Origin: Bacteriovoracaceae bacterium
GTDB taxonomy: Bacteria > Bdellovibrionota > Bacteriovoracia > Bacteriovoracales > Bacteriovoracaceae
DNA length: 64,000 bases
Assembly (NCBI GenBank): GCA_947446575.1
Contig: CANFHC010000007.1
Location: 1 to 64,000 of the forward strand
Direction: 5' to 3'
The position numbers and the translations under genes are program-made. Below are positions 1-64,000 of this stretch, in pieces. The notes below the pieces were generated by a model. It saw only the letters and a list, made by a program, of their open reading frames with translations, was not told the DNA's origin and made no database searches. Numbering within the stretch: the stretch's first letter is position 1; every line of letters starts with the position of its first letter.

Positions 1-494
1 AACAGTGGCAAAAGCCAAATAAATGGATTCATTTTTTTAAAATTAAAAAGATAAATAAGAACAGGAAAAACTAAGTAAAAATGCTCTTCGATGCATAAAG
101 ACCAACTTTGAACAAAATCCATTGGTGATAAATAGTTCTGGGTAAAGAACAAATACTCCCAAGCATTATCTCTAAAGGAATAACCCATCATAGGTTTAAC
201 GACCGTATAGACAAAAAGAACAACGTAATAAAGTGGAAGTGTGCGAAACCATCTTTTAATCCAAAATGACTTTAACCCACCTTCATTGGTCTTAGCTTGG
301 AATACTTGCCCCGCGATTAAAAAACCTGATAGTACAAAAAAGAGGTCTACGCCTGACCATCCGACATCAGAAAAACTTAAAAACCAAAAAGGAAAAAAAA
401 TATTTTCAGGACGTGGGATATGATGAATAACAACAAGTAAAATTGCTATTACTCTTAATATATCAAGCCCGTGCTTTCTTTCCATAGTACTCAT
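1..494 (-). CDS. Acyltransferase-3 family membrane protein (partial, C-terminus off the window)
   Basis: The reverse strand encodes an open frame of about 164 residues that starts at ATG 494 (a second in-frame ATG is at 485) and runs off the left edge. It opens with LDILRVIAILLVVIHH and continues with GWSGVDLFFVLSGFLIAG and then SWSLCIEEHFYLVFP. These are the hallmarks of the acyltransferase-3 family (OafA/NodX-like), integral inner-membrane enzymes that O-acylate sugars. The family is usually 350-400 residues, so about 40 percent is visible. It is divergent from the similar gene at 618, and the two appear to be paralogs. The acceptor sugar cannot be told from sequence. Confidence 0.85.
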   Translation of the reverse strand, partial: MSTMERKHGLDILRVIAILLVVIHHIPRPENIFFPFWFLSFSDVGWSGVDLFFVLSGFLIAGQVFQAKTNEGGLKSFWIKRWFRTLPLYYVVLFVYTVVKPMMGYSFRDNAWEYLFFTQNYLSPMDFVQSWSLCIEEHFYLVFPVLIYLFNFKKMNPFIWLLPL

Positions 495-617
495 AGCACA
501 AGTTTAGCATATGTCTTATTTTGCTTAGAAAAAATTCTTTGCTGAAAAATACTTGATAAAAATATATAGGATAAATTCTCCTCGCGACAAACATACTAAA
601 TTTGATAGTCTAGTTAA

Positions 618-1754
618 GTGAATAGATTTGAAAAAATATGGAACTGGGTATTTCCCGAAGGCAAGAAGCGCGTCCACTCTTTGGATGTTCTAAGAGCAAT
701 GGCCATTTTATCTGTCATTTTTTATCACCTCCCTAAAAATGATCATCAAATTGTCATACGGGCCCTTACTCATTTTGGAAATCTCGGAGTAGATTTATTT
801 TTTGTCTTAAGTGGATTCTTGATCGGTGGCCAACTTTTTACTCAGTCAAAATCAACAAATCCCATTTCTATTAAATCATTTTACCTGCGTCGATTTTTAA
901 GAACATTACCTAATTATTATTTCATTCTTCTTGTTAATATTTTTGTTTTTGGCATTAGTAACTACGATTGGCGCTATCTTTTTTTCGCTCAAAACTTTGG
1001 TGGGCTTTATCAATTTACACACTCTTGGTCGTTGTGTATTGAAGAACATTTTTATTTATTTTTCCCACTCATTGTTTCATTTTTACATAAAAAAAATAAA
1101 CTCCATAAATTTCCCTTTGTTGTCCTCAGTGTTTTAATCATTAGTTTTCTTTGGCGAGTCAGCTTTTGGCTAACTGGTCGTCCCGATTTAATCTATGCTC
1201 AGAATGTATCAAACGGATATGAGTATTTTTTTAAATTTATTTTTTATCCCTCAATTGGAAGGCTTGATGGAATCGCGCTCGGTACCCTTGTCGCTTATAC
1301 AAAAATATACAACCCTAAATTATGGGAAAGAATTATTACAAAATCCAGTCTCCTTTTAACTGGAGGGATTTTGTTTCTTATTGCTCTAATCCCTTTCATC
1401 TATTTAAAAGTTGGATGGTTTAATGTTTTTTTCGGATTTCCATTAATCGCCGTAGCTTTTACTCTTATTTTATTAAGTGCTGTAGGCAACAACTCACTCT
1501 TAGAAAAAATAAAAATACCTGGTCTCACAACTACTTCGATGCTTAGCTACTCATTATACTTAACTCACAGTCTTGCAATTGGTATGGTTCACCAACTCTA
1601 CAATGACCAAAAAGGAGCTGGGGCTGGAATCATAAAATATCTACTTATGATGACTTTGACTTTTATATTTGCCATTGCTCTATATCTTTTAATCGAAAGA
1701 CCTTTCCTTCTCTTACGCCATAAACTCATGAGTGCTAGGCAAAAAAACACTTAG
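618..1754 (+). CDS. Acyltransferase-3 family membrane protein
   Basis: This 378-residue multi-pass membrane protein belongs to the acyltransferase-3 family. Residues about 20-40 carry LDVLRAMAILSVIFYH, residues about 58-70 carry GVDLFFVLSGFLI, and HSWSLCIEEHFYLFFPL lies near 135-150. The His in the first block and the EEHFY block are the conserved family features. The frame opens with GTG and has no clear Shine-Dalgarno. A weak -35/-10 pair (GCGACA, 16 nt, TAGTCT at 606-611) lies just upstream. It is probably an O-acetyltransferase acting on a surface polysaccharide or peptidoglycan, and it opens the polysaccharide locus with two relatives. Confidence 0.85.
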   Translation: MNRFEKIWNWVFPEGKKRVHSLDVLRAMAILSVIFYHLPKNDHQIVIRALTHFGNLGVDLFFVLSGFLIGGQLFTQSKSTNPISIKSFYLRRFLRTLPNYYFILLVNIFVFGISNYDWRYLFFAQNFGGLYQFTHSWSLCIEEHFYLFFPLIVSFLHKKNKLHKFPFVVLSVLIISFLWRVSFWLTGRPDLIYAQNVSNGYEYFFKFIFYPSIGRLDGIALGTLVAYTKIYNPKLWERIITKSSLLLTGGILFLIALIPFIYLKVGWFNVFFGFPLIAVAFTLILLSAVGNNSLLEKIKIPGLTTTSMLSYSLYLTHSLAIGMVHQLYNDQKGAGAGIIKYLLMMTLTFIFAIALYLLIERPFLLLRHKLMSARQKNT

Positions 1755-1782
1755 CTGACAAAACGTCCTATTTTGTTAGCCT
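1755..1782 (+). promoter_or_regulatory. Candidate promoter for a leaderless L,D-transpeptidase mRNA
   Basis: CTGACA (1755-1760), a 16-nt spacer and an extended -10 element TGTTAGCCT (hexamer TAGCCT at 1777-1782) end six bases before the ATG at 1789. There is no Shine-Dalgarno between them, so transcription would begin at or next to the start codon. Confidence 0.45.
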
Positions 1783-1788
1783 TAATAA

Positions 1789-2286
1789 ATGAAGATGTTA
1801 ATTTTTTTCTTTTTAATTTGTAGCTCTTTCGCCCTTTGGGCTTCTGAGTATGATGAAGTTAAAGTTTATAAATCCAAACACCGCATGGACATGCTCTTTC
1901 ATGGTGAAGTTGTTAGAAGCTTTAAAGTAATGATGGGACGTGGTGGAAAATCTGCTAAAAGAAAAGCCGGTGATAATTTAGTTCCAGAAGGGCAATACAC
2001 ACTTGATTATAAAAACCCCGATTCATTATTTTTTAAATCACTACATATTTCTTATCCCAATGACGATGATATTCAAAGAGCTCATGAGGCAGGGGTTGAG
2101 CCTGGAGGAGATATCATGATTCATGGTTATCCCAATCATCCTACAGCATTCTTTAAACTCTTAAAACGATTAGGTCTTATTAAGTTAGTCGATTGGACAG
2201 CTGGATGTATATCTGTTGATGATACTGAAATGGAAGAGATTTTCAATAGTATCGAAGCACCTACACCAATAACTATTTATCATTAA
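1789..2286 (+). CDS. YkuD-type L,D-transpeptidase family protein, secreted
   Basis: This 165-residue protein has a signal peptide (residues 1-18, cleaved after WA) followed by an L,D-transpeptidase catalytic domain of the YafK-like subgroup. The catalytic signature is visible as IMIHGY (His) and, about 35 residues later, TAGCISVDD with the nucleophilic Cys. Such enzymes form or edit 3-3 cross-links or anchor molecules on peptidoglycan in the periplasm. A paralog with the same layout lies at 45220. It sits between two acyltransferase-3 genes, and a promoter-like sequence directly abuts its start codon. Confidence 0.88.
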   Translation: MKMLIFFFLICSSFALWASEYDEVKVYKSKHRMDMLFHGEVVRSFKVMMGRGGKSAKRKAGDNLVPEGQYTLDYKNPDSLFFKSLHISYPNDDDIQRAHEAGVEPGGDIMIHGYPNHPTAFFKLLKRLGLIKLVDWTAGCISVDDTEMEEIFNSIEAPTPITIYH

Positions 2287-2303
2287 ATAAAGAGTCCACA
2301 CGA

Positions 2304-3392
2304 ATGCTCAAGTCTATTGAACTAAGAAAATTTCCAGAACTAGATTCTATTAGATTTATTTCTATTTTTTTAGTGGTTCTTCATCATCAATTTCTAACTC
2401 AAAACATGTTTCTCACTTGGCTTGGAAGTTATGGCTGGGTAGGAGTTGATTTATTTTTTGTCTTAAGTGGTTTTTTAATAACAAATCTTCTTAAAGCAGA
2501 ATATAAAAAAACTAATACCATTCAGTTGAAAAATTTTTGGCTTAAAAGAATGATTCGCCTCTGGCCCAGTTGGCTCTTCACACAAGCAATTACCTTTCCT
2601 ATTGTTTATTATTTTTCTAGAAATGATAATGTATTACGAGAAATACTTTACCATAAATTTTGGCATTATTTTTTACATTTTGGTAATTACTCATATGCCT
2701 ATTTTGGCAAACTGCATACTCTTTATGGGCATTTTTGGAGTCTCGCTGTTGAAGAACATTTTTATGTATTGTGGCCAATATTATTGCTTACAATTTTTAA
2801 AAAGCCCAAATGCGCCACTCCTGTTCTTTTAACAATGGTGTTTATCCCATATGGCTTTAGAGTTTTTCACATAATCAATAATGATGTATATGCAGTTATT
2901 AAACTTTCAACACATACACGTTTTGATGAGCTGATTTGGGGATGTGTATTAGCACTAAATTTTGATAAACTACCTAAATTGACTTTGTGGTCAGAATTTT
3001 TTGTAACAATATTTATGATTTTACTATTTTATACTGGTCTTCAAATTTTAGATCATTCAAAAATGACTCCCTACTTTTCAGAATTTAATTTTACTCTAAT
3101 TGGAATAGCTTGCTGTCTTTTTATTTGGATTGCTGTAAATGGAAGCCAAAAAGGACTTCGCAAAATATTACAAACAAGCCTAATATCCAAACTTGGAATA
3201 CTTTCATATGGTGTCTATTTAATTCACGTATTAACCAATACTTTCATTTACGGACTAATAAAGAATTTTTCTGCAGGAATGGATCAAAATTTAATAGCAC
3301 TTATTAATTTTGTTATTCCCTTTTTCCCAGCGTATTTAATGTATATGTATATTGATAAAAAATTTGAAGTCATGAAAAAATCAATTATTTGA
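2304..3392 (+). CDS. Acyltransferase-3 family membrane protein
   Basis: This 362-residue multi-pass membrane protein is the third acyltransferase-3 family member in the first 3.4 kb. It shows LDSIRFISIFLVVLHHQ near the N-terminus, GVDLFFVLSGFLI near residues 47-59 and HFWSLAVEEHFYVLWP near 143-158. A weak AAAGAG ribosome site lies about 11 nt upstream. It follows the L,D-transpeptidase by 17 nt, so the two are probably co-transcribed. Its 3' end overlaps the convergent glycosyltransferase gene by 12 nt. The likely role is O-acylation of a sugar in the envelope; the substrate is unknown. Confidence 0.86.
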   Translation: MLKSIELRKFPELDSIRFISIFLVVLHHQFLTQNMFLTWLGSYGWVGVDLFFVLSGFLITNLLKAEYKKTNTIQLKNFWLKRMIRLWPSWLFTQAITFPIVYYFSRNDNVLREILYHKFWHYFLHFGNYSYAYFGKLHTLYGHFWSLAVEEHFYVLWPILLLTIFKKPKCATPVLLTMVFIPYGFRVFHIINNDVYAVIKLSTHTRFDELIWGCVLALNFDKLPKLTLWSEFFVTIFMILLFYTGLQILDHSKMTPYFSEFNFTLIGIACCLFIWIAVNGSQKGLRKILQTSLISKLGILSYGVYLIHVLTNTFIYGLIKNFSAGMDQNLIALINFVIPFFPAYLMYMYIDKKFEVMKKSII

Positions 3393-4544
3393 AATTTCGG
3401 AATAATATTTTTCAATACTATCAACAATTGTACTTGCTGAACATTCGACTTCAATGAATTTCCGAGCAGCAATACGCATGGACTTTTGCAGCTCAATATC
3501 GTTAAGCAACTGATCAGCCTTTTTGATTAATTCTGAATTTTCTTCAGCGACAAAAACTTCTTTACCGTTGGTAACTCTTAAACCTTCAACTCCTTCTGAT
3601 GTCGTAACCACCGGAGCTCCTAAAAGCATTGCTTCTAAAATTTTAATTTTCATCCCACTCCCTCGAACCGGAGCATAAAGCAAAAGAGAACTTGCTTGAA
3701 AGTATGGAACAATATCTGGAACATTTTCTAGAATTTCTACATTTTTTAATTTTTTGAATTCACTTAAAACACTTTCCGCTTGCCAACCAACTATTGTTAA
3801 AATGCAATCAGGGTTAAGCTCAGAGAGTTTAGGCCATAATTCCTTAAGCAATCGAAAGGCAGCAGAAGCACCAGGGTACCAATTCATAGAAGCGATTAAA
3901 GTTATGCGTTTTTGAGCAGGACGCAAATCATCTTCTGAAAAAAGGTACAATTTTTTATCGATTGCAAATGGAACTGAAATTATTCTTTTTTCTGGATACC
4001 ATTCATTTACTTTGTCAGCGATTCTATTTGAACAAGATTTTATATAAAACATTTTTTTTAATAATTTTTTCTCTGTTCTTTTCATCAACCAATTCGTCAA
4101 ACTATCTTTAAAAGAATTGTTTTTAACAAATTCTAAATCAATATTAGTCAGATAATGCACACTCATCATCACTTTTTTATAATGATCCTTAACTAACCAT
4201 GCTGTCCATAATTGCTCAAGGTGAATGATATCAAAAGGCTCGAGTAGTCTGTAGTTGATTTCCTGTTGTAATTCATTCGAGAACATATAACTATATGGCT
4301 TAAGTAAAGTTTCAACTTTTGCTTTTAAGCCACTACGTTTGGGAAACTCAAAAGCTTTAATATTGGTATTTGGAAATGCTTCCTTTATCTTTTGAATATC
4401 TTCTTTTTTGGAAACGGCAGAAAAAACAGATACGTCGTGACCTCGTTTGAGTAACTCAGTAAGAAGAATATAATACCATCTTGCTGCTGCTCCCCCAAAG
4501 GGTATAGGAGCTTCAAGAGTTATTAATATTATTTTTTTCTTCAT
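3381..4544 (-). CDS. Glycosyltransferase family 4-like protein
   Basis: This 387-residue protein has two Rossmann-like halves. The N-terminus has a Gly-rich acceptor loop (IPFGGAAARW) typical of GT-B glycosyltransferases, and the C-terminal half has the nucleotide-sugar region with the EX7E-like stretch in GSGMKIKILEAMLLGAPVV. It probably adds one sugar in the cytoplasm during assembly of the surface polysaccharide. It overlaps the upstream adenylation gene by 4 nt, so the two are likely one transcription unit. Donor and acceptor cannot be assigned. Confidence 0.82.
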   Translation of the reverse strand: MKKKIILITLEAPIPFGGAAARWYYILLTELLKRGHDVSVFSAVSKKEDIQKIKEAFPNTNIKAFEFPKRSGLKAKVETLLKPYSYMFSNELQQEINYRLLEPFDIIHLEQLWTAWLVKDHYKKVMMSVHYLTNIDLEFVKNNSFKDSLTNWLMKRTEKKLLKKMFYIKSCSNRIADKVNEWYPEKRIISVPFAIDKKLYLFSEDDLRPAQKRITLIASMNWYPGASAAFRLLKELWPKLSELNPDCILTIVGWQAESVLSEFKKLKNVEILENVPDIVPYFQASSLLLYAPVRGSGMKIKILEAMLLGAPVVTTSEGVEGLRVTNGKEVFVAEENSELIKKADQLLNDIELQKSMRIAARKFIEVECSASTIVDSIEKYYSEISNN

Positions 4545-6010
4545 TTTTGAAGATACTCTTCTTTTAATGTTTTTTTTGAAATCTTCCCTGAGTTATTTAT
4601 CGGTAATTCTTCTCTGACAAAAATTTTAGAAGGAATCTGAAAACTCAAAAGACAATTTTTCATATCTTCTTTTATTTTCTTTTCTGAAATTGACTTATTA
4701 TTCAAAACAATAAAACTAATCAACAAAGAATCTTTGACTTGATCATCAATAGCAATGGTCGCTACTTCTTCGACATAGGGAAAATTTGCTATATATCCAT
4801 CGATATCAGATAAATTTACTCTTTGACCAGCCACTTTAATAGTGTCATCAACTCGGCCAGAAACAAACAAATCACCTGCACTATTTCGGAATACGATATC
4901 GCCTGTGCGATAATAAGTTTCCCCTTCATATATGTGAAAAACTTTTTTCGTAAGATCGGATCGGCTAAAATATTCTTTCATTAATTGAATCCCTCCAATT
5001 AAGAGCTCTCCCATTTCGTAGTTTGTAGCAATATTATTATCATCTTTTAGTACTATAGCCTTACAACCTCGAATCGCGCTTCCTATGGAAACTGTGTTTT
5101 TCTCAACATCAACACTTACGGCACCGAGTTTTTTAGCAACACAATAAATAGTGGCTTCTGTTGGTCCATAGCAATTTGAAACGCTAACATTGGGAAGTAA
5201 AGATTCAAATCTTTCAAATAATGCCGGAGTAATCTTACTTCCTGCCAATAAAACATGCTTTAATGATTTTAAATTTAATTCAGGAAAAATTCTTTCGCTC
5301 AAAATAAGATTAAAATTATTAGGCACTGTTACCGCAACAGTGATCTTCAAATCTGATATTTCTTTCCCTAAAACAAGAGAGTTTTGATCAAGATTGGAGC
5401 AGAAAAAATGGACATTTTTCACCAGAAAAAGTGCAACCTCCATCAGCGAAACATCAAATGTATATCCAGTCGAATTAATTAGTTTGTCTTCCGAGGTAAT
5501 TTCGGGAAAAAATTCTTCCACCCATTTTAAAAAATTCTCATAAGACTTTCTTTGAATGACGACCCCTTTTGGTTCTCCAGTTGAGCCTGATGTGAACATA
5601 ATATAAAGGGGAGTTTCAGGAGTAATTTTAAAATTAGCTTCATCTATATTAACTTGGCCCTCATGTACTGGTATTGAGGAGCTGATAATACTCATAATAA
5701 GTTCATCGCTAAAGAGTGTTTTGAATTTTGTCAGTCCACGAATTTGCTCCACTCTTTCCATCGGCCAATTGGACTTAAGTGGTATATAGCAAATTCCGAT
5801 CTCCTGACATGCCAGAATAGTCAGTAAGTAATAATATTCATTATTCAAATAAAGAGCAATTATGTCAGATGTTGAGTGATTGTGAATGATGTATTTTTTT
5901 AATAATTTGTATTCTGAGATGATTTTTAAATTATCAATTTTTTGATGATTTTTTTGATAAATATTAAAGCTTGATTCGAATCTCTTCTGAATAATTTTTC
6001 TTAAAAACAT
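4541..6010 (-). CDS. DltA-like amino-acid adenylation enzyme
   Basis: This 489-residue AMP-forming adenylation protein has no attached carrier domain, like D-alanine-carrier ligase DltA. Core motifs are visible: A3 FTSGSTGEPKGVV (about residues 139-151), A5 NCYGPTEAT, A7 YRTGDIV and A10 NNSGKISKK. The A4 region reads FDVSLMEVALFLV, resembling DltA more than acyl-CoA ligases. The start at 6010 is chosen because AGGGA lies 10 nt upstream; the frame extends to a TTG at 6031 without a ribosome site. It is divergent, across 58 nt, from genes for an SGNH transferase, an MBOAT, a microprotein and a carrier protein. It probably charges that carrier with an amino acid, but the substrate (D-Ala or another) is not provable here. 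Confidence 0.85.
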   Translation of the reverse strand: MFLRKIIQKRFESSFNIYQKNHQKIDNLKIISEYKLLKKYIIHNHSTSDIIALYLNNEYYYLLTILACQEIGICYIPLKSNWPMERVEQIRGLTKFKTLFSDELIMSIISSSIPVHEGQVNIDEANFKITPETPLYIMFTSGSTGEPKGVVIQRKSYENFLKWVEEFFPEITSEDKLINSTGYTFDVSLMEVALFLVKNVHFFCSNLDQNSLVLGKEISDLKITVAVTVPNNFNLILSERIFPELNLKSLKHVLLAGSKITPALFERFESLLPNVSVSNCYGPTEATIYCVAKKLGAVSVDVEKNTVSIGSAIRGCKAIVLKDDNNIATNYEMGELLIGGIQLMKEYFSRSDLTKKVFHIYEGETYYRTGDIVFRNSAGDLFVSGRVDDTIKVAGQRVNLSDIDGYIANFPYVEEVATIAIDDQVKDSLLISFIVLNNKSISEKKIKEDMKNCLLSFQIPSKIFVREELPINNSGKISKKTLKEEYLQK

Positions 6011-6054
6011 AGATAGAATTTCCCTAGTCAAATTTGCTCTGTTTAGGTTTTTAT

Positions 6055-6060
6055 TATTTT
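6055..6060 (+). promoter_or_regulatory. Candidate -10 element before the SGNH/MBOAT operon
   Basis: TATTTT ends eight bases before the ATG at 6069, which has no upstream Shine-Dalgarno. If used, it would give a nearly leaderless mRNA. The -35 is not convincing. The whole divergent region to the adenylation gene is only 58 nt. Confidence 0.3.
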
Positions 6061-6068
6061 ACACTAAA

Positions 6069-7040
6069 ATGATAAAAGAGAGGAATTTTTTGAAATACAA
6101 AAGAGCAGTAATATTTATACTCGCCATGGCAGTTGGACTTCAAGTTCTTATGGTGTCTATTTCTAAAAAGAAACACAGTAACTATCTATTCATAGGTCAA
6201 ATGAATTTTGATCACCATCTTTTAGCGAATGACTTAACAACTAAAAAGAAAATATTTTTTCTAGGAAGTTCGGCAGTAGCTGGCAATAATATTCCAGACG
6301 AAACAACTCTTGCAGACTATTTCAATCAACTAATGCCTCAATATAAAGCTTACAATTTAGCAACAATGCAGGCGAATCTTCTAGATGCGAATGTCATATT
6401 AAATTATTTTAAAACAAAAAATCCCAAAATTGCAGTATTGGGTATTGATCCATCTGTCTTTTGGAATGACCAATCTTCACTTTTATCAAAAGTTCATTCT
6501 GATTATATAGAACCTGAAAATATTCATTTGTTAAATTTGGATTCTAAACTACTTTTTGATGAAAAATTAAAAATGAAATTCCACAGAGATCCAACACCTC
6601 CAACTAATTTTCAGATCTGGTGGAAAAGTAATTTATTTCTTGCAAGAGAAAAATTTTGGGGTCCTTTATTCAACAAAAAAATATTTGGAAAAGAACAGCT
6701 TATTTTAGAGAAAATAAATTCAGAATCCAACTTAGCTTGGGGATTAATTGATAACTTTATCAAGCTTGCACGCGCCAATGGAATTACTCCTGTTATTTTT
6801 CTCGGGCCTATATTAAGCTCAACTTACCCAAATGAGAGTTTTGAAATATTCAAGAATAGAATGTCTGCAAAATCTTTACAATTGAATTTTACTTACTTGA
6901 ATTACTCAGATCTTTTATCGCCCACCCACGACAATTTTTTAGATTTTGTTCACTTGACTCCAAAGGGAAATAACTTACTTGCCCAAAAAATTAAAATAGA
7001 TCTTATCTCAAAAAACATAATCTCTGAGAAGGTACAATAA
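6069..7040 (+). CDS. SGNH-fold transferase, DltD/AlgJ-like
   Basis: This 323-residue protein has a cytoplasmic N-terminus, one membrane helix (about residues 13-30) and a periplasmic SGNH-type domain. The nucleophile block is FFLGSSAVAG (Ser67/Ser68) and the catalytic Asp/His are in DFVHLTPKG (Asp292, His295). This matches the serine transferase partner of MBOAT systems, which moves the acyl group to the polymer. It is shorter than typical DltD proteins. ATG 6069 lacks a ribosome site; an alternative TTG at 6090 has GAGAGGA 5 nt upstream. Its stop overlaps the start of the MBOAT gene by one base (TAATG), so translation is coupled. Confidence 0.78.
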   Translation: MIKERNFLKYKRAVIFILAMAVGLQVLMVSISKKKHSNYLFIGQMNFDHHLLANDLTTKKKIFFLGSSAVAGNNIPDETTLADYFNQLMPQYKAYNLATMQANLLDANVILNYFKTKNPKIAVLGIDPSVFWNDQSSLLSKVHSDYIEPENIHLLNLDSKLLFDEKLKMKFHRDPTPPTNFQIWWKSNLFLAREKFWGPLFNKKIFGKEQLILEKINSESNLAWGLIDNFIKLARANGITPVIFLGPILSSTYPNESFEIFKNRMSAKSLQLNFTYLNYSDLLSPTHDNFLDFVHLTPKGNNLLAQKIKIDLISKNIISEKVQ

Positions 7041-8275
7041 TGCTTTCTCTAATGTCTTTTAAATATTATGCATTCGCACTTTTAATGGCATTTATCTTTC
7101 AAACCAATTTACTCAAAATACAAAAAAAGCAACTCTTATTTTTACTTAATTCAATAATATTGGTCCTGGTATTTTTTGATTCTAAAAAACATTTATTATT
7201 TTTAATCACGCATATCACCCTAGTTTTTGGATTGTGCCTTTGTTTGCAAAGCACTAAAGCAAACACTAGAAAATTCTTTGCAGTTATTACATTGATTGCT
7301 TCTTTTTTTCCATTAGCCTTTTTTAAATACACTTTCCCACAGGCCATGACAATTACACTATTTCCTCATGCGGCTAGACTTTTGCAACCAGCAACTTTTA
7401 TCGGAATTTCTTTTTACACATTTCGAATATCAAGCTTTGTTATCGACTTAACTTATGGTCGTATAAAAAAAATTAACTTTTGTCACTTGTATAATTTTGT
7501 ACTCTTTTTTCCAACTCTTTTATCAGGCCCAATTGATCGTTACTTACGTTTTATTTCTGACGTCGAAAGCGATAATAAAACGGAATGGAAAGAATATTAT
7601 AATGCCATGTTTAGAATTGCATGGGGTGTTTTTAAAAAGATTGTCATTGCTGATGCTTTATGGAATTTTTCTAATGATTCATATGGAAAAATAGAACTTT
7701 ATCAATTACCCATTTGGAAAATACTCATAGGTCAATATGCCTATTATTTAATGCTTTATTTTGATTTTTCTGGATACAGTGATGTGGCCATCGGAATAAG
7801 TAACTTATTTGGTATTAAAACTCCAGAAAATTTTAATAAACCATGGAAGGCACGCAATATTCAAATATTCTGGAACTCTTGGCATATTAGTTTTATGAAT
7901 TGGCTTAGAGATTATATTTTCTTCCCTCTTCAGAATGTACTTATGCGCTTAGGAGTAAGCAATATACCTATAAACAATTCACTTTCTTACTTTGCAACTT
8001 TCCTAATCGCAGGAATCTGGCATGGAGAAGAAAAGCGATTTATATACTATGGAATTTTTCACGGAACTGGTTTTATCCTCTATTTTACTTATAAAAGATT
8101 ATTTGAAAAATACCTTTCAAAGGATGAGCGAAAAAGCTATTTAAAAAATAAAAAAATAGAATTTACCTCTCGCTTTTTGACCTTCCATTTTTTCCTCCTA
8201 AGTCTTTTTTTCTTTATTGATAAAGGTGAGTTTTTTTCAATTATAATTAATAAAGTGAGCGCATATGTCCATTGA
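7040..8275 (+). CDS. DltB-like membrane-bound O-acyltransferase (MBOAT)
   Basis: This 411-residue polytopic protein is a clear MBOAT. It contains FFPTLLSGPIDRY, a DltB-style motif, then FWNSWHISFMNWLRDYIFFP, and the catalytic-type His in AGIWHG (His328), with a further His at 341. In Dlt and related systems it takes an acyl or aminoacyl group from a cytoplasmic carrier thioester across the membrane. Its own C-terminus (SAYVH) lacks the aromatic Tyr tail that some MBOATs carry. That tail is instead on the overlapping downstream microprotein at 8265. It lies between the SGNH and microprotein genes in a tight operon. Confidence 0.9.
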   Translation: MLSLMSFKYYAFALLMAFIFQTNLLKIQKKQLLFLLNSIILVLVFFDSKKHLLFLITHITLVFGLCLCLQSTKANTRKFFAVITLIASFFPLAFFKYTFPQAMTITLFPHAARLLQPATFIGISFYTFRISSFVIDLTYGRIKKINFCHLYNFVLFFPTLLSGPIDRYLRFISDVESDNKTEWKEYYNAMFRIAWGVFKKIVIADALWNFSNDSYGKIELYQLPIWKILIGQYAYYLMLYFDFSGYSDVAIGISNLFGIKTPENFNKPWKARNIQIFWNSWHISFMNWLRDYIFFPLQNVLMRLGVSNIPINNSLSYFATFLIAGIWHGEEKRFIYYGIFHGTGFILYFTYKRLFEKYLSKDERKSYLKNKKIEFTSRFLTFHFFLLSLFFFIDKGEFFSIIINKVSAYVH

Positions 8276-8372
8276 AACCAATGAAAAATTGAAGTTTGTA
8301 CTTTTTATAATTATTGTTTTTATCATCATTTTAATTGGCGAAAACTCGTTTGGTTTTCAATATGAATTTTAG
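8265..8372 (+). CDS. DltX-like single-pass membrane microprotein
   Basis: This 35-residue frame begins with an ATG that overlaps the last codons of the MBOAT gene by 11 nt. Its stop is followed at once by the ribosome site of the carrier-protein gene. The protein has a short charged N-terminus (MSIETNEKLK), one hydrophobic helix (about residues 11-24) and a periplasm-facing tail ending in FGFQYEF. Lys8 and Lys10 before the helix fit the positive-inside rule. Dlt operons are known to contain a membrane microprotein whose C-terminal motif carries a Tyr that shuttles the acyl group from DltB to DltD. Tyr33 here is in that position. Size, topology, tail and location all fit; experimental proof is lacking. 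Confidence 0.75.
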   Translation: MSIETNEKLKFVLFIIIVFIIILIGENSFGFQYEF

Positions 8373-8383
8373 GAGAAATAGTC

Positions 8384-8611
8384 GTGTTCGAAAAAATAAA
8401 TGAAGTTTTGTGTGATGTTTTTGACATAGAGGCTGGCCAGGTAACTCCTACTACGACTAAAGGGGATCTCGAAGAATGGGACTCCATGAAACAATTAGAA
8501 CTTATTACGGCATTAGAACAAAAATTTTCTGTTAAATTGACTATGGATGAAATGATCTCAATAGATTCAGTCCCTAAAATAATTGAAGCTCTAGAGAAAC
8601 GAATTAAATAA
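8384..8611 (+). CDS. Acyl/aminoacyl carrier protein, DltC-like
   Basis: This 75-residue acidic helical protein is a phosphopantetheine carrier. The attachment Ser is in EEWDSMKQLELI. It starts with GTG, with AGGAG at 8371-8375 (overlapping the microprotein stop codon) as ribosome site. It is discrete rather than fused, like DltC, and lies in the same operon as the MBOAT and SGNH transferase. It would be loaded by the divergent adenylation enzyme and present the aminoacyl thioester to the MBOAT. It might instead be an ordinary acyl carrier, but the neighbours argue for a Dlt-like role. Confidence 0.88.
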   Translation: MFEKINEVLCDVFDIEAGQVTPTTTKGDLEEWDSMKQLELITALEQKFSVKLTMDEMISIDSVPKIIEALEKRIK

Positions 8612-9924
8612 TGCCCATAGCACATCTAAAAGATAATTACGGCGCACTGTTAAAATCTAAAACGATGCGCTCGCTTTCGATGTTATTGTCTGCCAATATA
8701 CTTAATGGTGTTATTGGATTTATAACTTCCGTGTTAGTTCTTCGATATGTCGATAAAGAAGTCATTGGTGTTATTTATCCACTTATTTCTATTTTAATGA
8801 TTTTAGGCCAGTTTGGTGATCTTGGTCTTTCAAATTCTTTTATAAAAATATCAAGCATCCATTTTTCTTCAAACCGTTTTACAAGTTATCAATTTTTTAA
8901 TGCTGCTTTTAAACTCAAGTCTTTCTTGTGCATTTTAATCCTCATCATTTGTATCCCTCTTTCCTCTGTCATGGCTCAATGGACATTTGGTGAAAAAGTC
9001 TATGTATATTGGGTAAGATGGATTATCGTTATTTCCTGCCTACAAATTATGTCTAGCTATGCCTCTTCAGCCTTACAGGTAGAGGGAAAATTTTTACCAC
9101 TTTCATCAACAAAAATTATTCCTACTTTATTGAAAATGTTAATGATTGGAATTGTAGTAAGGCTAGGAGTCGCTAATCTACAATGGATGTTTTGGGCATT
9201 TGCATTAGTGCCGATAATAACTTTTCTTTTAACATTCAGTTATACCGCCAAAGACCCTATTTATAAAATTAATTCTACGCCCAAACAATTATCAGAATTA
9301 TTTCATGTTAGTAAATGGGTAGCATTATCAGCATTGGCCAATGCTTTCATTGGGCAATTAGATATTTTAATGACTCGCTCTATTGCTGGAATTGATGAGC
9401 TTAATAAATACCTAGGTGGTCAAAAACTAGCGAGTGTTTTTCCAATTCTTACTGTCAGTTTAGTTACTGTTTTACTCCCCAAAGTATCTAGTATGAAAAA
9501 TAAGAAAGAACTTAATTATTTTTTACGTAAATCAGTAAAAATTATCTTCCCTCTGGCATTTTTAATGTTGGCACTTCTCCCATTATCAACTTACGTCATT
9601 CCATTTATTCTAGGTGCAAAATATAAGTCCTCTATTGATATTTTTAATATATTAATGATCGGTGAAATAATAAGCTTAACGGTGACTCCAATGAGCTTGA
9701 TACTTTACAATTTAAACAAAGAACCAATGTTTGCTCTTTTGAATATTATCCAATTGGTTTTCAATCTTGTTGGTAACTATCTTTTTATTCGTACAAACGG
9801 TGCTGTTGGCGCTGCCTGGGTAACTGCATTGGCAAAACTAATCGCTGTTGCTTTAGTTTATTATCATCTCTGGAAAGAAGGGATAATAAATCACCACGAG
9901 GAAGAAAATGAAAATATTATTTAA
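8611..9924 (+). CDS. Polysaccharide flippase, Wzx/MATE-like
   Basis: This 437-residue protein has about 12 predicted membrane helices spread over its whole length and the general layout of the polysaccharide-transport/MOP flippase family. It probably moves a lipid-linked oligosaccharide from the inner to the outer face of the cytoplasmic membrane. Its ATG shares one base with the stop of the carrier-protein gene, so it belongs to the Dlt-like operon. It overlaps the next glycosyltransferase gene by 17 nt. This coupling links the acylation module to polysaccharide export. Confidence 0.85.
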   Translation: MPIAHLKDNYGALLKSKTMRSLSMLLSANILNGVIGFITSVLVLRYVDKEVIGVIYPLISILMILGQFGDLGLSNSFIKISSIHFSSNRFTSYQFFNAAFKLKSFLCILILIICIPLSSVMAQWTFGEKVYVYWVRWIIVISCLQIMSSYASSALQVEGKFLPLSSTKIIPTLLKMLMIGIVVRLGVANLQWMFWAFALVPIITFLLTFSYTAKDPIYKINSTPKQLSELFHVSKWVALSALANAFIGQLDILMTRSIAGIDELNKYLGGQKLASVFPILTVSLVTVLLPKVSSMKNKKELNYFLRKSVKIIFPLAFLMLALLPLSTYVIPFILGAKYKSSIDIFNILMIGEIISLTVTPMSLILYNLNKEPMFALLNIIQLVFNLVGNYLFIRTNGAVGAAWVTALAKLIAVALVYYHLWKEGIINHHEEENENII

Positions 9925-10930
9925 TACTTACATTCATGCATTTCAAAATCCCGGCGGTGGAGAAACTGTTTTATTAAAAACAAAAGAGGCCTTAGAAAAA
10001 AAAGGTATTACTGTTGACTTGTTTGATCAATGGAAAATGAAAATTTCAGATTACGACATTATGCACGACTTCTCTTCAATCAACTGGAGATATTGGGAAA
10101 GCTTTAAAGGATGTGGAGTAAAGTTAGCAGTGACTCCAGTACAGTGGCCTAACGATAGTTTCCCAAAACCAATAGAAGAAAAAACAAAATCTATTATTAA
10201 AAATGTCCTCGGGTATTCTTCTCCTGAAGTTAATATTTGGAATGCGATGAGAATTCCAGATATATTTTTCCCAACGACACAAATGGAAATGGATAAGATC
10301 TTAAATTATTATGAACTACCTAAGAATACAAAATATAAAGTTATCTATAACGGTATAGACAGTCCAACAAAAATTGATTTAGAAGAAAATAGCTTTTTTA
10401 AAAAATTTCAAATTAATGATTATCTTTTATATGTAGGTAGGATTTCTCCGCTGAAAAATGTCGAATTCATTATAGAGTCCGCTCTTGCCACTAATAGTAA
10501 GTTAGTTCTTGTAGGCACGGCCGATATCACTGATGCAGAATATGCAAAAAAATTGAAAGAAAAATATCAACACAAAGTAATTTTTGTAGGAGCTCTTCCT
10601 TCTCAATCAAAAATACTAACGGATGCTTATAAAGGAGCCAAAGCTCTCATTGTAGCAAGCTTTTTTGAAACCTGTTCGCTCGTTGGATTAGAAGCTGGAT
10701 CGTTAGGAATTCCAGTTATCATGACAGAAGCTGGTGCCACTAAAGAAATTTACCAAAACCATGTGCAGTATATTAACCCTTATCAAAAAGAGACGCTAAT
10801 TTCAGCTATAAAAAATATTTCCTCAATTGGTATTAAAGATTATTCATTGCAAAAATATATCTTAGATAATTTTTCATGGGACAAGGTCGCTGATGCCTTA
10901 ATTACTTCTTACTTGGATCTTCTAAGATAG
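9908..10930 (+). CDS. Glycosyltransferase family 4-like protein
   Basis: This 340-residue GT-B protein has an N-terminal Gly-rich loop (FQNPGGGETVLL), a central DYLLYVGRISPLKN stretch opening the donor domain, and a C-terminal ETCSLVGLEAGSLGIPVI with the EX7E-like acidic pair. GAGGAAGA about 5 nt before the ATG is a good ribosome site inside the end of the flippase gene. It is the last gene of the plus-strand operon and its 3' end overlaps a convergent GT2 gene by 22 nt. It probably transfers a hexose during repeat-unit assembly. Confidence 0.83.
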   Translation: MKILFNTYIHAFQNPGGGETVLLKTKEALEKKGITVDLFDQWKMKISDYDIMHDFSSINWRYWESFKGCGVKLAVTPVQWPNDSFPKPIEEKTKSIIKNVLGYSSPEVNIWNAMRIPDIFFPTTQMEMDKILNYYELPKNTKYKVIYNGIDSPTKIDLEENSFFKKFQINDYLLYVGRISPLKNVEFIIESALATNSKLVLVGTADITDAEYAKKLKEKYQHKVIFVGALPSQSKILTDAYKGAKALIVASFFETCSLVGLEAGSLGIPVIMTEAGATKEIYQNHVQYINPYQKETLISAIKNISSIGIKDYSLQKYILDNFSWDKVADALITSYLDLLR

Positions 10931-11850
10931 GTCTTAATACCTTGGTAAAATCCAATCATTTTAGCGAGGACAATTTGGAATGTTTCTTTACTTGGATTTT
11001 TAAATATATCGCTCAATGCTTTTATAATTCCAGGAAGCTGGGTATTGCCAATAATTAACGCATAAAAAAGAAAGAAGTATTTTTTTACCGGGGATAAATG
11101 CTTGAACATTACATATGCAAGATTATGAGTATTGTTTCTAGAGGCAATAATTAAATTATGTGTAGAATGATCACTGTCATGATTCACAATTAAATTTGGC
11201 ATAAAATATATTTCGCCAAATGTATTTTCAATGTTTAGACATATATCAAGCTCCCACTGCGACCCATTTCCTAAAGTGCCGTCTCTACCAGCAAGTCGTT
11301 CATCAAGAAAAGGTAAACGATCACGTCTTATAATCATATTGACACCTTTTAAAACCTTTGCTCTCCTCACTGGGCCTTGTGATTTGCGATGATGATTACC
11401 AATAACTTTCCCATACCAAGTAACAAGTCCAACTTCTTCAACTAAGAAATTATGGTAACTAGCGGGATCACTCATAATTATATCGGATCCACCTAAAGCA
11501 GAGGCATTTGGGTGTGAAATAAAAAATAATTCAATATCTGACAACCACGAAGTAGGTGCATACCCATCATCATCGATAAAAGCTACTAGGTCATTTTTGA
11601 TTTCTTTTATTCCCGCATTCTCTGCAGCTATCACTCCTGTTTCATAAGAAAAAACTTGTTTAATTTGTACATGTAACTTTTGGAATTTTTCAATGACTTC
11701 AATTGAAGAAATGTCTTCTGGTCGCACGACAACAATTATTTCATCAGCAGCTCGCGTTTGTACTGTTAAATGCTCTAAGCACTTTTGTAATTTTAAAGGA
11801 CGTTGGTAAGTAGGAATTAAAACAGAAATTTTTATTTTTTGTTTATTCAT
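10909..11850 (-). CDS. Glycosyltransferase family 2 protein
   Basis: This 313-residue protein has a GT-A fold start (ISVLIPTYQRPLKLQKCLEHL) and the metal-binding acidic motif in AFIDDDGYAP (around residue 92). A second conserved zone reads LAGRDGTLGNGSQWELD, followed by a short hydrophobic patch. It is an inverting sugar transferase of the GT2 type, probably working at the cytoplasmic membrane face in polysaccharide assembly. It follows the glycosyltransferase gene at 11853 with a 2-nt gap, so they form one unit. Confidence 0.85.
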   Translation of the reverse strand: MNKQKIKISVLIPTYQRPLKLQKCLEHLTVQTRAADEIIVVVRPEDISSIEVIEKFQKLHVQIKQVFSYETGVIAAENAGIKEIKNDLVAFIDDDGYAPTSWLSDIELFFISHPNASALGGSDIIMSDPASYHNFLVEEVGLVTWYGKVIGNHHRKSQGPVRRAKVLKGVNMIIRRDRLPFLDERLAGRDGTLGNGSQWELDICLNIENTFGEIYFMPNLIVNHDSDHSTHNLIIASRNNTHNLAYVMFKHLSPVKKYFFLFYALIIGNTQLPGIIKALSDIFKNPSKETFQIVLAKMIGFYQGIKTYLRRSK

Positions 11851-11852
11851 TT

Positions 11853-12986
11853 TTATATTTTTAAATCTTCAAAGGTTAAATTAACAAGATCTCTTCCTAC
11901 ACTTTTATGAGAAAATTTTTGAAGATTCAATTTATTAGAATGCTCCATTTTTATGGAAAAATTAATATCTTCCATATCATGAATTAATTTTTTGATAACT
12001 GAAGTTAAATCAGAAGCATTTCCTTCTTGAAAAACATAATCCAAATCTAAATTCGATAGGACTTCTGGAATTGCTCCTGAACTTGAACCAATAATAGGTG
12101 TCCCTGAAGCTACTGATTCAACTAGGACTCTGCCAAACTGCTCTTTCCAAAATGATCTCGTCTCAGAAGGAAGCACAAAGAAGTTAATACGTTGATAAAA
12201 CAAATGAGCCTCTGTGTGCTTGAATGTTCCCACATATTCGACAAAAGAATCAGCCGCTTTATCTTTTAAAGGGCCACTTCCAGCGAGAAGTAGTTTTATC
12301 GAATAATTTTCTTTTATTAATAAGCGGCACGCCTCAATTAAACATGAAATGCCTTTTTCTTCAGTTAATCTCCCCATATATCCAATGATGATTTCTTTAT
12401 TTTTTTTGCGATCGATATTTTTAATTTTAAATTCATAAATATTTTGATCATAAGTAAATGGCAGAAAATGAGTTTTCTTTTTTAGTTTTTTCCAGTTCAA
12501 GACATCAATAATTTCTTTAGTGCAATAAAGTATTCGATCTACACTTCTTGTAATTAATTTCTCCCAAGGAATAACCCATTTTAACTTCTTCTTAATTATA
12601 TTTTGACAAACAGCTATATAATACAGACTATTTCGATTTTGGCTGATTGCTTTTAATAGACTTATTTGTGCAACTGACAATGACCAAGTTTCTTGAAAGA
12701 CAAAAACCAAATCGTATTTATTATGGAAAAAGATTTTTATCATTTTTGACCAATGATAAAAATACTTGCTGCCATTTCCTACAAAGTAACAATCGATAGG
12801 ATATATTTTTCTAAAATTAGTGTCAGTGTTTTGATTAAAACTATAGTCAAGCGTCTTAATTAAATTAGAGCTCCAGTGATTAGGAACTATTATATCAACG
12901 TTTACATTTTCATTTTTTGCAAGTTGATTCCAAAATTGTCGATTAGAGTCCACAACGTAGCTATGACCTATAACTAAAATATTCAT
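11853..12986 (-). CDS. Glycosyltransferase family 4-like protein
   Basis: This 377-residue GT-B enzyme has a donor-domain start (IIIGYMGRLTEEKGISCLIEA) near the middle and a C-terminal EQFGRVLVESVASGTPIIG containing the EX7E pair. A perfect TATAAT (12993-12998 on this strand) ends six bases before the ATG and no ribosome site is present, so the mRNA is probably leaderless. It is divergent from the glycosyltransferase at 13047. Confidence 0.84.
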   Translation of the reverse strand: MNILVIGHSYVVDSNRQFWNQLAKNENVNVDIIVPNHWSSNLIKTLDYSFNQNTDTNFRKIYPIDCYFVGNGSKYFYHWSKMIKIFFHNKYDLVFVFQETWSLSVAQISLLKAISQNRNSLYYIAVCQNIIKKKLKWVIPWEKLITRSVDRILYCTKEIIDVLNWKKLKKKTHFLPFTYDQNIYEFKIKNIDRKKNKEIIIGYMGRLTEEKGISCLIEACRLLIKENYSIKLLLAGSGPLKDKAADSFVEYVGTFKHTEAHLFYQRINFFVLPSETRSFWKEQFGRVLVESVASGTPIIGSSSGAIPEVLSNLDLDYVFQEGNASDLTSVIKKLIHDMEDINFSIKMEHSNKLNLQKFSHKSVGRDLVNLTFEDLKI

Positions 12987-12992
12987 TTGTTC

Positions 12993-12998
12993 ATTATA
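12993..12998 (-). promoter_or_regulatory. Consensus -10 (TATAAT) six bases before the start codon at 12986
   Basis: Read on the minus strand, TATAAT is followed by GAACAA and then ATG. The -35 is poor (TTAATC at 17 nt). The spacing puts the transcription start at the A of the start codon. Confidence 0.45.
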
Positions 12999-13031
12999 GC
13001 CTTAAATTTAATTTCGATTAAATTAAAATCA

Positions 13032-13040
13032 TGCTAAATT
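13032..13040 (+). promoter_or_regulatory. Extended -10 (TGCTAAATT) six bases before the start codon at 13047
   Basis: A TG-n element directly precedes TAAATT (13035-13040), which is followed by six bases and the ATG. No Shine-Dalgarno is present. It is back to back with the minus-strand -10 at 12993. Confidence 0.4.
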
Positions 13041-13046
13041 TTTATA

Positions 13047-14201
13047 ATGGATTTAACTATTTACGTGCATGATTTTCACCCACAAATTGGCCACTCTCGG
13101 GCCATGATCGAAATTCTAAATGGCTTATCAGTTGAACAAAAGACTCAAATCAATTCATTAGAAATAGTAGCTTTCACTTGTACTGATTTAGATAAACTTT
13201 TTCCTTCATTTGAATGTGCCAAGTCTTTTACTCGGATACCTTGCCCGAACTTGAAGCCTTTTCTATTGAAAATGTTCTTTTACCACATCGCAACCCTCAT
13301 TCATTCTTGTACTAAAGGAGCTCATCGGAAGAAAATTGGAATTGGAATTGCCTGTTTAAATATTGATATAGTTAATATCCAGTTTATACACGAACAGTGG
13401 GCTGAGCATTTTTTTAAGGGTCGCAATTTCTCGCTTTTATCTAAGTCTTATAAAAAAATTCTTTTCGCTTACTTTCATCTTTGTGAGAAATATATATATT
13501 CAAATTGGAAAAAAACCCAATACATTCTCATTGCTAATTTTTTAAAAAAATATCTATCAGAAAAATTTAAAACGAGTGAAGCTCACATGACTCTTATCCC
13601 TTCGGGGGTAAACACAGAAGAGTTTCAATTTGTTGATATGAGTAAAGATCAATTGGCACAAAAATTATTTCAAACATATCCAGAACTTCAAAAGCTAGAC
13701 CCCACTCAACCTATCGCGCTCTTCGTAGGTGCACTTGAGCGAAAAGGTCTTCCTCGAGTCCTTAAGGCTTTAACCAATATCCCCAATGCTCAATTGATAG
13801 TTGTGGGTAAGTCTGAATTTAAAAATTTTGTTATGCCTAGGCTTCCTTTTAAAATTGCTCACGTCCCATTTACAAAAGAAGTTAGTCTTTTTTATCAATT
13901 GGCAGATTTATTCATCTTTCCTACTCAATACGAACCGTTCGGCCTTGTTATCATAGAGGCCTACGTAATGGGTATGGATTTAATAATTCCCATTGAAGAT
14001 GTTGGAGCCTCTGAAATTATACCGGCCGGAGCTGGGATTCATTACTTCCATCAAAAAGAAGAAATAAACCTAATAAATATTAAACCAGTAAGTTTAGAAG
14101 AAAAAAAATTACGACGGGTTGAGCGCTTGAAAAACATAAGCCCATATACTTGGGAGAAAAGTGGACAGAAATTTTATTCACTTTTAAGCAATTTAAAATA
14201 A
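13047..14201 (+). CDS. Glycosyltransferase family 4-like protein
   Basis: This 384-residue GT-B enzyme has an acceptor-side start (DFHPQIGHSRAMIEIL), a donor-domain block (PIALFVGALERKGLPRVLKAL) and the C-terminal YEPFGLVIIEAYVMGMDLI with the EX7E pair. It has no ribosome site, and an extended -10 element abuts its ATG. It is the only plus-strand gene among four minus-strand glycosyltransferases and overlaps the convergent gene at 14174 by 28 nt. Sugar specificity is unknown. Confidence 0.83.
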   Translation: MDLTIYVHDFHPQIGHSRAMIEILNGLSVEQKTQINSLEIVAFTCTDLDKLFPSFECAKSFTRIPCPNLKPFLLKMFFYHIATLIHSCTKGAHRKKIGIGIACLNIDIVNIQFIHEQWAEHFFKGRNFSLLSKSYKKILFAYFHLCEKYIYSNWKKTQYILIANFLKKYLSEKFKTSEAHMTLIPSGVNTEEFQFVDMSKDQLAQKLFQTYPELQKLDPTQPIALFVGALERKGLPRVLKALTNIPNAQLIVVGKSEFKNFVMPRLPFKIAHVPFTKEVSLFYQLADLFIFPTQYEPFGLVIIEAYVMGMDLIIPIEDVGASEIIPAGAGIHYFHQKEEINLINIKPVSLEEKKLRRVERLKNISPYTWEKSGQKFYSLLSNLK

Positions 14202-15307
14202 AGATTTTCCATCTGAGAAATCATTCCTGTAATTGAGTAATTTTCCCTTACATGCATTTTTCCAGCTATGGCAATTAGTCGAAATCTTTCAATGTCATTT
14301 GGTGAATTTATTAATAAAATATTACCAAGTATTATTTTAAGCTCCTCAACTGCATTTTTTTTAGTACTAGAATATGTTAATCCTGTCTTTTCTACATGCA
14401 ATAAATCCGTTACCCCACCTTTATTAGAGCCTATTATTAAACATCCATTTGCCATAGCTTCCGCAACAACAAGCCCAAATGGCTCAGGTATAATGGATGA
14501 ATGAACAAAAACATCCAAACCTTGATAAAAATTTTCCATTTCTTCAACATGGTGAAAAAATATAAATTCATTTTCTAATTTATACTTTCTCACTAATTCA
14601 ACTAGCTCTTCATAATAGTTTTGATCATTAATTGTTTTAGCAGATCCTGCCAAGAAGAATCGATAGGGTTTCATCGCTTGCTCTTGTTTCAACTCTCCAA
14701 GGGCCTTTATGATATTATGAAATCCTTTCCATGAACAAATTCTTCCGGCAGAACCGAGGGTAATCAAATCAGATTTAAAAATTTCATGAACTTTATTATT
14801 TGATTTAATGCCTAAGTTTATAATTGCTTCATGGTCATTAACCTTTACTCTTGGAACAGTTTTGTAATGATTATTTTTTAAATCTTTGCTGTTATACCAA
14901 ATCGCATCAACAGGAAAAAAACTAGCACTCTTATCCAAAAGCCCACCTACAGGGCCGTGCTGAAACCAAACTTTTTTTATACCTAATCCAAAAGTGGCTA
15001 GACTCAGAACTATATGTGAATACGGCATTGTTAAATGCAAAACATCAGGATTAAAGTTTTTAACTATTTTTCTAATTTCTAAAAGAGAGCGGATTAATTT
15101 AAATGGTGAACGTAGTCTAAATTTATTTTTTAAAACAAAATATTCAATCTTTTGTAACCGCGCTTCACTGCATGCTTCTCCTTCAGAAAAGAAGAGTATC
15201 CCTACTGATATATTTTTTTTAGATTGATGAGCAGTAGCAGCAGTTATAACAAACCTCTCTGCCCCCCCCAGATATCCATTAGGAGATACGAATAAAACTT
15301 TGATCAA
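14174..15307 (-). CDS. Glycosyltransferase family 4-like protein
   Basis: This 377-residue GT-B protein starts with a nucleotide-sugar transferase signature (VSPNGYLGGAERFVI). It has a donor block (TLGSAGRICSWKGFHNIIKAL) and IPEPFGLVVAEAMANGCLIIG with the EX7E pair. It overlaps the upstream glycosyltransferase at 15304 by 4 nt, so the two are translated from the same message. It is likely one of the enzymes adding successive sugars of the repeat unit. Confidence 0.86.
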   Translation of the reverse strand: MIKVLFVSPNGYLGGAERFVITAATAHQSKKNISVGILFFSEGEACSEARLQKIEYFVLKNKFRLRSPFKLIRSLLEIRKIVKNFNPDVLHLTMPYSHIVLSLATFGLGIKKVWFQHGPVGGLLDKSASFFPVDAIWYNSKDLKNNHYKTVPRVKVNDHEAIINLGIKSNNKVHEIFKSDLITLGSAGRICSWKGFHNIIKALGELKQEQAMKPYRFFLAGSAKTINDQNYYEELVELVRKYKLENEFIFFHHVEEMENFYQGLDVFVHSSIIPEPFGLVVAEAMANGCLIIGSNKGGVTDLLHVEKTGLTYSSTKKNAVEELKIILGNILLINSPNDIERFRLIAIAGKMHVRENYSITGMISQMENLYFKLLKSE

Positions 15308-16386
15308 ACTTTTTCCTTAAAATTTTTAATTTTTTCTCTAAAATGCGGATAACTTAAAACTGAATCAAAAAAATCACGTGCATTGATTGATATCGTCTGA
15401 TAAAGTCGCTCATCATTTTCTAAACGTTTTACTGCCTGAATCAATTCGTCACTATTTTCAGTTTCAAACACCAAGCCTGTTTTTTCGTGTTGTACTAAAT
15501 AGGTCACTCCCGATTTTAAATTAGAAGCAATGACAGGCATACCTGCCTCAAAAGCTTCTACAATAATCATCCCGTATGCTTCAGCTCGATTTATTGAAGA
15601 AACAACCAAGGCATCACACTGATCAAAAAGTATTTTTTTATCTTCATCATTTAGTCTTTTGTGAAGAATAACTTTGGGGCCCGCGATGCTATCAAGTTTT
15701 TGCCCTTCAGGTCCATCACCTATGATATTTAACTCGTAATTCGTTTTATTGATTGTATTGATTAAAAACTCAAATCCTTTATAAGGAACAAGTCTGCCAA
15801 TTGCTAATAACTTACCTGTAAATTTGTCGCGTTTTTTAAATTCCAAGTGTCCCTCAGTACAAAATGGAATAATACGCATTTTCGATTTATTAATTGTGCT
15901 TAAAATTGGAGATGAATTCCAAAGTTTCTCACTAGAACATATCCAAAACTGATACAAGTTTTTATTTAACGAAAAATAATAATTGTATAATTTCCCTAGG
16001 AACTTCTGATTTACAATATCACTATGATAAACCGCGACGACATCGATACTTGATATTTTTAAAAAACCTTGTGAATACTTTAAGACCTCATGCATGAATG
16101 GATTCGGGAGATGCACATAGATTCTATTAATTTCATGCTTGACTAACACTTTTCTAAATTCAAATAGAAAAGTGAAATTTATGGGAGCAGATTTAAAAAA
16201 GAGATCCTGCTTAACTAGGTAAATGCTCTCGTTAAATTCCCCTACTTCTTCTTTTTTAGATTCTGCAAAAGCAACAACAACAACTTGATCTCCCAGATCA
16301 CAATGGGCCTTAGTTATAGTTTTTTCCACAAGTTCAATGCCACCTAAAATTGGTGCATAGTATTTACATAATTGTAGGATTTTCAT
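15304..16386 (-). CDS. Glycosyltransferase family 4-like protein
   Basis: This 360-residue GT-B protein begins MKILQLCKYYAPILGGIE, the usual GT4 N-terminal loop. It has KLLAIGRLVPYKGFEFLINT as donor-domain start and AYGMIIVEAFEAGMPVIAS near the C-terminus. It is the first gene of a two-gene minus-strand unit with the glycosyltransferase at 14174 and is divergent from the polymerase gene at 16487 across 100 nt. Confidence 0.86.
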   Translation of the reverse strand: MKILQLCKYYAPILGGIELVEKTITKAHCDLGDQVVVVAFAESKKEEVGEFNESIYLVKQDLFFKSAPINFTFLFEFRKVLVKHEINRIYVHLPNPFMHEVLKYSQGFLKISSIDVVAVYHSDIVNQKFLGKLYNYYFSLNKNLYQFWICSSEKLWNSSPILSTINKSKMRIIPFCTEGHLEFKKRDKFTGKLLAIGRLVPYKGFEFLINTINKTNYELNIIGDGPEGQKLDSIAGPKVILHKRLNDEDKKILFDQCDALVVSSINRAEAYGMIIVEAFEAGMPVIASNLKSGVTYLVQHEKTGLVFETENSDELIQAVKRLENDERLYQTISINARDFFDSVLSYPHFREKIKNFKEKV

Positions 16387-16471
16387 TTTGTCTTTAACCG
16401 TATTGTTGATTAAATCAGTACTAAATTGATAAACTTTTTAAAGAAAACACTTTCAAGCAACAATATAGATA

Positions 16472-16477
16472 TATAAT
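16472..16477 (+). promoter_or_regulatory. Consensus -10 (TATAAT) nine bases before the polymerase start codon
   Basis: TATAAT lies nine bases upstream of the ATG at 16487, with CTTTCA 16 nt further up as a possible -35. No ribosome site lies between, so transcription would begin within a few bases of the start codon. Confidence 0.45.
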
Positions 16478-16486
16478 AGATCTTGA

Positions 16487-18025
16487 ATGAATACTTTACA
16501 AGAATCTAAACTAGCATCTTCTAAAAACTTTAAAGCAAGTTTGCTTCGCTTTTTTATTCTCATCAACTTCATAACACTGATACTGACTTTTATGCTCAAT
16601 TTCTTGGGTCAACCTGAAGTTAAATACGCTTACTTGCTTCATGTTTTTATTGCTTTTTCTGCTGTGTTGCTCTTTGAATTTACAGAAATCATTCCTATCA
16701 TTGTCACATTATATTTTTTAGATGGTCAGGGGCGAATCGTTTGGGAATATGCAAGCTGGGCCAGAGTTATTTTTGATGCAATTGTATTTATATCAGTTAT
16801 TAGAATTTATATTTCACATAAACGAATTATCGATTTAACAAAAATCCCTATAACTTTAGTGGCTTTTATTACTCTTCATTTTCTTTGGTATGGAATTGAA
16901 TTTTCAAATTTATATTCCTTATCAGCATTTTCAGCAATAGCAGCAACAAAAATTTATATCTATCCTATTTTGTATTTTTTGGGCATATCCCAACTTGCAA
17001 TAGATACAAAAAAAGATTATTTCCAAACTACATTAAATTTTATTTTTTTAATTCTTATTTTAGAAACTGGACTAACTATTTTTCAATTTTACATGAAAGA
17101 TAAATTTATCTTGCAAATTTCACCATATTATAGCAAATCGATGCGAGAAATTGTTTTTGTTAAGAACCAATTTAGACCTTATGGCACAACTCATTACCCT
17201 GGAGCCATTTCTACTTACTTCTTTCTTTGGGTTGGTCTTTTATTTTTAAAAAAACCTTCTAAAGCTCAAACTCTTTTAAGAACAGCTTTAATTGGCTCAA
17301 TGGGATTTGCTATTGTTTTATGTCAGGTCAGATCAACATTCATAAAATTTATTATCATTGTTGTTTTAATTAATTTTGGAGAATTACTCTATTCTAGATT
17401 TAGTCTAAAAGGATTTTTTGGAGTCATTACCTTTGCCATGATTTTTATTTTTGGCTTTCAATATGTTTCTAATAAAACTTCATCGTCAAATGATGAAAGT
17501 TTAGATTATGCCCGAGACAGGATATCTTCACTTGCTGAAACAGATAAAATAAAAAACTCCCGTTTGGATATTGATCGATTTTCTACCATGGTTTTAACCA
17601 AAATCTTAACATACCCATTAGGTTTTGGTCCAGGGTCTACGGGTGCGGCGGCTTCTGTAACTGAGGAGGGAAGTAGTAATCGTTATGTTAACCAAGACTC
17701 AACATGGTCTGGTGATAATATCTTTGTCGCTTTGATTATCGATTTTGGTGTTGGTGCTATCTTTTATATTCTTTTATTGCTTTTTATTCCATATTACTTC
17801 TTTAGATATTTGGTTCAATTCTATTACATTAAATCTCATGTTCATTTTAAACCACTTCTAATCTGCTTTTGCACATCTCTTGTGATACTAATTGGGAACT
17901 GGGGGGCGGTTGGAATAACTTACAACCCTGAATCATTTGCTTTTTGGTTTTTTGCAGCTATAGGGTTTTCAACAATCGCTATTTATAAAAAAGGAATTTC
18001 ACCTAATGCAGCTTCGTCCACCTGA
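16487..18025 (+). CDS. O-antigen polymerase/ligase-like membrane protein (Wzy/WaaL type)
   Basis: This 512-residue polytopic protein has about 11 membrane helices. A large hydrophilic loop lies around residues 325-410, with LDYARDRISSLAE, a PLGFGPGSTGAA stretch and an Asp/Ser-rich segment. Helix pattern, loop size and location beside a flippase and an initiating transferase fit an O-antigen polymerase or ligase. These families diverge so much that polymerase and ligase cannot be separated by eye. It overlaps the next gene by 20 nt. Confidence 0.75.
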   Translation: MNTLQESKLASSKNFKASLLRFFILINFITLILTFMLNFLGQPEVKYAYLLHVFIAFSAVLLFEFTEIIPIIVTLYFLDGQGRIVWEYASWARVIFDAIVFISVIRIYISHKRIIDLTKIPITLVAFITLHFLWYGIEFSNLYSLSAFSAIAATKIYIYPILYFLGISQLAIDTKKDYFQTTLNFIFLILILETGLTIFQFYMKDKFILQISPYYSKSMREIVFVKNQFRPYGTTHYPGAISTYFFLWVGLLFLKKPSKAQTLLRTALIGSMGFAIVLCQVRSTFIKFIIIVVLINFGELLYSRFSLKGFFGVITFAMIFIFGFQYVSNKTSSSNDESLDYARDRISSLAETDKIKNSRLDIDRFSTMVLTKILTYPLGFGPGSTGAAASVTEEGSSNRYVNQDSTWSGDNIFVALIIDFGVGAIFYILLLLFIPYYFFRYLVQFYYIKSHVHFKPLLICFCTSLVILIGNWGAVGITYNPESFAFWFFAAIGFSTIAIYKKGISPNAASST

Positions 18026-18911
18026 AAATACTGAAATAATTGGAAAGCATGCAGCTTCATTGTCATTAATTGAAATTGGTCTTGGAAGTTTTTTGCATTC
18101 CTTTAAAATTCCTTTTTCTGGTCATTTACTCTCTATTAACCAAATGGCCATTCTGTCTCGCTCGGCATTTAAACTAAAATCTAGTAAATCGGCACTCCAA
18201 ATTTCATTAATAGCATCTCTCCTTAAAAGTCTTTCACCTGCTGGAAAAAAGCTGACTCCAATGTTGGCTATTTCAGCCCAAGGTTTAATTTATTTCTTGG
18301 GAGTCAATATTCTTGGGCTTAATTATTTGGGGTTATTAGTTGCAGTAATATTCACTAGTCTTTGGGCGTTTGTTCAACCAATACTTTTTATATTCTTAAT
18401 TTTTGGGAAAAACTTTCTAGCGGTTACTGAATATTATCTCCACGAGTTCGAAAAAATTATTCCACATGTTGAGCAATACTTATTAGTCATTTTTTTGAGC
18501 TTTGTTTTATTGAAAATAATTTTGGCATTTATAGTATCCATTTTTGCAATAAAAATTTCGGATCAAGAATTTGAAAAATATCAAAAAAAAATATTGCTTG
18601 AAATTAAGGTGAAACCTACTCAGGGCCATTCCCCAATTTATATGGCACTAAGAGATTTACTAAACCCACTTTTTATAATTTCATTTTTATTAACAGTGTT
18701 CTTCTTTTTATTTTCAGAGTCATCACACTCTCATGTTCAACTCATTTGGAATATCATGCGTCCACTCGCCTTAGGGTTTGTTGTGTTTTATTTGTTTCGC
18801 GTTTACCCTGTGTCTAACTTGAGTCATTTTTTAAAACTAAAAGGATTTAGTCAGGTAAGTAAAATCCTAGATGCTGCAATCAAGGCTGTTCACGATAATA
18901 GTAATTTATAA
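18006..18911 (+). CDS. Unrecognised multi-pass membrane protein
   Basis: I do not recognise this 301-residue protein. Its first 90 residues are amphipathic (IEIGLGSFLHSFKIPFSGHL), followed by about six membrane helices between residues 95 and 270. The conspicuous Ser/Lys-rich segment LLKSLSPAGKKLTP sits before the first strong helix. It overlaps the polymerase gene by 20 nt, so the two are co-translated, and it is followed by a hairpin terminator. A role alongside the polymerase is suggested only by this coupling. Confidence 0.7.
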   Translation: MQLRPPENTEIIGKHAASLSLIEIGLGSFLHSFKIPFSGHLLSINQMAILSRSAFKLKSSKSALQISLIASLLKSLSPAGKKLTPMLAISAQGLIYFLGVNILGLNYLGLLVAVIFTSLWAFVQPILFIFLIFGKNFLAVTEYYLHEFEKIIPHVEQYLLVIFLSFVLLKIILAFIVSIFAIKISDQEFEKYQKKILLEIKVKPTQGHSPIYMALRDLLNPLFIISFLLTVFFFLFSESSHSHVQLIWNIMRPLALGFVVFYLFRVYPVSNLSHFLKLKGFSQVSKILDAAIKAVHDNSNL

Positions 18912-18934
18912 GGCCTTTCCTCAAGGAAAAATTT

Positions 18935-18970
18935 ACCTGATGAGATTTCATATCAGGTCATTATTTTTTA
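18935..18970 (+). terminator. Hairpin terminator after the polymerase operon
   Basis: ACCTGAT (18935-18941) and ATCAGGT (18952-18958) form a perfect 7-bp stem with a 10-nt loop. A T-rich stretch (CATTATTTTTT) follows. It lies 23 nt after the stop of the membrane protein gene. Confidence 0.65.
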
Positions 18971-19026
18971 AATTAAACTTCATTTAGCTTAAGAACGATA
19001 AATCCTTAGCGAGGTATACGAAAGCC

Positions 19027-20223
19027 ATGTCTGATTTCACTAATACAATTTTTTCAACTTTTGTTTTCACAATATTTCAAAGTATTGCTATTTCTTGGAT
19101 AGTGCTTAAATTAATTTGCTTTGCAAGACAAGATTTTTTAAGTGCACTTTATATTTCCTCAGGTAAATCAACAACCAACGCTCGACTTCTTGGTGGACTT
19201 GCAACTAGTGCAGCTATGGTAACAGCTATTATTTCTCTCTTTTTCTTTTATCCTAATGCTTTTTCTGTCGTTGAGAAAAAAACAATGCTCTTTGCGCTTG
19301 CTTCGATTGGACTTGTAACTTTATATGGATATATCGATGACAAGATTGAAGTGAGAGTTAGATTGAAATTAATCATGCAATTTTCTTCTGTTTTAAGTTT
19401 TGCTTTTTTTAATTCTCCCAGCATCTCACCAACTCATCCAACAATTGCTTTTATCATTTCAGCTATTTTTGGATTGGCTTTAGTGAATGGAACAAATTTG
19501 ATTGATGGTCTTGATACTCTATCAATAAAATTAGGAGCTACGTCATCATTGGCATTTCTTTACCTAGGTGTAATTTCATATAGTCTACCCACTATTTTTC
19601 TTTCAATCACACTTATGTCTGCTTTATCTATGTTTTATTTTTTCAACCGTGAACCTGCAAAGATTTACATGGGAGAGATCGGTGGAAGTCTAATTGGACT
19701 CATTTATTTTATTCAATCCTCATATTGTTTTACTGCGCTAAAAAGAGACATGCACTATTCTCACGCATTAGCCTTGATATTTATTGCTTGTTTTTTTCCA
19801 ATCTGTGAATTAGGTGTAAGCTTCATTAGAAGGCTTATTGGTAAAAAAAGTCCATTCCGTGGAGACAAACTTCACTTACATTATATTTTAAAGAATCGAT
19901 ATCTTTTAACGGCCAGCCAAGTATCAACCAGCATGGGTATAGTTGGAGTGGCAATATTAACTCTCGGATATATAATCGCCCAAAGGTATAATCCTATAAT
20001 AGGCTTTGGATTTGTTATTATTTGCACATTACAAATTTATATGATGGTCTGCTATAAAGAATGGCGCTCAACTTACTTAAGCGAAACACCTGAAAATATT
20101 TTCAAATTATTTGAAGGAAAAACTGTAACGATTATTGATTACACCCATCTAGGAACACTAGATATATCGATAAATGAAAAAGAAGAGTTAAAAAATAATT
20201 CTTCTATAGAAAGAAGTGCCTAA
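19027..20223 (+). CDS. Polyprenyl-phosphate sugar-1-phosphate transferase (WecA/MraY-like)
   Basis: This 398-residue membrane enzyme belongs to the WecA/MraY/TagO family, which starts glycan assembly by moving a sugar-1-phosphate from UDP-sugar to undecaprenyl phosphate. Family signatures are visible: YGYIDDKIEVR with the Mg-binding Asp pair, NGTNLIDGLDTLS, and FRGDKLHLHYIL matching the HxHH-type loop. About ten helices span residues 8-345, and a cytoplasmic tail of about 50 residues follows. It likely primes the repeat unit completed by the neighbouring glycosyltransferases and exported by the flippase at 8611. Confidence 0.88.
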   Translation: MSDFTNTIFSTFVFTIFQSIAISWIVLKLICFARQDFLSALYISSGKSTTNARLLGGLATSAAMVTAIISLFFFYPNAFSVVEKKTMLFALASIGLVTLYGYIDDKIEVRVRLKLIMQFSSVLSFAFFNSPSISPTHPTIAFIISAIFGLALVNGTNLIDGLDTLSIKLGATSSLAFLYLGVISYSLPTIFLSITLMSALSMFYFFNREPAKIYMGEIGGSLIGLIYFIQSSYCFTALKRDMHYSHALALIFIACFFPICELGVSFIRRLIGKKSPFRGDKLHLHYILKNRYLLTASQVSTSMGIVGVAILTLGYIIAQRYNPIIGFGFVIICTLQIYMMVCYKEWRSTYLSETPENIFKLFEGKTVTIIDYTHLGTLDISINEKEELKNNSSIERSA

Positions 20224-20229
20224 TTTTTT

Positions 20230-20781
20230 CTATTTTACTTTGTTAATAATAAAAAAAGTTGAAGCAATAGTAATAAAAATGCTTATCAAACTCGTATAAT
20301 AAGCTCTATTTTCGCTAAAAGTACTTTTCTTTACAAAGATAGTATCTCCTGACTCGATTTTAAACTGGTGAGCATTGATATTGCCTCCTTCTGATAAATC
20401 AAATTCAATCTCTTTAAATGTTCCATTTGTTGAGGGTCTAGTGACTACAATATCTTCTAGATTTGCTTGAGCCGTTGGTCCACCGGCCAATGAAAGCCCT
20501 TTTATGAGCGAAGTATCTGCAGGAACAAAGTGCAAGCCAGATTTATTAATTTCTCCCCACATATGGACTGGAATTAAAACCTTATTCTTAACTGAAGTAC
20601 TATAGTAAATAGCCCCCGGGGTTTTCGTCATATCTTTAACTTCGGATGGCAAAGTAATTTCTTGAAGATTAAACTCACCTTTTCCAATTGTAGGGGCTGT
20701 TGCCTCTGCCGCCAAAAGCGAAGAGCAAGTTAATTGAAAAATAATCAAAGATAATAACGATTTTTTAATTATGTTAAACAT
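20230..20781 (-). CDS. SLBB-domain polysaccharide export protein
   Basis: This 183-residue protein has a signal peptide (residues 1-24, ending LLAAEA). A segment like the SLBB domain of Wza-type exporters follows: VPVHMWGEINKSGLHFVP, then LSLAGGPTAQANLEDIVVTRP and SGDTIFVKK. A C-terminal membrane helix (about residues 163-180) ends in NKVK. The N-terminal poly-export domain of full Wza is absent. It probably belongs to the periplasmic part of the polysaccharide export machinery. TTGTAA, 17 nt and TAAACT end six bases before its ATG, so the message may be leaderless. Confidence 0.78.
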   Translation of the reverse strand: MFNIIKKSLLSLIIFQLTCSSLLAAEATAPTIGKGEFNLQEITLPSEVKDMTKTPGAIYYSTSVKNKVLIPVHMWGEINKSGLHFVPADTSLIKGLSLAGGPTAQANLEDIVVTRPSTNGTFKEIEFDLSEGGNINAHQFKIESGDTIFVKKSTFSENRAYYTSLISIFITIASTFFIINKVK

Positions 20782-20787
20782 AGGAAT

Positions 20788-20816
20788 AGTTTAGAATCAA
20801 TATTAACGATTTACAA
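20788..20816 (-). promoter_or_regulatory. Candidate promoter for the SLBB gene, leaderless type
   Basis: On the minus strand TTGTAA (20816-20811), a 17-nt spacer and TAAACT (20793-20788) are followed by six bases and the start codon at 20781. No ribosome site is visible. Confidence 0.4.
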
Positions 20817-20840
20817 GCCTTCGATGAGCATAACTCTAAA

Positions 20841-21191
20841 ATGAAAATACCTTTACAACAAGAAATGAATCACTTCCTAGGTCTCATATCTGAGACACGG
20901 CTTATGGGCTTTATTCCATTGGGTATGATTTTACATATTACGATTTCAGCCGTGATTACTATTATTCTTCTTAAAAGAGGGATGAAGTTTAAACATGTCG
21001 CCCTTGTAGTCTTTTTAATTGGAATTTCAAAAGAAATTCTAGATTGTTTTGTTATAAACAATACCCTTAAAAAGCATATCATTGATATGTGTTACGACAT
21101 GTCGTTTCCAGCTTTTCTTTATTTTCGTGATTTGATGAGACTCAAAATTAGAAATTTTAAAGCTAAACATATTCCAAAGACAAAAAATTAA
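20841..21191 (+). CDS. Small membrane protein, function unknown
   Basis: This 116-residue protein has about three hydrophobic helices (residues 22-43, 50-66 and 88-102). The polar motif GISKEILDCFVINN between them resembles the short helix motif of small VanZ-like membrane proteins, but the match is too weak to name. It is divergent from the SLBB gene and convergent with the radical SAM gene, with a 2-nt gap at the 3' end. I cannot assign a function. Confidence 0.6.
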   Translation: MKIPLQQEMNHFLGLISETRLMGFIPLGMILHITISAVITIILLKRGMKFKHVALVVFLIGISKEILDCFVINNTLKKHIIDMCYDMSFPAFLYFRDLMRLKIRNFKAKHIPKTKN

Positions 21192-21193
21192 TT

Positions 21194-22258
21194 TTAATTT
21201 TTATTTTGATTTTTAAAAAACCCATGACGAATTTTCGCTTGCTGCAAGGTAGAAGAATCACAACCAGTGTATTCTTTTGTATTTGTATAAATACTCCCGC
21301 TACTGCGACTACAAAATTCAATATACTCGCAGGTCTGACAGCTTTTAAAGTCATCTCGCTTAAGATTTCTTATCTTGTTTAACACTTCAGAATTTTTCCA
21401 AATTTCAGCAAAAGTCTTTTCACGCAAATTTCCAGAAGCAATTGGAGCCCCAATACATGGAAAGACTTCACCACTGTAACTAATTCCACAAACAGACTTA
21501 GCGCAAGAGCATTGGAGGGCCTTGTCAGGATTCAAAGTCATAAAAACTTCAGCATATTCTCCCGCTAATTGCTCTTGAAACTGCTTCGTAGTTATTTCAA
21601 AATCTTTTGATCCAGAGCTGTCGTCATAACGCTCAGTAATCTCAGTTGAAAATTGAAAAGCAACTTTATGATCTATACAAAAATCTGCCATCTGCTTAAT
21701 TTCATCGATATTATAGCGGTGTAAAATAATATTGATATTAACGTTAAAACCCTGGGCAATAGCATTTTTAATTCCATCAATAGTTTTTCCAAACATCCCC
21801 TCTTTACCAGTTAACTTTTGATAAGATGTTTCAGAAAATCCATAGAGACTAATATCAATACTAGCTAGGCCTGCAAGATCTAATTTTTCACAACGAATGA
21901 CAGTTAATAAAGAGCCATTAGTTTTTAATCTAGCTTCTAAATGATGAGTCCTCGCTCTTTTGATAAAATCTTCAAGATGAGGATGTAATAGGGCCTCTCC
22001 GCCTGTGAAATTAATATAAAAAGCTCCAGAGGCTGCGACCTGATCAATAATTGAGAGAATTTCTTCAGGTTTTAAAGCATTTTCTTTTATAGCTTCAGGC
22101 ATCTCTTTAGTTCGATCGAAGTTGTAACAGTGGTGGCATTTATAATTACACCCTTGGGTTATTTCTATAGTGGTGACGAGAGGAATACATTCGTTGCTCG
22201 CTTTTTTTAAAAACTCTTGAATGATGCTGGGTTTGTAGAATTGATCCTTAACACTCAT
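21194..22258 (-). CDS. Radical SAM/SPASM peptide-modifying enzyme
   Basis: This 354-residue protein has the radical SAM cluster motif CNYKCHHC (Cys37, Cys41, Cys44), a FTGGEALLHP block and a C-terminal SPASM region. The SPASM cysteines lie in CSCAKSVCG, VFPCIGAP, SCQTCEYIEFC and a final GCD. This layout matches PqqE/AlbA-type maturases that modify ribosomal peptides through auxiliary iron-sulfur clusters. It overlaps the PqqD-like gene by 4 nt, which is the usual enzyme/recognition-element pair. The modification (thioether, C-C bond, epimerisation) cannot be read from sequence. Confidence 0.88.
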   Translation of the reverse strand: MSVKDQFYKPSIIQEFLKKASNECIPLVTTIEITQGCNYKCHHCYNFDRTKEMPEAIKENALKPEEILSIIDQVAASGAFYINFTGGEALLHPHLEDFIKRARTHHLEARLKTNGSLLTVIRCEKLDLAGLASIDISLYGFSETSYQKLTGKEGMFGKTIDGIKNAIAQGFNVNINIILHRYNIDEIKQMADFCIDHKVAFQFSTEITERYDDSSGSKDFEITTKQFQEQLAGEYAEVFMTLNPDKALQCSCAKSVCGISYSGEVFPCIGAPIASGNLREKTFAEIWKNSEVLNKIRNLKRDDFKSCQTCEYIEFCSRSSGSIYTNTKEYTGCDSSTLQQAKIRHGFFKNQNKN

Positions 22259-22539
22259 TGGGCACTTTCATGAACCAAGGATTTGTTCTTTAATTCTGTC
22301 ATTAGTTGGTGAACATCTGCACTAGCTGTTTCCAAGTCGATATCAAATTCATTGCAAACACTATTAATTATTTCATGAATTTCATGCTGGCCATCACAAA
22401 GATCCCAGACAAAAGCAGCCACTTCATTTAATTGATGTACTTCTTTTCCAACTTTTGAATCGAGAATAATTGTTTCTAATCCTATTGTCTTATAGGCAAC
22501 CTGATTTACTCTTTTTGGTTTTTTAAGATGCTTTTCCAT
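22255..22539 (-). CDS. PqqD-like RiPP recognition element
   Basis: This 94-residue protein matches the PqqD family: a beta-rich N-terminus (IILDSKVGKEVHQLNEVAAFVWDLCDG) leading to a winged-helix C-terminus (IHEIINSVCNEFDID). PqqD-type RiPP recognition elements bind the leader of a precursor peptide and deliver it to the modifying enzyme. It overlaps the downstream radical SAM gene by 4 nt. The region before its ATG holds TTGCAT, 17 nt and TAACGT ending six bases from the start, a weak leaderless-type promoter. Confidence 0.85.
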   Translation of the reverse strand: MEKHLKKPKRVNQVAYKTIGLETIILDSKVGKEVHQLNEVAAFVWDLCDGQHEIHEIINSVCNEFDIDLETASADVHQLMTELKNKSLVHESAQ

Positions 22540-22591
22540 TGCTAAACGTTATTATTTATACATATTTAATGCAAGAAAAATATGAGTTGAC

Positions 22592-22619
22592 TTGGCTTGC
22601 TATGAAACTGGTCTATACT
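22592..22619 (+). promoter_or_regulatory. Candidate promoter for the nucleotidyltransferase gene, leaderless type
   Basis: TTGGCT (22592-22597), a 16-nt spacer and TATACT (22614-22619) end six bases before the ATG at 22626. This favours 22626 over upstream candidates such as the TTG at 22539 or the ATG at 22569. Confidence 0.45.
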
Positions 22620-22625
22620 TATAAA

Positions 22626-23576
22626 ATGGAATTTCAATTACCTATTAATGAAGTTTTAAAAGTTCAAAAAAACTTTTCACAATTGTTGAATGAGCATCAT
22701 TTGTCAGGTTTATTTTATCAGTTTTTCAACAATTCCCAATTGCCCATAGAATGTCAGCAGCAATATAAAAAACAATGGATTCATAATTCACTAATTCTAG
22801 AAGAAATTGCAGAAATAAATGTGGTAGCTCTCAAATACAATACAACTTCTGCCATGTTAAAAGGTGCGCATTTGCTTGGAGAAATCTATACTGACCTAGG
22901 TTCACGTTTTCTTTCTGACCTAGATTTACTGATTAATCCCAACGACAAAGTAAATTTTGAAAAAGTTTTGTATGAATGTGGCTATGTGAACCGCTTTGAG
23001 GAAAAATTTCATGGCAACCATTTTAAATCTGATTGGTTTAAATTAGTAGGTTTAGTTGAAATCAACTTGGAGTTACACACTCAGCTTTTTTTTCATCTGG
23101 ATCAGGAACATTGGGATTTAAAACCAAGTTATTTATCCCAGTTTTATAAATTAAGTGATGAAGACCTCGTAATTCATTTATGCGGTCACTTGGCATTTCA
23201 ACATAATTTTTTAAAACTCTTTTGGCTTTTTGATCTTTATTTTTTGTTAAATCAAAAAAAAGACAAATTAAATTGGGCAATAATAAAATCCAAGTCAAAA
23301 GATAAGCAACTTTATAGATCTATTCAAATGTGTCTCTGGGCGCTATCACAATACTATGGTTTAAGTCTTGGACAATATATTGAAGATCTTTTTAAGTTAA
23401 AAAACAAACATTGGTGGCAGAAATACTTAACTTTAGATTTTTTAGTTTATCCACATAAAAATAAAAAGAATTATTTCATTATTAAGCACGCGACTAAAGA
23501 TCAGCTAAGAACTGCTCTTTATTATAATTTAACTTGGTTTTATCACTATAAAATTGAAAAATTTTGGTCAAAATAA
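22626..23576 (+). CDS. Nucleotidyltransferase-fold family protein of the RiPP cassette
   Basis: With the start at 22626 the protein has 316 residues. Its central block AMLKGAHLLGEIYTDLGSRFLSDLDLLI carries the GS..x..D.D pattern of the uncharacterised nucleotidyltransferase family (NTP_transf_5 type). The rest is helical and rich in aromatics. Members occur in RiPP and lasso peptide clusters with PqqD-like and HPr-kinase-like genes, as here. The frame is open back to TTG 22539, but the promoter-like TATACT supports the shorter start. Its last 83 nt overlap the convergent S26-type gene. The nucleotide transferred and its target are unknown. Confidence 0.78.
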   Translation: MEFQLPINEVLKVQKNFSQLLNEHHLSGLFYQFFNNSQLPIECQQQYKKQWIHNSLILEEIAEINVVALKYNTTSAMLKGAHLLGEIYTDLGSRFLSDLDLLINPNDKVNFEKVLYECGYVNRFEEKFHGNHFKSDWFKLVGLVEINLELHTQLFFHLDQEHWDLKPSYLSQFYKLSDEDLVIHLCGHLAFQHNFLKLFWLFDLYFLLNQKKDKLNWAIIKSKSKDKQLYRSIQMCLWALSQYYGLSLGQYIEDLFKLKNKHWWQKYLTLDFLVYPHKNKKNYFIIKHATKDQLRTALYYNLTWFYHYKIEKFWSK

Positions 23577-23952
23577 AAAGCATCCCTAAAGCAATTCTTC
23601 GACTTGTTCTTCCTTGCATTCTTAATTTTGATAATAGAAGAAATACTTTAGTAAACCTGGAATGACTTGCTGGGAACTTGCGAAAATAATCTTTTCTCTC
23701 GAATCCTATCGCGCGACCAAGTAAAGCTTCATTTGCATTAGCCTCATAAGCTAAACTAAAATCACCTTTTGTTTGTAAGGGAAATTCTATTAGACGGTGA
23801 AGAGTCAGTTCTCGGCTTTGTTGGTCTAAAAACAAAACTACGTCACCGTAATTTAATTGATCGGGATTTATTGATTCGATAAGAATCTGGTCATCGTCTT
23901 GCAGGAGCGGAGACATGCTTTGTCCCAAATAATTTATCCAAAATTTTTTCAT
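23494..23952 (-). CDS. S26-type signal-peptidase-like protein
   Basis: From ATG 23952, whose ATGA overlaps the stop of the kinase gene, the protein has 152 residues. It shows the S26 nucleophile motif GQSMSPLL (Ser12), then NYGDVVLFL and LTLHRLIE. The His in the last block is where the ER/SipW-type branch has its general base. There is no N-terminal membrane anchor; the C-terminus has one hydrophobic stretch (ALGMLFILTKIF). It may trim the RiPP leader or process another cassette product, but this is inference. The frame is open to ATG 23970, which lacks a ribosome site. Confidence 0.75.
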   Translation of the reverse strand: MKKFWINYLGQSMSPLLQDDDQILIESINPDQLNYGDVVLFLDQQSRELTLHRLIEFPLQTKGDFSLAYEANANEALLGRAIGFERKDYFRKFPASHSRFTKVFLLLSKLRMQGRTSRRIALGMLFILTKIFQFYSDKTKLNYNKEQFLADL

Positions 23953-24854
23953 GGATCCAACAACTCCCATATTGAGGATTCTTTTTTAAAATTTAATTGA
24001 TAAAACTTTACTGTGCTTGTAGCCTTTTCGGAAAAATCTATTAATTTTTCTATTTTTTCACTTGGTAAAGTCGGCCAATGTAAATTGGCAAAACTAGCGA
24101 GAAGGTATTGAGTGGAGGTTAATGCATCTAATTCAATTTTTCCATTGATTTTGTCTTGATGTAACCAGTAGATTGCTTTTAACGGTACTTTTTTTCCATA
24201 ACCAATCATGGAGTTAAATCTTCCTCCAATTGCCCCAGCTTCCGCATACAACTGACCATTTTCAACGCTAATTAAATTCATGTCATCCCCAAGAACAAGT
24301 CGTGGCGACGATAATTCAGTAATCGTAGTCTTTCCTGCATTAGAATGCCCAAGAAATAGATGAGCTTTAGACTCTTTATCCAAGACACACGAGGCATGAA
24401 CAACAAATGAATTTATTTCCATTAATTTCTCTGATAAAAACCAGCGCAAGAAATTATAGAGTCCATCGCTCATTTCTTCTTCACATAGGAGAAGTACTTT
24501 TTTTTCAACAATCTTTGCAGCAAAATCTCGCTGAATAGCAATGGTGTTATTTTCTTTTGTAATACAATCCTGCGAGCTTTCATCACTAAAACTTTCTATC
24601 GTGAAACCAAATTCACTCGGACTCAATAAATAAATTATTGATTCAAACTTTGTATTCGTTATCCACTCTGCTGGAATTATTTTTTTTAATTCAGTGATAA
24701 ATTTTTGTGACTTACTTTGAAAGTGCAGAGGGATACCATGATAGTGACAGCATAAAGAATAAGCAAAAAGAGAGGTATTTAAATTATTTTCAAAATTATA
24801 AAGGTTATTTAATTTTTGATCAAATAGTTTTGGATTAGAAAGTTCTTCATTCAT
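23949..24854 (-). CDS. HPr-kinase-like protein of the RiPP cassette
   Basis: This 301-residue protein has a C-terminal P-loop kinase domain like HPr kinase: VVHASCV, the Walker A GHSNAGKTT (residues 169-177), and LVLGDDMNLI with two Asp (190, 191). The N-terminal 140 residues are not HprK-like. HPr-kinase homologues in some lasso peptide clusters phosphorylate the C-terminal Ser of the precursor. The adjacent candidate precursor here ends in Ser. The gene starts 3 nt after the precursor stop and overlaps the S26-type gene by 4 nt. Confidence 0.82.
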   Translation of the reverse strand: MNEELSNPKLFDQKLNNLYNFENNLNTSLFAYSLCCHYHGIPLHFQSKSQKFITELKKIIPAEWITNTKFESIIYLLSPSEFGFTIESFSDESSQDCITKENNTIAIQRDFAAKIVEKKVLLLCEEEMSDGLYNFLRWFLSEKLMEINSFVVHASCVLDKESKAHLFLGHSNAGKTTITELSSPRLVLGDDMNLISVENGQLYAEAGAIGGRFNSMIGYGKKVPLKAIYWLHQDKINGKIELDALTSTQYLLASFANLHWPTLPSEKIEKLIDFSEKATSTVKFYQLNFKKESSIWELLDP

Positions 24855-24857
24855 TGT

Positions 24858-25031
24858 TTATGAATTAAGCTTACTAGCATTACAAAAAGAAGGCCCAGAT
24901 ATTGTCGTTTTTTTTCCTCCAACAGTTGTACCATTGCAAACAGCACCATAAGAATTCAACTTTTCTGATAAAATCACTGGCTTTGTGTACTTACGTTTTT
25001 TCATGGAAGTCTTCTCTGTTTTTTTATTCAT
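24858..25031 (-). CDS. Candidate RiPP precursor peptide, 57 residues
   Basis: This short frame starts with ATG 25031, overlapping the last 8 nt of the 2025-residue protein gene, and ends 3 nt before the HPr-kinase-like gene. A second in-frame ATG is at 25004. The N-terminal part is basic and contains KYTKPVILSEKL, like the YxxPxL leader signature bound by RiPP recognition elements. The C-terminal part has two cysteines (Cys32 and Cys50), a Gly-Gly pair (residues 38-39), many Ser/Thr/Asn, and ends KLNS with a C-terminal Ser. Position and composition argue for a substrate of the PqqD/radical SAM/kinase cassette. Confidence 0.72.
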   Translation of the reverse strand: MNKKTEKTSMKKRKYTKPVILSEKLNSYGAVCNGTTVGGKKTTISGPSFCNASKLNS

Positions 25032-28000
25032 GATTCATCCTCATAACCTTTCTTGTTCCATAGGCTATCAAAAACATATAGAAAATCCACTCTAAAAGTC
25101 CTTCATGCCATGGTGTACTACTCGTTCCATCACTAGCTGAAGCCGTACAGCCAAACATTCCTTTCTTCGCTGTTGATGCAGCAGGAGCAGCTGGACTATC
25201 TGGAAATAATTGGGCCGGCATCATAAGACTCGGGTCACCAATTATGCTAAAACTATTAACGATATCTTTTTCGTATAATCCATCGCCCACACCTAGTTTT
25301 GCTTGATAAAGCAAATCACCAAAACGCATTCCGGTCCATGGTCTCTGAGTCTCTGCAGATAACTGACTAAAAAAGTTTTGCGCCAGTTTTGCTTGTGCCG
25401 GAGGAGTCGTTTGAGTTGTTGAGCCCATAAAAACGATTGCCCCACCATTAGGATTAAAGATCAACTCTTCGCCTAAGGACTTAGACGTTTTATCTGCATC
25501 ATAAAAATAAGCAGTCTCACAATTCCAAAGAACAACAATTGGAAGAATTGAATTGGTCAAAAATCTCGCGTCCGTAACATTGAAGATATTGTCACCAAAA
25601 CGATCTGAAGCTCCGTGCCCCATCATAGAAATCATTAATGGACCCAAATTAAATTCATTATTAATTTTAGTTTTTGTAAGTGCCTTTGACCCCAGTTCTG
25701 TGCGGTCGTATAGTTCATTGGTAAAACCAGTGGTTGCAGTCATCATAGATTGAGTAAATTGATTAAAATGTTCATGATTGCTAGTATCTTCATCAGCAAA
25801 GAATGATAATTTTTTTAAGTAAAATGTTGGTGCCGTCACACCTTCTTCGTAATTTACAATTTTTTCTGCATAAACTTTTATCTTATCCGGATCATTAGTA
25901 GGAAGTCGACCTACAGATAATCTTGGCAGATGAGAGCTGTTAGAGGATACAAAATAATTGTCGCTTGAAAAATCAATAAAGCGTCCGGGGATTATTGGAG
26001 CTGGTATCGTTCCTTTTTCAAACACGGCTTTTGCATTGTCTGCCAGTCCATTAACGTTGAAATCTTTAGGGTCGTAAGTACCATCACCCAAAATTAATAA
26101 AAACCGTGGAGCCTTTTCCCAATTATTCATTGCGGTATTCATAAAATCTTTTAAGGCTTTTGATTTTTGAACTCCGAAACTAAACTCTCCATAAACCTGA
26201 GTCGGTGTGACAGTTTTAACTTCTAGTCCTTGACTAATTCTTCTATCAATTAATCCTTGTAGAGCATTAATTAAATTTTCATCTCCAAAAACTATTAAAT
26301 CAGCGCGGTTATTCGTATTTTTTAAGCTCGTCTCGACACCTGGATTTAATGAAAGAGCAGAAGGTTTATATAAATTATCTAATGTATGAAACGCAAAATG
26401 TTTTAAATTGTTTTCATCGAGAATATCATCAACAAAAAATTTCGAATCAAAAGTGGTACCACCAACGGCCGCAGTAATTGCCAAATTAATCATTTTCTTA
26501 GGCTCTAGTGGAATAGTAATATCATAACCTAAAATTTGATCAGTAGAGAAATTTCCAATAGTGTAGGCCTTGAGAGAATCTGCTAGACTAAATGAAGTGA
26601 GTCCTGATGAACTTGCATTGCTACCGTTATAAACAATCTCAATCTTATCGACTAAAACAAAGTCATTATCCGTCACCGGAGCAAATGTTCCTAAAACTTT
26701 AAATTGTAGGGTGTTGTTTCCGGCATTGAATTCAGAAGCTGGAATTTCAAAACTTAAAACCTGTCGTGTATTCTCTTCAAAAATCGCTTCACCTTCAACT
26801 GTTCCTCCAATTGATAGGTTTACATGATGTTTTACTGGATTCCCTGACATTCCAAGGCGACCTTTAATATAATATTTCACAACAACATTTTCTGAATTAG
26901 TGACATCAATTTCAGGAAGTGCTGTAGTCACACTTAAAGTTTCCATTCCTGGATAATTGACAAGATTAGCGTAGAAAAAATGATCGAGACTATCATTTAA
27001 AGTTATCCCATCAATATAGACTAAGTTTTGCTCTAGTGTTTTTGTAAATTTCTCCAATACAATATTTGAATCAGCCTGTCCCGATGGATCAACATCCAAA
27101 ACTTCTATTCTTTTGGGAGCTGCGGTTGCTTCCGTAATATTCACAGGACTTAGAATTAATTGATTCATTTTACTTTCAATTTCAGAATTAAAAGGCACAT
27201 AAAATCGAATATAATCACCAGCGCCGAAGCTGCCATTGGCAGACGAAATCTCCAGTGGAATTTCTACGTCTTTGTAGTAAAGTCTCCAGCTTGCCGTTGC
27301 TGAATTTTTAAATGGACCATCAACTTGTGAGCTTACAAAGTCATCATAACTAATTTGATAGATACCACTTTTTGTATAATCAATTCTTAAAGTATTATTT
27401 AACGAATATGGACCTATATTTGAATTTACATTAGGTGGAGTAACATCCCAGTCATCGCCATTTAAACCAATATCTAAAATAATTTTACTAGCGATCGTTA
27501 TTGCCGATGTCAGTGGATTTAATTTTAGTGGGCTTATTTTTAACTTTATATATTTAGACTTATTACTTGTCACAAGTTCTGAAGCTATTGCGAAATAAGC
27601 TGTCGGATATAAAGCTCCACTACCGTACCTAGTCGCATCCGGAGCATAACTTGGAATCAAGACACCACTTCCATCCAAAGTATAATTGGGTGCAGGAGTT
27701 ATTAAATGTCCAGTCATTACATTTTCTGTAACAAATGAATTTATAACTTGAGCTGTTTGAGCAAAACTTTGCACTTCAACTAAAATATCTTTTTCAGGAA
27801 GTTCTGGACTTCCCACTGTTGTCATTTTTGAGTAACCGGCAATGCTCACGTCTTGGTAAGTAGCATTCCATGCGCTATCACTAAACACTGGTGCTGGAGG
27901 TGTAATTTCAAGGCGCAGAGATTTACTTGTTTTACCGAGAATAATTACTCCATTTCCTAAATCTTCATATGTAGGATTCGGTATTGGAGCTGGACTTGTT

Positions 28001-31000
28001 GATCCACCATTATTAATTGGGTCATTAGGATTAATATCAGAATTTTCTCCTACATTATCTGCAGGAGGATTTCCGAGGCTTGCAAGAGCGGTCGCGGAGA
28101 CCGGTCCATGCAATACTTTTTTTCCACCGACTTCAACATCTTCGATATAATAATAATAAGTCTGACCATTCGTTACATTTTGATCAATAAAACGATAGTC
28201 TGCTTGATTACTTCCCGAACTTTTTAAATTGCGCAATAATGTTTTATTGATCTGTTGAAATTGAGCTGAATAAATATCAGAGCGGTATACATTAAATCCC
28301 ATATGATTTCTTTCTGCATTCGTACGCCATCTTAAATCAATGGCCGCATTAAATGGGACAGCATTAAAATAAAGCAAACTCACAGCAGAGACTGATCCAG
28401 ATAAACTCACTGTACAAGAAACGGTTGAAATTTTTGTTGTTACATTAAAAGTAGGTTGAGTCTCATACCAATCCCCTGTCCATCCAGTGAAGTCAATACT
28501 ATGCCCTGCACATCCGGTAGAACTTACAAGTTTATATCCTTGAGCACTCGTTGGATTTGTTCCTGTAAAATTATTAAATGCTCCCCAGTTCCACGCTATA
28601 TTAGTTGCGGTCACAGGGATAGTACCAGAATTATTCAATTGAATAACTTTTACACTCGCATAACTGGTAGAGAGATTTGTAAACTGCCCACCAGTTAAAG
28701 CACTCACGATAGTTGTTCCACCAATATTTAATCCATTGATTCCTAAACGATCAAAGTTAAATCCGGTCAGGCTTAGCGTTCCACCAGTTGTCGTAAAATT
28801 AAATGATCCAGATGGTGCTTCGATAATTCCTTTTGTCGCAATATTTTGAGGAAACCCATCGGAAGTTCCTAAAACTTGAAAACTACCTGACGACATTGCA
28901 AAAGTCTTTCCATTTGGAATTTCAAGTGTTCCATTTGCTTGAACTTTTAAAGTAGCTCCAGCTAAAGTTGCACCAGCTGAAAAAATTAATTTTCCACCAC
29001 TCATAATATTTAATGTCCCTGTGCTGACATTTGGTGCGTTTGTAACAGTCATCGTTCCTGAATTATTTATTGTCGCAGCAAGAGCATTGTTTATAGTTGC
29101 AATATTTAGAGTTCCACCAGCGGCAACTGAAATAACTGAAGTTGCATTGGGAGTAAAATTAGTTACATTTAAAACACCACCGCTCAGTACATTGATAGTC
29201 GCACCTGCTCCTGGAGTAAAACTTGAAACAGTCATTGTTCCACTAACATTTGTTGTTGATGTACTTGTCGGTGAATAAGTCGGAGTATTAAAAGTACCAC
29301 CACTTGCAACTGTAATGTTTCCAGATGGAGTTGCAGAAGTCGTTGCACTCAATAAGCCACCAGAGTTAATTGTCGTTGTTCCAGTTGCTGCAGGAGTAAA
29401 GGTTGGAGTTGTCATTGTCCCTGTAATAGATAATGAAGCAGTTCCAACTGGTGCAGATGAGGTTGCAACAGTTAAAGATCCAGTCGCTCCAACAGTTGTA
29501 GTCGATCCTGTTTTTGGATTGTAAATGGGCGTAGTCATTGTTCCATTTACGTTTGTCGTACCTGCTGGTGTAGAAGTAGTTGTCACTGCTAATAATCCTG
29601 GAGAGGCATTAACTGTAACAATACTTCCAGCGGCCGGATTAAAAGTTGAAGCATTCAACGTTCCCGAAATACTCGTTGTTCCGGCCGTTGGAGAATAAGT
29701 TCGACCAGTGGCCACTGAATTGAAAATACCACCAGAAGCGATAGTAATATTTGTTGCTGGTGAAGCTGTCGTAGTCGCTTCAATTTTTCCACCGTTATTA
29801 ATCGTAATACTTGAACCAGCACCAGAAGCTGTTGGACTAAATGTTGGAGTTGTTAAAGTTCCTGAAACCGACATATTCAATGCTAATCCTGTAGCTATCG
29901 AAGAGACCGAGGGTTGAACTTTACCACCAGCATTTATGATTACAGTACCCGTTGGTGCAAATGTTGTTGAATTAAGAGTTCCGTTTACTGTCAGCTTTCC
30001 AAGTGGTACTGAAGCACCAGAAGCAGTAACTGTTCCTCCAATGGTAGTCGTTGATCCTGCTCCAGGAGAAAATGTTGTACTTGTCATCGTACCATTCATA
30101 TTCAAAATACCTAGCGGAGTTGAAGTTCCTGAATCTGTAATTGTTCCCGTTGAACTAACCGTCGTTGTCGATGTAGCCGTTGGGTTGAATGATGTCGTTG
30201 TCATTGCCCCATCTAAATTCAATATACCCGCTGGAGCAGAGGTTGTAGTGACATTAAGAGTTGCAGTGCTGAGAACGGATGTAGTAAAACCTGCGACTGG
30301 GTTAAATGTAGAAGTTGTTATTAATTTACTAGCTGGATTAACTTTAAGACTTCCGCCTGAAACAGTATTGGCAGCAGACAAGCTATCGACTTGAAAAGTT
30401 CCAGAAGTAATATCTAAACTATTTGCTTTTGTATTCGTGTAAGTTGTGGCCGTGATTTTCCCCACGTATTTTGAAGAATTCAAACCTGTATTTGCAAGAG
30501 TTGTGATCGTGGCTGTTGCGGCATTTAAATTTGTTACAGTTGCACCAAAAGATGCTCCGCCTGGAATTGATGTACTAGCAACAGTTAATGCTTTTAATGT
30601 AGTTGCCTGATTAAATGTAAAAGCTTGAGCATTTGCAGGTGTTAAATGTGGCCCCATTACAAGAGTTAAACCGCTCCATGTAGCAAGTGCTCCAGCAGTA
30701 TTTGAAGTAAAACTGTCACCTTGAAAAGTTAAAGATACGATACTTGAACCAGTTATAATCCCGGGAGAATTAATTGTTACGCATCCAACAGATGTTGTTA
30801 AATTTTCAGTAACGTTACCACCATTTACAGTAACATCTTCAGTGTTTACGTTGGGAATATTAGCTGGAGACCAGTTCCCTGCCGTATTCCATGAATTCAC
30901 GGTACCGCCCCAAGTAATAGGTGTTCCGGTACAAGCAGCATAAATATTTTGGGCGAAAATAAATAGCGATAAAAACAAAAATAACTTATGTCTAAAATTG

Positions 31001-31101
31001 ATATTAAATTTTTTGGCATTAAAGAAAAATCTTATAACTTTCCCCTTTAGCCTAAATGATATCTCATCATTATTTGGCCCTACAGAGGCAAAAACGATCA
31101 A
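25024..31101 (-). CDS. Giant secreted gingipain-type (C25) surface protein with beta-repeats
   Basis: This 2025-residue protein has a signal peptide (hydrophobic core about residues 40-55, before AACTG). Thr/Ser/Gly-rich degenerate repeats of about 37-40 residues follow to about residue 720, then an FnIII-like segment near 905-985 (GFNVYRSD to YYYIEDVEVGG). A C25 peptidase domain occupies about 1590-1960. Its catalytic signature is MMGHGASDRF (His) and LWNCETAYF (Cys), followed by FSIIGDPSLM. The C-terminus has GCTAS, then a helix (LEWIFYMFLIAYG) and basic TRKVMR, like a sorting or anchoring tail. The frame opens at TTG 31101 without a ribosome site. AAGGGG lies six bases before an in-frame ATA downstream, so the true start is uncertain. 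Confidence 0.82.
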   Translation of the reverse strand: MIVFASVGPNNDEISFRLKGKVIRFFFNAKKFNINFRHKLFLFLSLFIFAQNIYAACTGTPITWGGTVNSWNTAGNWSPANIPNVNTEDVTVNGGNVTENLTTSVGCVTINSPGIITGSSIVSLTFQGDSFTSNTAGALATWSGLTLVMGPHLTPANAQAFTFNQATTLKALTVASTSIPGGASFGATVTNLNAATATITTLANTGLNSSKYVGKITATTYTNTKANSLDITSGTFQVDSLSAANTVSGGSLKVNPASKLITTSTFNPVAGFTTSVLSTATLNVTTTSAPAGILNLDGAMTTTSFNPTATSTTTVSSTGTITDSGTSTPLGILNMNGTMTSTTFSPGAGSTTTIGGTVTASGASVPLGKLTVNGTLNSTTFAPTGTVIINAGGKVQPSVSSIATGLALNMSVSGTLTTPTFSPTASGAGSSITINNGGKIEATTTASPATNITIASGGIFNSVATGRTYSPTAGTTSISGTLNASTFNPAAGSIVTVNASPGLLAVTTTSTPAGTTNVNGTMTTPIYNPKTGSTTTVGATGSLTVATSSAPVGTASLSITGTMTTPTFTPAATGTTTINSGGLLSATTSATPSGNITVASGGTFNTPTYSPTSTSTTNVSGTMTVSSFTPGAGATINVLSGGVLNVTNFTPNATSVISVAAGGTLNIATINNALAATINNSGTMTVTNAPNVSTGTLNIMSGGKLIFSAGATLAGATLKVQANGTLEIPNGKTFAMSSGSFQVLGTSDGFPQNIATKGIIEAPSGSFNFTTTGGTLSLTGFNFDRLGINGLNIGGTTIVSALTGGQFTNLSTSYASVKVIQLNNSGTIPVTATNIAWNWGAFNNFTGTNPTSAQGYKLVSSTGCAGHSIDFTGWTGDWYETQPTFNVTTKISTVSCTVSLSGSVSAVSLLYFNAVPFNAAIDLRWRTNAERNHMGFNVYRSDIYSAQFQQINKTLLRNLKSSGSNQADYRFIDQNVTNGQTYYYYIEDVEVGGKKVLHGPVSATALASLGNPPADNVGENSDINPNDPINNGGSTSPAPIPNPTYEDLGNGVIILGKTSKSLRLEITPPAPVFSDSAWNATYQDVSIAGYSKMTTVGSPELPEKDILVEVQSFAQTAQVINSFVTENVMTGHLITPAPNYTLDGSGVLIPSYAPDATRYGSGALYPTAYFAIASELVTSNKSKYIKLKISPLKLNPLTSAITIASKIILDIGLNGDDWDVTPPNVNSNIGPYSLNNTLRIDYTKSGIYQISYDDFVSSQVDGPFKNSATASWRLYYKDVEIPLEISSANGSFGAGDYIRFYVPFNSEIESKMNQLILSPVNITEATAAPKRIEVLDVDPSGQADSNIVLEKFTKTLEQNLVYIDGITLNDSLDHFFYANLVNYPGMETLSVTTALPEIDVTNSENVVVKYYIKGRLGMSGNPVKHHVNLSIGGTVEGEAIFEENTRQVLSFEIPASEFNAGNNTLQFKVLGTFAPVTDNDFVLVDKIEIVYNGSNASSSGLTSFSLADSLKAYTIGNFSTDQILGYDITIPLEPKKMINLAITAAVGGTTFDSKFFVDDILDENNLKHFAFHTLDNLYKPSALSLNPGVETSLKNTNNRADLIVFGDENLINALQGLIDRRISQGLEVKTVTPTQVYGEFSFGVQKSKALKDFMNTAMNNWEKAPRFLLILGDGTYDPKDFNVNGLADNAKAVFEKGTIPAPIIPGRFIDFSSDNYFVSSNSSHLPRLSVGRLPTNDPDKIKVYAEKIVNYEEGVTAPTFYLKKLSFFADEDTSNHEHFNQFTQSMMTATTGFTNELYDRTELGSKALTKTKINNEFNLGPLMISMMGHGASDRFGDNIFNVTDARFLTNSILPIVVLWNCETAYFYDADKTSKSLGEELIFNPNGGAIVFMGSTTQTTPPAQAKLAQNFFSQLSAETQRPWTGMRFGDLLYQAKLGVGDGLYEKDIVNSFSIIGDPSLMMPAQLFPDSPAAPAASTAKKGMFGCTASASDGTSSTPWHEGLLEWIFYMFLIAYGTRKVMRMNHE
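28960..30480 (-). repeat. Degenerate tandem repeats inside the C25 protein gene
   Basis: About a dozen imperfect units of roughly 110-120 nt encode segments built on the theme NGTMTT-x-FNPTAGSTTTV-x-SGG. They predict stacked beta-strands (beta-helix or filament). Units differ at many positions, so the array looks old rather than freshly amplified. Confidence 0.65.
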
Positions 31102-31189
31102 GCCAGTAAAATCAAAAAGTTAGTCTTTTAAACCGGAATAAAAGGTGATTAATAATGGCATATAACCGAGCCGGCATAATTAGTCATAA

Positions 31190-31966
31190 TTAGAAGAATT
31201 GAGCCTTTCGCTTGAGGGAGCTAATCAAGTATTTCTGCAATATTAATGTGATTGAAATAAAAAATACTAACCAAAATAAAAGAATAGCAACTGAATTTAA
31301 ATCTATTTTTTGTGACTGAAAAATCGCGCGTGAAATTTTTAGAATTTGAGTCTGAGGAATATAATCAGAAATGTTTTTAAAATATTTTGGAAATATAGTT
31401 GTCGGAAAATACAATCCCCCAGCAATTGCTGCAAAAGATTGCAAAGTATGAAATAAAGCAATTCCACGGCCAAATTTCAAATAGAACATATTTGTACTCA
31501 AGGCCATGCAGGTAAAAAGAGCAACTGATAAAACTTGTAATAAGAAGAAAAAAAGCAAGTTAGTAAAAAGAAAATAAAAATTGAAGAAGACAAAGCAAGC
31601 AAGCAAAATTGAACAAATTCTAAGAAAAGGAAAGAGAGCATCCACTAAAACTTTGCTTAAGATAAACTGTGTCGGGGAAATCTGTAACCCCAGAAGCGTT
31701 TGATAAAAATGAACGTTTCTCATTTCTTGAAAATAAGAAATAATCCTCTCGGCAAATACCATGGGTAAAATCAATGAAATCTCCCCTACTATTAAAAAAA
31801 TAAAAAGAGAAGAATCTTCATTTCCTTTCAATGAAAAAGATTGCCCAGCATAATACAAAAGAGCAAGGGTAAGTACAATTGAAATTAACTCGTAAATTAT
31901 TTTTACGAGTATCGATTTATTATCTAGAATTTTTTTCAGAAAAAATATAATTCCAATGGAAATCAT
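31190..31966 (-). CDS. ABC-2 type transporter permease
   Basis: This 258-residue protein has six membrane helices at about 25-42, 50-70, 105-130, 135-155, 165-185 and 225-245. The cytoplasmic segment between helices 2 and 3 (ISYFQEMRNVHFYQTLLGLQISPTQF) is typical of ABC-2 permeases. It overlaps the ATPase gene by 4 nt. Together they form a small exporter placed between co-polymerase genes and the C25/RiPP genes. The cargo could be a glycan, a lipid or the modified peptide; the sequence does not decide. Confidence 0.78.
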   Translation of the reverse strand: MISIGIIFFLKKILDNKSILVKIIYELISIVLTLALLYYAGQSFSLKGNEDSSLFIFLIVGEISLILPMVFAERIISYFQEMRNVHFYQTLLGLQISPTQFILSKVLVDALFPFLRICSILLACFVFFNFYFLFTNLLFFFLLQVLSVALFTCMALSTNMFYLKFGRGIALFHTLQSFAAIAGGLYFPTTIFPKYFKNISDYIPQTQILKISRAIFQSQKIDLNSVAILLFWLVFFISITLILQKYLISSLKRKAQFF

Positions 31967-32595
31967 AGAGAACCTAATATAACCATCTCAGTTTTCGCGA
32001 CAGGAATCCATGAGAACTTTTGATCTGTTATAAAAATTAAAGAAGTCGTTGCAAGGAATTCTATTTTCTTTTGAATTTCTTCTCTTGTTTTAGGTGAAAG
32101 ATAAAGAAATGGTTCATCTAAAAAGATTATTTTTCGATCCACCAATAGATGTAAAAACAGACGAAGTAGTTGTTTCATTCCTTGAGATTGATCCGAGACT
32201 TTTTTCAGCAATACTTCTTCAAATATTATAATAGATTTGAATTCTTCAATTTTTCGTTGAATCTCAAGAGCACTCAGATTAAGAATATTCCCAACTAAAT
32301 AGATGTGCTCACTGCCTGTTAAATCACTCATTAATCCAAGACTAGTCGTAGTCAAATAACTCATTTCAGGATTTAAGATTTGCTTGGAGTTATCTAAGAA
32401 TTTTATTTTCCCAGACAGTGGTGTAATAAATCCGGCAAAGGTTTTCAAAAGACTTGATTTACCGACTCCATTGTCACCTTCGATCAATATAATGCCGGGC
32501 CCTTTAAAACTAAAATTAAAATCTTGAAATAATATTTTATCTCCAAGTGTTAGCGATAATTGATTGCATTGAAACTCTAGCGTTCTCTTAATCAA
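31963..32595 (-). CDS. ABC transporter ATP-binding protein
   Basis: This 210-residue ATPase has Walker A GDNGVGKSS (about residues 39-47), a signature-like SDQSQGMKQ, and Walker B IIFLDEPF. The C-terminal His of the switch is replaced (FITDQKFSW), which may lower hydrolysis. It is short, like CcmA-type ATPases. It overlaps both the co-polymerase gene (8 nt) and the permease gene (4 nt), so it belongs to one operon. Confidence 0.85.
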   Translation of the reverse strand: MIKRTLEFQCNQLSLTLGDKILFQDFNFSFKGPGIILIEGDNGVGKSSLLKTFAGFITPLSGKIKFLDNSKQILNPEMSYLTTTSLGLMSDLTGSEHIYLVGNILNLSALEIQRKIEEFKSIIIFEEVLLKKVSDQSQGMKQLLRLFLHLLVDRKIIFLDEPFLYLSPKTREEIQKKIEFLATTSLIFITDQKFSWIPVAKTEMVILGSL

Positions 32596-34075
32596 AGGTA
32601 GGTGTTTCCCCGATGAAATCTAAATTTTTAAAATATAAGCGAATATCATCTTCGTCGTATATTTTATCATCAAGAGAGTACTTTGTGATAAGTGCAATTA
32701 AATATAAAAATCCACTTATGAAAAAACTAAACATAGCAAGTTTAGCCAAGCTTGATCTTCTAAATTCATCTATGAACTGACTTCCTTCTTCAGTAATTAT
32801 ATCAGAGTTCATGGTGGCATTAATAAGTTTTAAAGACATCTGCTTAGACTCCAGACTCTTTAAGAAATCTAAATCTGCCTTCATACCATTCAACTTACCT
32901 TCATTGGTCATTTTTTGTTTTAATAGCTTATCTAGCTCTAACTGAGAGCTAGTATAATCTTCATTTAACTTTGCTATCTTGTTTTTAGAAACTAAAAAAT
33001 CAAATTCCACATTGCGAGAATTTTCCATTTGTTTTTCAAAGAAAGTTTCTTCAATTTGCATTGCCCTAAAGCGTTGTTCGGGGGGAAGCGACTTAAGAAG
33101 TCTCGTTCTTTCGGTATTTAATTGTGAGATGATTAACTCATCTGAAGCACTTCGCAAATCTTCTGGAATATGAGTAAGTGAATTAATGTTTTGTTTTATA
33201 TCTGTCAGGCGAATTTGTATTTTTAACATTTTCTCATATTCGTCTTTATCGCCAATGCCATTTCTCGTTCTTTTTTTATTTTCAAAGAGTTTCGCTTGTA
33301 ATGATTCCGCGTTAGCGGATTCGATGCTTAAGTTATACTGCAACATTTTAACTCTATCTTTCAAGTCAGTAATGTCGTTTACTAGTTTTTCCTGATCTTG
33401 CAAAACAGTGTACCCTCCCATTTTTTGCAAGATCACCCGACTTTCGTCAATTAAACTTGTAACATTATTGATTTCTTTTTGAACTGTATATTGGCGAATT
33501 CTAATTCGATCTTCTTCGACTGCTTTCGATATTAATCTACTTAAAACTTTTGCCGTATTTTTATCAATAGCATTAACAGTAATTTTAAAACGATTTTCCG
33601 TTCCACCTTGTTCTAGTGTGTAAAATGCTCTGATGGAATTGGTCAAATTGCTAATGACACATTCTTCATTACCAATGCATTTCTTTCGCAGTTCACTCCC
33701 TAGAATTGATCTCACCGATTGAACATTGCCAAAGTTTAATTTATCAAAAGCTGGCTCAGAAACGATATATCTAGAAAGTATTTTTAAAAAAGTATAATTA
33801 GATAATGATACATTAAACTCTTCAAGAGTAATTTCAGTTTTGTTTTCAGACGGTAACAAGCTAGATAAATCAGTTGATATTCTATGACTTGCTTCAACTT
33901 TGAGAGGAATATTCATGGTAAAAATTAAGGGTTGATCATAATAATTATAAAATAAAACTAAGAAAAAAACAATCCCCCCCATCACCATAAAAATTTTATA
34001 TCGACGAGAAATCAAAAAGAAGACTCTGAAATCAATTAGCGTATTTTCGTGAAACAATCCTGTAAGTTTTTCCAT
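32588..34075 (-). CDS. Polysaccharide co-polymerase (Wzz/Wzc-N-like), copy 1
   Basis: This 495-residue protein has one helix near the N-terminus (about residues 27-46), a long periplasmic region dominated by coiled coil (about 190-420) and a second helix near the C-terminus (about 443-465). This is the PCP layout of chain-length regulators, without a fused kinase domain. The next upstream gene encodes a BY-kinase-like protein, as in CpsC/CpsD pairs. It is clearly a paralog of the protein at 35065, with shared segments such as SLKLLNATM-type and NRF-x-SVNAI-type motifs. Confidence 0.82.
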   Translation of the reverse strand: MEKLTGLFHENTLIDFRVFFLISRRYKIFMVMGGIVFFLVLFYNYYDQPLIFTMNIPLKVEASHRISTDLSSLLPSENKTEITLEEFNVSLSNYTFLKILSRYIVSEPAFDKLNFGNVQSVRSILGSELRKKCIGNEECVISNLTNSIRAFYTLEQGGTENRFKITVNAIDKNTAKVLSRLISKAVEEDRIRIRQYTVQKEINNVTSLIDESRVILQKMGGYTVLQDQEKLVNDITDLKDRVKMLQYNLSIESANAESLQAKLFENKKRTRNGIGDKDEYEKMLKIQIRLTDIKQNINSLTHIPEDLRSASDELIISQLNTERTRLLKSLPPEQRFRAMQIEETFFEKQMENSRNVEFDFLVSKNKIAKLNEDYTSSQLELDKLLKQKMTNEGKLNGMKADLDFLKSLESKQMSLKLINATMNSDIITEEGSQFIDEFRRSSLAKLAMFSFFISGFLYLIALITKYSLDDKIYDEDDIRLYFKNLDFIGETPTFD

Positions 34076-34791
34076 TAGAATAGCCCCAAAATTTTCTTTC
34101 TCTTCGGGGTAGACTCCATAGGAGTTGTATCAAACAGAACTCCGTTCAAGTTAATATTATAATTACTAAAAAAACTCTTAACCGATTCAACTTCTTTGCC
34201 GCTCGTATTGTTTTGGGAAATGATAACTGTCATCGATTGATATAAATGCGATATCCTGAAATGAAAATGTGGATTTTGCTTGATCTTTTCCATGTCGGGA
34301 ATATCCCACAAAACAATGTCATACATATCTACAATTTTTTGCACTTCAACTTCAAAGTGTTTTGTATAAATATGATTGCTGTAGAATTTATTGAACTCTG
34401 AATAATTGATAAAATCAAAATGATGATGAAAAGAATGACAATCTATTGTATCTGCACCTTCATCAATACTATAAGATTTTTTCTCAGATGCATTAATCAG
34501 TTCATTAAACACTCCCTGATCTAAATTATCAGAAATAATAGCAACTTTACAATCCGAACTCTGATCAAAATAACAGCACAATCCTAAAATAGTTCGCTGT
34601 TGCGAGTTTTTATATCCAGTAGAGGTAAAAGCAAAACTTTTAATCCCTTTTTGTACTTCTTGAAAAAAGCCTTTTCCAATCTTAAAAAGCTCTTCGTGAT
34701 TTGATATCTTATAAAAATATGAAGCAAGTTGATCCGTAGACAATTTTGCTCCTTCAGGATCAAATAGTATTAATTTTTTAGCTGAGCTCAC
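34075..34791 (-). CDS. BY-kinase-like protein lacking the P-loop, copy 1
   Basis: This 238-residue protein has the general order of a CpsD-type tyrosine kinase. The segment expected to be the Walker A reads FAFTSTGYKNSQQRTILGL, without the GKS/T. A Walker B-like YDIVLWDIPD keeps its Asp. The C-terminal MTVIISQNNTSGKEVESVKSFF fits the fold. It is therefore probably a pseudo-ATPase that partners the adjacent co-polymerase. It starts with GTG, with GAGGAG five bases upstream. A paralog is at 36553. Confidence 0.72.
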   Translation of the reverse strand: MSSAKKLILFDPEGAKLSTDQLASYFYKISNHEELFKIGKGFFQEVQKGIKSFAFTSTGYKNSQQRTILGLCCYFDQSSDCKVAIISDNLDQGVFNELINASEKKSYSIDEGADTIDCHSFHHHFDFINYSEFNKFYSNHIYTKHFEVEVQKIVDMYDIVLWDIPDMEKIKQNPHFHFRISHLYQSMTVIISQNNTSGKEVESVKSFFSNYNINLNGVLFDTTPMESTPKRKKILGLF

Positions 34792-34922
34792 TTCATCTCC
34801 TCACTAAAGAGGATTCTCTTTAGAAGACTTCCTAGACAATGAAAAAAAAATCTCGATAAATTTTTATCTTCAGCCTCGCGATGGCCCAAGTTAAAATTAA
34901 TTTTAATATTCGTAGTTTTCAT
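34788..34922 (-). CDS. Possible small protein upstream of pseudo-kinase copy 1
   Basis: A 44-residue frame (MKTTNIKINFNLGHREAED at its start) ends within the GTG start of the pseudo-kinase gene, overlapping it by 4 nt. It is basic, with a short aromatic patch (FFFHC). No good ribosome site is seen: GGGAG is about 16 nt away. It could be a leader peptide that couples translation, or a chance frame. Confidence 0.35.
   Translation of the reverse strand: MKTTNIKINFNLGHREAEDKNLSRFFFHCLGSLLKRILFSEEMK
34804..34823 (-). promoter_or_regulatory. Perfect hairpin just before the ribosome site of pseudo-kinase copy 1
   Basis: CTAAAGAG, AATC, CTCTTTAG form an 8-bp stem with a 4-nt loop. It ends within two bases of GAGGAG, the ribosome site of the gene at 34791. 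No T-run follows, so it is more likely a translational or processing element than a terminator. Confidence 0.45.
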
Positions 34923-35064
34923 TATTAGTTAGAGTCTCCCTTCTAAACTAATCGGGCGCACACATAAACAGTTTAGATTTATTGAGAATACTAATGAGGA
35001 GGTAAATATTTGCCGATTACGAGGGAAAAAAACAAAGTAATTTAGTCTGAAAAATTATATTTGA

Positions 35065-36552
35065 TCAGAATTTAGGGACTTCCCCAATAAAATGAAGGCC
35101 TTTTAAGTGACTGCGAATTTCTTCTTCGCCATAAATGCGATCATCCATTAAGAATCTAATAAGAAGAGAGAAGAAATATAAGAAAAAGGTTAAGCTTGCA
35201 CTAAACATAAAGATTTTCATGAAGCTTGATTGACGAAATTCGCTAGCATTAGAACTTGTATCTTCAAAGTATAAATCAGTCGTCATAGTGGCATTGAGGA
35301 GCTTTAAAGACATTAATTTGGCTTCAAGACTTCTAAGAAACTCTAGGTCGGTTTTCATTCCAGCAACTTTCGTTTCATTAGAAATTTTATTTTCCAACAT
35401 AGTATCGAGTTCCTCTTTGGCAATTTCAAAATCTTCATTTAACTTTTCGAGCTTATTTTTCGAGACGATATATTCAAACTCAAAATCGCTTGCCTTAACT
35501 CGTTGCCCATCTGCAAAATTTTCAGACAGCATCATATTTCTTCTACTACGCTCGGACGGTAGTTTTTTTAACAATGTTTCTCTTTCTTCTGTTAGCTGAG
35601 AAATAATTAAATTATCAGAACTTGATCTTTTTTCCGGGGTAATATTTGATAAAGCATAAATATTTTGGTTAATTTCTGTTAAGCGCATTTGATTTTTTAC
35701 TATTGATTCGTACGCGTCTTTACTTGCAACACTCCGATCTTGAGTTGATTTTTTATTTTCATTCAATCTTGATTCTAGTGCCTTAAAGTTGGCTAATTCT
35801 TGACCTGTACTCGACTGCAGCATCTTGATTTCTTCTTTCTTGCTATCAATACTTGTTTGTAACTTTTCTTGTTCTTCTAGGGCTTGGTATCCTTCCATTT
35901 TTTGCATTATAGATCTACTTTCTGCAATTAGATTTCCGACACTTTGAATTTCTTTAAGAACTAAATACTGTTTTGCATAGACTCTATTTCCTTCAATGGA
36001 TTTGATCAAAATTGGCGTTATAATTTTAACAGTTTTTTTCTCAATTGCATTTACTGACAAAATAAAACGATTTTCAGTTAAACCTTGATCAATTGAAAAA
36101 AGTGTCTTCAGTGAGTTTGCAACTTTTACTTCAAGACATTCTTTATCTGCCCCGCACTCCTGGCGCATTTTTTTTGCATAAAGATTTTTAATCGAGCTTG
36201 TTGCACCTAAATTTAATTCATCAAATGACTTATCTGCAATGACGTGCTTTGCAAATTCTCTCAAGAATGTAAAATTATCCAAAGAAATTTTGAGTTCACT
36301 TACTGTTAAAAGATTGGCGTTATCAACTGGAACGAGTGCGGATAAGTCATGTGAAACGGTATGGTTGGCAACTACTTTTACAGGTACATTTACAGCATAA
36401 ATAATTGGTTGTTGATAATAATTATAGACAAAAAAGCCGCACGTAAACGCAATCGCAATAAAAAAATGCGCACTATATCTTAGGGACAGCTTCCAAAGAA
36501 GCTTGAAATCCAAGATTGTAGTTTCGTTTAGTAGTTGGCTAAGTTTCTCCAT
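35065..36552 (-). CDS. Polysaccharide co-polymerase (Wzz/Wzc-N-like), copy 2
   Basis: This 495-residue protein has the same length and order as the one at 32588: helix near residues 25-45, coiled-coil periplasmic region, helix near 443-465. Shared segments include SLKLLNATMTTD near the C-terminus and ENRFILSVNAIEKKT in the first half. It starts directly after the stop of pseudo-kinase copy 2 (TAG then ATG). It seems to be a duplicated pair that arose with the neighbouring gene. Confidence 0.82.
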   Translation of the reverse strand: MEKLSQLLNETTILDFKLLWKLSLRYSAHFFIAIAFTCGFFVYNYYQQPIIYAVNVPVKVVANHTVSHDLSALVPVDNANLLTVSELKISLDNFTFLREFAKHVIADKSFDELNLGATSSIKNLYAKKMRQECGADKECLEVKVANSLKTLFSIDQGLTENRFILSVNAIEKKTVKIITPILIKSIEGNRVYAKQYLVLKEIQSVGNLIAESRSIMQKMEGYQALEEQEKLQTSIDSKKEEIKMLQSSTGQELANFKALESRLNENKKSTQDRSVASKDAYESIVKNQMRLTEINQNIYALSNITPEKRSSSDNLIISQLTEERETLLKKLPSERSRRNMMLSENFADGQRVKASDFEFEYIVSKNKLEKLNEDFEIAKEELDTMLENKISNETKVAGMKTDLEFLRSLEAKLMSLKLLNATMTTDLYFEDTSSNASEFRQSSFMKIFMFSASLTFFLYFFSLLIRFLMDDRIYGEEEIRSHLKGLHFIGEVPKF

Positions 36553-37290
36553 CTATCCAAAAATTCCTAAAAACTTTTTACGTTTTGGTTTATCTTCTAT
36601 ATCCGGTGTATCAAACAACACACCACTTAAATTAATATTGTAGTTACTAAAAAACTTTTTAATGAATTCAATTTGTTTTCCAGAAGTTGTATTCTGGGCA
36701 ACAATAACGGTCATCGAGTCATAAAAATGTGCCATTCGGCTATGAAAATGAGGAAGTTTTTTCATAGCTTCCATTTCAGGAATATCCCAAAGGATTACAT
36801 CATATTGAGCTAAAATTTTTGAAACCTCAGCATCAAAATTTTTAGAATAAATATGATTTTCATAAAACTTTTGAAATTCTTTATATTCAATAAAATCAAA
36901 GTGATGATAAAAAGATTTATAATTCAGCACGTCCCCTTCTTCTCCCATGGGGTAACTATTCTGAGTTGAAGATTCTACTAAATCATTAAAAACCCCATGC
37001 ATTAGGTGATCCGAAATAATGGCAATCTTAAAATTAGTGTTTTGATCAAAAAAACAGCATAACCCTAGGACGGATTTTTGTTGAGAATTTTTATAACCGG
37101 CAGAAGTGAAAGCAAAACTTTTTACGCCCTTTTCAACTTGTTTCAAGAAACCATTCCCGACTTTAAAAAGCTCGTTGTGATTAGATATTTTATAAAAATA
37201 ACCAACTAGTTTATCCATTGAGACGTCACTGCGAATAACTTCTTTTTCAGTTTTGTCCTCAATAATGACAATTTTTTTAGCCAAACTCAT
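36553..37290 (-). CDS. BY-kinase-like protein lacking the P-loop, copy 2
   Basis: This 245-residue paralog of the protein at 34075 has FAFTSAGYKNSQQKSVLGL where the Walker A would be, again without GKS/T, and YDVILWDIPEM as Walker B-like segment. The C-terminus (SGVLFDTPDIEDKPKRKKFLGIFG) is basic rather than Tyr-rich, so the autophosphorylated Tyr cluster of active BY-kinases is missing. It overlaps the third paralog by 4 nt and abuts co-polymerase copy 2. Confidence 0.72.
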   Translation of the reverse strand: MSLAKKIVIIEDKTEKEVIRSDVSMDKLVGYFYKISNHNELFKVGNGFLKQVEKGVKSFAFTSAGYKNSQQKSVLGLCCFFDQNTNFKIAIISDHLMHGVFNDLVESSTQNSYPMGEEGDVLNYKSFYHHFDFIEYKEFQKFYENHIYSKNFDAEVSKILAQYDVILWDIPEMEAMKKLPHFHSRMAHFYDSMTVIVAQNTTSGKQIEFIKKFFSNYNINLSGVLFDTPDIEDKPKRKKFLGIFG

Positions 37291-38255
37291 TCTTCAATCT
37301 CTCCTTCTCCCACTAAAATTCCTTTTACTGGGATACTAAAACACTGATAGTAAGTAGCCGCTTTTTTCACATTTTTATTTGTAGTTTTACCTTTGGAAAC
37401 AATAAATGTCACAGAGTCTAGTTTACCTAGTATCGGTAAAGTCGCTTTTTGCAGCTCATCTTGGATGTTTCCTTCAGGAAGTGTCCAGAGAACAGCAGAA
37501 AATTCATGTGTGATAAAACTTAAGTCTACCGTGTTGAATTCTTCTGCATACTTTAAGATTTCATTATAATCGACAAAACACAGATTACCCCAATCTTTTG
37601 TATTCCAATTCCATAGAGTGCCGGAAGTAAAATTCGCTCTGAATTTGTCTAGAGATTTGTCTTTGAAGTCTTTAACAACAACTAAGACTGGTTGCTTTAG
37701 CGAATAATTAATAAAGCTAGCATAAACTAGCAAGTGGCGGTCATCTGTACGTTCTGCCAATGTTGAAAAAGCAAAATTCTTTAACCCTGCCTGGATATCT
37801 TGAATAAAAGACTGGCCGATTTTATAAACCATTTGTTGATTTTTAAGCTTGAGTGATAAATAAGGTAAAACATCATCATTAAGTTCGTTGATGTGCAATT
37901 TTTCTTTTGCAATTATTGGACTTGGACCAACAATGCTCGCTTCTTCAATTGAATCCAATTTATTTGAAGTTGTTTCACTTTCAATATATTTAACTTCTGC
38001 AATATCTAATTGCTCAACTGCTTCTATGGCTTCAATTTTTCTTAAAGCATCAGCAATCTTCATTGCTTCAATTTTTTTAAGCTCTTCTAATTCTTCTTTA
38101 ATTGATTCTTTTCCAAGATTAAAATCCAACTTCTCTTTCATTCCTTCCGGTACATGAAAAGTTAATTGTACAGTAGATCCATGTTGCCTTGGGGCACTTT
38201 TACTAAGGTTTTTTCTTTGGTAACTTGTCTTTTTGGGAGAAATTAATTCACTCAT
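37287..38255 (-). CDS. Third, more diverged BY-kinase-like protein with N-terminal extension
   Basis: This 322-residue protein shares the C-terminal layout of the two pseudo-kinases: QMVYKIGQSFIQDIQAGLKN aligns with their FKIGKGFFQEVQKGIKS segment. FAFSTLAERTDDRH replaces the Walker A, and FSAVLWTLPEG has lost even the Walker B Asp. The first 130 residues are an added charged, helical region with repeated EAxxKIEAIE-type runs. It overlaps the glycosyltransferase gene at 38252 by 4 nt. It is probably a non-catalytic scaffold or regulator. Confidence 0.62.
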   Translation of the reverse strand: MSELISPKKTSYQRKNLSKSAPRQHGSTVQLTFHVPEGMKEKLDFNLGKESIKEELEELKKIEAMKIADALRKIEAIEAVEQLDIAEVKYIESETTSNKLDSIEEASIVGPSPIIAKEKLHINELNDDVLPYLSLKLKNQQMVYKIGQSFIQDIQAGLKNFAFSTLAERTDDRHLLVYASFINYSLKQPVLVVVKDFKDKSLDKFRANFTSGTLWNWNTKDWGNLCFVDYNEILKYAEEFNTVDLSFITHEFSAVLWTLPEGNIQDELQKATLPILGKLDSVTFIVSKGKTTNKNVKKAATYYQCFSIPVKGILVGEGEIEE

Positions 38256-39412
38256 GAGGCTTCTCCTAAATCTAAGATTTTCTTCATGCTTATTGATATG
38301 TTTTCTTGAATAGTTTTAGCTTTTTCTAATCCACCATTGATTAATTTAAAAGTTCTCACTTTATTCTCAATAATTTGCTCAACTGCTAAAAATAATTCTC
38401 GACGGTCATGGGCTAAAACTTTTACACCAGTAACCTGGCTTTGAACTAATTCAGCGGCTCCTCCCATACAAGTTGAGATAACTGGAATGCCGGCATCGAA
38501 CGCTTCAATGATTACTCTGCCAAAGGGTTCCGGTGCCAAAGAGTAATGAATTAAACAATCGATTTCTGCGAAAATTTCACGAGGTTCTTTGTGCCCTTCA
38601 AAGCTTAGTAACTTCGAAGGAAATTTTTCACTGAGTTTTTTTATTTGCTGGCTATATTCTTTATGGCTTCCTTCTGTTTTATAGATATTGCCACCATAAA
38701 TTTTAATATTTGTTACACCAAGCTCAGTGAGTTCTTTTTCAAATAATTTGCTCCATAAAACAATTTCATGAACTCCTTTCCAAGGGGCCATCATAGCAAC
38801 GAAACCAATTGTTTTTATATTTTTAGAAATCTCTCTTGTGGCTAGATTAGTTCCAACTGGATTATAGATAACATCCACTGGGTAGGAGCTCCAAGGAGAG
38901 CGTAGTAAATTTTCTTTAACAGAATTAGAATTGCATATAAAACTTAAATTTTTAGGATTGCAATTATTAAGTATTCTCCAGGTCATATTGGTAAGCCCGC
39001 TTGAATGATAATAATCTCGCAAATGCCAAACGACCTTCCCCTTAAAACTAATGAGCCTATTTTTTACAAAAAATAAGAATGCAGCTTTATTTCCATTTAA
39101 ATAAACGAGACTGTATTGGTTGAAATCTTTAAGTCCACCAGAACTAAAAGCAAATTGAAGCAAGTCTTTCATCATCGAAAATGAAAACTTCAAATGATTT
39201 CTCGAAATCATGTATATTGAAGTTGGGTAATCATAGTACTGAATATTAGTGAACCCTTCCGAGTTTAAAAACGTCTCTAACCGATTACTGTCCGAAATCT
39301 TGGGCAAGAAAAAAGTTAAATTATCTTCAATGTGATTTTTGAGTTGAAAAACTAAGCTTCTCTCAGCTCCACCAACTTCGTTTGTATTCATTATGACTGC
39401 TATTTTTTTCAA
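38252..39412 (-). CDS. Glycosyltransferase family 4-like protein
   Basis: This 386-residue GT-B protein begins IAVIMNTNEVGGAERSLV. It has a donor-domain start (IGFVAMMAPWKGVHEIVLW) and PEPFGRVIIEAFDAGIPVIS with the EX7E pair. It is joined by 4-nt overlaps to the gene at 37287 and to the glycosyltransferase at 39409. It is likely part of the same polysaccharide pathway as the co-polymerases downstream. Confidence 0.86.
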   Translation of the reverse strand: MKKIAVIMNTNEVGGAERSLVFQLKNHIEDNLTFFLPKISDSNRLETFLNSEGFTNIQYYDYPTSIYMISRNHLKFSFSMMKDLLQFAFSSGGLKDFNQYSLVYLNGNKAAFLFFVKNRLISFKGKVVWHLRDYYHSSGLTNMTWRILNNCNPKNLSFICNSNSVKENLLRSPWSSYPVDVIYNPVGTNLATREISKNIKTIGFVAMMAPWKGVHEIVLWSKLFEKELTELGVTNIKIYGGNIYKTEGSHKEYSQQIKKLSEKFPSKLLSFEGHKEPREIFAEIDCLIHYSLAPEPFGRVIIEAFDAGIPVISTCMGGAAELVQSQVTGVKVLAHDRRELFLAVEQIIENKVRTFKLINGGLEKAKTIQENISISMKKILDLGEAS

Positions 39413-40422
39413 GCAGCACCTCTGTGTTCTACGAGATGCTTGATTAATCGAGCGTACTCATTAAGCGAGTGATCTCTAATAGTATGCCCATAACAGTTAA
39501 TCGCCATTTGTTGGTAATACGAAATATCTTCTGTCGAGAATATACTTTTTACAGTTTCTAAATCGACATCATTAATAACCCAACCAGTTTCACCGTGATG
39601 GACGGCCTCTGGCAATCCTCCATTACTCATAACAATACTTGGAGTTCCAAATCTTGCTGCTTCTAGAACAGTCAATCCGAATCCCTCAAAGAACCCTTGT
39701 CTTGAATGATCGAGAGAAAGAAGTAAATTAAAATGTGAAGATCTGTAGGCTTCGTCTCTTTCTTCATCACTGGTGCCAGATAATTCAGTTAACGAAATCT
39801 TAGATGATGTTACATGAGAATTTTTTGGAATTATTAATTCAACTTCTTTCCCCGTTACAAAGGCCACAAGTTCACAAAACTTCACGCTGCCAGTTAAATT
39901 TTTATGGGGAACGTTGCGAACAATGCAACTAAAGACTAATTTATTTTTTAGTTCTTTTTTTACAAATTGAGCATCGCGAGTTTCAATGCAATTATGCAGA
40001 ATAATATCTCGAGAATAATCTGGGGCTAAGCCTGCTGTTGATGCTTTTTGAAAAGTTGATTCTGATATAAAAACATTTAAGTAACTTAATGCAAGTTTTT
40101 CAAAATACTTATATCTAAATATCTTTTTATAAAATCTTTTTAAGAGATTAGGCGAAGTCATCAGAATTTCTGATCCATGAATAAAATTTATCATTTTTTC
40201 TTGATGAGAATTAGATAACCATGCGAACTGTGGATGAATATTTATAATTAAAGAATACTGGGCCAGTTCACTTTCAGGAATATTTTGAATTTCATTATAA
40301 TTATTCCAATGCATTACTTTGTAATCTAAACGCAGTTCTTTTAAAACAATTTCAATGTTTTTTGTGAACGTCGAAAGACCACCAAGTTTTGGAAAATAAT
40401 CAGATGTAGTTAATAAAATCAA
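39409..40422 (-). CDS. Glycosyltransferase family 4-like protein
   Basis: With the TTG start at 40422 this protein has 337 residues and begins MILLTTSDYFPKLGGLSTF, a typical GT4 opening. GGAGGG lies about 4-5 nt upstream of that TTG. The open frame also reaches ATG 40440, which has no ribosome site. The donor region has EGFGLTVLEAARFGTPSIV with the EX7E pair. It is the first gene of the long minus-strand run. The 157 nt upstream hold no other gene, only a possible stem (40425-40430 with 40462-40467) that would cover the ribosome site. Confidence 0.82.
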   Translation of the reverse strand: MILLTTSDYFPKLGGLSTFTKNIEIVLKELRLDYKVMHWNNYNEIQNIPESELAQYSLIINIHPQFAWLSNSHQEKMINFIHGSEILMTSPNLLKRFYKKIFRYKYFEKLALSYLNVFISESTFQKASTAGLAPDYSRDIILHNCIETRDAQFVKKELKNKLVFSCIVRNVPHKNLTGSVKFCELVAFVTGKEVELIIPKNSHVTSSKISLTELSGTSDEERDEAYRSSHFNLLLSLDHSRQGFFEGFGLTVLEAARFGTPSIVMSNGGLPEAVHHGETGWVINDVDLETVKSIFSTEDISYYQQMAINCYGHTIRDHSLNEYARLIKHLVEHRGAA

Positions 40423-40579
40423 AAGGCCCTCCAAGGACATTCTATTGATAATTTTAACCTAAGGGCCGTCTTCTATCCTGAGGGGCAAATTACTCCTTAA
40501 TCTGAGTGAAATTCTTAAGTTCTTAAAATATTAGGATTTATTTAGAATAAAGAGCAAGGCGATCGGGAATTGAATAAAT

Positions 40580-41356
40580 TTAAATTTTGAAATCGCGAAT
40601 TTTTATTAACTGAGCAACAATACTAATGGCAATTTCTGCCGGTTGATTATTGCCAAACGCCTCACCAATTGGACAATGAAGTTTCGTTATCGCCTCTTCA
40701 CTAACTCCATTTTTTCTCAAATCCTGCTTTAAAACACGCGCTTTAGATTCACTGCCAATCACTCCGATATATGGAAATTGATTTAGTGAGAGTGCTTCAA
40801 GCAAAATAGGTAAATCAAATGCATGCCCCATAGTCATGGAAGCAATAAAAGTATTAGGTGATAATTTTTTTACAACAGCAGCCATATTGTCGGCGTGAAT
40901 TATATGTAATTTAGAATGCTCTGGAAGTTTATTAAGCCAGTCTAGTCTTGGATCAATGCAAGTAATGCTGCAATCAAGTTTTAATAAAAGCCGAACCAAT
41001 TCTTGGGCCACATGGCCTGCTCCAAAAACGGCAATATTCCACTTCGATTGAGGAGACATTCTTTCAAAAAATAAATTAACAACTCCACCACACGTCATCA
41101 ACACATCTTTTTGCAAATTCCATTCTACAAAATCATGAGTTCCACTTCCATTAAGCATCGCTTTAGAATGTGCAATGGCCTTTTCTTCGACTTTACCACC
41201 GCCAACTGTACCAAAAAGCAATCCTTCACTTCCAACAATTATGCGTGCTCCGATTTCCTGTGGAATACTCCCACGAGCATTCACTAACGTTACGATAATG
41301 CATTCTTTGTTATTTTCACGAAGTTTAGAAATATGATTTTGAAATTCTTCATTCAT
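40580..41356 (-). CDS. xdhC: XdhC-family xanthine dehydrogenase accessory protein
   Basis: This 258-residue protein opens with a short XdhC domain (VTLVNARGSIPQEIGARIIV, then GTVGGGKVEEKAI) and continues with a Rossmann domain (VFGAGHVAQELVRLLLKLDC) and GVIGSESKARVLKQDL. XdhC binds molybdenum cofactor, promotes its sulfuration and inserts it into xanthine dehydrogenase. It overlaps the large-subunit gene by 8 nt and is the last gene of the xdhABC operon. Confidence 0.9.
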   Translation of the reverse strand: MNEEFQNHISKLRENNKECIIVTLVNARGSIPQEIGARIIVGSEGLLFGTVGGGKVEEKAIAHSKAMLNGSGTHDFVEWNLQKDVLMTCGGVVNLFFERMSPQSKWNIAVFGAGHVAQELVRLLLKLDCSITCIDPRLDWLNKLPEHSKLHIIHADNMAAVVKKLSPNTFIASMTMGHAFDLPILLEALSLNQFPYIGVIGSESKARVLKQDLRKNGVSEEAITKLHCPIGEAFGNNQPAEIAISIVAQLIKIRDFKI

Positions 41357-43673
41357 AGCGCGATAATTCCATTAAAATTATTTCGTGAGTAGCTGGACTC
41401 GATATTTGTGGAATTGATTTAATACATCGGTAGCCTAAAGCATTTTTTACCGCAGTCCATACACTTGCCCCTAGTAAAAGTGGTGGCTCTCCTACTGCTT
41501 TTGATCGATGAACGTTCTGCGTATTTGTATGATTTTCTAAAAGTTCAATATTAAATTCTCTAGGGATATCTTGAATGTTTGGAATTTTATAGGTTGTTGG
41601 TGAATGAGAGAGAAGTTTTCCACTTTGATGGTAATAAAGATTTTCCGTTGTTACCCAACCTGCTCCTTGAACAAAAGCTCCCGAGACTTGACCAACATCA
41701 ATCCCTGGATTAATTGAACGGCCTAAGTCCATTAAAATATCCGTGCGCTTAATTTTTAACTCACCAGTGTATTCATCAATTTCCACTAAACTGACTGCTG
41801 CCCCATTGGTAAAATAATTAAAGGCCTTACCTGTTAATGTCTTTTTATCAAACCCTAAATCGGGAGTGCGATAAAAAGCATAATCTCCCAAAGAGACGCG
41901 GTTGAAATAAGCAATCTTTAAAACTTCTTGCCATGTCAGAGTTTTACCAGTTCCTGTGTGCTTTATTAACTCCTGTTCAAACAGGATATAGTCTGTATTA
42001 ATGGATTCATCAAAAGTTGGAAGTTCATCTTTATCGTTAAAAGTAACTCCTAAAAAATTTAAGTGAGCTACCCACTTAAGACGAGCTAGAATTTTTTGAC
42101 AAGCAAGCAATGTAGCTGCTCCATTAATATCGGCACCACTTGAAGCAGCCGTTGGAGATGTGTTGTGATTCTTTTCAGTTGAAGTCGACATAACAATGAC
42201 TTTTTTAGGGTCAATACCAAAAGCATGCGCAGTTATCTGCTGCATTTTTGTATTTACTCCTTGTCCCATTTCAGTCGCCCCAGTCGAAACTTGTACAGTC
42301 CCATCAAGGTGGACATTAACAAGGGCATTTCCTTGATTCAGATGTCTGGCCGTAAAGGCAATTCCAAATTTACATCCTGTCATCGAAAGACCTTGAACCT
42401 TTCCATTTTTTTCTTTATTAAAGGCAGCCACTTCTAAAGCTAGTTTCTCATAACCAGAACTAGCGTGCAGTTTTTCAAAAATTTCTGGTAAAACATTATT
42501 ATCTACAATTTGTCCGTATGGAGTAATGTTGCGAGAATCTTTTCCATACAAATTGCGGTGGCGAATCCGAAAAGAGTCAATTTTTAAATAATTGGCCATA
42601 TCTTCAATAACACTTTCAATTGTCATGTTGCCTTGAGGTCCACCGAAACCACGAAAAGCTGTATTGGAATGTTGATTTGTTCTAACTGCTGATCCTTCGA
42701 TCAAACAGTTTTCAAAATAATAACTTCCATCAATATGAAACATTGCTCGATCTAAAATTGAAGGAGTCAAATCAGTGTATGCTCCTCCATTGGCATAAAG
42801 TTTTGCTTTGAACGCTAAAATAGTTCCATCGTTATCAAAACCCACTTCATAAAAGTTTTTAAAAGGATGACGTTTACCTGTCATCATCATGTCATCGTCT
42901 TTAGATAAAGCTAGGCGAGCTGGACGTTTTAATTTAAAAGCTACAAGTGCTGCCATTGCAGCAAAATGGGCTGCCTGACTTTCTTTTCCTCCAAATCCTC
43001 CCCCCATTCGTTTTACAACACACACAACTTGTGAAAAATCTAAGCCGAGCGCGTGGGCTACGACGTGTTGAGTTTCAGTGGGATGTTGAGAAGATGAGTG
43101 CACTTCCATTTGTCCATTTTCTAATGGATAAACAATGGTCGCTTGAGATTCCATATAAAAATGTTCTTGGCCTCCACAAATAAATTCTCCCTTTAAAACA
43201 TGTGGAGCATTTTTCATGGCATTATCGACATCACCTCTTTTAAAAGGGGTCGCCAAACAAATAAATTGTTGCGCAAGCACTGCTTGATCGATTGTAAGAA
43301 TGGGCTCTTTTTCTTCCACTTCTATTTTGATTAATTTTTTTGCAGTAAGAATTGCCACATCACTTAGGCCCGCGATTAAACAAATCGGTTCGTCTATATA
43401 ACCAATAATATCATCAACGAGAATTGGCTGCTCAGGAATAATTGTTCCCCAACGATTATGTGGAAAATCTTTGGCCGTATAGATGCCAAGAATCCCTTCA
43501 ACTTTTAGAGCTGAACTAAAATCTATTTTCTTAACCAGGCCAGCTGATATCGGCGCTCCTAAAACTCCAACAAGCACTTCATTTTGCATTTTAGGTCGGT
43601 CGTCTATAAAAATACTCTCACCAGTTACGTGCGAGATAGCAGAGTCATGTTTTATATTTTTCCCCACACTCAT
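41349..43673 (-). CDS. xdhB: Xanthine dehydrogenase molybdopterin subunit
   Basis: This 774-residue protein is the Mo-cofactor subunit. An N-terminal a/b hammerhead domain starts HVTGESIFIDDRP. Mo-binding segments include RMGGGFGGKESQ, AFRGFGGPQG and the C-terminal AVGEPPLLLGASVWTAV with the catalytic-type Glu. It oxidises hypoxanthine and xanthine in the bacterial XdhAB heterodimer. It overlaps xdhA by 4 nt and xdhC by 8 nt. Length agrees with bacterial XdhB. Confidence 0.93.
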   Translation of the reverse strand: MSVGKNIKHDSAISHVTGESIFIDDRPKMQNEVLVGVLGAPISAGLVKKIDFSSALKVEGILGIYTAKDFPHNRWGTIIPEQPILVDDIIGYIDEPICLIAGLSDVAILTAKKLIKIEVEEKEPILTIDQAVLAQQFICLATPFKRGDVDNAMKNAPHVLKGEFICGGQEHFYMESQATIVYPLENGQMEVHSSSQHPTETQHVVAHALGLDFSQVVCVVKRMGGGFGGKESQAAHFAAMAALVAFKLKRPARLALSKDDDMMMTGKRHPFKNFYEVGFDNDGTILAFKAKLYANGGAYTDLTPSILDRAMFHIDGSYYFENCLIEGSAVRTNQHSNTAFRGFGGPQGNMTIESVIEDMANYLKIDSFRIRHRNLYGKDSRNITPYGQIVDNNVLPEIFEKLHASSGYEKLALEVAAFNKEKNGKVQGLSMTGCKFGIAFTARHLNQGNALVNVHLDGTVQVSTGATEMGQGVNTKMQQITAHAFGIDPKKVIVMSTSTEKNHNTSPTAASSGADINGAATLLACQKILARLKWVAHLNFLGVTFNDKDELPTFDESINTDYILFEQELIKHTGTGKTLTWQEVLKIAYFNRVSLGDYAFYRTPDLGFDKKTLTGKAFNYFTNGAAVSLVEIDEYTGELKIKRTDILMDLGRSINPGIDVGQVSGAFVQGAGWVTTENLYYHQSGKLLSHSPTTYKIPNIQDIPREFNIELLENHTNTQNVHRSKAVGEPPLLLGASVWTAVKNALGYRCIKSIPQISSPATHEIILMELSRYE

Positions 43674-45124
43674 AAGTTATTCTCCTTTGAAACTTCATCA
43701 TAAAATTTCAAAAAGAAATTTTGAGCAAGTTTTAATCGGTACTCTTTACTAGCTCGAACATCTGATAGCGGTGAAATAAGATTAGGAATATTCATGGCGA
43801 TATCTTCAAAAGTTTTACGGGTAAAACTAGCTCCCACAATTCCAGCCTCAATTGATTTCATTCGAACTACAGTTGCTGCAATTCCCCCAAGAGCGAAGTT
43901 CGCTTTTTTAATTTTTCCAAGCTCTACTTCCATTACACCAGCAAATGTCACAGCTGAAATATCTAAGTCTTTTCTGATTGAGACTTTAAATAGCTTTAGA
44001 TTTTCCTCTTTTTTAGAGTGAGGTATTTTTAGAGCGACTACAATTTCATCTGGTAGTATATTAAGTGTTTTATATCCAGTATAAAAATCACTCATCAAAA
44101 CCGTGCGCTCACCGTTGATACTTTTTAAAACCACTTTCGCGTCTTGGGCCATTAAAAAGGGAATCGTATCTGCGATCGGAGAAGCATTCACAACATTTCC
44201 CACTAGCGTTCCTTGATTTTTAATTTGAGGTGAAGCAAAAATATGAAGAATTTTTTTTAATTCTGGATTTAGTTTTTCTACGTAATATTCAAACTCAGAA
44301 AAAGTTGCCGTTGCCCCCACTGTCATTTCTAAATCATCGTGAGTAATTTTTTTTAATTCTTCAATGTGATAAAGGGCCATGGCCTTTGGAGTAGAGAGTT
44401 TTCCTTTGTTAATGACAACACCTAAATCAGTTGATCCTGCGATCAATCTCAAATCCGGGTTTTTATTTTTAGCAATTAATGCATCTTCCAGATTTACGGG
44501 AAGATAAATTGTTTTTTGATTAAAAGTCATTAAAAGAGGAGTGCTTTTAATTTTTTTCATCTCACTCAACCATTGTGGATTATGAAAGCGGTCTTTTAAT
44601 AATTCAGTTTTACTCAGGTCTATACTCATGGCCGCTTCAATGATTGGTTTATAACCTGTGCAGCGACAAAGATTTCCTGTTAGATAGTTTTTAGCTTTCT
44701 TTTCTGTAATCGCGACGTTTTCTGTTTTAGCGTCTTCAGTCAGGGCCGCCATCGAACAAATAAATCCCGGTGTGCAATAGCCACATTGAGCCCCGTGACA
44801 ATCCACCATCGCGTTTTGAACTGGATGCAATTCTGTGTCACTCTTTTTTAAACCTTCAACTGTTACAACCTGCGCCCCATCAATTAAATAAAGTGGAATA
44901 ATACATGAGTTCACAGCTTTAAAATTGAGTTTTCCATCGGGTCCTATGTCGCGAGCAAGCAAAACTGTACAAGCTCCGCAATCTCCTTCGGCACAAACGA
45001 CTTTAGTTCCCGTTAAGCACTCGTTGCCACGGAGATAATTAGCAAGTGGCATGAAAGCATTCTCTCCTTCAATTTCTATACGTTTTGAATTCAATGTTGT
45101 GATAATTTTGTTTCGATTTTCCAT
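43670..45124 (-). CDS. xdhA: Xanthine dehydrogenase FeS/FAD subunit
   Basis: This 484-residue protein has the plant-type 2Fe-2S site (CLTGTKVVCAEGDCGACTVLL spans 21 residues; its four Cys fit the CX4-5CX2C pattern). The second cluster follows in CGYCTPGF and CRCTGYKPI, then an FAD domain (LIAGSTDLGV, GTLVGNVVNASPIAD). It passes electrons from the Mo site to FAD and NAD. A promoter-like TTTACA, 17 nt, TATATT ends six bases before the ATG, with no ribosome site. Confidence 0.93.
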   Translation of the reverse strand: MENRNKIITTLNSKRIEIEGENAFMPLANYLRGNECLTGTKVVCAEGDCGACTVLLARDIGPDGKLNFKAVNSCIIPLYLIDGAQVVTVEGLKKSDTELHPVQNAMVDCHGAQCGYCTPGFICSMAALTEDAKTENVAITEKKAKNYLTGNLCRCTGYKPIIEAAMSIDLSKTELLKDRFHNPQWLSEMKKIKSTPLLMTFNQKTIYLPVNLEDALIAKNKNPDLRLIAGSTDLGVVINKGKLSTPKAMALYHIEELKKITHDDLEMTVGATATFSEFEYYVEKLNPELKKILHIFASPQIKNQGTLVGNVVNASPIADTIPFLMAQDAKVVLKSINGERTVLMSDFYTGYKTLNILPDEIVVALKIPHSKKEENLKLFKVSIRKDLDISAVTFAGVMEVELGKIKKANFALGGIAATVVRMKSIEAGIVGASFTRKTFEDIAMNIPNLISPLSDVRASKEYRLKLAQNFFLKFYDEVSKENNL

Positions 45125-45130
45125 CTTAAA

Positions 45131-45159
45131 AATATAGAATTGAGTGCTCTTCCTGTAAA
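45131..45159 (-). promoter_or_regulatory. Promoter of the xdh operon, leaderless type
   Basis: On the minus strand TTTACA (45159-45154), a 17-nt spacer and TATATT (45136-45131) are followed by TTTAAG and the xdhA ATG at 45124. It is the best -35/-10 match of the set and leaves no room for a Shine-Dalgarno. Confidence 0.6.
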
Positions 45160-45208
45160 GATTTCATGCCTTTTTTTGAGCGCTTTTCAACTCATGACAC
45201 TTTTCATA

Positions 45209-45214
45209 TATACT
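45209..45214 (+). promoter_or_regulatory. -10-like TATACT five bases before the second L,D-transpeptidase
   Basis: TATACT is followed by CGCCT and the ATG at 45220. No ribosome site and no strong -35 are visible. Confidence 0.4.
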
Positions 45215-45219
45215 CGCCT

Positions 45220-45759
45220 ATGAAAACATCACTTTTGACACTTTTTATTTCAGTATTATCTACTCAAGCTTTTGCTGAAGTGGAGATTAAAGAACTGCGC
45301 GTCTATAAAAATGAAAGAAAAATTGAATTAATTACAAAAGAAGAGCAAGTTTATAAGACTTATAAAATAATGTTGGGGAGAAATCCCGAGGGCCATAAAA
45401 CAAAAGATGGAGACAATAAAACTCCAGAGGGAACTTATACTCTCGACATTAAAAACCCTACTTCAAAATTTCACAAAGCTTTTCATATTTCTTACCCAAA
45501 TACTCTCGATATTTTGAAAGCACGAATGCACGGAAAAAATCCAGGTGGCAATATTATGCTTCATGGTATGCCAAATAATTTTAGTGAAATGCAGGATTGG
45601 CTTACGAGTGTAAAACTCGACTCGCTGAGCGACGAAACGCTGAGATCATCTCTTCTTAACTATGATTGGACGAATGGCTGTATCGCTGTGACTGACGCTG
45701 AAATCGATGAAATCTACTCAATCGTAGATGTTCCAACTAAGATCGTTATTAATCCATAA
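45220..45759 (+). CDS. YkuD-type L,D-transpeptidase family protein, secreted
   Basis: From ATG 45220 the protein has 179 residues with a signal peptide (MKTSLLTLFISVLSTQAFA). An in-frame ATG at 45166 would put 18 polar residues before it and is less likely. The catalytic signature is NIMLHGMP and, about 45 residues later, TNGCIAVTD with the nucleophilic Cys. It is a paralog of the protein at 1789, with a longer loop between His and Cys. It likely edits or cross-links peptidoglycan. Confidence 0.87.
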   Translation: MKTSLLTLFISVLSTQAFAEVEIKELRVYKNERKIELITKEEQVYKTYKIMLGRNPEGHKTKDGDNKTPEGTYTLDIKNPTSKFHKAFHISYPNTLDILKARMHGKNPGGNIMLHGMPNNFSEMQDWLTSVKLDSLSDETLRSSLLNYDWTNGCIAVTDAEIDEIYSIVDVPTKIVINP

Positions 45760-45763
45760 TTCG

Positions 45764-47071
45764 TTACTGAAGAATTTCGCCAGTCAACTTCCCATTTTCC
45801 ATTCCAGTTAAATACACTTCGCAAATCTGGTTGGATAAATCGAGATCAGTAGCGACTTGAACACGTAGGTAATTTGAAGAATACCCTTCGAATAGACCTT
45901 GTTTATTTCTGCGCTCGAATAAAACTTTTGTTCTTTTACCCACTTGATCTTCAGAAAAAAGATTAAGTTTAGCATCCCCAAACATCAACAGAGATTTTAC
46001 GCGGGATTTTTTCTCAGCACTGTGAATATGGTTTTCCATTTTCGCAGCCGTTGTATTTTTTCTTTTTGAATAAGGGAAAACATGAAAATGCGTAAGAGGG
46101 AGTTCCTTTGCTAGATTAAACGTATTATCGAATTGCGAAGCCGTTTCCCCTGGAAAACCCACAATCATATCAGCGCCGATTCCAGCATTAGGAAAAGCTG
46201 TCATCAATTTATTTATGATTCTTTTATAATCAGCAACAGTATATTTTCTTCTCATCCCTTTTAAAATCTCATCATCTCCACTTTGCAGAGGAATATGAAA
46301 ATGATCTTGAACTTTTGGACTTGATTTTAAAACTTCGATCAATTCATCAGTAATTGTATTTGGCTCAACGCTCGATAAACGAAATCTCTCTAATCCATCG
46401 ATTGCGAGGATGCTTGCGACCAGGTCGTGCAATTTTTCCCCCGAAGACTGCTCGTACTCCCCAATATTCACTCCGGTAAGGACAATCTCTTTAAAACCGT
46501 TAGAAACGAGTTTTTTAGCTTCTATAACCGCATCTGCTATAGAGATTGCGCGCGATCTACCACGAGCAAAGGGAATAATACAAAAAGAACAAACGTAATT
46601 GCAGCCATCTTGAATTTTAAGGAATGCTCTTGTGTGAGAATCAGCAGTGGTTGTCGCTGCTCCAAAAAACTCCCAGGACTTATCGACGTGAACTTGATTT
46701 TCACTTTCTTCATCGAGATATTCAAAAACTTTATATTTTTCCGAGTTACCAAGAACGAGATCTACTCCTTGCATACCTGCAATTTTCTCAGGCTCCATCT
46801 GTGCGTAACAACCAGCTACAACAATCTTTCCTTCGGGAGATGATCCGTGTGCCTTTCTAATGAGATTTCTGCAGGTAGAGTCAGCTGCATCTGTTACTGT
46901 GCACGTATTAATGAAAACAACGTCAGCTGTTTCGCCGAAATCAACAATATCGTATCCGCGGTCTTTAAAACCTTGGGCAATAGATCCCGTTTCTGAAGAA
47001 TTCAGACGGCACCCCAAAGTATGGAGAGCAACACGCTTATTGTTTAGGCTTTTTGGCTCGATATTTTCCAT
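45764..47071 (-). CDS. mtaB: tRNA t6A37 methylthiotransferase MtaB
   Basis: From ATG 47071 the protein has 435 residues. It has the methylthiotransferase N-terminal domain (HTLGCRLNSSETGSIA, NTCTVT, VAGCYAQ, giving three Cys for the auxiliary cluster), the radical SAM motif CNYVCSFC and a C-terminal TRAM-like end. GCRLN and NTCTVT mark the MtaB branch, which thiomethylates t6A37 in tRNAs reading ANN codons. TTGAAA, 17 nt, TATGTT ends seven bases before this ATG. The frame also has an ATG at 47083, inside the -10. Confidence 0.9.
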   Translation of the reverse strand: MENIEPKSLNNKRVALHTLGCRLNSSETGSIAQGFKDRGYDIVDFGETADVVFINTCTVTDAADSTCRNLIRKAHGSSPEGKIVVAGCYAQMEPEKIAGMQGVDLVLGNSEKYKVFEYLDEESENQVHVDKSWEFFGAATTTADSHTRAFLKIQDGCNYVCSFCIIPFARGRSRAISIADAVIEAKKLVSNGFKEIVLTGVNIGEYEQSSGEKLHDLVASILAIDGLERFRLSSVEPNTITDELIEVLKSSPKVQDHFHIPLQSGDDEILKGMRRKYTVADYKRIINKLMTAFPNAGIGADMIVGFPGETASQFDNTFNLAKELPLTHFHVFPYSKRKNTTAAKMENHIHSAEKKSRVKSLLMFGDAKLNLFSEDQVGKRTKVLFERRNKQGLFEGYSSNYLRVQVATDLDLSNQICEVYLTGMENGKLTGEILQ

Positions 47072-47078
47072 ATCGAGG

Positions 47079-47107
47079 AACATAGGTCAGTGCATGGAGC
47101 TTTTCAA
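47079..47107 (-). promoter_or_regulatory. Candidate promoter for mtaB, leaderless type
   Basis: On the minus strand TTGAAA (47107-47102), a 17-nt spacer and TATGTT (47084-47079) are followed by seven bases and the ATG at 47071. The alternative ATG at 47083 lies inside the -10, which supports the shorter start. Confidence 0.5.
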
Positions 47108-47158
47108 GTCATTAAAAAGGCCCAAGAAAAGATTTCATGATTTATTTAAACTTTTCGT

Positions 47159-47187
47159 TTGACAAAAAAGCTCGAGAACTTTATTTT
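47159..47187 (+). promoter_or_regulatory. Promoter of the tRNA operon
   Basis: A perfect -35 TTGACA (47159-47164) and TATTTT (47182-47187) are spaced by 17 nt, 25 nt before the first tRNA. Confidence 0.7.
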
Positions 47188-47211
47188 AAATCTCACTTCG
47201 AAAACAAGTTT

Positions 47212-47288
47212 GGTCTCTTAGCTCAGTTGGTTAGAGCATCTCCCTTTTAAGGAGAGGGTCCTGCGTTCGAGTCGCAGAGAGATCACCA
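47212..47288 (+). tRNA. tRNA-Lys (UUU)
   Basis: A 77-nt cloverleaf with encoded CCA. The acceptor stem pairs GGTCTCT with AGAGATC (one G-T wobble). The D arm is GCTC/GAGC, the anticodon stem TCTCC/GGAGA encloses CTTTTAA with anticodon TTT, and the T arm CTGCG/CGCAG has TTCGAGT. Confidence 0.96.
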
Positions 47289-47327
47289 TTTTCGAAAGCC
47301 CGAGTAGAAGATTAATGCAACAAGTAT

Positions 47328-47405
47328 GCACCCATCGTCTAGCCCGGCCTAGGACACTGCCTTTTCACGGCGGCGACTGGGGTTCGAATCCCCATGGGTG
47401 TACCA
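47328..47405 (+). tRNA. tRNA-Glu (UUC)
   Basis: A 78-nt cloverleaf with encoded CCA. The acceptor stem pairs GCACCCA with TGGGTGT. The anticodon stem CTGCC/GGCGG encloses TTTTCAC with anticodon TTC, and the T arm TGGGG/CCCCA has TTCGAAT. It lies 39 nt after tRNA-Lys on the same transcript. Confidence 0.95.
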
Positions 47406-47414
47406 ATTTAAATT

Positions 47415-47443
47415 AAGCCTCTGTTATCAGAGGCTTTTTTTTT
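47415..47443 (+). terminator. Intrinsic terminator of the tRNA operon
   Basis: AAGCCTCTG and CAGAGGCTT form a 9-bp stem with loop TTAT. A run of nine or more T follows. Confidence 0.9.
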
Positions 47444-47475
47444 GCCTAAAAACTTTTGGTCTGGTTTGGTCTGGT

Positions 47476-47501
47476 GTCCTCCCATTTTTCATTGGGAGGA
47501 C
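47476..47501. other. Strong GC-rich hairpin between tRNA-Glu and the beta-barrel gene
   Basis: GTCCTCCCA (47476-47484) and TGGGAGGAC (47493-47501) pair perfectly around an 8-nt loop. No T-run follows on either strand, so it is not a classic terminator. A direct repeat of GGTCTGGT lies just before it. It may end or stabilise the minus-strand mRNA of the gene at 47541. Confidence 0.5.
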
Positions 47502-47540
47502 CACTGCGAACCGCGAAAACAATGTAAAAAAATAAATTTA

Positions 47541-49172
47541 CTAGTAATAATATTCTAAGGTCAGAAGTGAATAGTTTCTTTTGTACGTATTATTAGAAAT
47601 AGTTCCACTATAAGCTATACCTGGATATCCCACTGATGTGTTATCAGTATGGCTATAACTTAAATTGGCTGATAAAACATTTTGAATAAACGATTTAGTC
47701 ACTGACATTTGATAAGTCTTCATTTTATCTTCTCGAGGCTTGTGTATTTGACCAACAGGCATTGTTTCAAGATCATATTTAGTTTTATAAGTTGACCCTG
47801 TAGCACCTAACTGCCAAGTATCCCCAATATAAAAAGTTAATCCGACATAAGCACCAGTTGATGAGTAGTGACTAAAGATTGTTCCAGAAGAAACGAAATC
47901 GCTTCCTGCGGCATTTTTAATGACTGTGTCCGGCGCAGACGATTTCGAAGTACTTCCTCCGAGAGAAAGTGAAAGCCATGAAGTTGCATCATAATAAAGA
48001 TCAACGTTACCGCCATATAATTTAATTTTTTTGCTATTTAAATATGACGTAATTGGAATACTAAACTTCAACCAATAATCAGGCGCAAAAGACCATGAAG
48101 CTGTTGGAGTCACATAGATATAATCTTGACTGTATTTATGATTATAAAAAGTATCGAGATACTTTAATGATGCTCCGTAATTGAAAGTTGAAGATTCAGT
48201 TCTCTTCAAATTAAAATCAAGACTCGCTGACTCTTGGTTGTATGTTGGGTGATCATTATAAAATGGCGAAGAAAGTGAAGCTGAAGTTGTTAAACTAAGC
48301 TTGCGGCCATTATAAGTATTATGAATAAAATCTACAGCTGCATATTTCCCAGAGTCATTTGTGTAATTGGCATTCGTGAAAACGGGCTTAGTCATCCCTG
48401 GTCCACCCGGTCCACTACCACTTTGTCCAGGGCCACCGGCCCCACCTGGCCCAGGACCACCTTCACCAATAGTTCCAGTTCCGCCAGATTGATCTAGATT
48501 GGAGTCTTTCAATAACCCCACAGTAAGTCGCACATGGAATTTTTTCTTCTCTTGATTGATTCTATCCAACCAAGATTTTGATTCTGCTTGAATCCATGAA
48601 TCCTTTGATGCAATCTGTGCAGCTAGTTTAAAATTTCCTTCTGCTTCATCATCTAGATCTTCGCGGTAATCAATTACCCCTCTCCAATAAATAGCTTCAG
48701 CATTTTTCAAATAAGGTCTTAACGTAATATTCGCTTTTCTATATTCTTCTTGTTCCATCTGCGCGCGAGCAATCACGATTGCGGCATCAGTTTTGAAATT
48801 TGCTGAATTAATTTTCTTTGCTGCAGACTCTGCTGGAGCAAATTTATTTTGATACAACAAAGATTGAGAATATTTTAAAATAGCCTCTTCTTCTGTTGAG
48901 TGGGTACTTAAATAATTTTTAAATCCATTTTCTGATTCTTGATATTGCCCAAGGGAAAAATGACAATATGAAGTTTTAAAAAGAACTTTATCCTTCCCTG
49001 CTTGGTCTAGAGATGAATTAGGAATTGCTTCATAAGCAGGAATGGCTTTTTCGCAGTCGCCATTTTTATAAAGAGTATCTGCACTATCTAAAACTGAAGT
49101 AGTAATAGCTGCAAATGAATTTAACGAGACTAAAAACAGAACAGATGAAAATAGATATTTTGAATTATTCAT
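47541..49172 (-). CDS. TPR and beta-barrel outer-membrane protein
   Basis: From ATG 49172 the protein has 543 residues with a signal peptide (cleaved after SLNSFA). TPR-like helical repeats occupy about residues 25-210 (for example YKNGDCEKAIPAYEAI). A Gly/Pro-rich linker (about 230-260) and alternating beta-strands then run to the C-terminus, ending in aromatic LEYYY, the usual outer-membrane insertion signal. The TPR-plus-barrel order resembles Slam/DUF560 outer-membrane exporters, but this is not certain. The frame opens at TTG 49214 inside a terminator, which is unlikely to be used. The Gln/Gly-rich secreted protein gene lies just upstream. Confidence 0.72.
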   Translation of the reverse strand: MNNSKYLFSSVLFLVSLNSFAAITTSVLDSADTLYKNGDCEKAIPAYEAIPNSSLDQAGKDKVLFKTSYCHFSLGQYQESENGFKNYLSTHSTEEEAILKYSQSLLYQNKFAPAESAAKKINSANFKTDAAIVIARAQMEQEEYRKANITLRPYLKNAEAIYWRGVIDYREDLDDEAEGNFKLAAQIASKDSWIQAESKSWLDRINQEKKKFHVRLTVGLLKDSNLDQSGGTGTIGEGGPGPGGAGGPGQSGSGPGGPGMTKPVFTNANYTNDSGKYAAVDFIHNTYNGRKLSLTTSASLSSPFYNDHPTYNQESASLDFNLKRTESSTFNYGASLKYLDTFYNHKYSQDYIYVTPTASWSFAPDYWLKFSIPITSYLNSKKIKLYGGNVDLYYDATSWLSLSLGGSTSKSSAPDTVIKNAAGSDFVSSGTIFSHYSSTGAYVGLTFYIGDTWQLGATGSTYKTKYDLETMPVGQIHKPREDKMKTYQMSVTKSFIQNVLSANLSYSHTDNTSVGYPGIAYSGTISNNTYKRNYSLLTLEYYY

Positions 49173-49194
49173 TTTAAACCAAGGCCCCTTTGAA

Positions 49195-49229
49195 TAAAAA
49201 AAAAGGCGGCTCAAACTAGTTGAACCGCC
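49195..49229 (-). terminator. Intrinsic terminator after the Gln/Gly-rich gene
   Basis: On the minus strand a 10-bp stem (GGCGGTTCAA with TTGAGCCGCC, one G-T pair) with loop CTAGT is followed by nine T. It separates the gene at 49247 from the barrel gene, which may be reached by read-through. Confidence 0.85.
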
Positions 49230-49246
49230 CTTATTAATTTAGAAAA

Positions 49247-49906
49247 TTATTTGTGTCCAGGTTGTTGTTGCTGACCGCCACCTTGTTGCTGACCACCTTG
49301 TTGCTGACCACCTTGTTGTCCACCTTGTTGTCCACCTTGGCCTTGACCTGGTTGACCACCTTGGCCTCCACCTTTTTGTCCGCCTTGCATATGACCCGGT
49401 TGTCCGCCTTGCATGTGACCTGGTTGTCCGCCTTGCATGTGACCTTGTTGTCCGCCTGGAGCTTGTTGTTGTCCGCCTGGAGCTTGTTGTTGTCCACCAG
49501 GTCCGCCTTGACCTTGTCCACCTTGTTGTTGACCAGCTGGCATTACTTGGTCATCATTTTGTTGTCCACCAGCAGCTTGTCCGCCACCTTGTTTAGAATC
49601 AGATTTTTTAGATTGTTTACCAGCAGATTTGTTAGCTTTTTTATCGCTTGATCCACCAGGAGCAGCTGATCCACCTTGAGGTGCTTGAGATCCTTGTTCT
49701 TCAGTTGGAAGAACCGCATTGTTAACTTGCTTTCCGTCTGACTGTTTTGATCCAGAATTTCCTTCTTTAGCTGAAGGCTTTGATCCAGACTTAGCTTCTT
49801 TAGTTGGTGCCGCGCCTGCACCCGGGCCATTTTCTTGAGACCAAGATGGTTGAGTAATTCCTAATACAGCAGATAATAAAACTAATTTTTTCCATGGTAA
49901 CTTCAT
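49247..49906 (-). CDS. Secreted Gln/Gly-rich low-complexity protein
   Basis: From ATG 49906 (AGGGAG eight bases upstream) the protein has 219 residues. A signal peptide ends near SWSQ. A Ser/Lys-rich spacer follows, then from about residue 115 a Gln/Gly/Pro region with near-identical GGQPGHMQ units and GGQQ runs. No known fold is apparent. Such sequences are typical of sticky or phase-separating extracellular proteins. It is next to a TPR/beta-barrel protein with its own Gly-rich loop, which could be its export or anchoring partner. That link is inference. Confidence 0.75.
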   Translation of the reverse strand: MKLPWKKLVLLSAVLGITQPSWSQENGPGAGAAPTKEAKSGSKPSAKEGNSGSKQSDGKQVNNAVLPTEEQGSQAPQGGSAAPGGSSDKKANKSAGKQSKKSDSKQGGGQAAGGQQNDDQVMPAGQQQGGQGQGGPGGQQQAPGGQQQAPGGQQGHMQGGQPGHMQGGQPGHMQGGQKGGGQGGQPGQGQGGQQGGQQGGQQQGGQQQGGGQQQQPGHK

Positions 49907-50064
49907 CAAACACTCCCTTGTTTTTGATATGAAATATAATTATTTTAAAATATTAAATTAGTTAGAAAAATTTGCAAGTAATCTATTAAACAAGTAAGTA
50001 CAAAATTAACGCCAACCATATACTTGCCCAAAACAATTATTAACAAATAGTTTCTCTATTTCGT

Positions 50065-50093
50065 TTGAGAATAGTGAAATATTTGACTAATCT
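50065..50093 (+). promoter_or_regulatory. Promoter of the DUF4399 gene
   Basis: TTGAGA (50065-50070), a 17-nt spacer and TAATCT (50088-50093) lie 27 nt before the ATG at 50121, with AAAGGAG as ribosome site. This gene therefore has a normal leader, unlike several others here. Confidence 0.5.
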
Positions 50094-50120
50094 AATAAAA
50101 CCATTTTAAAAGGAGTTTTT

Positions 50121-50513
50121 ATGAAATCATTACTCGCAATCGTATTGTTACTTTCTCTTTCGAACGCCATGGCAGCGACAACTTCAAAAGTTCATTTCAC
50201 TAAACCTCATGACCATGAAGTAGTACCTCCAACTTTTCCAGTTGAATTTGCTGTTGATGGAATGACTGTCGCAAAAGCGGGAGAAATGAAAGAAGGAACA
50301 GGACACCACCATTTAATTATTGATGGTAAGCCAGTTGCTAAAGGAATTGTTGTTCCAAAAGATGAAACTCATAAACACTTTGGGGATGCTGCAACTTCAA
50401 CATCTTTAACTTTAAAACCAGGCAAGCATACTTTAACACTTCAATTTGCTGATGGTGCTCATAAATCACTTGGTGAGGAATACTCAGCAACTATAAATGT
50501 AGAAGTTAAATAG
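50121..50513 (+). CDS. Secreted DUF4399-domain protein
   Basis: This 130-residue protein has a signal peptide (ending SNAMAA). The DUF4399 pattern follows: VHFTKPHDHEVVPPTFPVEF, GTGHHHLIIDG and LKPGKHTLTLQFADGAH. The His-rich GHHHLIID stretch could bind metal. The fold is probably a small immunoglobulin-like periplasmic domain. The function of this family is not established. It is a single-gene unit followed by a hairpin. Confidence 0.85.
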   Translation: MKSLLAIVLLLSLSNAMAATTSKVHFTKPHDHEVVPPTFPVEFAVDGMTVAKAGEMKEGTGHHHLIIDGKPVAKGIVVPKDETHKHFGDAATSTSLTLKPGKHTLTLQFADGAHKSLGEEYSATINVEVK

Positions 50514-50528
50514 TCTGTAAAAATAAAG

Positions 50529-50558
50529 CCCAAGGAAATTTATTCGAATTTCCTTGGG
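50529..50558. terminator. Hairpin between DUF4399 gene and lon
   Basis: CCCAAGGAAATT and AATTTCCTTGGG form a perfect 12-bp stem with a 6-nt loop. On the minus strand it is followed by CTTTATTTTT, so it is a good terminator for lon. On the plus strand only a weak T stretch follows. Confidence 0.8.
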
Positions 50559-50570
50559 AATATTATCAAT

Positions 50571-53006
50571 CTAAAGTCCTCCCGGCATATCCATCGAATC
50601 TGATAAATGAGAAGACAAGGGAGCAGAAAGTATTGGGTCTGAAAAATACGGTCCATTAATTTTCCCAAAAACATAAGCAAGTAACTCGCTAATATTTTCA
50701 ACAAAATAAAATTCAATATCTTTTTTAATGTTTTCAGAAATTTCAGTTAAGTCTTTTTCATTTTTTCGAGAAAGTACAATTCGTCTTATCCCTGCTCTAT
50801 GAGCTGCAATAACTTTTTCTTTCACACCACCTACCGGCATGACAGCTCCTCGCAAAGTAATTTCTCCAGTCATCGCTAATTTTGTATCGACTGACTTTCC
50901 TAAAACTAAAGAACAAAGTGCCGTAAAAATTGTTATCCCTGCGCTTGGGCCATCTTTAGGTATCGCTCCAGATGGTACGTGAATATGAAAGTCTGTTTTA
51001 GAAAAATTAAATCCTGGAAGCATGCCGGCCAACTTTGAGCGAACAAGTGACAGTCCGATATGAGCCGACTCACTCATAACTTCACCTAGTTTACCCGTTA
51101 GTTGAATTTTTCCAGTTCCAGGCATCATTAATGATTCAATAAAAAGAATATCTCCCCCCATTGGAGTCCATGCAAGCCCTGTAACAACTCCTGGGGTTGT
51201 GTTCGATTGAATTCGTTCATAAGAATTTTTATGAACACCTAAAACTTCTTCTACATCATCAGGAGTGACGTGCAAGTGAATATCTTTTTCTCGCACTACT
51301 TTTTCAGTTATGTTGCGTAAAATTTTTGCAATTTTTCTTTGTAGGTCTCGCACTCCAGCTTCTCTGGTGTATTCCTCAGCAATCATTTCTAGAATTGTAT
51401 CAGACATCTTTACTTGTTCAGGTTTTAATCCATGCTCTTTCAATTGTTTTGGCAATAAGTGATTTTGGGCAATATGAAGTTTTTCTTCTGTCGTATAACC
51501 ATTGAGATGAATGATTTCCATCCTATCAAGTAAAGGACCAGGAATTGTATCCAGAGTATTTGCCGTTGCTATAAAAAATACTTTTGAAAGATCAAAAGTC
51601 AGATCGAGATAATGATCCATAAAAGTTGAGTTCTGTTCTGGATCAAGCACCTCTAATAAAGCGGCTGCTGGATCTCCCCCATAACCCTTACCTAATTTGT
51701 CTATTTCATCGAGCATAAAAACTGTATTCTTTTCTTTTGCTCTTTTAATCCCTTCAATAATTCTTCCGGGCATTGCTCCTATATAGGTTCTTCTATGTCC
51801 TCTGATTTCAGAGTCGTCGCGCACACCACCAAGTGAAGCTCGGACAAATTTTCTTCCCAACGCTTTAGCCACACTTTGACCAAGAGAAGTTTTACCAACA
51901 CCTGGAGGTCCTACAAATAAAAGAATAGACCCTTTTTTCTGTGGAGATAATTTCATTACAGCTAAGTGCTGAATGATATGCTTTTTTATTTTTTCTAAAC
52001 CAAAATGTTCTTCATCTAAAATTTTCTGAGCAGCATCTAAATTTATTTCTTTAGCGGGAACATCATTCCAAGGAAGAGCTAAAATAAGTTCTAAATAATT
52101 TTTTATAACATGAGACTCAGCATTTTGTGGACCCATTGTTTCATATCGATTAAGTTGTTCGATCGCAGTCTTTTCTACTTCAGTAGGAAGCTTCGCTTTG
52201 AGAATGCGATCTTTCATCGTCAGCTTTTCTCCTTCTTCGCTGATCGTTTCACCTTCTTCTCCTAATTCTTCTTTTATGGCCTTTAGTTGTTCACGCAAAA
52301 TAGATTCGCGATATGCCTTTGAGGTTTTTTCTGAAATTTTTAGTCCCATTTCAGTATTAACCTTGATCATTTCTCTTTGTTCAACTAAGAGTTCTAAGAT
52401 TTTAAGGGCACGGTTTTTCACTGATGCAATTTCTAAAATCTCTTGTTTTTTAGAAAGAATCAGCGGTAAATTTTGAGCAACAAGATTAGTAAAATCTGAA
52501 ACAGTTTCAAATTGATCTAGAGTTTTTTTGAACTCAGTCGAAGCATTCAGATTGGTCAATATTTCTATAGAAATATCTTTTAGGCTTTGAAGCAATGCCA
52601 ATTCAGTAGGTTCATCGAGATCCATTAGATCTGGCATAGGCTCTCCACGAGCGGCCCAAGATGCACTTGCCTCTTCAAACTCTACTTGAACGGCCCTAAA
52701 GCGACAGAGGGCTTTGATATGGGCGATAGTTTCGCCTTTCTCATTCTTCTCTATTCTCTGAATAGTACAAAGTGTTCCGACAGAGTAGAAGTCAGTCGCT
52801 TTAGCAACTTCGACTTGAACTCCTTCTTTGAGGGTGATCGCTACAAAAAGTTTGTCTTTTCCTTGTTCTAACGCCCTATGAATAGCGTTTAAGCCCACAG
52901 CTTTGGAAATCAAGACTGGAAGCTGGACGTCAGGAAACAACACTGTGTTTTTGAGGACCAAGGTTGGTATAAATTGCTCAATGTTTGTAAAAATTGGTGT
53001 TTTCAT
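50571..53006 (-). CDS. lon: ATP-dependent Lon protease
   Basis: This 811-residue protein has the Lon substrate-binding domain (TLVLKNTVLFPDVQLPVLI at the start), the AAA module (GPPGVGKTSLGQSVAKALG, MLDEIDKLG) and the protease domain with the Ser/Lys dyad (KDGPSAGITI, Ser688; VGGVKEKVIAAHRAG, Lys731). It degrades damaged and regulatory proteins in the cytoplasm. The length is normal for bacterial Lon. No clear heat-shock promoter is visible in the 180 nt upstream. Confidence 0.97.
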   Translation of the reverse strand: MKTPIFTNIEQFIPTLVLKNTVLFPDVQLPVLISKAVGLNAIHRALEQGKDKLFVAITLKEGVQVEVAKATDFYSVGTLCTIQRIEKNEKGETIAHIKALCRFRAVQVEFEEASASWAARGEPMPDLMDLDEPTELALLQSLKDISIEILTNLNASTEFKKTLDQFETVSDFTNLVAQNLPLILSKKQEILEIASVKNRALKILELLVEQREMIKVNTEMGLKISEKTSKAYRESILREQLKAIKEELGEEGETISEEGEKLTMKDRILKAKLPTEVEKTAIEQLNRYETMGPQNAESHVIKNYLELILALPWNDVPAKEINLDAAQKILDEEHFGLEKIKKHIIQHLAVMKLSPQKKGSILLFVGPPGVGKTSLGQSVAKALGRKFVRASLGGVRDDSEIRGHRRTYIGAMPGRIIEGIKRAKEKNTVFMLDEIDKLGKGYGGDPAAALLEVLDPEQNSTFMDHYLDLTFDLSKVFFIATANTLDTIPGPLLDRMEIIHLNGYTTEEKLHIAQNHLLPKQLKEHGLKPEQVKMSDTILEMIAEEYTREAGVRDLQRKIAKILRNITEKVVREKDIHLHVTPDDVEEVLGVHKNSYERIQSNTTPGVVTGLAWTPMGGDILFIESLMMPGTGKIQLTGKLGEVMSESAHIGLSLVRSKLAGMLPGFNFSKTDFHIHVPSGAIPKDGPSAGITIFTALCSLVLGKSVDTKLAMTGEITLRGAVMPVGGVKEKVIAAHRAGIRRIVLSRKNEKDLTEISENIKKDIEFYFVENISELLAYVFGKINGPYFSDPILSAPLSSHLSDSMDMPGGL

Positions 53007-53186
53007 ATTAGTAAGTTGAGATCGGGAAAATTTTCGTCAAGAGTAGATCAATTTATTTTTGCTTTTTAATTTCATAATGCATCCTGTTTTGATAAAGTAA
53101 TCTCAGTAAATAGCCAATAGGATTAGCGGGGTAACTTAGTTATCTCCTATAGGTATGATCAAAAACAGAGTACTTGAGAAAAGCAG

Positions 53187-53630
53187 ATGAAAACATTATT
53201 TAAAATCCTTTTTATTTTTTTAGCCATCACAGGTGCTTCGACACTTCTGTATAATTATACTGACATTGATTTTGGAAAAATTGATTTTTTCTCAAAACAT
53301 GGTTGGATCTTTTTATGTTTTGTCGCAATATTCCCTCGCCTCACATTACTGGTTTCAGGATTACTTTTTAATTCCATTGAATTTGGTGGACTTGTATGGT
53401 GGTTAAGCTTTTTCTTTGCTCCAAGAATTTTAGTCGCAACCCTAGCAACTATTTCTTACTGGCACACGAATCAAGTACTCGTCATCTTGGCATGGTTAAT
53501 AGCCCTTGGTGGTGAAGGATCAGAAAAATTTGTCATCACAAAAAGAATGCGAAGTGCACCTCAACGTTTTAATAGTTATGAAGGCGGGTCTACAATCGAT
53601 GCAGAATACAAAGTTAAGGATGAAAACTAA
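53187..53630 (+). CDS. Small membrane protein, function unknown
   Basis: This 147-residue protein has an N-terminal helix (about 5-22), then three hydrophobic segments (about 38-60, 67-85 and 92-108) and a polar C-terminal tail of about 38 residues. It shares its last base with the start of the OsmC gene (TAATG), so it is translationally coupled to it and upstream of argS. The family is not recognised. Confidence 0.65.
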   Translation: MKTLFKILFIFLAITGASTLLYNYTDIDFGKIDFFSKHGWIFLCFVAIFPRLTLLVSGLLFNSIEFGGLVWWLSFFFAPRILVATLATISYWHTNQVLVILAWLIALGGEGSEKFVITKRMRSAPQRFNSYEGGSTIDAEYKVKDEN

Positions 53631-54073
53631 TGAGCTCTTATAATATAGAACTAAATTGGAAGCGAACTAGTGAAGATTTTTCTTATGAAAAATTTAACCG
53701 TACACACACCATCGAATTTAGTGGTAATCAATTAGTTAGAAATTCATCGGCCCCTGATTATTTAGGAAATACTGATACCGCTAATCCTGAAGAATTAATT
53801 GCTGCAGCATTATCAAGTTGTCACATGCTTACTTTTTTAGTTATCGCTTCTAAATCTGGTTATATAGTCGACTCATATTCCGACATGACAGAAGCTAAAC
53901 TGGAAAAAAATGAAGAAGGCAAAATTGCCGTGACAGTTATCAACTTAAAACCAACCATTGTTTTTTCTGGAAGTAAAACTCCCGATGTTGATCAATTAAA
54001 ATCGTTGCATGAAAAAGCGCACCGTAATTGCTTTGTTGCTAATTCTATAAAATCTAAAGTTAATATTCTCTAG
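53630..54073 (+). CDS. OsmC/Ohr-family peroxiredoxin-like protein
   Basis: This 147-residue protein has the OsmC fold markers: ANPEELIAAALSSCHMLTFL with the first Cys (Cys64) and HRNCFVANSIKSKV with the second (Cys134). OsmC/Ohr proteins reduce organic hydroperoxides using these thiols. This form resembles the OsmC-like branch rather than classic Ohr. It lies between the membrane protein and argS, with a 12-nt gap to argS. Confidence 0.88.
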   Translation: MSSYNIELNWKRTSEDFSYEKFNRTHTIEFSGNQLVRNSSAPDYLGNTDTANPEELIAAALSSCHMLTFLVIASKSGYIVDSYSDMTEAKLEKNEEGKIAVTVINLKPTIVFSGSKTPDVDQLKSLHEKAHRNCFVANSIKSKVNIL

Positions 54074-54085
54074 GGAGAAAATTTC

Positions 54086-55885
54086 GTGAATCAATTAGAA
54101 AATTTTAAATATGACCCCGCAAAATCAGCATTAGCAGAAACTCTTTTTCAAGCATTAACAAAAATTGCCGCAGGTGCTTTACCAGAAGAACTTAGTATGC
54201 TTGATTTTTTTAAAGCACTAGAGCAACCACCAGAAAAGAATTTAGGCGATTATGCCCTTCCATGTTTTCGTTTTGCTAAAGCATTAAAGAAAAACCCAAA
54301 TCTACTCGCTGAAGAATTAAAGAATGCACTTGTGGCAAGTCATAATCCATGGGTTTTGCGAGTTGATCTAAAAGGTGCTTTCTTAAATATTTTTACTGAT
54401 CAAAAACAAGTTGCAAAAACACTTTTACCACTTTTAGTAACAGGCGATGGTTTTAAACTTTTAAAAAATAACCCCACTAACAATAAAACAAAAGTAATGA
54501 TTGAGTTCTCTCAGCCCAACACCCATAAAGAATTTCACGTGGGCCATGGAAGAAATGTGTGTTTAGGTGATAGTTTGTGCAGAATTTTTTCCTATAATGG
54601 CTTCGACGTCATGCCTGTAAATTATATTGGAGATGAAGGTGCTCATATCGCCAAATGTCTTTGGGCCGTCGATAACTACAAAGGTGAAAAACTTGATGAT
54701 AAAATTGCCAATAAAGCCGAATGGCTTGGGCAACGTTATGTTGAGGCCAATACGAAATTAAAAGAAGCAAGTGATGAAGAAAAGATTAAGTATAACGCTG
54801 AGATTTCTGCGATTTTAAAATCTATCGAGAATAAAAAAGGAAACTATTACGAAACATGGAAAGTCACTCGTCAATATTGCTTAGATGACTTCAACCATAT
54901 TTATAAATGGCTGGATGTTCATTTTACTCACTTCTTTTATGAATCTGAAGTAAGTGAAGACTCTCAAGCCATAGTAAATGAATATATGAAAAAAGGATTA
55001 TTCGTTGAAGACCAAGGTGCTGTGGGCGTAGATATGTCAGATAAAAAGCTTGGCTTTTTTATGGCCCGAAAATCCGATGGGACAACTCTCTATGGAACAA
55101 AAGACTTGGCCCTGGCTAAAGTTAAGTTTGATCAATACAAAATTGATCGATCTATTTATGTTGTTGGTAGTGAACAAAACTTTCACTTCAAGCAAGTTTT
55201 TTATGCATTAGAGAAAATGGGGTTTGTTCAAGCTGCAAAATGTTATCACCTCTCTTATGGAATGGTTGTTCGTCCAGAAGGCAAAATGTCTTCGCGTGCT
55301 GGAAACTCATTTACTTTTCTACAACTCATTAATCTTGTCATTGAAGAGATCAATGGATATTTAGAAAAATACAAAGGGGAATGGAACCAAGCACGCCTAG
55401 ACGATACCGCTCACAAGCTTGCTGTCGGTGCAATTAAATACGGAATGCTGCAAGCTGATCCGAATAAAGAAATTGTTTTTGATCCTAAAGAATGGGTTTC
55501 TTTCGAAGGAAATTCTGGACCGTATTTAATGTACTCATACGCCAGAACCCAATCAATTTTAAATAAAGCACAAGAGCAAGGAATCGAAGTTTCACTTACA
55601 AATGTGGATTTATTAACTCATGAATCTGAGCGTGAGCTAATGAGACACCTCTACGATTTTAACCAGACAGTTATTTACGCTTGCGAAAACTATAAGCCTT
55701 CAACAATTGCCAATCAGCTATTCTTTACTTGTAAAGCCTATAACCGCTTCTATACTGAAGTATCAGTGATGAAAGCTGAGAGTGATGATTTAAGAGGAGC
55801 GAGACTCGCTTTATTAAAAGCGTTTGGAGATACTCTGAAAACGGGATTATATTTATTAGGAATAACCCCCCCAGAAAAAATGTAA
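54086..55885 (+). CDS. argS: Arginyl-tRNA synthetase
   Basis: This 599-residue class I synthetase has the HIGH-type motif HVGHGRNVCLGDSL, a KMSKS-like EGKMSSRAGN and a C-terminal anticodon-binding helical domain (YMYSYARTQSILNKA). The N-terminal region matches the ArgRS add-on domain. It attaches arginine to its tRNA in the cytoplasm. The ATG has AGGGAG upstream and the gene ends at a bidirectional terminator. Confidence 0.94.
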   Translation: MNQLENFKYDPAKSALAETLFQALTKIAAGALPEELSMLDFFKALEQPPEKNLGDYALPCFRFAKALKKNPNLLAEELKNALVASHNPWVLRVDLKGAFLNIFTDQKQVAKTLLPLLVTGDGFKLLKNNPTNNKTKVMIEFSQPNTHKEFHVGHGRNVCLGDSLCRIFSYNGFDVMPVNYIGDEGAHIAKCLWAVDNYKGEKLDDKIANKAEWLGQRYVEANTKLKEASDEEKIKYNAEISAILKSIENKKGNYYETWKVTRQYCLDDFNHIYKWLDVHFTHFFYESEVSEDSQAIVNEYMKKGLFVEDQGAVGVDMSDKKLGFFMARKSDGTTLYGTKDLALAKVKFDQYKIDRSIYVVGSEQNFHFKQVFYALEKMGFVQAAKCYHLSYGMVVRPEGKMSSRAGNSFTFLQLINLVIEEINGYLEKYKGEWNQARLDDTAHKLAVGAIKYGMLQADPNKEIVFDPKEWVSFEGNSGPYLMYSYARTQSILNKAQEQGIEVSLTNVDLLTHESERELMRHLYDFNQTVIYACENYKPSTIANQLFFTCKAYNRFYTEVSVMKAESDDLRGARLALLKAFGDTLKTGLYLLGITPPEKM

Positions 55886-55891
55886 TAAAAA

Positions 55892-55918
55892 AGGCCTTCT
55901 TACGAGGGCCTGTTTTTT
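55892..55918. terminator. Bidirectional terminator between argS and a convergent gene
   Basis: AGGCCTTC and GAGGGCCT pair (one T-G wobble) around TTAC. On the plus strand GTTTTTT follows, and on the minus strand TTTTTTATT. Confidence 0.85.
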
Positions 55919-55936
55919 ATTACATTTAAATTTATA

Positions 55937-56272
55937 TTATTCGACTGAAAGAATGATCAATTTAGAAAGATCAGCGTCTGATTTTCCTTCAAGACCTTCT
56001 ACTTTTCTTAGTTCTGAAAAAGAAGCATTTAATCTATCAGTAGAATCACCGTCGGCAAGAAGATTTAAAGCGTCGGCCCTAACAGCTTTCATCAATTCAG
56101 CTGTTCGACTGTTAAGAGAAATTGCTGTAGAAGCAAAGGGAGAAAGAGCTGTTCCAAGAGCAGATCTAACGGCTTCTACTACGGTATAAACAGGTGAAAG
56201 TGTAATATCAACTGCAAACGTAGACATTGAAGTAGCAAGTAAAAGAGCAGCAATTGTTGTTTTTAATTTCAT
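55937..56272 (-). CDS. Small secreted protein, function unknown
   Basis: This 111-residue protein has a signal peptide (MKLKTTIAALLLATSMSTFA) and a mature part of about 90 residues that is helical and uncharged until its acidic C-terminus (GKSDADLSKLIILSVE). GGAGG lies 5 nt before the ATG. I do not recognise the family. It is divergent, across 221 nt, from the DUF4105 gene, with a large palindrome between them. Confidence 0.7.
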   Translation of the reverse strand: MKLKTTIAALLLATSMSTFAVDITLSPVYTVVEAVRSALGTALSPFASTAISLNSRTAELMKAVRADALNLLADGDSTDRLNASFSELRKVEGLEGKSDADLSKLIILSVE

Positions 56273-56370
56273 AATTCCTCCAGAAATGCTTTTGTGTTGG
56301 AAAAAATTAACATGAAATAAAAATGTTTAGTTGCAATCTATAAAAATTATAAGCCTTAAAAAAAGACCTT

Positions 56371-56401
56371 TTATATGTGTCTAATGTTTAGACACATATA
56401 A
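56371..56401. promoter_or_regulatory. 31-bp palindrome, candidate operator
   Basis: Two perfect 14-nt arms (56371-56384 and 56388-56401) flank TGT, with TGTGTCTAA and TTAGACACA at the centre. No T-run of terminator type follows. It lies between divergent genes, 92 nt before the ATG at 56494 and 98 nt before the ATG at 56272, where a dimeric repressor or activator could bind. A stem-loop role in RNA is the alternative. Confidence 0.5.
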
Positions 56402-56493
56402 TGAAAGACGATATTTTTTTCAAATATTCCCTCATTGCCCCCCTTTCCTTTTACAATTGATCAAATCTATTTATGAACCACAGGACAATTAGT

Positions 56494-58032
56494 ATGAAAG
56501 CTGTAAACAACTGTTTTATCCTTCTGGCCACAATCTGGAGCATGGGTTTAATGGCCTCAGACTATCAATCTGAAGCTAGAGCATTTGATGCAAAAAACCT
56601 AAGTTCACATTCTGCACTTTTCCAAAATATCTCTGGATGGATGAATAAAGGAATCATTAATAAAAAAAGAGTAAACTTAAATAGTGATGCCGAAAGATCA
56701 CCTGATCCACTTGAATTTAAAACTGTAGAAGATACATTTGCTATTAACTATGAATTCTTTAAAAAAGATCCTGAATTTAAATGCCGTCGTCCTTCTTATT
56801 ACAATTATTTTTCAGCTCTATTTCAAACCAAACCTTATGAAGATTCTATATGTGAAATGAATCACAAAGTAACTTTAATATCTGAATCAGCAGGTAATGA
56901 TTCACCGATGGTTGCTCGCGATATTGATCCTTCAAGAATATATCAAATCCATTATCTCTTTGCAGGTAAAGGAAAACAAATGATGTCTCGTTGGGGGCAT
57001 GCAATGTTCCGCCTTGTTCTCTGTGCCCCAGGAAAACCAGTTAGTCCCGATTGTATGAATGATTATGCTCAACACGTGGTCGTTAGTTACCGCGCTAATG
57101 TCGAAGACATGAATATTGATTACGCGAAAGGAATGAATGGTGTTTACCCATCGCAAATGTTTTTAATGAATATGAGTGAAGTTGTTGCTGAATACACTAA
57201 AAGTGAATTCCGCGACATGATTTCACTTCCGTTAAAAATGAATCGTTCTGAAATCTCTCACTTTGCAGATAAATTATTAGAAAATTATTGGAGTTACAAA
57301 GGAAAATATTTTTTCCTTACAAACAATTGCGCAACTGAAGCAATGAACCTTTTAAGAGTCGCCTATCCAGATAATGCTCAAATGCAAACAGCCAGCATAA
57401 TAACACCTTTGGGTCTTTACGATTATCTAGTTAAGAATAATATAACAAATACCGATCTTCTGAATGATGAAAAGGCTGCAATTCGTTCTGGCTATTTATT
57501 TCCAGGGATAAGTGACAAATTACAAAAGTCTCTTGATCTCTTTATTGGAAATAAAAAAATTACGTTCAAGGAATTTGCACTTAAGTTAAAGTCTAGTGAG
57601 CGCAGGGCCTTTTATGAACAAAAAATTAGCACAACTCCTGAAAAGACATTGTTGCTGGCCAATGCCCTAAGAATTGAGGAGCAAATTCTTTTATCGCGCG
57701 AGCAATTATTTGCTAAGAAAATTGGTAGTGCATTATTTGGAAAAGAACCAATGCCTGAATTAAAAAATACGATTCTTGAATCTAAAATTCTTGAAATGAA
57801 GGATCTTTACAAAAAACTAACTGCCGAAAGTTATCTTGCTCACGGGTATGGAATACCTCTTAAAGATGAGTTTAAATTAGCGTCCTCAGAATCTATGAAA
57901 ACTATTATGGATGAAATCCATTGCAATATGGAAGAACTTAAAGAAGTAGCTGTTAATTTTTTTCCAAATGAAGTTGAAGATATAAAACAAACCATTGAAA
58001 ACCGATTATGGATTATGGAACAATTAAAATGA
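56494..58032 (+). CDS. DUF4105-domain secreted or membrane-associated protein
   Basis: From ATG 56494 (AGGA about 8 nt upstream) the protein has 512 residues. A signal peptide ends in GLMAS. The DUF4105 region shows SRWGHAMFRLVLC, with the conserved WGH, and LTNNCATEAMNLL, with the conserved NNC. These resemble a catalytic His/Cys pair of a papain-like or lipid-acting fold, but the function is not established. A long helical C-terminus follows from about residue 330. An in-frame ATG at 56473 lacks a ribosome site. The next gene overlaps its stop by 4 nt. Confidence 0.78.
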   Translation: MKAVNNCFILLATIWSMGLMASDYQSEARAFDAKNLSSHSALFQNISGWMNKGIINKKRVNLNSDAERSPDPLEFKTVEDTFAINYEFFKKDPEFKCRRPSYYNYFSALFQTKPYEDSICEMNHKVTLISESAGNDSPMVARDIDPSRIYQIHYLFAGKGKQMMSRWGHAMFRLVLCAPGKPVSPDCMNDYAQHVVVSYRANVEDMNIDYAKGMNGVYPSQMFLMNMSEVVAEYTKSEFRDMISLPLKMNRSEISHFADKLLENYWSYKGKYFFLTNNCATEAMNLLRVAYPDNAQMQTASIITPLGLYDYLVKNNITNTDLLNDEKAAIRSGYLFPGISDKLQKSLDLFIGNKKITFKEFALKLKSSERRAFYEQKISTTPEKTLLLANALRIEEQILLSREQLFAKKIGSALFGKEPMPELKNTILESKILEMKDLYKKLTAESYLAHGYGIPLKDEFKLASSESMKTIMDEIHCNMEELKEVAVNFFPNEVEDIKQTIENRLWIMEQLK

Positions 58033-58592
58033 AAAAGTATTTTTTATCTTTTATTTTAATCCTGCATTCAATGCAAAGTTTTGCTATTGACTCGATAGCA
58101 CTGCCTAACAAATCCTTTGTTATTAATACTGAGAATGCCATTCGTAAGCTCGAAGACACAATCAGGGCCCCTCATGAGATATTAATCCGTTTTGTACCTG
58201 CTGGAGTGTCGATAAAGAACAAAAATGTTAATAATGATCAAATTGATATCATGGCCTCAAAAACAGTGATGATGATGACAAAAACTGTTCGTATTAAAGG
58301 GGCACTTGATATTGTTCCTGTGCAAATTAAAAGTGCTCTTGAAGTTTGTTATAGCATAACAATGGATTTTGCTGGGTCTGACCAATTGATTACAGACAAT
58401 ATCGATTTGTTAAATATGTTGTTTTGTGCAACTAAGATCACTGAGCGCAAGATTAAAGTAAATGTTGTTTCAAAAATCATAAAAGGTGAAAACTATAGTT
58501 CGTTAATGGGGTCTATAACGACAGGTATTGTTCAAGATCAATTACAGCCGATTATTACAGCCGTTCAAAAAACGATTGAATCACAACGCTAA
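58029..58592 (+). CDS. Secreted protein, function unknown, coupled to the DUF4105 gene
   Basis: The ATG at 58029 overlaps the stop of the DUF4105 gene (ATGA), giving 187 residues with a signal peptide (MKKYFLSFILILHSMQSFA). An ATG at 58008 in the same frame would add seven residues before it. The mature part has many charged beta-rich stretches and two Cys (CYSITM and FCATKI), possibly a disulfide. No family is recognised. Its 3' end overlaps oxyR by 4 nt on the other strand. Confidence 0.68.
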   Translation: MKKYFLSFILILHSMQSFAIDSIALPNKSFVINTENAIRKLEDTIRAPHEILIRFVPAGVSIKNKNVNNDQIDIMASKTVMMMTKTVRIKGALDIVPVQIKSALEVCYSITMDFAGSDQLITDNIDLLNMLFCATKITERKIKVNVVSKIIKGENYSSLMGSITTGIVQDQLQPIITAVQKTIESQR

Positions 58593-59539
58593 TTTTCTTG
58601 GATACTAACGACTTCTAGGTTTTTCTTTTTTAAAGAAGAAAGACTTGAAGGTAAGTTTTCAATAATTGATTCTTCTAACGACAAAATAATTTTTTCTTTT
58701 AAAAATATCCTATTATGCACTAATGAAACTTCACGAGATGGAATGGGGCTTTGAAATTCTCTAACATGTTTTTTATCTGCAGCAGATAGATTTAATACTG
58801 CTAATTGTGGCAGAAGTGTATATCCTTCAGAGTTTAAAACCATATTTTTTAGTGTCTCAAGATTTCCACTTTCAAATTTTAAATTATCATGTGTGCCAAC
58901 ATCTTTGCTGATTCTACATAAGTTTAAAACCTGTTGTCGAAAGCAATGGCCTTCATTTAAAAGCCACACATCATGAGTGTCTAAGTCTTTATCTTTGATT
59001 TTTGTTTTTTTGAGGAGAGCATGTCCTTTAGAAGCAAACACTGAAAAAGGCTCATGGAATAGAACGCGTTCAATAAAAGTCTCTCCTATTAATGGAGTGA
59101 CTAATAATCCAGCATCAAGTTCATCCTTGCTTAAAAGTTCAATTATTTCTTCAGTTTTAAACTCTTCGATTGTTAAATTCACAAGTGGATATTTTTTGAC
59201 AAAATGACCTGCAAAAAGAGGGATTACGTAAGGAGCTAAGGTCGGAATGACACCCAATCTAAATTCGCCTCGAACTTCATCTTTTGAAGCATCAATTATT
59301 GAAAATATTTTTTTATACTCACGAATAACTAATCGAGCTTGCTCGATTATTCGAGCGCCATTGTCTGTTGTAATTATAGGATTTTTTGAGCGGTCAAATA
59401 GGACCACGCCTAATTCTTCTTCAGCTTTTTGCAACTGCATACTCAATGTTGGCTGAGTCACGGAACAAGCTTTAGCCGCTTTACCAAAATGTCGATGTTT
59501 TTCTACAGCAAGGATATATTCAAGTTGAGTGATAGTCAT
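58589..59539 (-). CDS. oxyR: OxyR-type LysR transcription regulator
   Basis: This 316-residue LysR protein has the helix-turn-helix (KAAKACSVTQPTLSMQLQKA, residues 20-39) and a C-terminal sensor domain. The segment GHCFRQQVLNLC puts cysteines at residues 199 and 208, exactly the peroxide-sensing pair of E. coli OxyR. It is therefore probably a hydrogen-peroxide-activated regulator. It lies 4 nt after the EcfT gene in the same direction. A weak TACGAT ends six bases before its ATG. Confidence 0.92.
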   Translation of the reverse strand: MTITQLEYILAVEKHRHFGKAAKACSVTQPTLSMQLQKAEEELGVVLFDRSKNPIITTDNGARIIEQARLVIREYKKIFSIIDASKDEVRGEFRLGVIPTLAPYVIPLFAGHFVKKYPLVNLTIEEFKTEEIIELLSKDELDAGLLVTPLIGETFIERVLFHEPFSVFASKGHALLKKTKIKDKDLDTHDVWLLNEGHCFRQQVLNLCRISKDVGTHDNLKFESGNLETLKNMVLNSEGYTLLPQLAVLNLSAADKKHVREFQSPIPSREVSLVHNRIFLKEKIILSLEESIIENLPSSLSSLKKKNLEVVSIQEN

Positions 59540-59543
59540 AAAC

Positions 59544-60287
59544 TTATCGTAACTTCATCACCGCCAAGATCACAAGTCCAAAATAGACAACCCAAAACAA
59601 AAAGAGTCTTTTTTTATCACTATTTGTTACATCGTAAGAAAAGTAAAAAGTTTTCTTTTCATTAAGACCTCTTGTGACTAGTGATAGTGCTCCACGCTGA
59701 GAATGGCGAATGGCAAAAACAAGCAGTGGAAAAAAAAGGAACAACTTATCTTTCAGAGGCAGATTACGCATTTTTGCATTTATTTTTATTCGATCAAACT
59801 CTTCTTTAAAAAGTGCAACTGAATTCATGGCCAATAATAATGGATAGCCCCAAAATAGTTTGAGTCCCTTGTGAACAATTAAATGTAGTATCACTTTTGT
59901 GTAATCGATGACAACTCCAGAAGACATCGACAGAAGCGAAACTAAAAAAAGCCTATAAAGAGATGTAAGTGATTTATCGATCGATGCACCGTAAAAAGTC
60001 AATTTACCGATGGAGTAAATGGCGCCCTTCTGAAGTTCTTTTGCTGGATATAAAACATTCAAAACAAATAAACCAAAACTAAATAGGAAAGCGTAAAAAA
60101 AAAGTTTTTTGAACTTAGAAATATTTAGTCCATTTTTAAAATAAATAGTGAATACAAAAAAGACTAAAAATGCATCAATAATTAAATAGCGATTCAATAA
60201 CAAAAAAACTAGTGAGAAAAAAGTTATGATAAGAACATACCATGAATGAAGATATTCATTTTTTTCTTGTTTCCCATCTAGATTCAT
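59544..60287 (-). CDS. ECF transporter transmembrane protein (EcfT)
   Basis: This 247-residue protein has about five helices in the first 130 residues and a cytoplasmic coupling region with KEEFDRIKINAKMRNL and AIRHSQRGALSLVTRGL. These match the two short Arg-containing motifs with which EcfT contacts the ATPases. It overlaps the fused ATPase gene by 4 nt. With it and the YkoE-like gene it forms one vitamin importer. Confidence 0.85.
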   Translation of the reverse strand: MNLDGKQEKNEYLHSWYVLIITFFSLVFLLLNRYLIIDAFLVFFVFTIYFKNGLNISKFKKLFFYAFLFSFGLFVLNVLYPAKELQKGAIYSIGKLTFYGASIDKSLTSLYRLFLVSLLSMSSGVVIDYTKVILHLIVHKGLKLFWGYPLLLAMNSVALFKEEFDRIKINAKMRNLPLKDKLFLFFPLLVFAIRHSQRGALSLVTRGLNEKKTFYFSYDVTNSDKKRLFLFWVVYFGLVILAVMKLR

Positions 60288-61660
60288 AGAATCCTCGACA
60301 AGTGTTCATTCTCTAATACAAAATTTTGCGCATCCAAAGATTTTATAAAATTATCATCATGAGAAATAATAATTTGAATTTTTCCCATTGCTTTCAATTG
60401 CAAAATTAAATCTGCCACTAAAGCTTTAGACTCTGCATCTTGCCCAAAAGTTGGTTCATCATAAAGCAGAATACTTTTTTCTTGAAAAACGGTCAAGAGT
60501 ATTGAAAGTCTGCGTTTTTCTCCTTCAGAAAGTAGAAAAGGCGACCTCAAAATATCTATATCTTGAAAAAATAAATATAGAATTTCTTGTAAATTCTTTG
60601 CATCGACATTTCTTAACTCTTCTTTAATTGAATCATAAAAAAAATGTGACTCCGGATTCTGAAAAATATACCCAATTTCTTTGTAATGCATTTTAGATTT
60701 TACAAAACGACCATCTTTTAAAACGCATATCTCACCTTGATCTGGTGGCAAAAGTCCGGCCATTAATTTAAACAATGTACTTTTACCTTTTCCGTTTTTT
60801 CCTTTGATAACAATGACCTCTCCTGATTTAGCATGAAGAGAAATGTCTTCAAGTAACCTTGGTCCACCTCGGTAATGGAAATAAACATGATTCAGCTTTA
60901 ATTCTATCGAACTTTGCTTAAACTTCGTAAGGGATATGATTTGAGAGGAGGCAGGATTTAACGAGGGCATTGATTGTTCTACACTGACTCCCCCCTCTTT
61001 ATCCACATGGATAATCTTATCAGCAAAGGGAAGGATTTCATCTAGGTGATGATCGACTAATACAATAGTTCTCTTGCCTTTATGACTGCTAAGCCATTCA
61101 TAAAAATCTTTGCGTGCTTCTGGATCCAAAAAGGCGGTAGGCTCATCAAGGAGTAAGACCTCTGGATCGATTGCCAGCAACGAGGCTAAAACTAATCTTT
61201 GGCATTCTCCATTAGAGAGCTGTGTCGTTTTCTTATTCCAAAGACTATCTAAATCAAAATATTTTTGTAGCTCTTGCTTTTTTTGATCCATCTGGTCGCG
61301 AGTAAAATTAAAATTTTCCATCGAAAAAAAGAATTCTTCTTGAGCCTTAGGATAAATCAATTGAGAAAATGGATTTTGAAATAAAAAAATAATTTCTCTT
61401 AAGTTTTTTTGAAAATTTTCACCATGAAGCAAATGATTTTTATATTGAATACTTCCAACTAATTTCCCATTAGTAAACTCTGGGATAATTCCTTTTAAAA
61501 GCTGTAGTAGTGTGCTTTTTCCTGCACCAGAAGGACCGGTGATAATAACCATTTCATTTTTATTAATTTTTATCATCTCGTTGCAGAAAACTTTTTTAGC
61601 TACGGCTGAAGTCTGAAAATTACTTTTAAATGTATATTGAAAAGGGCCTATCTCATACAT
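60284..61660 (-). CDS. ECF transporter fused ATPase (two ABC domains)
   Basis: This 458-residue protein has two ABC modules in tandem. The first has Walker A GPSGAGKSTL, LSNGECQRLVLASLLA and LLLDEPTAFLD. The second has GKNGKGKSTLF, LLSEGEKRRLSILL and ILLYDEPTFG. It is a fused EcfA1-EcfA2 that energises uptake with the EcfT protein. It starts 4 nt before the end of the YkoE-like unit and overlaps ecfT by 4 nt. The TPP riboswitch upstream suggests a thiamine-related substrate. Confidence 0.88.
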   Translation of the reverse strand: MYEIGPFQYTFKSNFQTSAVAKKVFCNEMIKINKNEMVIITGPSGAGKSTLLQLLKGIIPEFTNGKLVGSIQYKNHLLHGENFQKNLREIIFLFQNPFSQLIYPKAQEEFFFSMENFNFTRDQMDQKKQELQKYFDLDSLWNKKTTQLSNGECQRLVLASLLAIDPEVLLLDEPTAFLDPEARKDFYEWLSSHKGKRTIVLVDHHLDEILPFADKIIHVDKEGGVSVEQSMPSLNPASSQIISLTKFKQSSIELKLNHVYFHYRGGPRLLEDISLHAKSGEVIVIKGKNGKGKSTLFKLMAGLLPPDQGEICVLKDGRFVKSKMHYKEIGYIFQNPESHFFYDSIKEELRNVDAKNLQEILYLFFQDIDILRSPFLLSEGEKRRLSILLTVFQEKSILLYDEPTFGQDAESKALVADLILQLKAMGKIQIIISHDDNFIKSLDAQNFVLENEHLSRIL

Positions 61661-61664
61661 AGTT

Positions 61665-62243
61665 TTATTCTTTAGCTATGAGAAATTGATCGAGGATTCC
61701 AAGTTTTATTAAACGTCTTGAAACAAGCACACTTAAAAAGCCTGCTAGCAACGCTGCTGATATTAGAAATGAAAAGAGTTGAGTAATGTTGATAGCAAGG
61801 CTAAGATTTTTATAATCATACAAAAAGAAATCCAGACAATAGCTAAAAAAAGCTGAAACAACTGCAGCTAATACTAAAACTTTTAAATCCCATTTATTAT
61901 ATAGAAATAAAAAGAAGATAAGCTCTGCTCCCAATCCTTGAACTAATCCCCAAAAAACGGACATTATTCCCCAATGTGTGAGCAAACTTTCAATAAAAGC
62001 TGCGACGATCGAAGCAATAATCGCGATCCCAGGCTTTCTGACAATTTGAGACAGAAAGACTGAGGCGAAAATCCAAAATCCTGCACTTAGGTAACTGAGC
62101 CCATTAACTTTTAATATTGGTTTGGCCAATTCATAAACAAATGTCCACCCCCAAAAGGCAACACCAAGGGCCACTGCAACTACAGCGGTTAAGACAAGTT
62201 CAAAAATTGTAATAGATTTAAAAAGTGTAATTGTATTTTTCAT
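61665..62243 (-). CDS. YkoE-like ECF substrate-binding membrane protein
   Basis: This 192-residue protein has about five to six membrane helices and the YkoE pattern, for example AFWGWTFVYELAKPIL and a conserved GLVQGLGAELIF segment. YkoE proteins are substrate-specific components of ECF transporters for the thiamine precursor HMP or thiamine. A TPP riboswitch covers the 5' leader and its 3' end includes the ribosome site. It is the first gene of the three-gene ECF operon, and oxyR follows. Confidence 0.85.
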   Translation of the reverse strand: MKNTITLFKSITIFELVLTAVVAVALGVAFWGWTFVYELAKPILKVNGLSYLSAGFWIFASVFLSQIVRKPGIAIIASIVAAFIESLLTHWGIMSVFWGLVQGLGAELIFFLFLYNKWDLKVLVLAAVVSAFFSYCLDFFLYDYKNLSLAINITQLFSFLISAALLAGFLSVLVSRRLIKLGILDQFLIAKE

Positions 62244-62245
62244 GG

Positions 62246-62326
62246 TCCTTTCCTCCGCAGGGATTATCCTGATTCAGGTTCGAGGGTATATCTCAGATCA
62301 ACTTTCAAAGTGACCACCCCTAGGTT
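62246..62326 (-). ncRNA. TPP riboswitch (THI element)
   Basis: On the minus strand the leader contains the conserved blocks CTAGGGGTG, CTGAGATATACCC, GAACCTGAATCAGG and TAATCCCTGCGGAGGAA. These are the hallmarks of the thiamine pyrophosphate riboswitch. The GGAGG at its 3' end is also the ribosome site of the YkoE-like gene, so TPP binding should block translation. Confidence 0.93.
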
Positions 62327-62373
62327 TATATTTTGAAGTTTAACGATTTCTTTAACCTTTTGCAATGTTCCAG

Positions 62374-62400
62374 ATAAAAAAAGCCCTCATAAGAGGGCCC
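62374..62400 (-). terminator. Intrinsic terminator after the Lys/Glu/Asp-repeat gene
   Basis: On the minus strand GCCCTC and GAGGGC pair around TTAT, followed by a run of seven T and ATC. It ends the gene at 62429 just upstream of the riboswitch. Confidence 0.85.
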
Positions 62401-62428
62401 TGTAATTTAAAAAAATGAATTAAGAAAA

Positions 62429-63172
62429 TTATTTTTGACGTCTATCGTCTTTGCGATCATCTTTGCGATCATCTTTGCGATCATCTTTTCTATCCTCTTT
62501 TCTGGCTTCCTTTCTGTCTTCGCGTCTGTCTTCTTTTCTATCTTCTTTTCTGTCTTCTTTTCTATCTTCTTTTTTATCTTCTTTTCTATCTTCTTTTTTA
62601 TCTTCTTTTCTATCTTCTTTTTTATCTTCTTTTCTATCTTCTTTTTTATCTTCTTTTCTATCTTCTTTTTTATCTTCTTTTTTATCTTCTTTTTTATCTT
62701 TCTTCTCTTCTTTTCGCTCTTTTCCTTCTTCTCTAACAGGCTTTATATCTTTACGAATTTTTTCAATATCTTCTTTTGAAAGATTTAATTCTTTAGCAAT
62801 ATCCTTAAGTGATTTTTTATCTTTTAATAAACTTGTAACGTCATCAACACTTTTCCCCGAAACTTTAGAAATCTCAAGTGCCATAATAATTTGCCCATAG
62901 CCTAATTTCTCATCTCTGAGCTTGGCTAATGCATCGGCTGAAATATTATATTTTTCTTCAATCATCTTTTCAATTTTTGCACCTTTCGCAGCCTTAGGAG
63001 CGGTATCTGTCGGTGATACTGCTGGTGGAGTTGTTGAAGAAGAATCTGTTGCAGGGGGAGTTGCTGGAGCAGCTGTAGAAGATGAATCTGCTGCTGCAGG
63101 AGTTGATGCAACTTGAGCAAACAGGTTTGAATTTAAAAACATGATTGAGGCAAGAATTAGTGCAATTTTCAT
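62429..63172 (-). CDS. Secreted protein with Lys/Glu/Asp/Arg repeat tail
   Basis: This 247-residue protein has a signal peptide (ending SNLFAQ) and an Ala/Pro/Ser/Thr-rich stretch to about residue 60. A folded helical region (about 65-145) follows, with LRDEKLGYGQIIMALEISKVSG and LKDIAKELNLSKEDI, like paired helix-turn-helix segments. A tail of about 90 residues is built from KEDK/KEDR and RKDD units. AGGAG precedes the ATG. The tail is highly charged with nearly balanced charge. Function is unknown; cell-wall, polyanion or metal contact are possibilities. Confidence 0.75.
   Translation of the reverse strand: MKIALILASIMFLNSNLFAQVASTPAAADSSSTAAPATPPATDSSSTTPPAVSPTDTAPKAAKGAKIEKMIEEKYNISADALAKLRDEKLGYGQIIMALEISKVSGKSVDDVTSLLKDKKSLKDIAKELNLSKEDIEKIRKDIKPVREEGKERKEEKKDKKEDKKEDKKEDRKEDKKEDRKEDKKEDRKEDKKEDRKEDKKEDRKEDRKEDRKEDRREDRKEARKEDRKDDRKDDRKDDRKDDRRQK
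62450..62700 (-). repeat. Short tandem DNA repeats coding the charged tail
   Basis: Twelve-base units encoding KEDK or KEDR alternate through most of the region, and GATCGCAAAGAT-type units are found at the 3' end. Near-identical neighbouring units imply slippage, so the copy number may vary between strains. Confidence 0.8.
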
Positions 63173-63320
63173 AAAGTCTCCTTACATAAGTTTAGTGATG
63201 CCGTTTATTATACACCAGCTTCGAAAATGAAGCTTACACAGTCTTTGACGGTTAAATAGGAAGAAAAGTTTCATTAAAAATTAACTATCTTTTTATTTCT
63301 CGGGATTTTAACATCTTAGG

Positions 63321-63929
63321 ATGCCTGTCAAAATCTTCTCGAAACTTTTTTCTTCGAAATACGTCTCTACAAGTGACGAGGAACTTATGACTTTAATTCA
63401 AACAAACGACAGCTTAGCATTTAATGAACTCTACTCACGATATAAGGTAGGTTTAAACTCTTATTTTAGCGGGCTACTAGATCCAACAATCGCAGAAGAG
63501 CTCATGCAAGAAACCTTTATAAAGATACTAAATAAAAGTCACATGTTTCGTTTTGAAAGCAAAGTCAAAACATGGATTTGGACTATTGCTAAAAATACAA
63601 TTAGAGATCATTGGAGGTCAGTAGATCACAAGATAATAAACTCTTTTGATAGCTTAACTGATCAGGAGACAGGCGAAGAATTATTTGAAGCCCCATTAAC
63701 TTCTAATGAAGAATTAATCTTAAGCAAGGTAATCAAAAAGCAACTAACGGCATGTATAGAAGAATTATCCGAAGATCAAAGAGAAATTGTTTTATTGCAC
63801 ATTCAATCTGAATTATCACATCAGGAAATTTCAGAGCTCACTCAAATTCAAATCGGAGCGATCAAGTCTCATCTTTTTAGAGCAAAGGATAAACTCATCA
63901 ATTGTTTTAAGCACGGTGGTCATCTGTGA
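63321..63929 (+). CDS. ECF-type RNA polymerase sigma factor
   Basis: This 202-residue sigma-70 family protein has region 2 (LMTLIQTNDSLAFNELYSRYK and the DHWRSVD end of region 2.4) and region 4 (LSEDQREIVLLHIQSELSHQEISELTQIQIGAIKSHLFRAKDKL). It redirects RNA polymerase to a specific regulon. It overlaps the next gene by 3 nt (GTGA), as sigma/anti-sigma pairs often do. Confidence 0.9.
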   Translation: MPVKIFSKLFSSKYVSTSDEELMTLIQTNDSLAFNELYSRYKVGLNSYFSGLLDPTIAEELMQETFIKILNKSHMFRFESKVKTWIWTIAKNTIRDHWRSVDHKIINSFDSLTDQETGEELFEAPLTSNEELILSKVIKKQLTACIEELSEDQREIVLLHIQSELSHQEISELTQIQIGAIKSHLFRAKDKLINCFKHGGHL

Positions 63930-64000
63930 AAAAAGCAAATAACTTTTACATGTGGTTAAATCAAAAGAAGTGGTTGAGAATTTCACCGACTAAAGAGCTC
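63926..64000 (+). CDS. Start of a gene coupled to the sigma factor (partial)
   Basis: A GTG at 63926 overlaps the sigma-factor stop (GTGA) and opens a frame (VKKANNFYMWLNQKKWLRIS) that runs off the right edge; 25 residues are visible. Position suggests an anti-sigma factor or regulator, but nothing seen in it proves this. Confidence 0.5.
   Translation, partial: MKKANNFYMWLNQKKWLRISPTKEL

Follow-up and report, generated by a model that had tools for sequence, protein, structure and literature searches.

Linear polyphosphorylated peptides (LPPs), described in 2026 from the lppAKBSDN cluster of Paenibacillus alginolyticus (Bacillota), are encoded by clusters that contain a RiPP recognition element (RRE), an HprK-like kinase, a nucleotidyltransferase, and an archaeal-type signal peptidase (PMC13381572). 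Their leader has the consensus YxxPxVLxHQxIxFETxxS, and the kinase phosphorylates Ser3 of the core, not the C terminus; the nucleotidyltransferase was silent in a heterologous host (PMC13381572). In lasso peptides of the paeninodin and pseudomycoidin type (PadeK, PsmK/PsmN), a precursor-terminal Ser occurs together with a kinase, a nucleotidyltransferase gene, and a discrete RRE, and a His-Lys-Asp-Asp set is reported to be essential in the lasso kinases that act on the C-terminal Ser (reviewed in PMC9266682). Radical SAM/SPASM enzymes that work on a small peptide, several of them with a PqqD-like RRE, are represented by SkfB, PqqE, and 5v1q. The sactipeptide and PqqE-type pathways are not known to include a kinase, a nucleotidyltransferase, or a signal-peptidase-like protease.

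The cassette studied here is situated in a window of 64,000 nucleotides (the whole stretch of DNA analysed) from a Bacteriovoracaceae bacterium of the Bdellovibrionota, a phylum known for predatory bacteria. With the exception of the nucleotidyltransferase gene, all of its genes lie on the (-) strand. The gene for the precursor peptide of 57 aa (24858..25031) is followed after 3 nt by that for an HprK/PEPCK-superfamily peptide kinase (23949..24854), and this by the gene for an S26/S24-type (archaeal/SipW-like) signal-peptidase-like protein, the candidate leader peptidase (23494..23970), which overlaps the kinase gene by 4 nt if translation begins at its likely internal start (ATG 23952), and by 22 nt in the longest ORF. 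The PF14907 nucleotidyltransferase gene (22626..23576, E 6.3e-29; the longest ORF begins at 22539, but ATG 22626 is the probable start) is located on the (+) strand, convergent with the peptidase gene and overlapping it by 83 nt. The genes for a PqqD-like RRE (22255..22539; PF05402, E 2.5e-17) and a radical SAM/SPASM peptide maturase (21194..22258; PF04055, E 7e-27; SPASM PF13186, E 2e-10) share 4 nt. All genes named in the original prediction are thereby borne out at the coordinates it gives.

That prediction did not include the genes upstream of the precursor. A giant surface protein of 2025 aa with a C25 (gingipain-fold) peptidase domain (25024..31101, (-); PF01364, E 3e-60) overlaps the precursor by 8 nt, such that the precursor start codon is found within the last C25 codons. 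Upstream of it, an ABC-2-type permease, the candidate exporter (31190..31966, (-); weak match to PF01061), is encoded together with its partner ABC ATPase (31963..32595, (-); PF00005, E 4e-16). Homologues of this pair adjoin the cassette at many loci. The C25 protein and the ABC-2 transporter appear to belong to the cassette unit; the link to the ABC and polysaccharide genes could be mere neighbourhood.

In about 30 further genomes, homologues of the 57-aa ORF lie next to homologues of these enzymes, far beyond what chance would produce. Among 369 genomes of the phylum, the precursor family is found in 35 and the radical SAM subfamily in 33, of which 32 possess the precursor as well (Fisher P 2e-41, without correction for phylogeny); strong kinase matches coincide with the precursor in 31 of 32 genomes. 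The original prediction depended on a homologous short peptide being present in related genomes, which the 35 genomes provide, and the search for conserved neighbourhoods found the cassette content maintained across families of Bdellovibrionota. A scan of genome contigs with the closer alignment set A2 yielded eight loci, all from Bdellovibrionota, under a strict motif by which other phyla may be missed. The viral contigs searched contained no true relative, and plasmids searched with the precursor and with the kinase gave no match. At one locus (L015) the kinase is fused to the peptidase, and at another (L018) the radical SAM enzyme is fused to it, which ties these enzymes to one pathway.

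Concerning the precursor, the window peptide carries Cys32, Cys50, and a C-terminal Ser57; its leader contains the motif Y15-x-x-P18-x-I/V/L, and its core, from about residue 29, reads GAVCNG...GGKK...P..C....L.S. The family consensus is YxKPxIxSExLxxFGAxCNG, with the core as the best conserved part. The Y..P motif, a pair of Cys, and the G-x-(R/K)-K motif are present in all 33 aligned homologues, columns Y15, P18, C32, G38, and K41 being invariant; position 40 is Arg in 31 and Lys in two, whereas position 41 is Lys in all. The terminal Ser, to which the original prediction had drawn attention, is likewise a family feature: Ser ends 32 of the peptides and Thr the remaining one, and the diverged precursors at loci L085-L087 also have two Cys and a Ser/Thr end. 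A more distant relative (genome G366, locus L102) has a terminal Cys.

The closest solved relative of the PqqD-like protein is the lasso RRE TbiB1 (E 5e-5). The radical SAM enzyme possesses CxxxCxxC and the SPASM cysteines, and its closest solved structures are SkfB, PqqE, and 5v1q. Two radical SAM subtypes, only 22-26% identical, serve the one precursor family, such that the chemistry may not be a single reaction. Viperin, the only match from the defence library and obtained for the radical SAM protein, was rejected because it reflects the shared radical SAM fold.

In the kinase, H153, P-loop K175, D190, and D191 are invariant. Its AlphaFold model (pLDDT 90) has PEPCK and then HPr kinase as best PDB folds, and a profile search of the PDB likewise led to PEPCK. 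The likeness to paeninodin-type kinases concerns the H-K-D-D set and the HprK-like fold. Weak kinase matches in two genomes (G044, G082), together with similar proteins of 520-570 aa, are by appearance PEPCK itself and were dropped. The aligned nucleotidyltransferase has its DxD at D118 and D120 (numbered from the 22566 translation), and by its model it is similar to nucleotidyltransferases of the MNT type, e.g., ANT(2'')-Ia (best E 1.4e-3). The signal-peptidase-like protein matches NCBIfam sigpep_I_arch below cut-off (E 1.4e-7) and conserves Ser18, His58, and Asp70; for comparison, the LPP leader protease LppS has S29/H68/D93 (PMC13381572).

We interpret the locus, with a probability of roughly 0.7, as a RiPP cassette in which modification by the RRE-guided radical SAM enzyme and the kinase is followed by leader removal, ABC-2 export, and a role at the surface. 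The PqqD-like RRE would bind the YxxPxI leader; discrete RRE and matching leader motif are both present, YxxP being invariant in the 33 precursors. The radical SAM/SPASM enzyme would modify the core GAxCNGxxxGG(R/K)K...P..C, most likely by a thioether or another cross-link via the conserved Cys; thioethers at Cys32 and Cys50 are one possibility. The kinase residues and the Ser/Thr terminus of all 33 precursors suggest that the HprK-like enzyme phosphorylates the side chain of the C-terminal Ser (Ser57), although the Ser3 phosphate of LPPs, the most closely related cyclase-free system to have been studied, speaks against it. The nucleotidyltransferase-fold protein might then, by a looser analogy with PsmN, add a further group to the phosphate, perhaps a sugar or nucleotide. 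Removal of the leader by the signal-peptidase-like Ser/His protein would parallel LppS in LPPs, and export of the product to the cell surface by the ABC-2 pair, acting there with the C25 protein and the polysaccharide locus, is the least certain step. The precursor thus appears to be a small conserved peptide with a putative radical SAM modification and a putative phosphate on its last residue, probably used at the cell surface.

As the original prediction stated, the cassette contains a radical SAM enzyme and no lasso cyclase, and a cyclase or canonical cluster that might explain the kinase and nucleotidyltransferase did not emerge from the genome either. The genome's sole matches to Asn_synthase, the family of the lasso macrolactam cyclase, fall within a single ORF of 542 aa on a different contig (C8), and PF13471, the transglutaminase-like lasso B2 protease, is absent from the genome (assembly 95.5% complete); a hidden lasso cluster was therefore rejected. 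In comparison with paeninodin-type lassos, cyclase and B2 are missing, a radical SAM enzyme is present instead, and the candidate leader protease is signal-peptidase-like. The cassette is most likely a radical SAM elaboration of the RiPPs with kinase and nucleotidyltransferase, to which paeninodin-like lassos and LPPs belong.

That it is instead a Bdellovibrionota branch of the LPPs, defined by polyphosphorylation and with the radical SAM enzyme as an accessory, seems unlikely, despite the common set of RRE, HprK-like kinase, NTP transferase, and archaeal-type signal peptidase (here by an NCBIfam match below cut-off), the missing cyclase, the adjoining polysaccharide genes, and a leader that shares YxxPx[VIL], and only this part, with the full consensus. 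LPPs are restricted to Bacillota by their description, with an MsbA-like exporter, variable cores and C termini, a phosphorylated Ser3, and no radical SAM enzyme reported (PMC13381572), whereas in Bdellovibrionota radical SAM enzyme and precursor are equally universal, the transporter is of ABC-2 type, and a conserved core with two Cys is combined with a terminal Ser/Thr and a C25 partner. Of the new peptide class originally proposed, the radical SAM-bearing class with its conserved core and terminal Ser is new, but the cyclase-free design of kinase, nucleotidyltransferase, RRE, and signal peptidase is not, since LPP clusters provide the precedent (PMC13381572). A set of unrelated neighbours, in which a polysaccharide-locus trio (kinase, nucleotidyltransferase, RRE) merely adjoins a radical SAM gene of other function and a small ORF that is spurious, would fit the polysaccharide genes around the cassette, but is contradicted by the conserved precursor, the co-occurrence, the fusions, and the conserved content across families, and is extremely improbable.

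SynChlorMet (NCBIfam ScmC-ScmF, function unknown) also combines radical SAM/SPASM, PqqD-like, and kinase-like proteins. The best match of the window PqqD protein is ScmD (E 1.5e-9; 37.9 vs. a cut-off of 100 bits) and that of the kinase of locus L083 is ScmC (E 7e-8; 32.2 vs. 125 bits); the window kinase and precursor match no Scm model, and all matches lie far under the curated cut-offs. An uncharacterised cassette of kinase-like, PqqD, and radical SAM proteins is thus already present in NCBIfam, with weak similarity. In the literature searched, no paper was found that links HPr kinase/HprK with radical SAM and RiPP, and none on SynChlorMet.

The C25 protein has catalytic GHG/NC motifs, and its invariant C-terminal Cys, transmembrane helix, and basic end correspond to the MYXO-CTERM architecture (PMC11980579); the NCBIfam MYXO-CTERM model was not among its matches. 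The tail was found in 22 genomes of the phylum, 19 of which possess the precursor (P 1.8e-19, without correction for phylogeny), also where C25 is unlinked (L091-L093) or on a different contig; a tail match in G084 belongs to a different protein of 532 aa. As a singleton in the window genome, the tail was rejected as a genome-wide sorting tag. The same singleton, the shared genomes, the overlap of precursor start and C25 stop, and a block in G056 uniting C25, peptidase, nucleotidyltransferase, and ABC genes would suit a peptide that, instead of being released, serves to tag or mature the C25 protein, the cassette being a dedicated surface-protein maturation system. We consider this quite improbable, as several cassettes have no adjacent C25 gene, some genomes have no detected tail, tail and precursor share no motif, and joint horizontal transfer may account for the association.

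Gingipain-like proteases are specific for Arg/Lys. The C25 protein might accordingly cut the exported peptide at G-G-(R/K)-K, where the basic residues at positions 40 and 41 are retained; the six aligned C25 proteins all retain the catalytic His and Cys, and the gene overlap would fit as well. This is still more doubtful, given that the specificity is borrowed from gingipains and that the basic pair persists in cassettes without adjacent C25, e.g., in G046.

Returning to the RiPP cassette, a tentative extension of this reading would be a distinct Bdellovibrionota class whose core bears a radical SAM cross-link and ends in a phosphoserine that the nucleotidyltransferase-fold enzyme extends, the product building or decorating the surface with the C25 protein and polysaccharide rather than diffusing as an antibiotic. 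A conserved, not hypervariable, core argues for a constant function, e.g., surface assembly or signalling. If correct, phosphate-bearing RiPPs would extend to another phylum and be joined to radical SAM chemistry; with its almost fixed terminal Ser, the cassette offers a compact system for probing the unexplained role of PF14907 nucleotidyltransferases, and the association with C25 across genomes supplies a hypothesis of its function that can be tested directly. Polysaccharide genes surround the window cassette, and homologues of the two glycosyltransferases at 38252-40440 are found close to nine further cassettes, seven of which have both.

On the minus strand, read from position 32595 downwards, an ABC ATPase and an ABC-2 permease are followed by the gene of a giant surface protein with a gingipain-fold (C25) peptidase domain (25024-31101; 2025 aa), the 57-aa precursor, an HprK/PEPCK-type kinase and a signal-peptidase-like protein; past a convergent nucleotidyltransferase gene on the plus strand, a PqqD-like RRE and then a radical SAM/SPASM enzyme are situated, again on the minus strand. 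All genes of the RiPP cassette originally predicted at 21194-25031 exist with the coordinates claimed for them. The start codon of the precursor is contained in the final codons of C25, with a plausible AGGA ribosome-binding site ahead, and the kinase starts 3 nt from the precursor stop, suggesting that the genes of precursor, kinase and peptidase share a transcript with the C25 gene. The cassette of the window is flanked by polysaccharide genes, and nine other genomes have homologues of the window's glycosyltransferase pair (38252-40440) close to their cassettes, seven of these having both. The interval from the ABC genes to this pair (32588-38255) holds five successive minus-strand ORFs (238-495 aa) without any Pfam match, and another strong radical SAM gene (45764-47083; 439 aa) lies outside the cassette.

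A kinase search of 97 related genomes yielded ten good homologues beyond the window's own genome. In nine of these ten genomes a homologous short peptide is found beside the cassette genes; in the tenth (G028), this homologue is situated upstream of its C25 gene. Phylum-wide, the precursor profile is convincing in 35 of 369 genomes, normally as a single copy, and its distribution is patchy, since it is absent from all 13 sampled congeners of the window. The radical SAM subfamily exists in 33 genomes, 32 of which possess the precursor, the sole exception being G112, where kinase, RRE and radical SAM gene lie on a short contig; among strong kinase matches, the precursor is present in 31 of 32 (Fisher P values for co-occurrence do not correct for shared ancestry). 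All matches of a strict-motif scan of 84,980 species came from apparent members of the Bdellovibrionota. Among loci, cassette content is stable and gene order variable. Kinase and peptidase are fused in G018 (418 aa), radical SAM enzyme and peptidase in G029 (491 aa), and in G056 the cassette is split over two contigs (precursor-kinase-RRE-radical SAM and C25-peptidase-nucleotidyltransferase-ABC). Four loci (L019, L063, L069, L073) contain two distinct PqqD-like RREs, one adjoining the kinase and the other the radical SAM gene.

Across 33 aligned precursors, Y15, P18, C32, G38 and K41 never vary, 31 sequences have Arg and two have Lys at position 40, and a second Cys is always present. The original prediction of a precursor ending in Ser holds for 32 of them, the remaining one ending in Thr. 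Diverged precursors in G258, G254 and G317 likewise end in Ser and retain both the second Cys and the basic pair that follows the glycines. Mean pairwise identity amounts to 58% in the core, 52% in the leader and 17% in the N-terminal extension; the core is thus better conserved than the leader, whereas the C termini of precursors of linear polyphosphorylated peptides (LPPs) of Bacillota are described as highly variable (PMC13381572). A more distant variant in G317 (L087, contig C56, 13100-17696) exhibits three radical SAM/SPASM genes in tandem, after which come the genes of an HprK-like kinase and of a precursor of 63 aa with a terminal Ser. Still other distant relatives, with diverged kinase/nucleotidyltransferase clusters and each with a different Cys-containing precursor, are found in G034 (L103, contig C176) and G366 (L102, contig C140), whose precursors end in Ser and Cys, respectively.

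Concerning the enzymes, His153, the P-loop Lys175, Asp190 and Asp191 of the kinase are invariant, and PEPCK and HPr kinase are the matches of its predicted structure (pLDDT 90). For lasso kinases that phosphorylate a C-terminal Ser, a His-Lys-Asp-Asp set is reported to be both conserved and essential (reviewed in PMC9266682). Ser18, His58 and Gly69-Asp70 of the peptidase are likewise invariant, a set comparable to S29/H68/D93 of the LPP leader protease LppS (PMC13381572). The nucleotidyltransferase carries a DxD motif, and its model is closest, at modest significance, to MNT-type nucleotidyltransferases; in pseudomycoidin, the nucleotidyltransferase-like PsmN is required for a hexose on the phosphorylated Ser (PMC9266682). 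The nearest solved structures to the RRE are lasso RREs. The radical SAM enzyme possesses CxxxCxxC and the SPASM cysteines, its closest solved relatives being SkfB, PqqE and 5v1q, and the one precursor family is accompanied by two radical SAM subtypes with a mutual identity of about 22-26%.

The cassette combines the design of LPPs and paeninodin-like lassos, with the cyclase left out, and a radical SAM enzyme; it is not a lasso cluster. Despite the shared enzyme set, exporter, leader consensus and phylum all differ from LPPs, as does the predicted phosphosite. The uncharacterised SynChlorMet cassette (NCBIfam) is a precedent of similar composition, with only sub-threshold similarity. What the data show is gene content, conservation and fold; in the mechanism inferred here for the chemistry, the RRE would guide radical SAM modification of the precursor core, the terminal Ser would be phosphorylated and possibly extended by the nucleotidyltransferase, the signal-peptidase-like protein would take off the leader, and the product would be exported.

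The six aligned C25 proteins all keep the GHG and NC catalytic motifs and terminate in Cys, a transmembrane segment and a basic tail, an architecture resembling MYXO-CTERM (PMC11980579), with no match of the C25 protein to the NCBIfam MYXO-CTERM model. The tail profile matches 22 genomes, 19 of them with the precursor (P 1.8e-19, shared ancestry not corrected for), including cases with C25 on a separate contig; in one of the 19 (G084), the tail belongs to a different protein with a similar end. As to the three genomes without precursor, G112 has cassette enzymes, and G110 and G246 are fragmented assemblies. Giant C25 proteins of 2000-3500 aa with this distinctive tail occur in the window (25024-31101), in G020 (contigs C9 and C1) and in G109 (contigs C9/C11; L091, L092, L099 and L100 overall), and some genomes possess two or three giant copies distant from the cassette.
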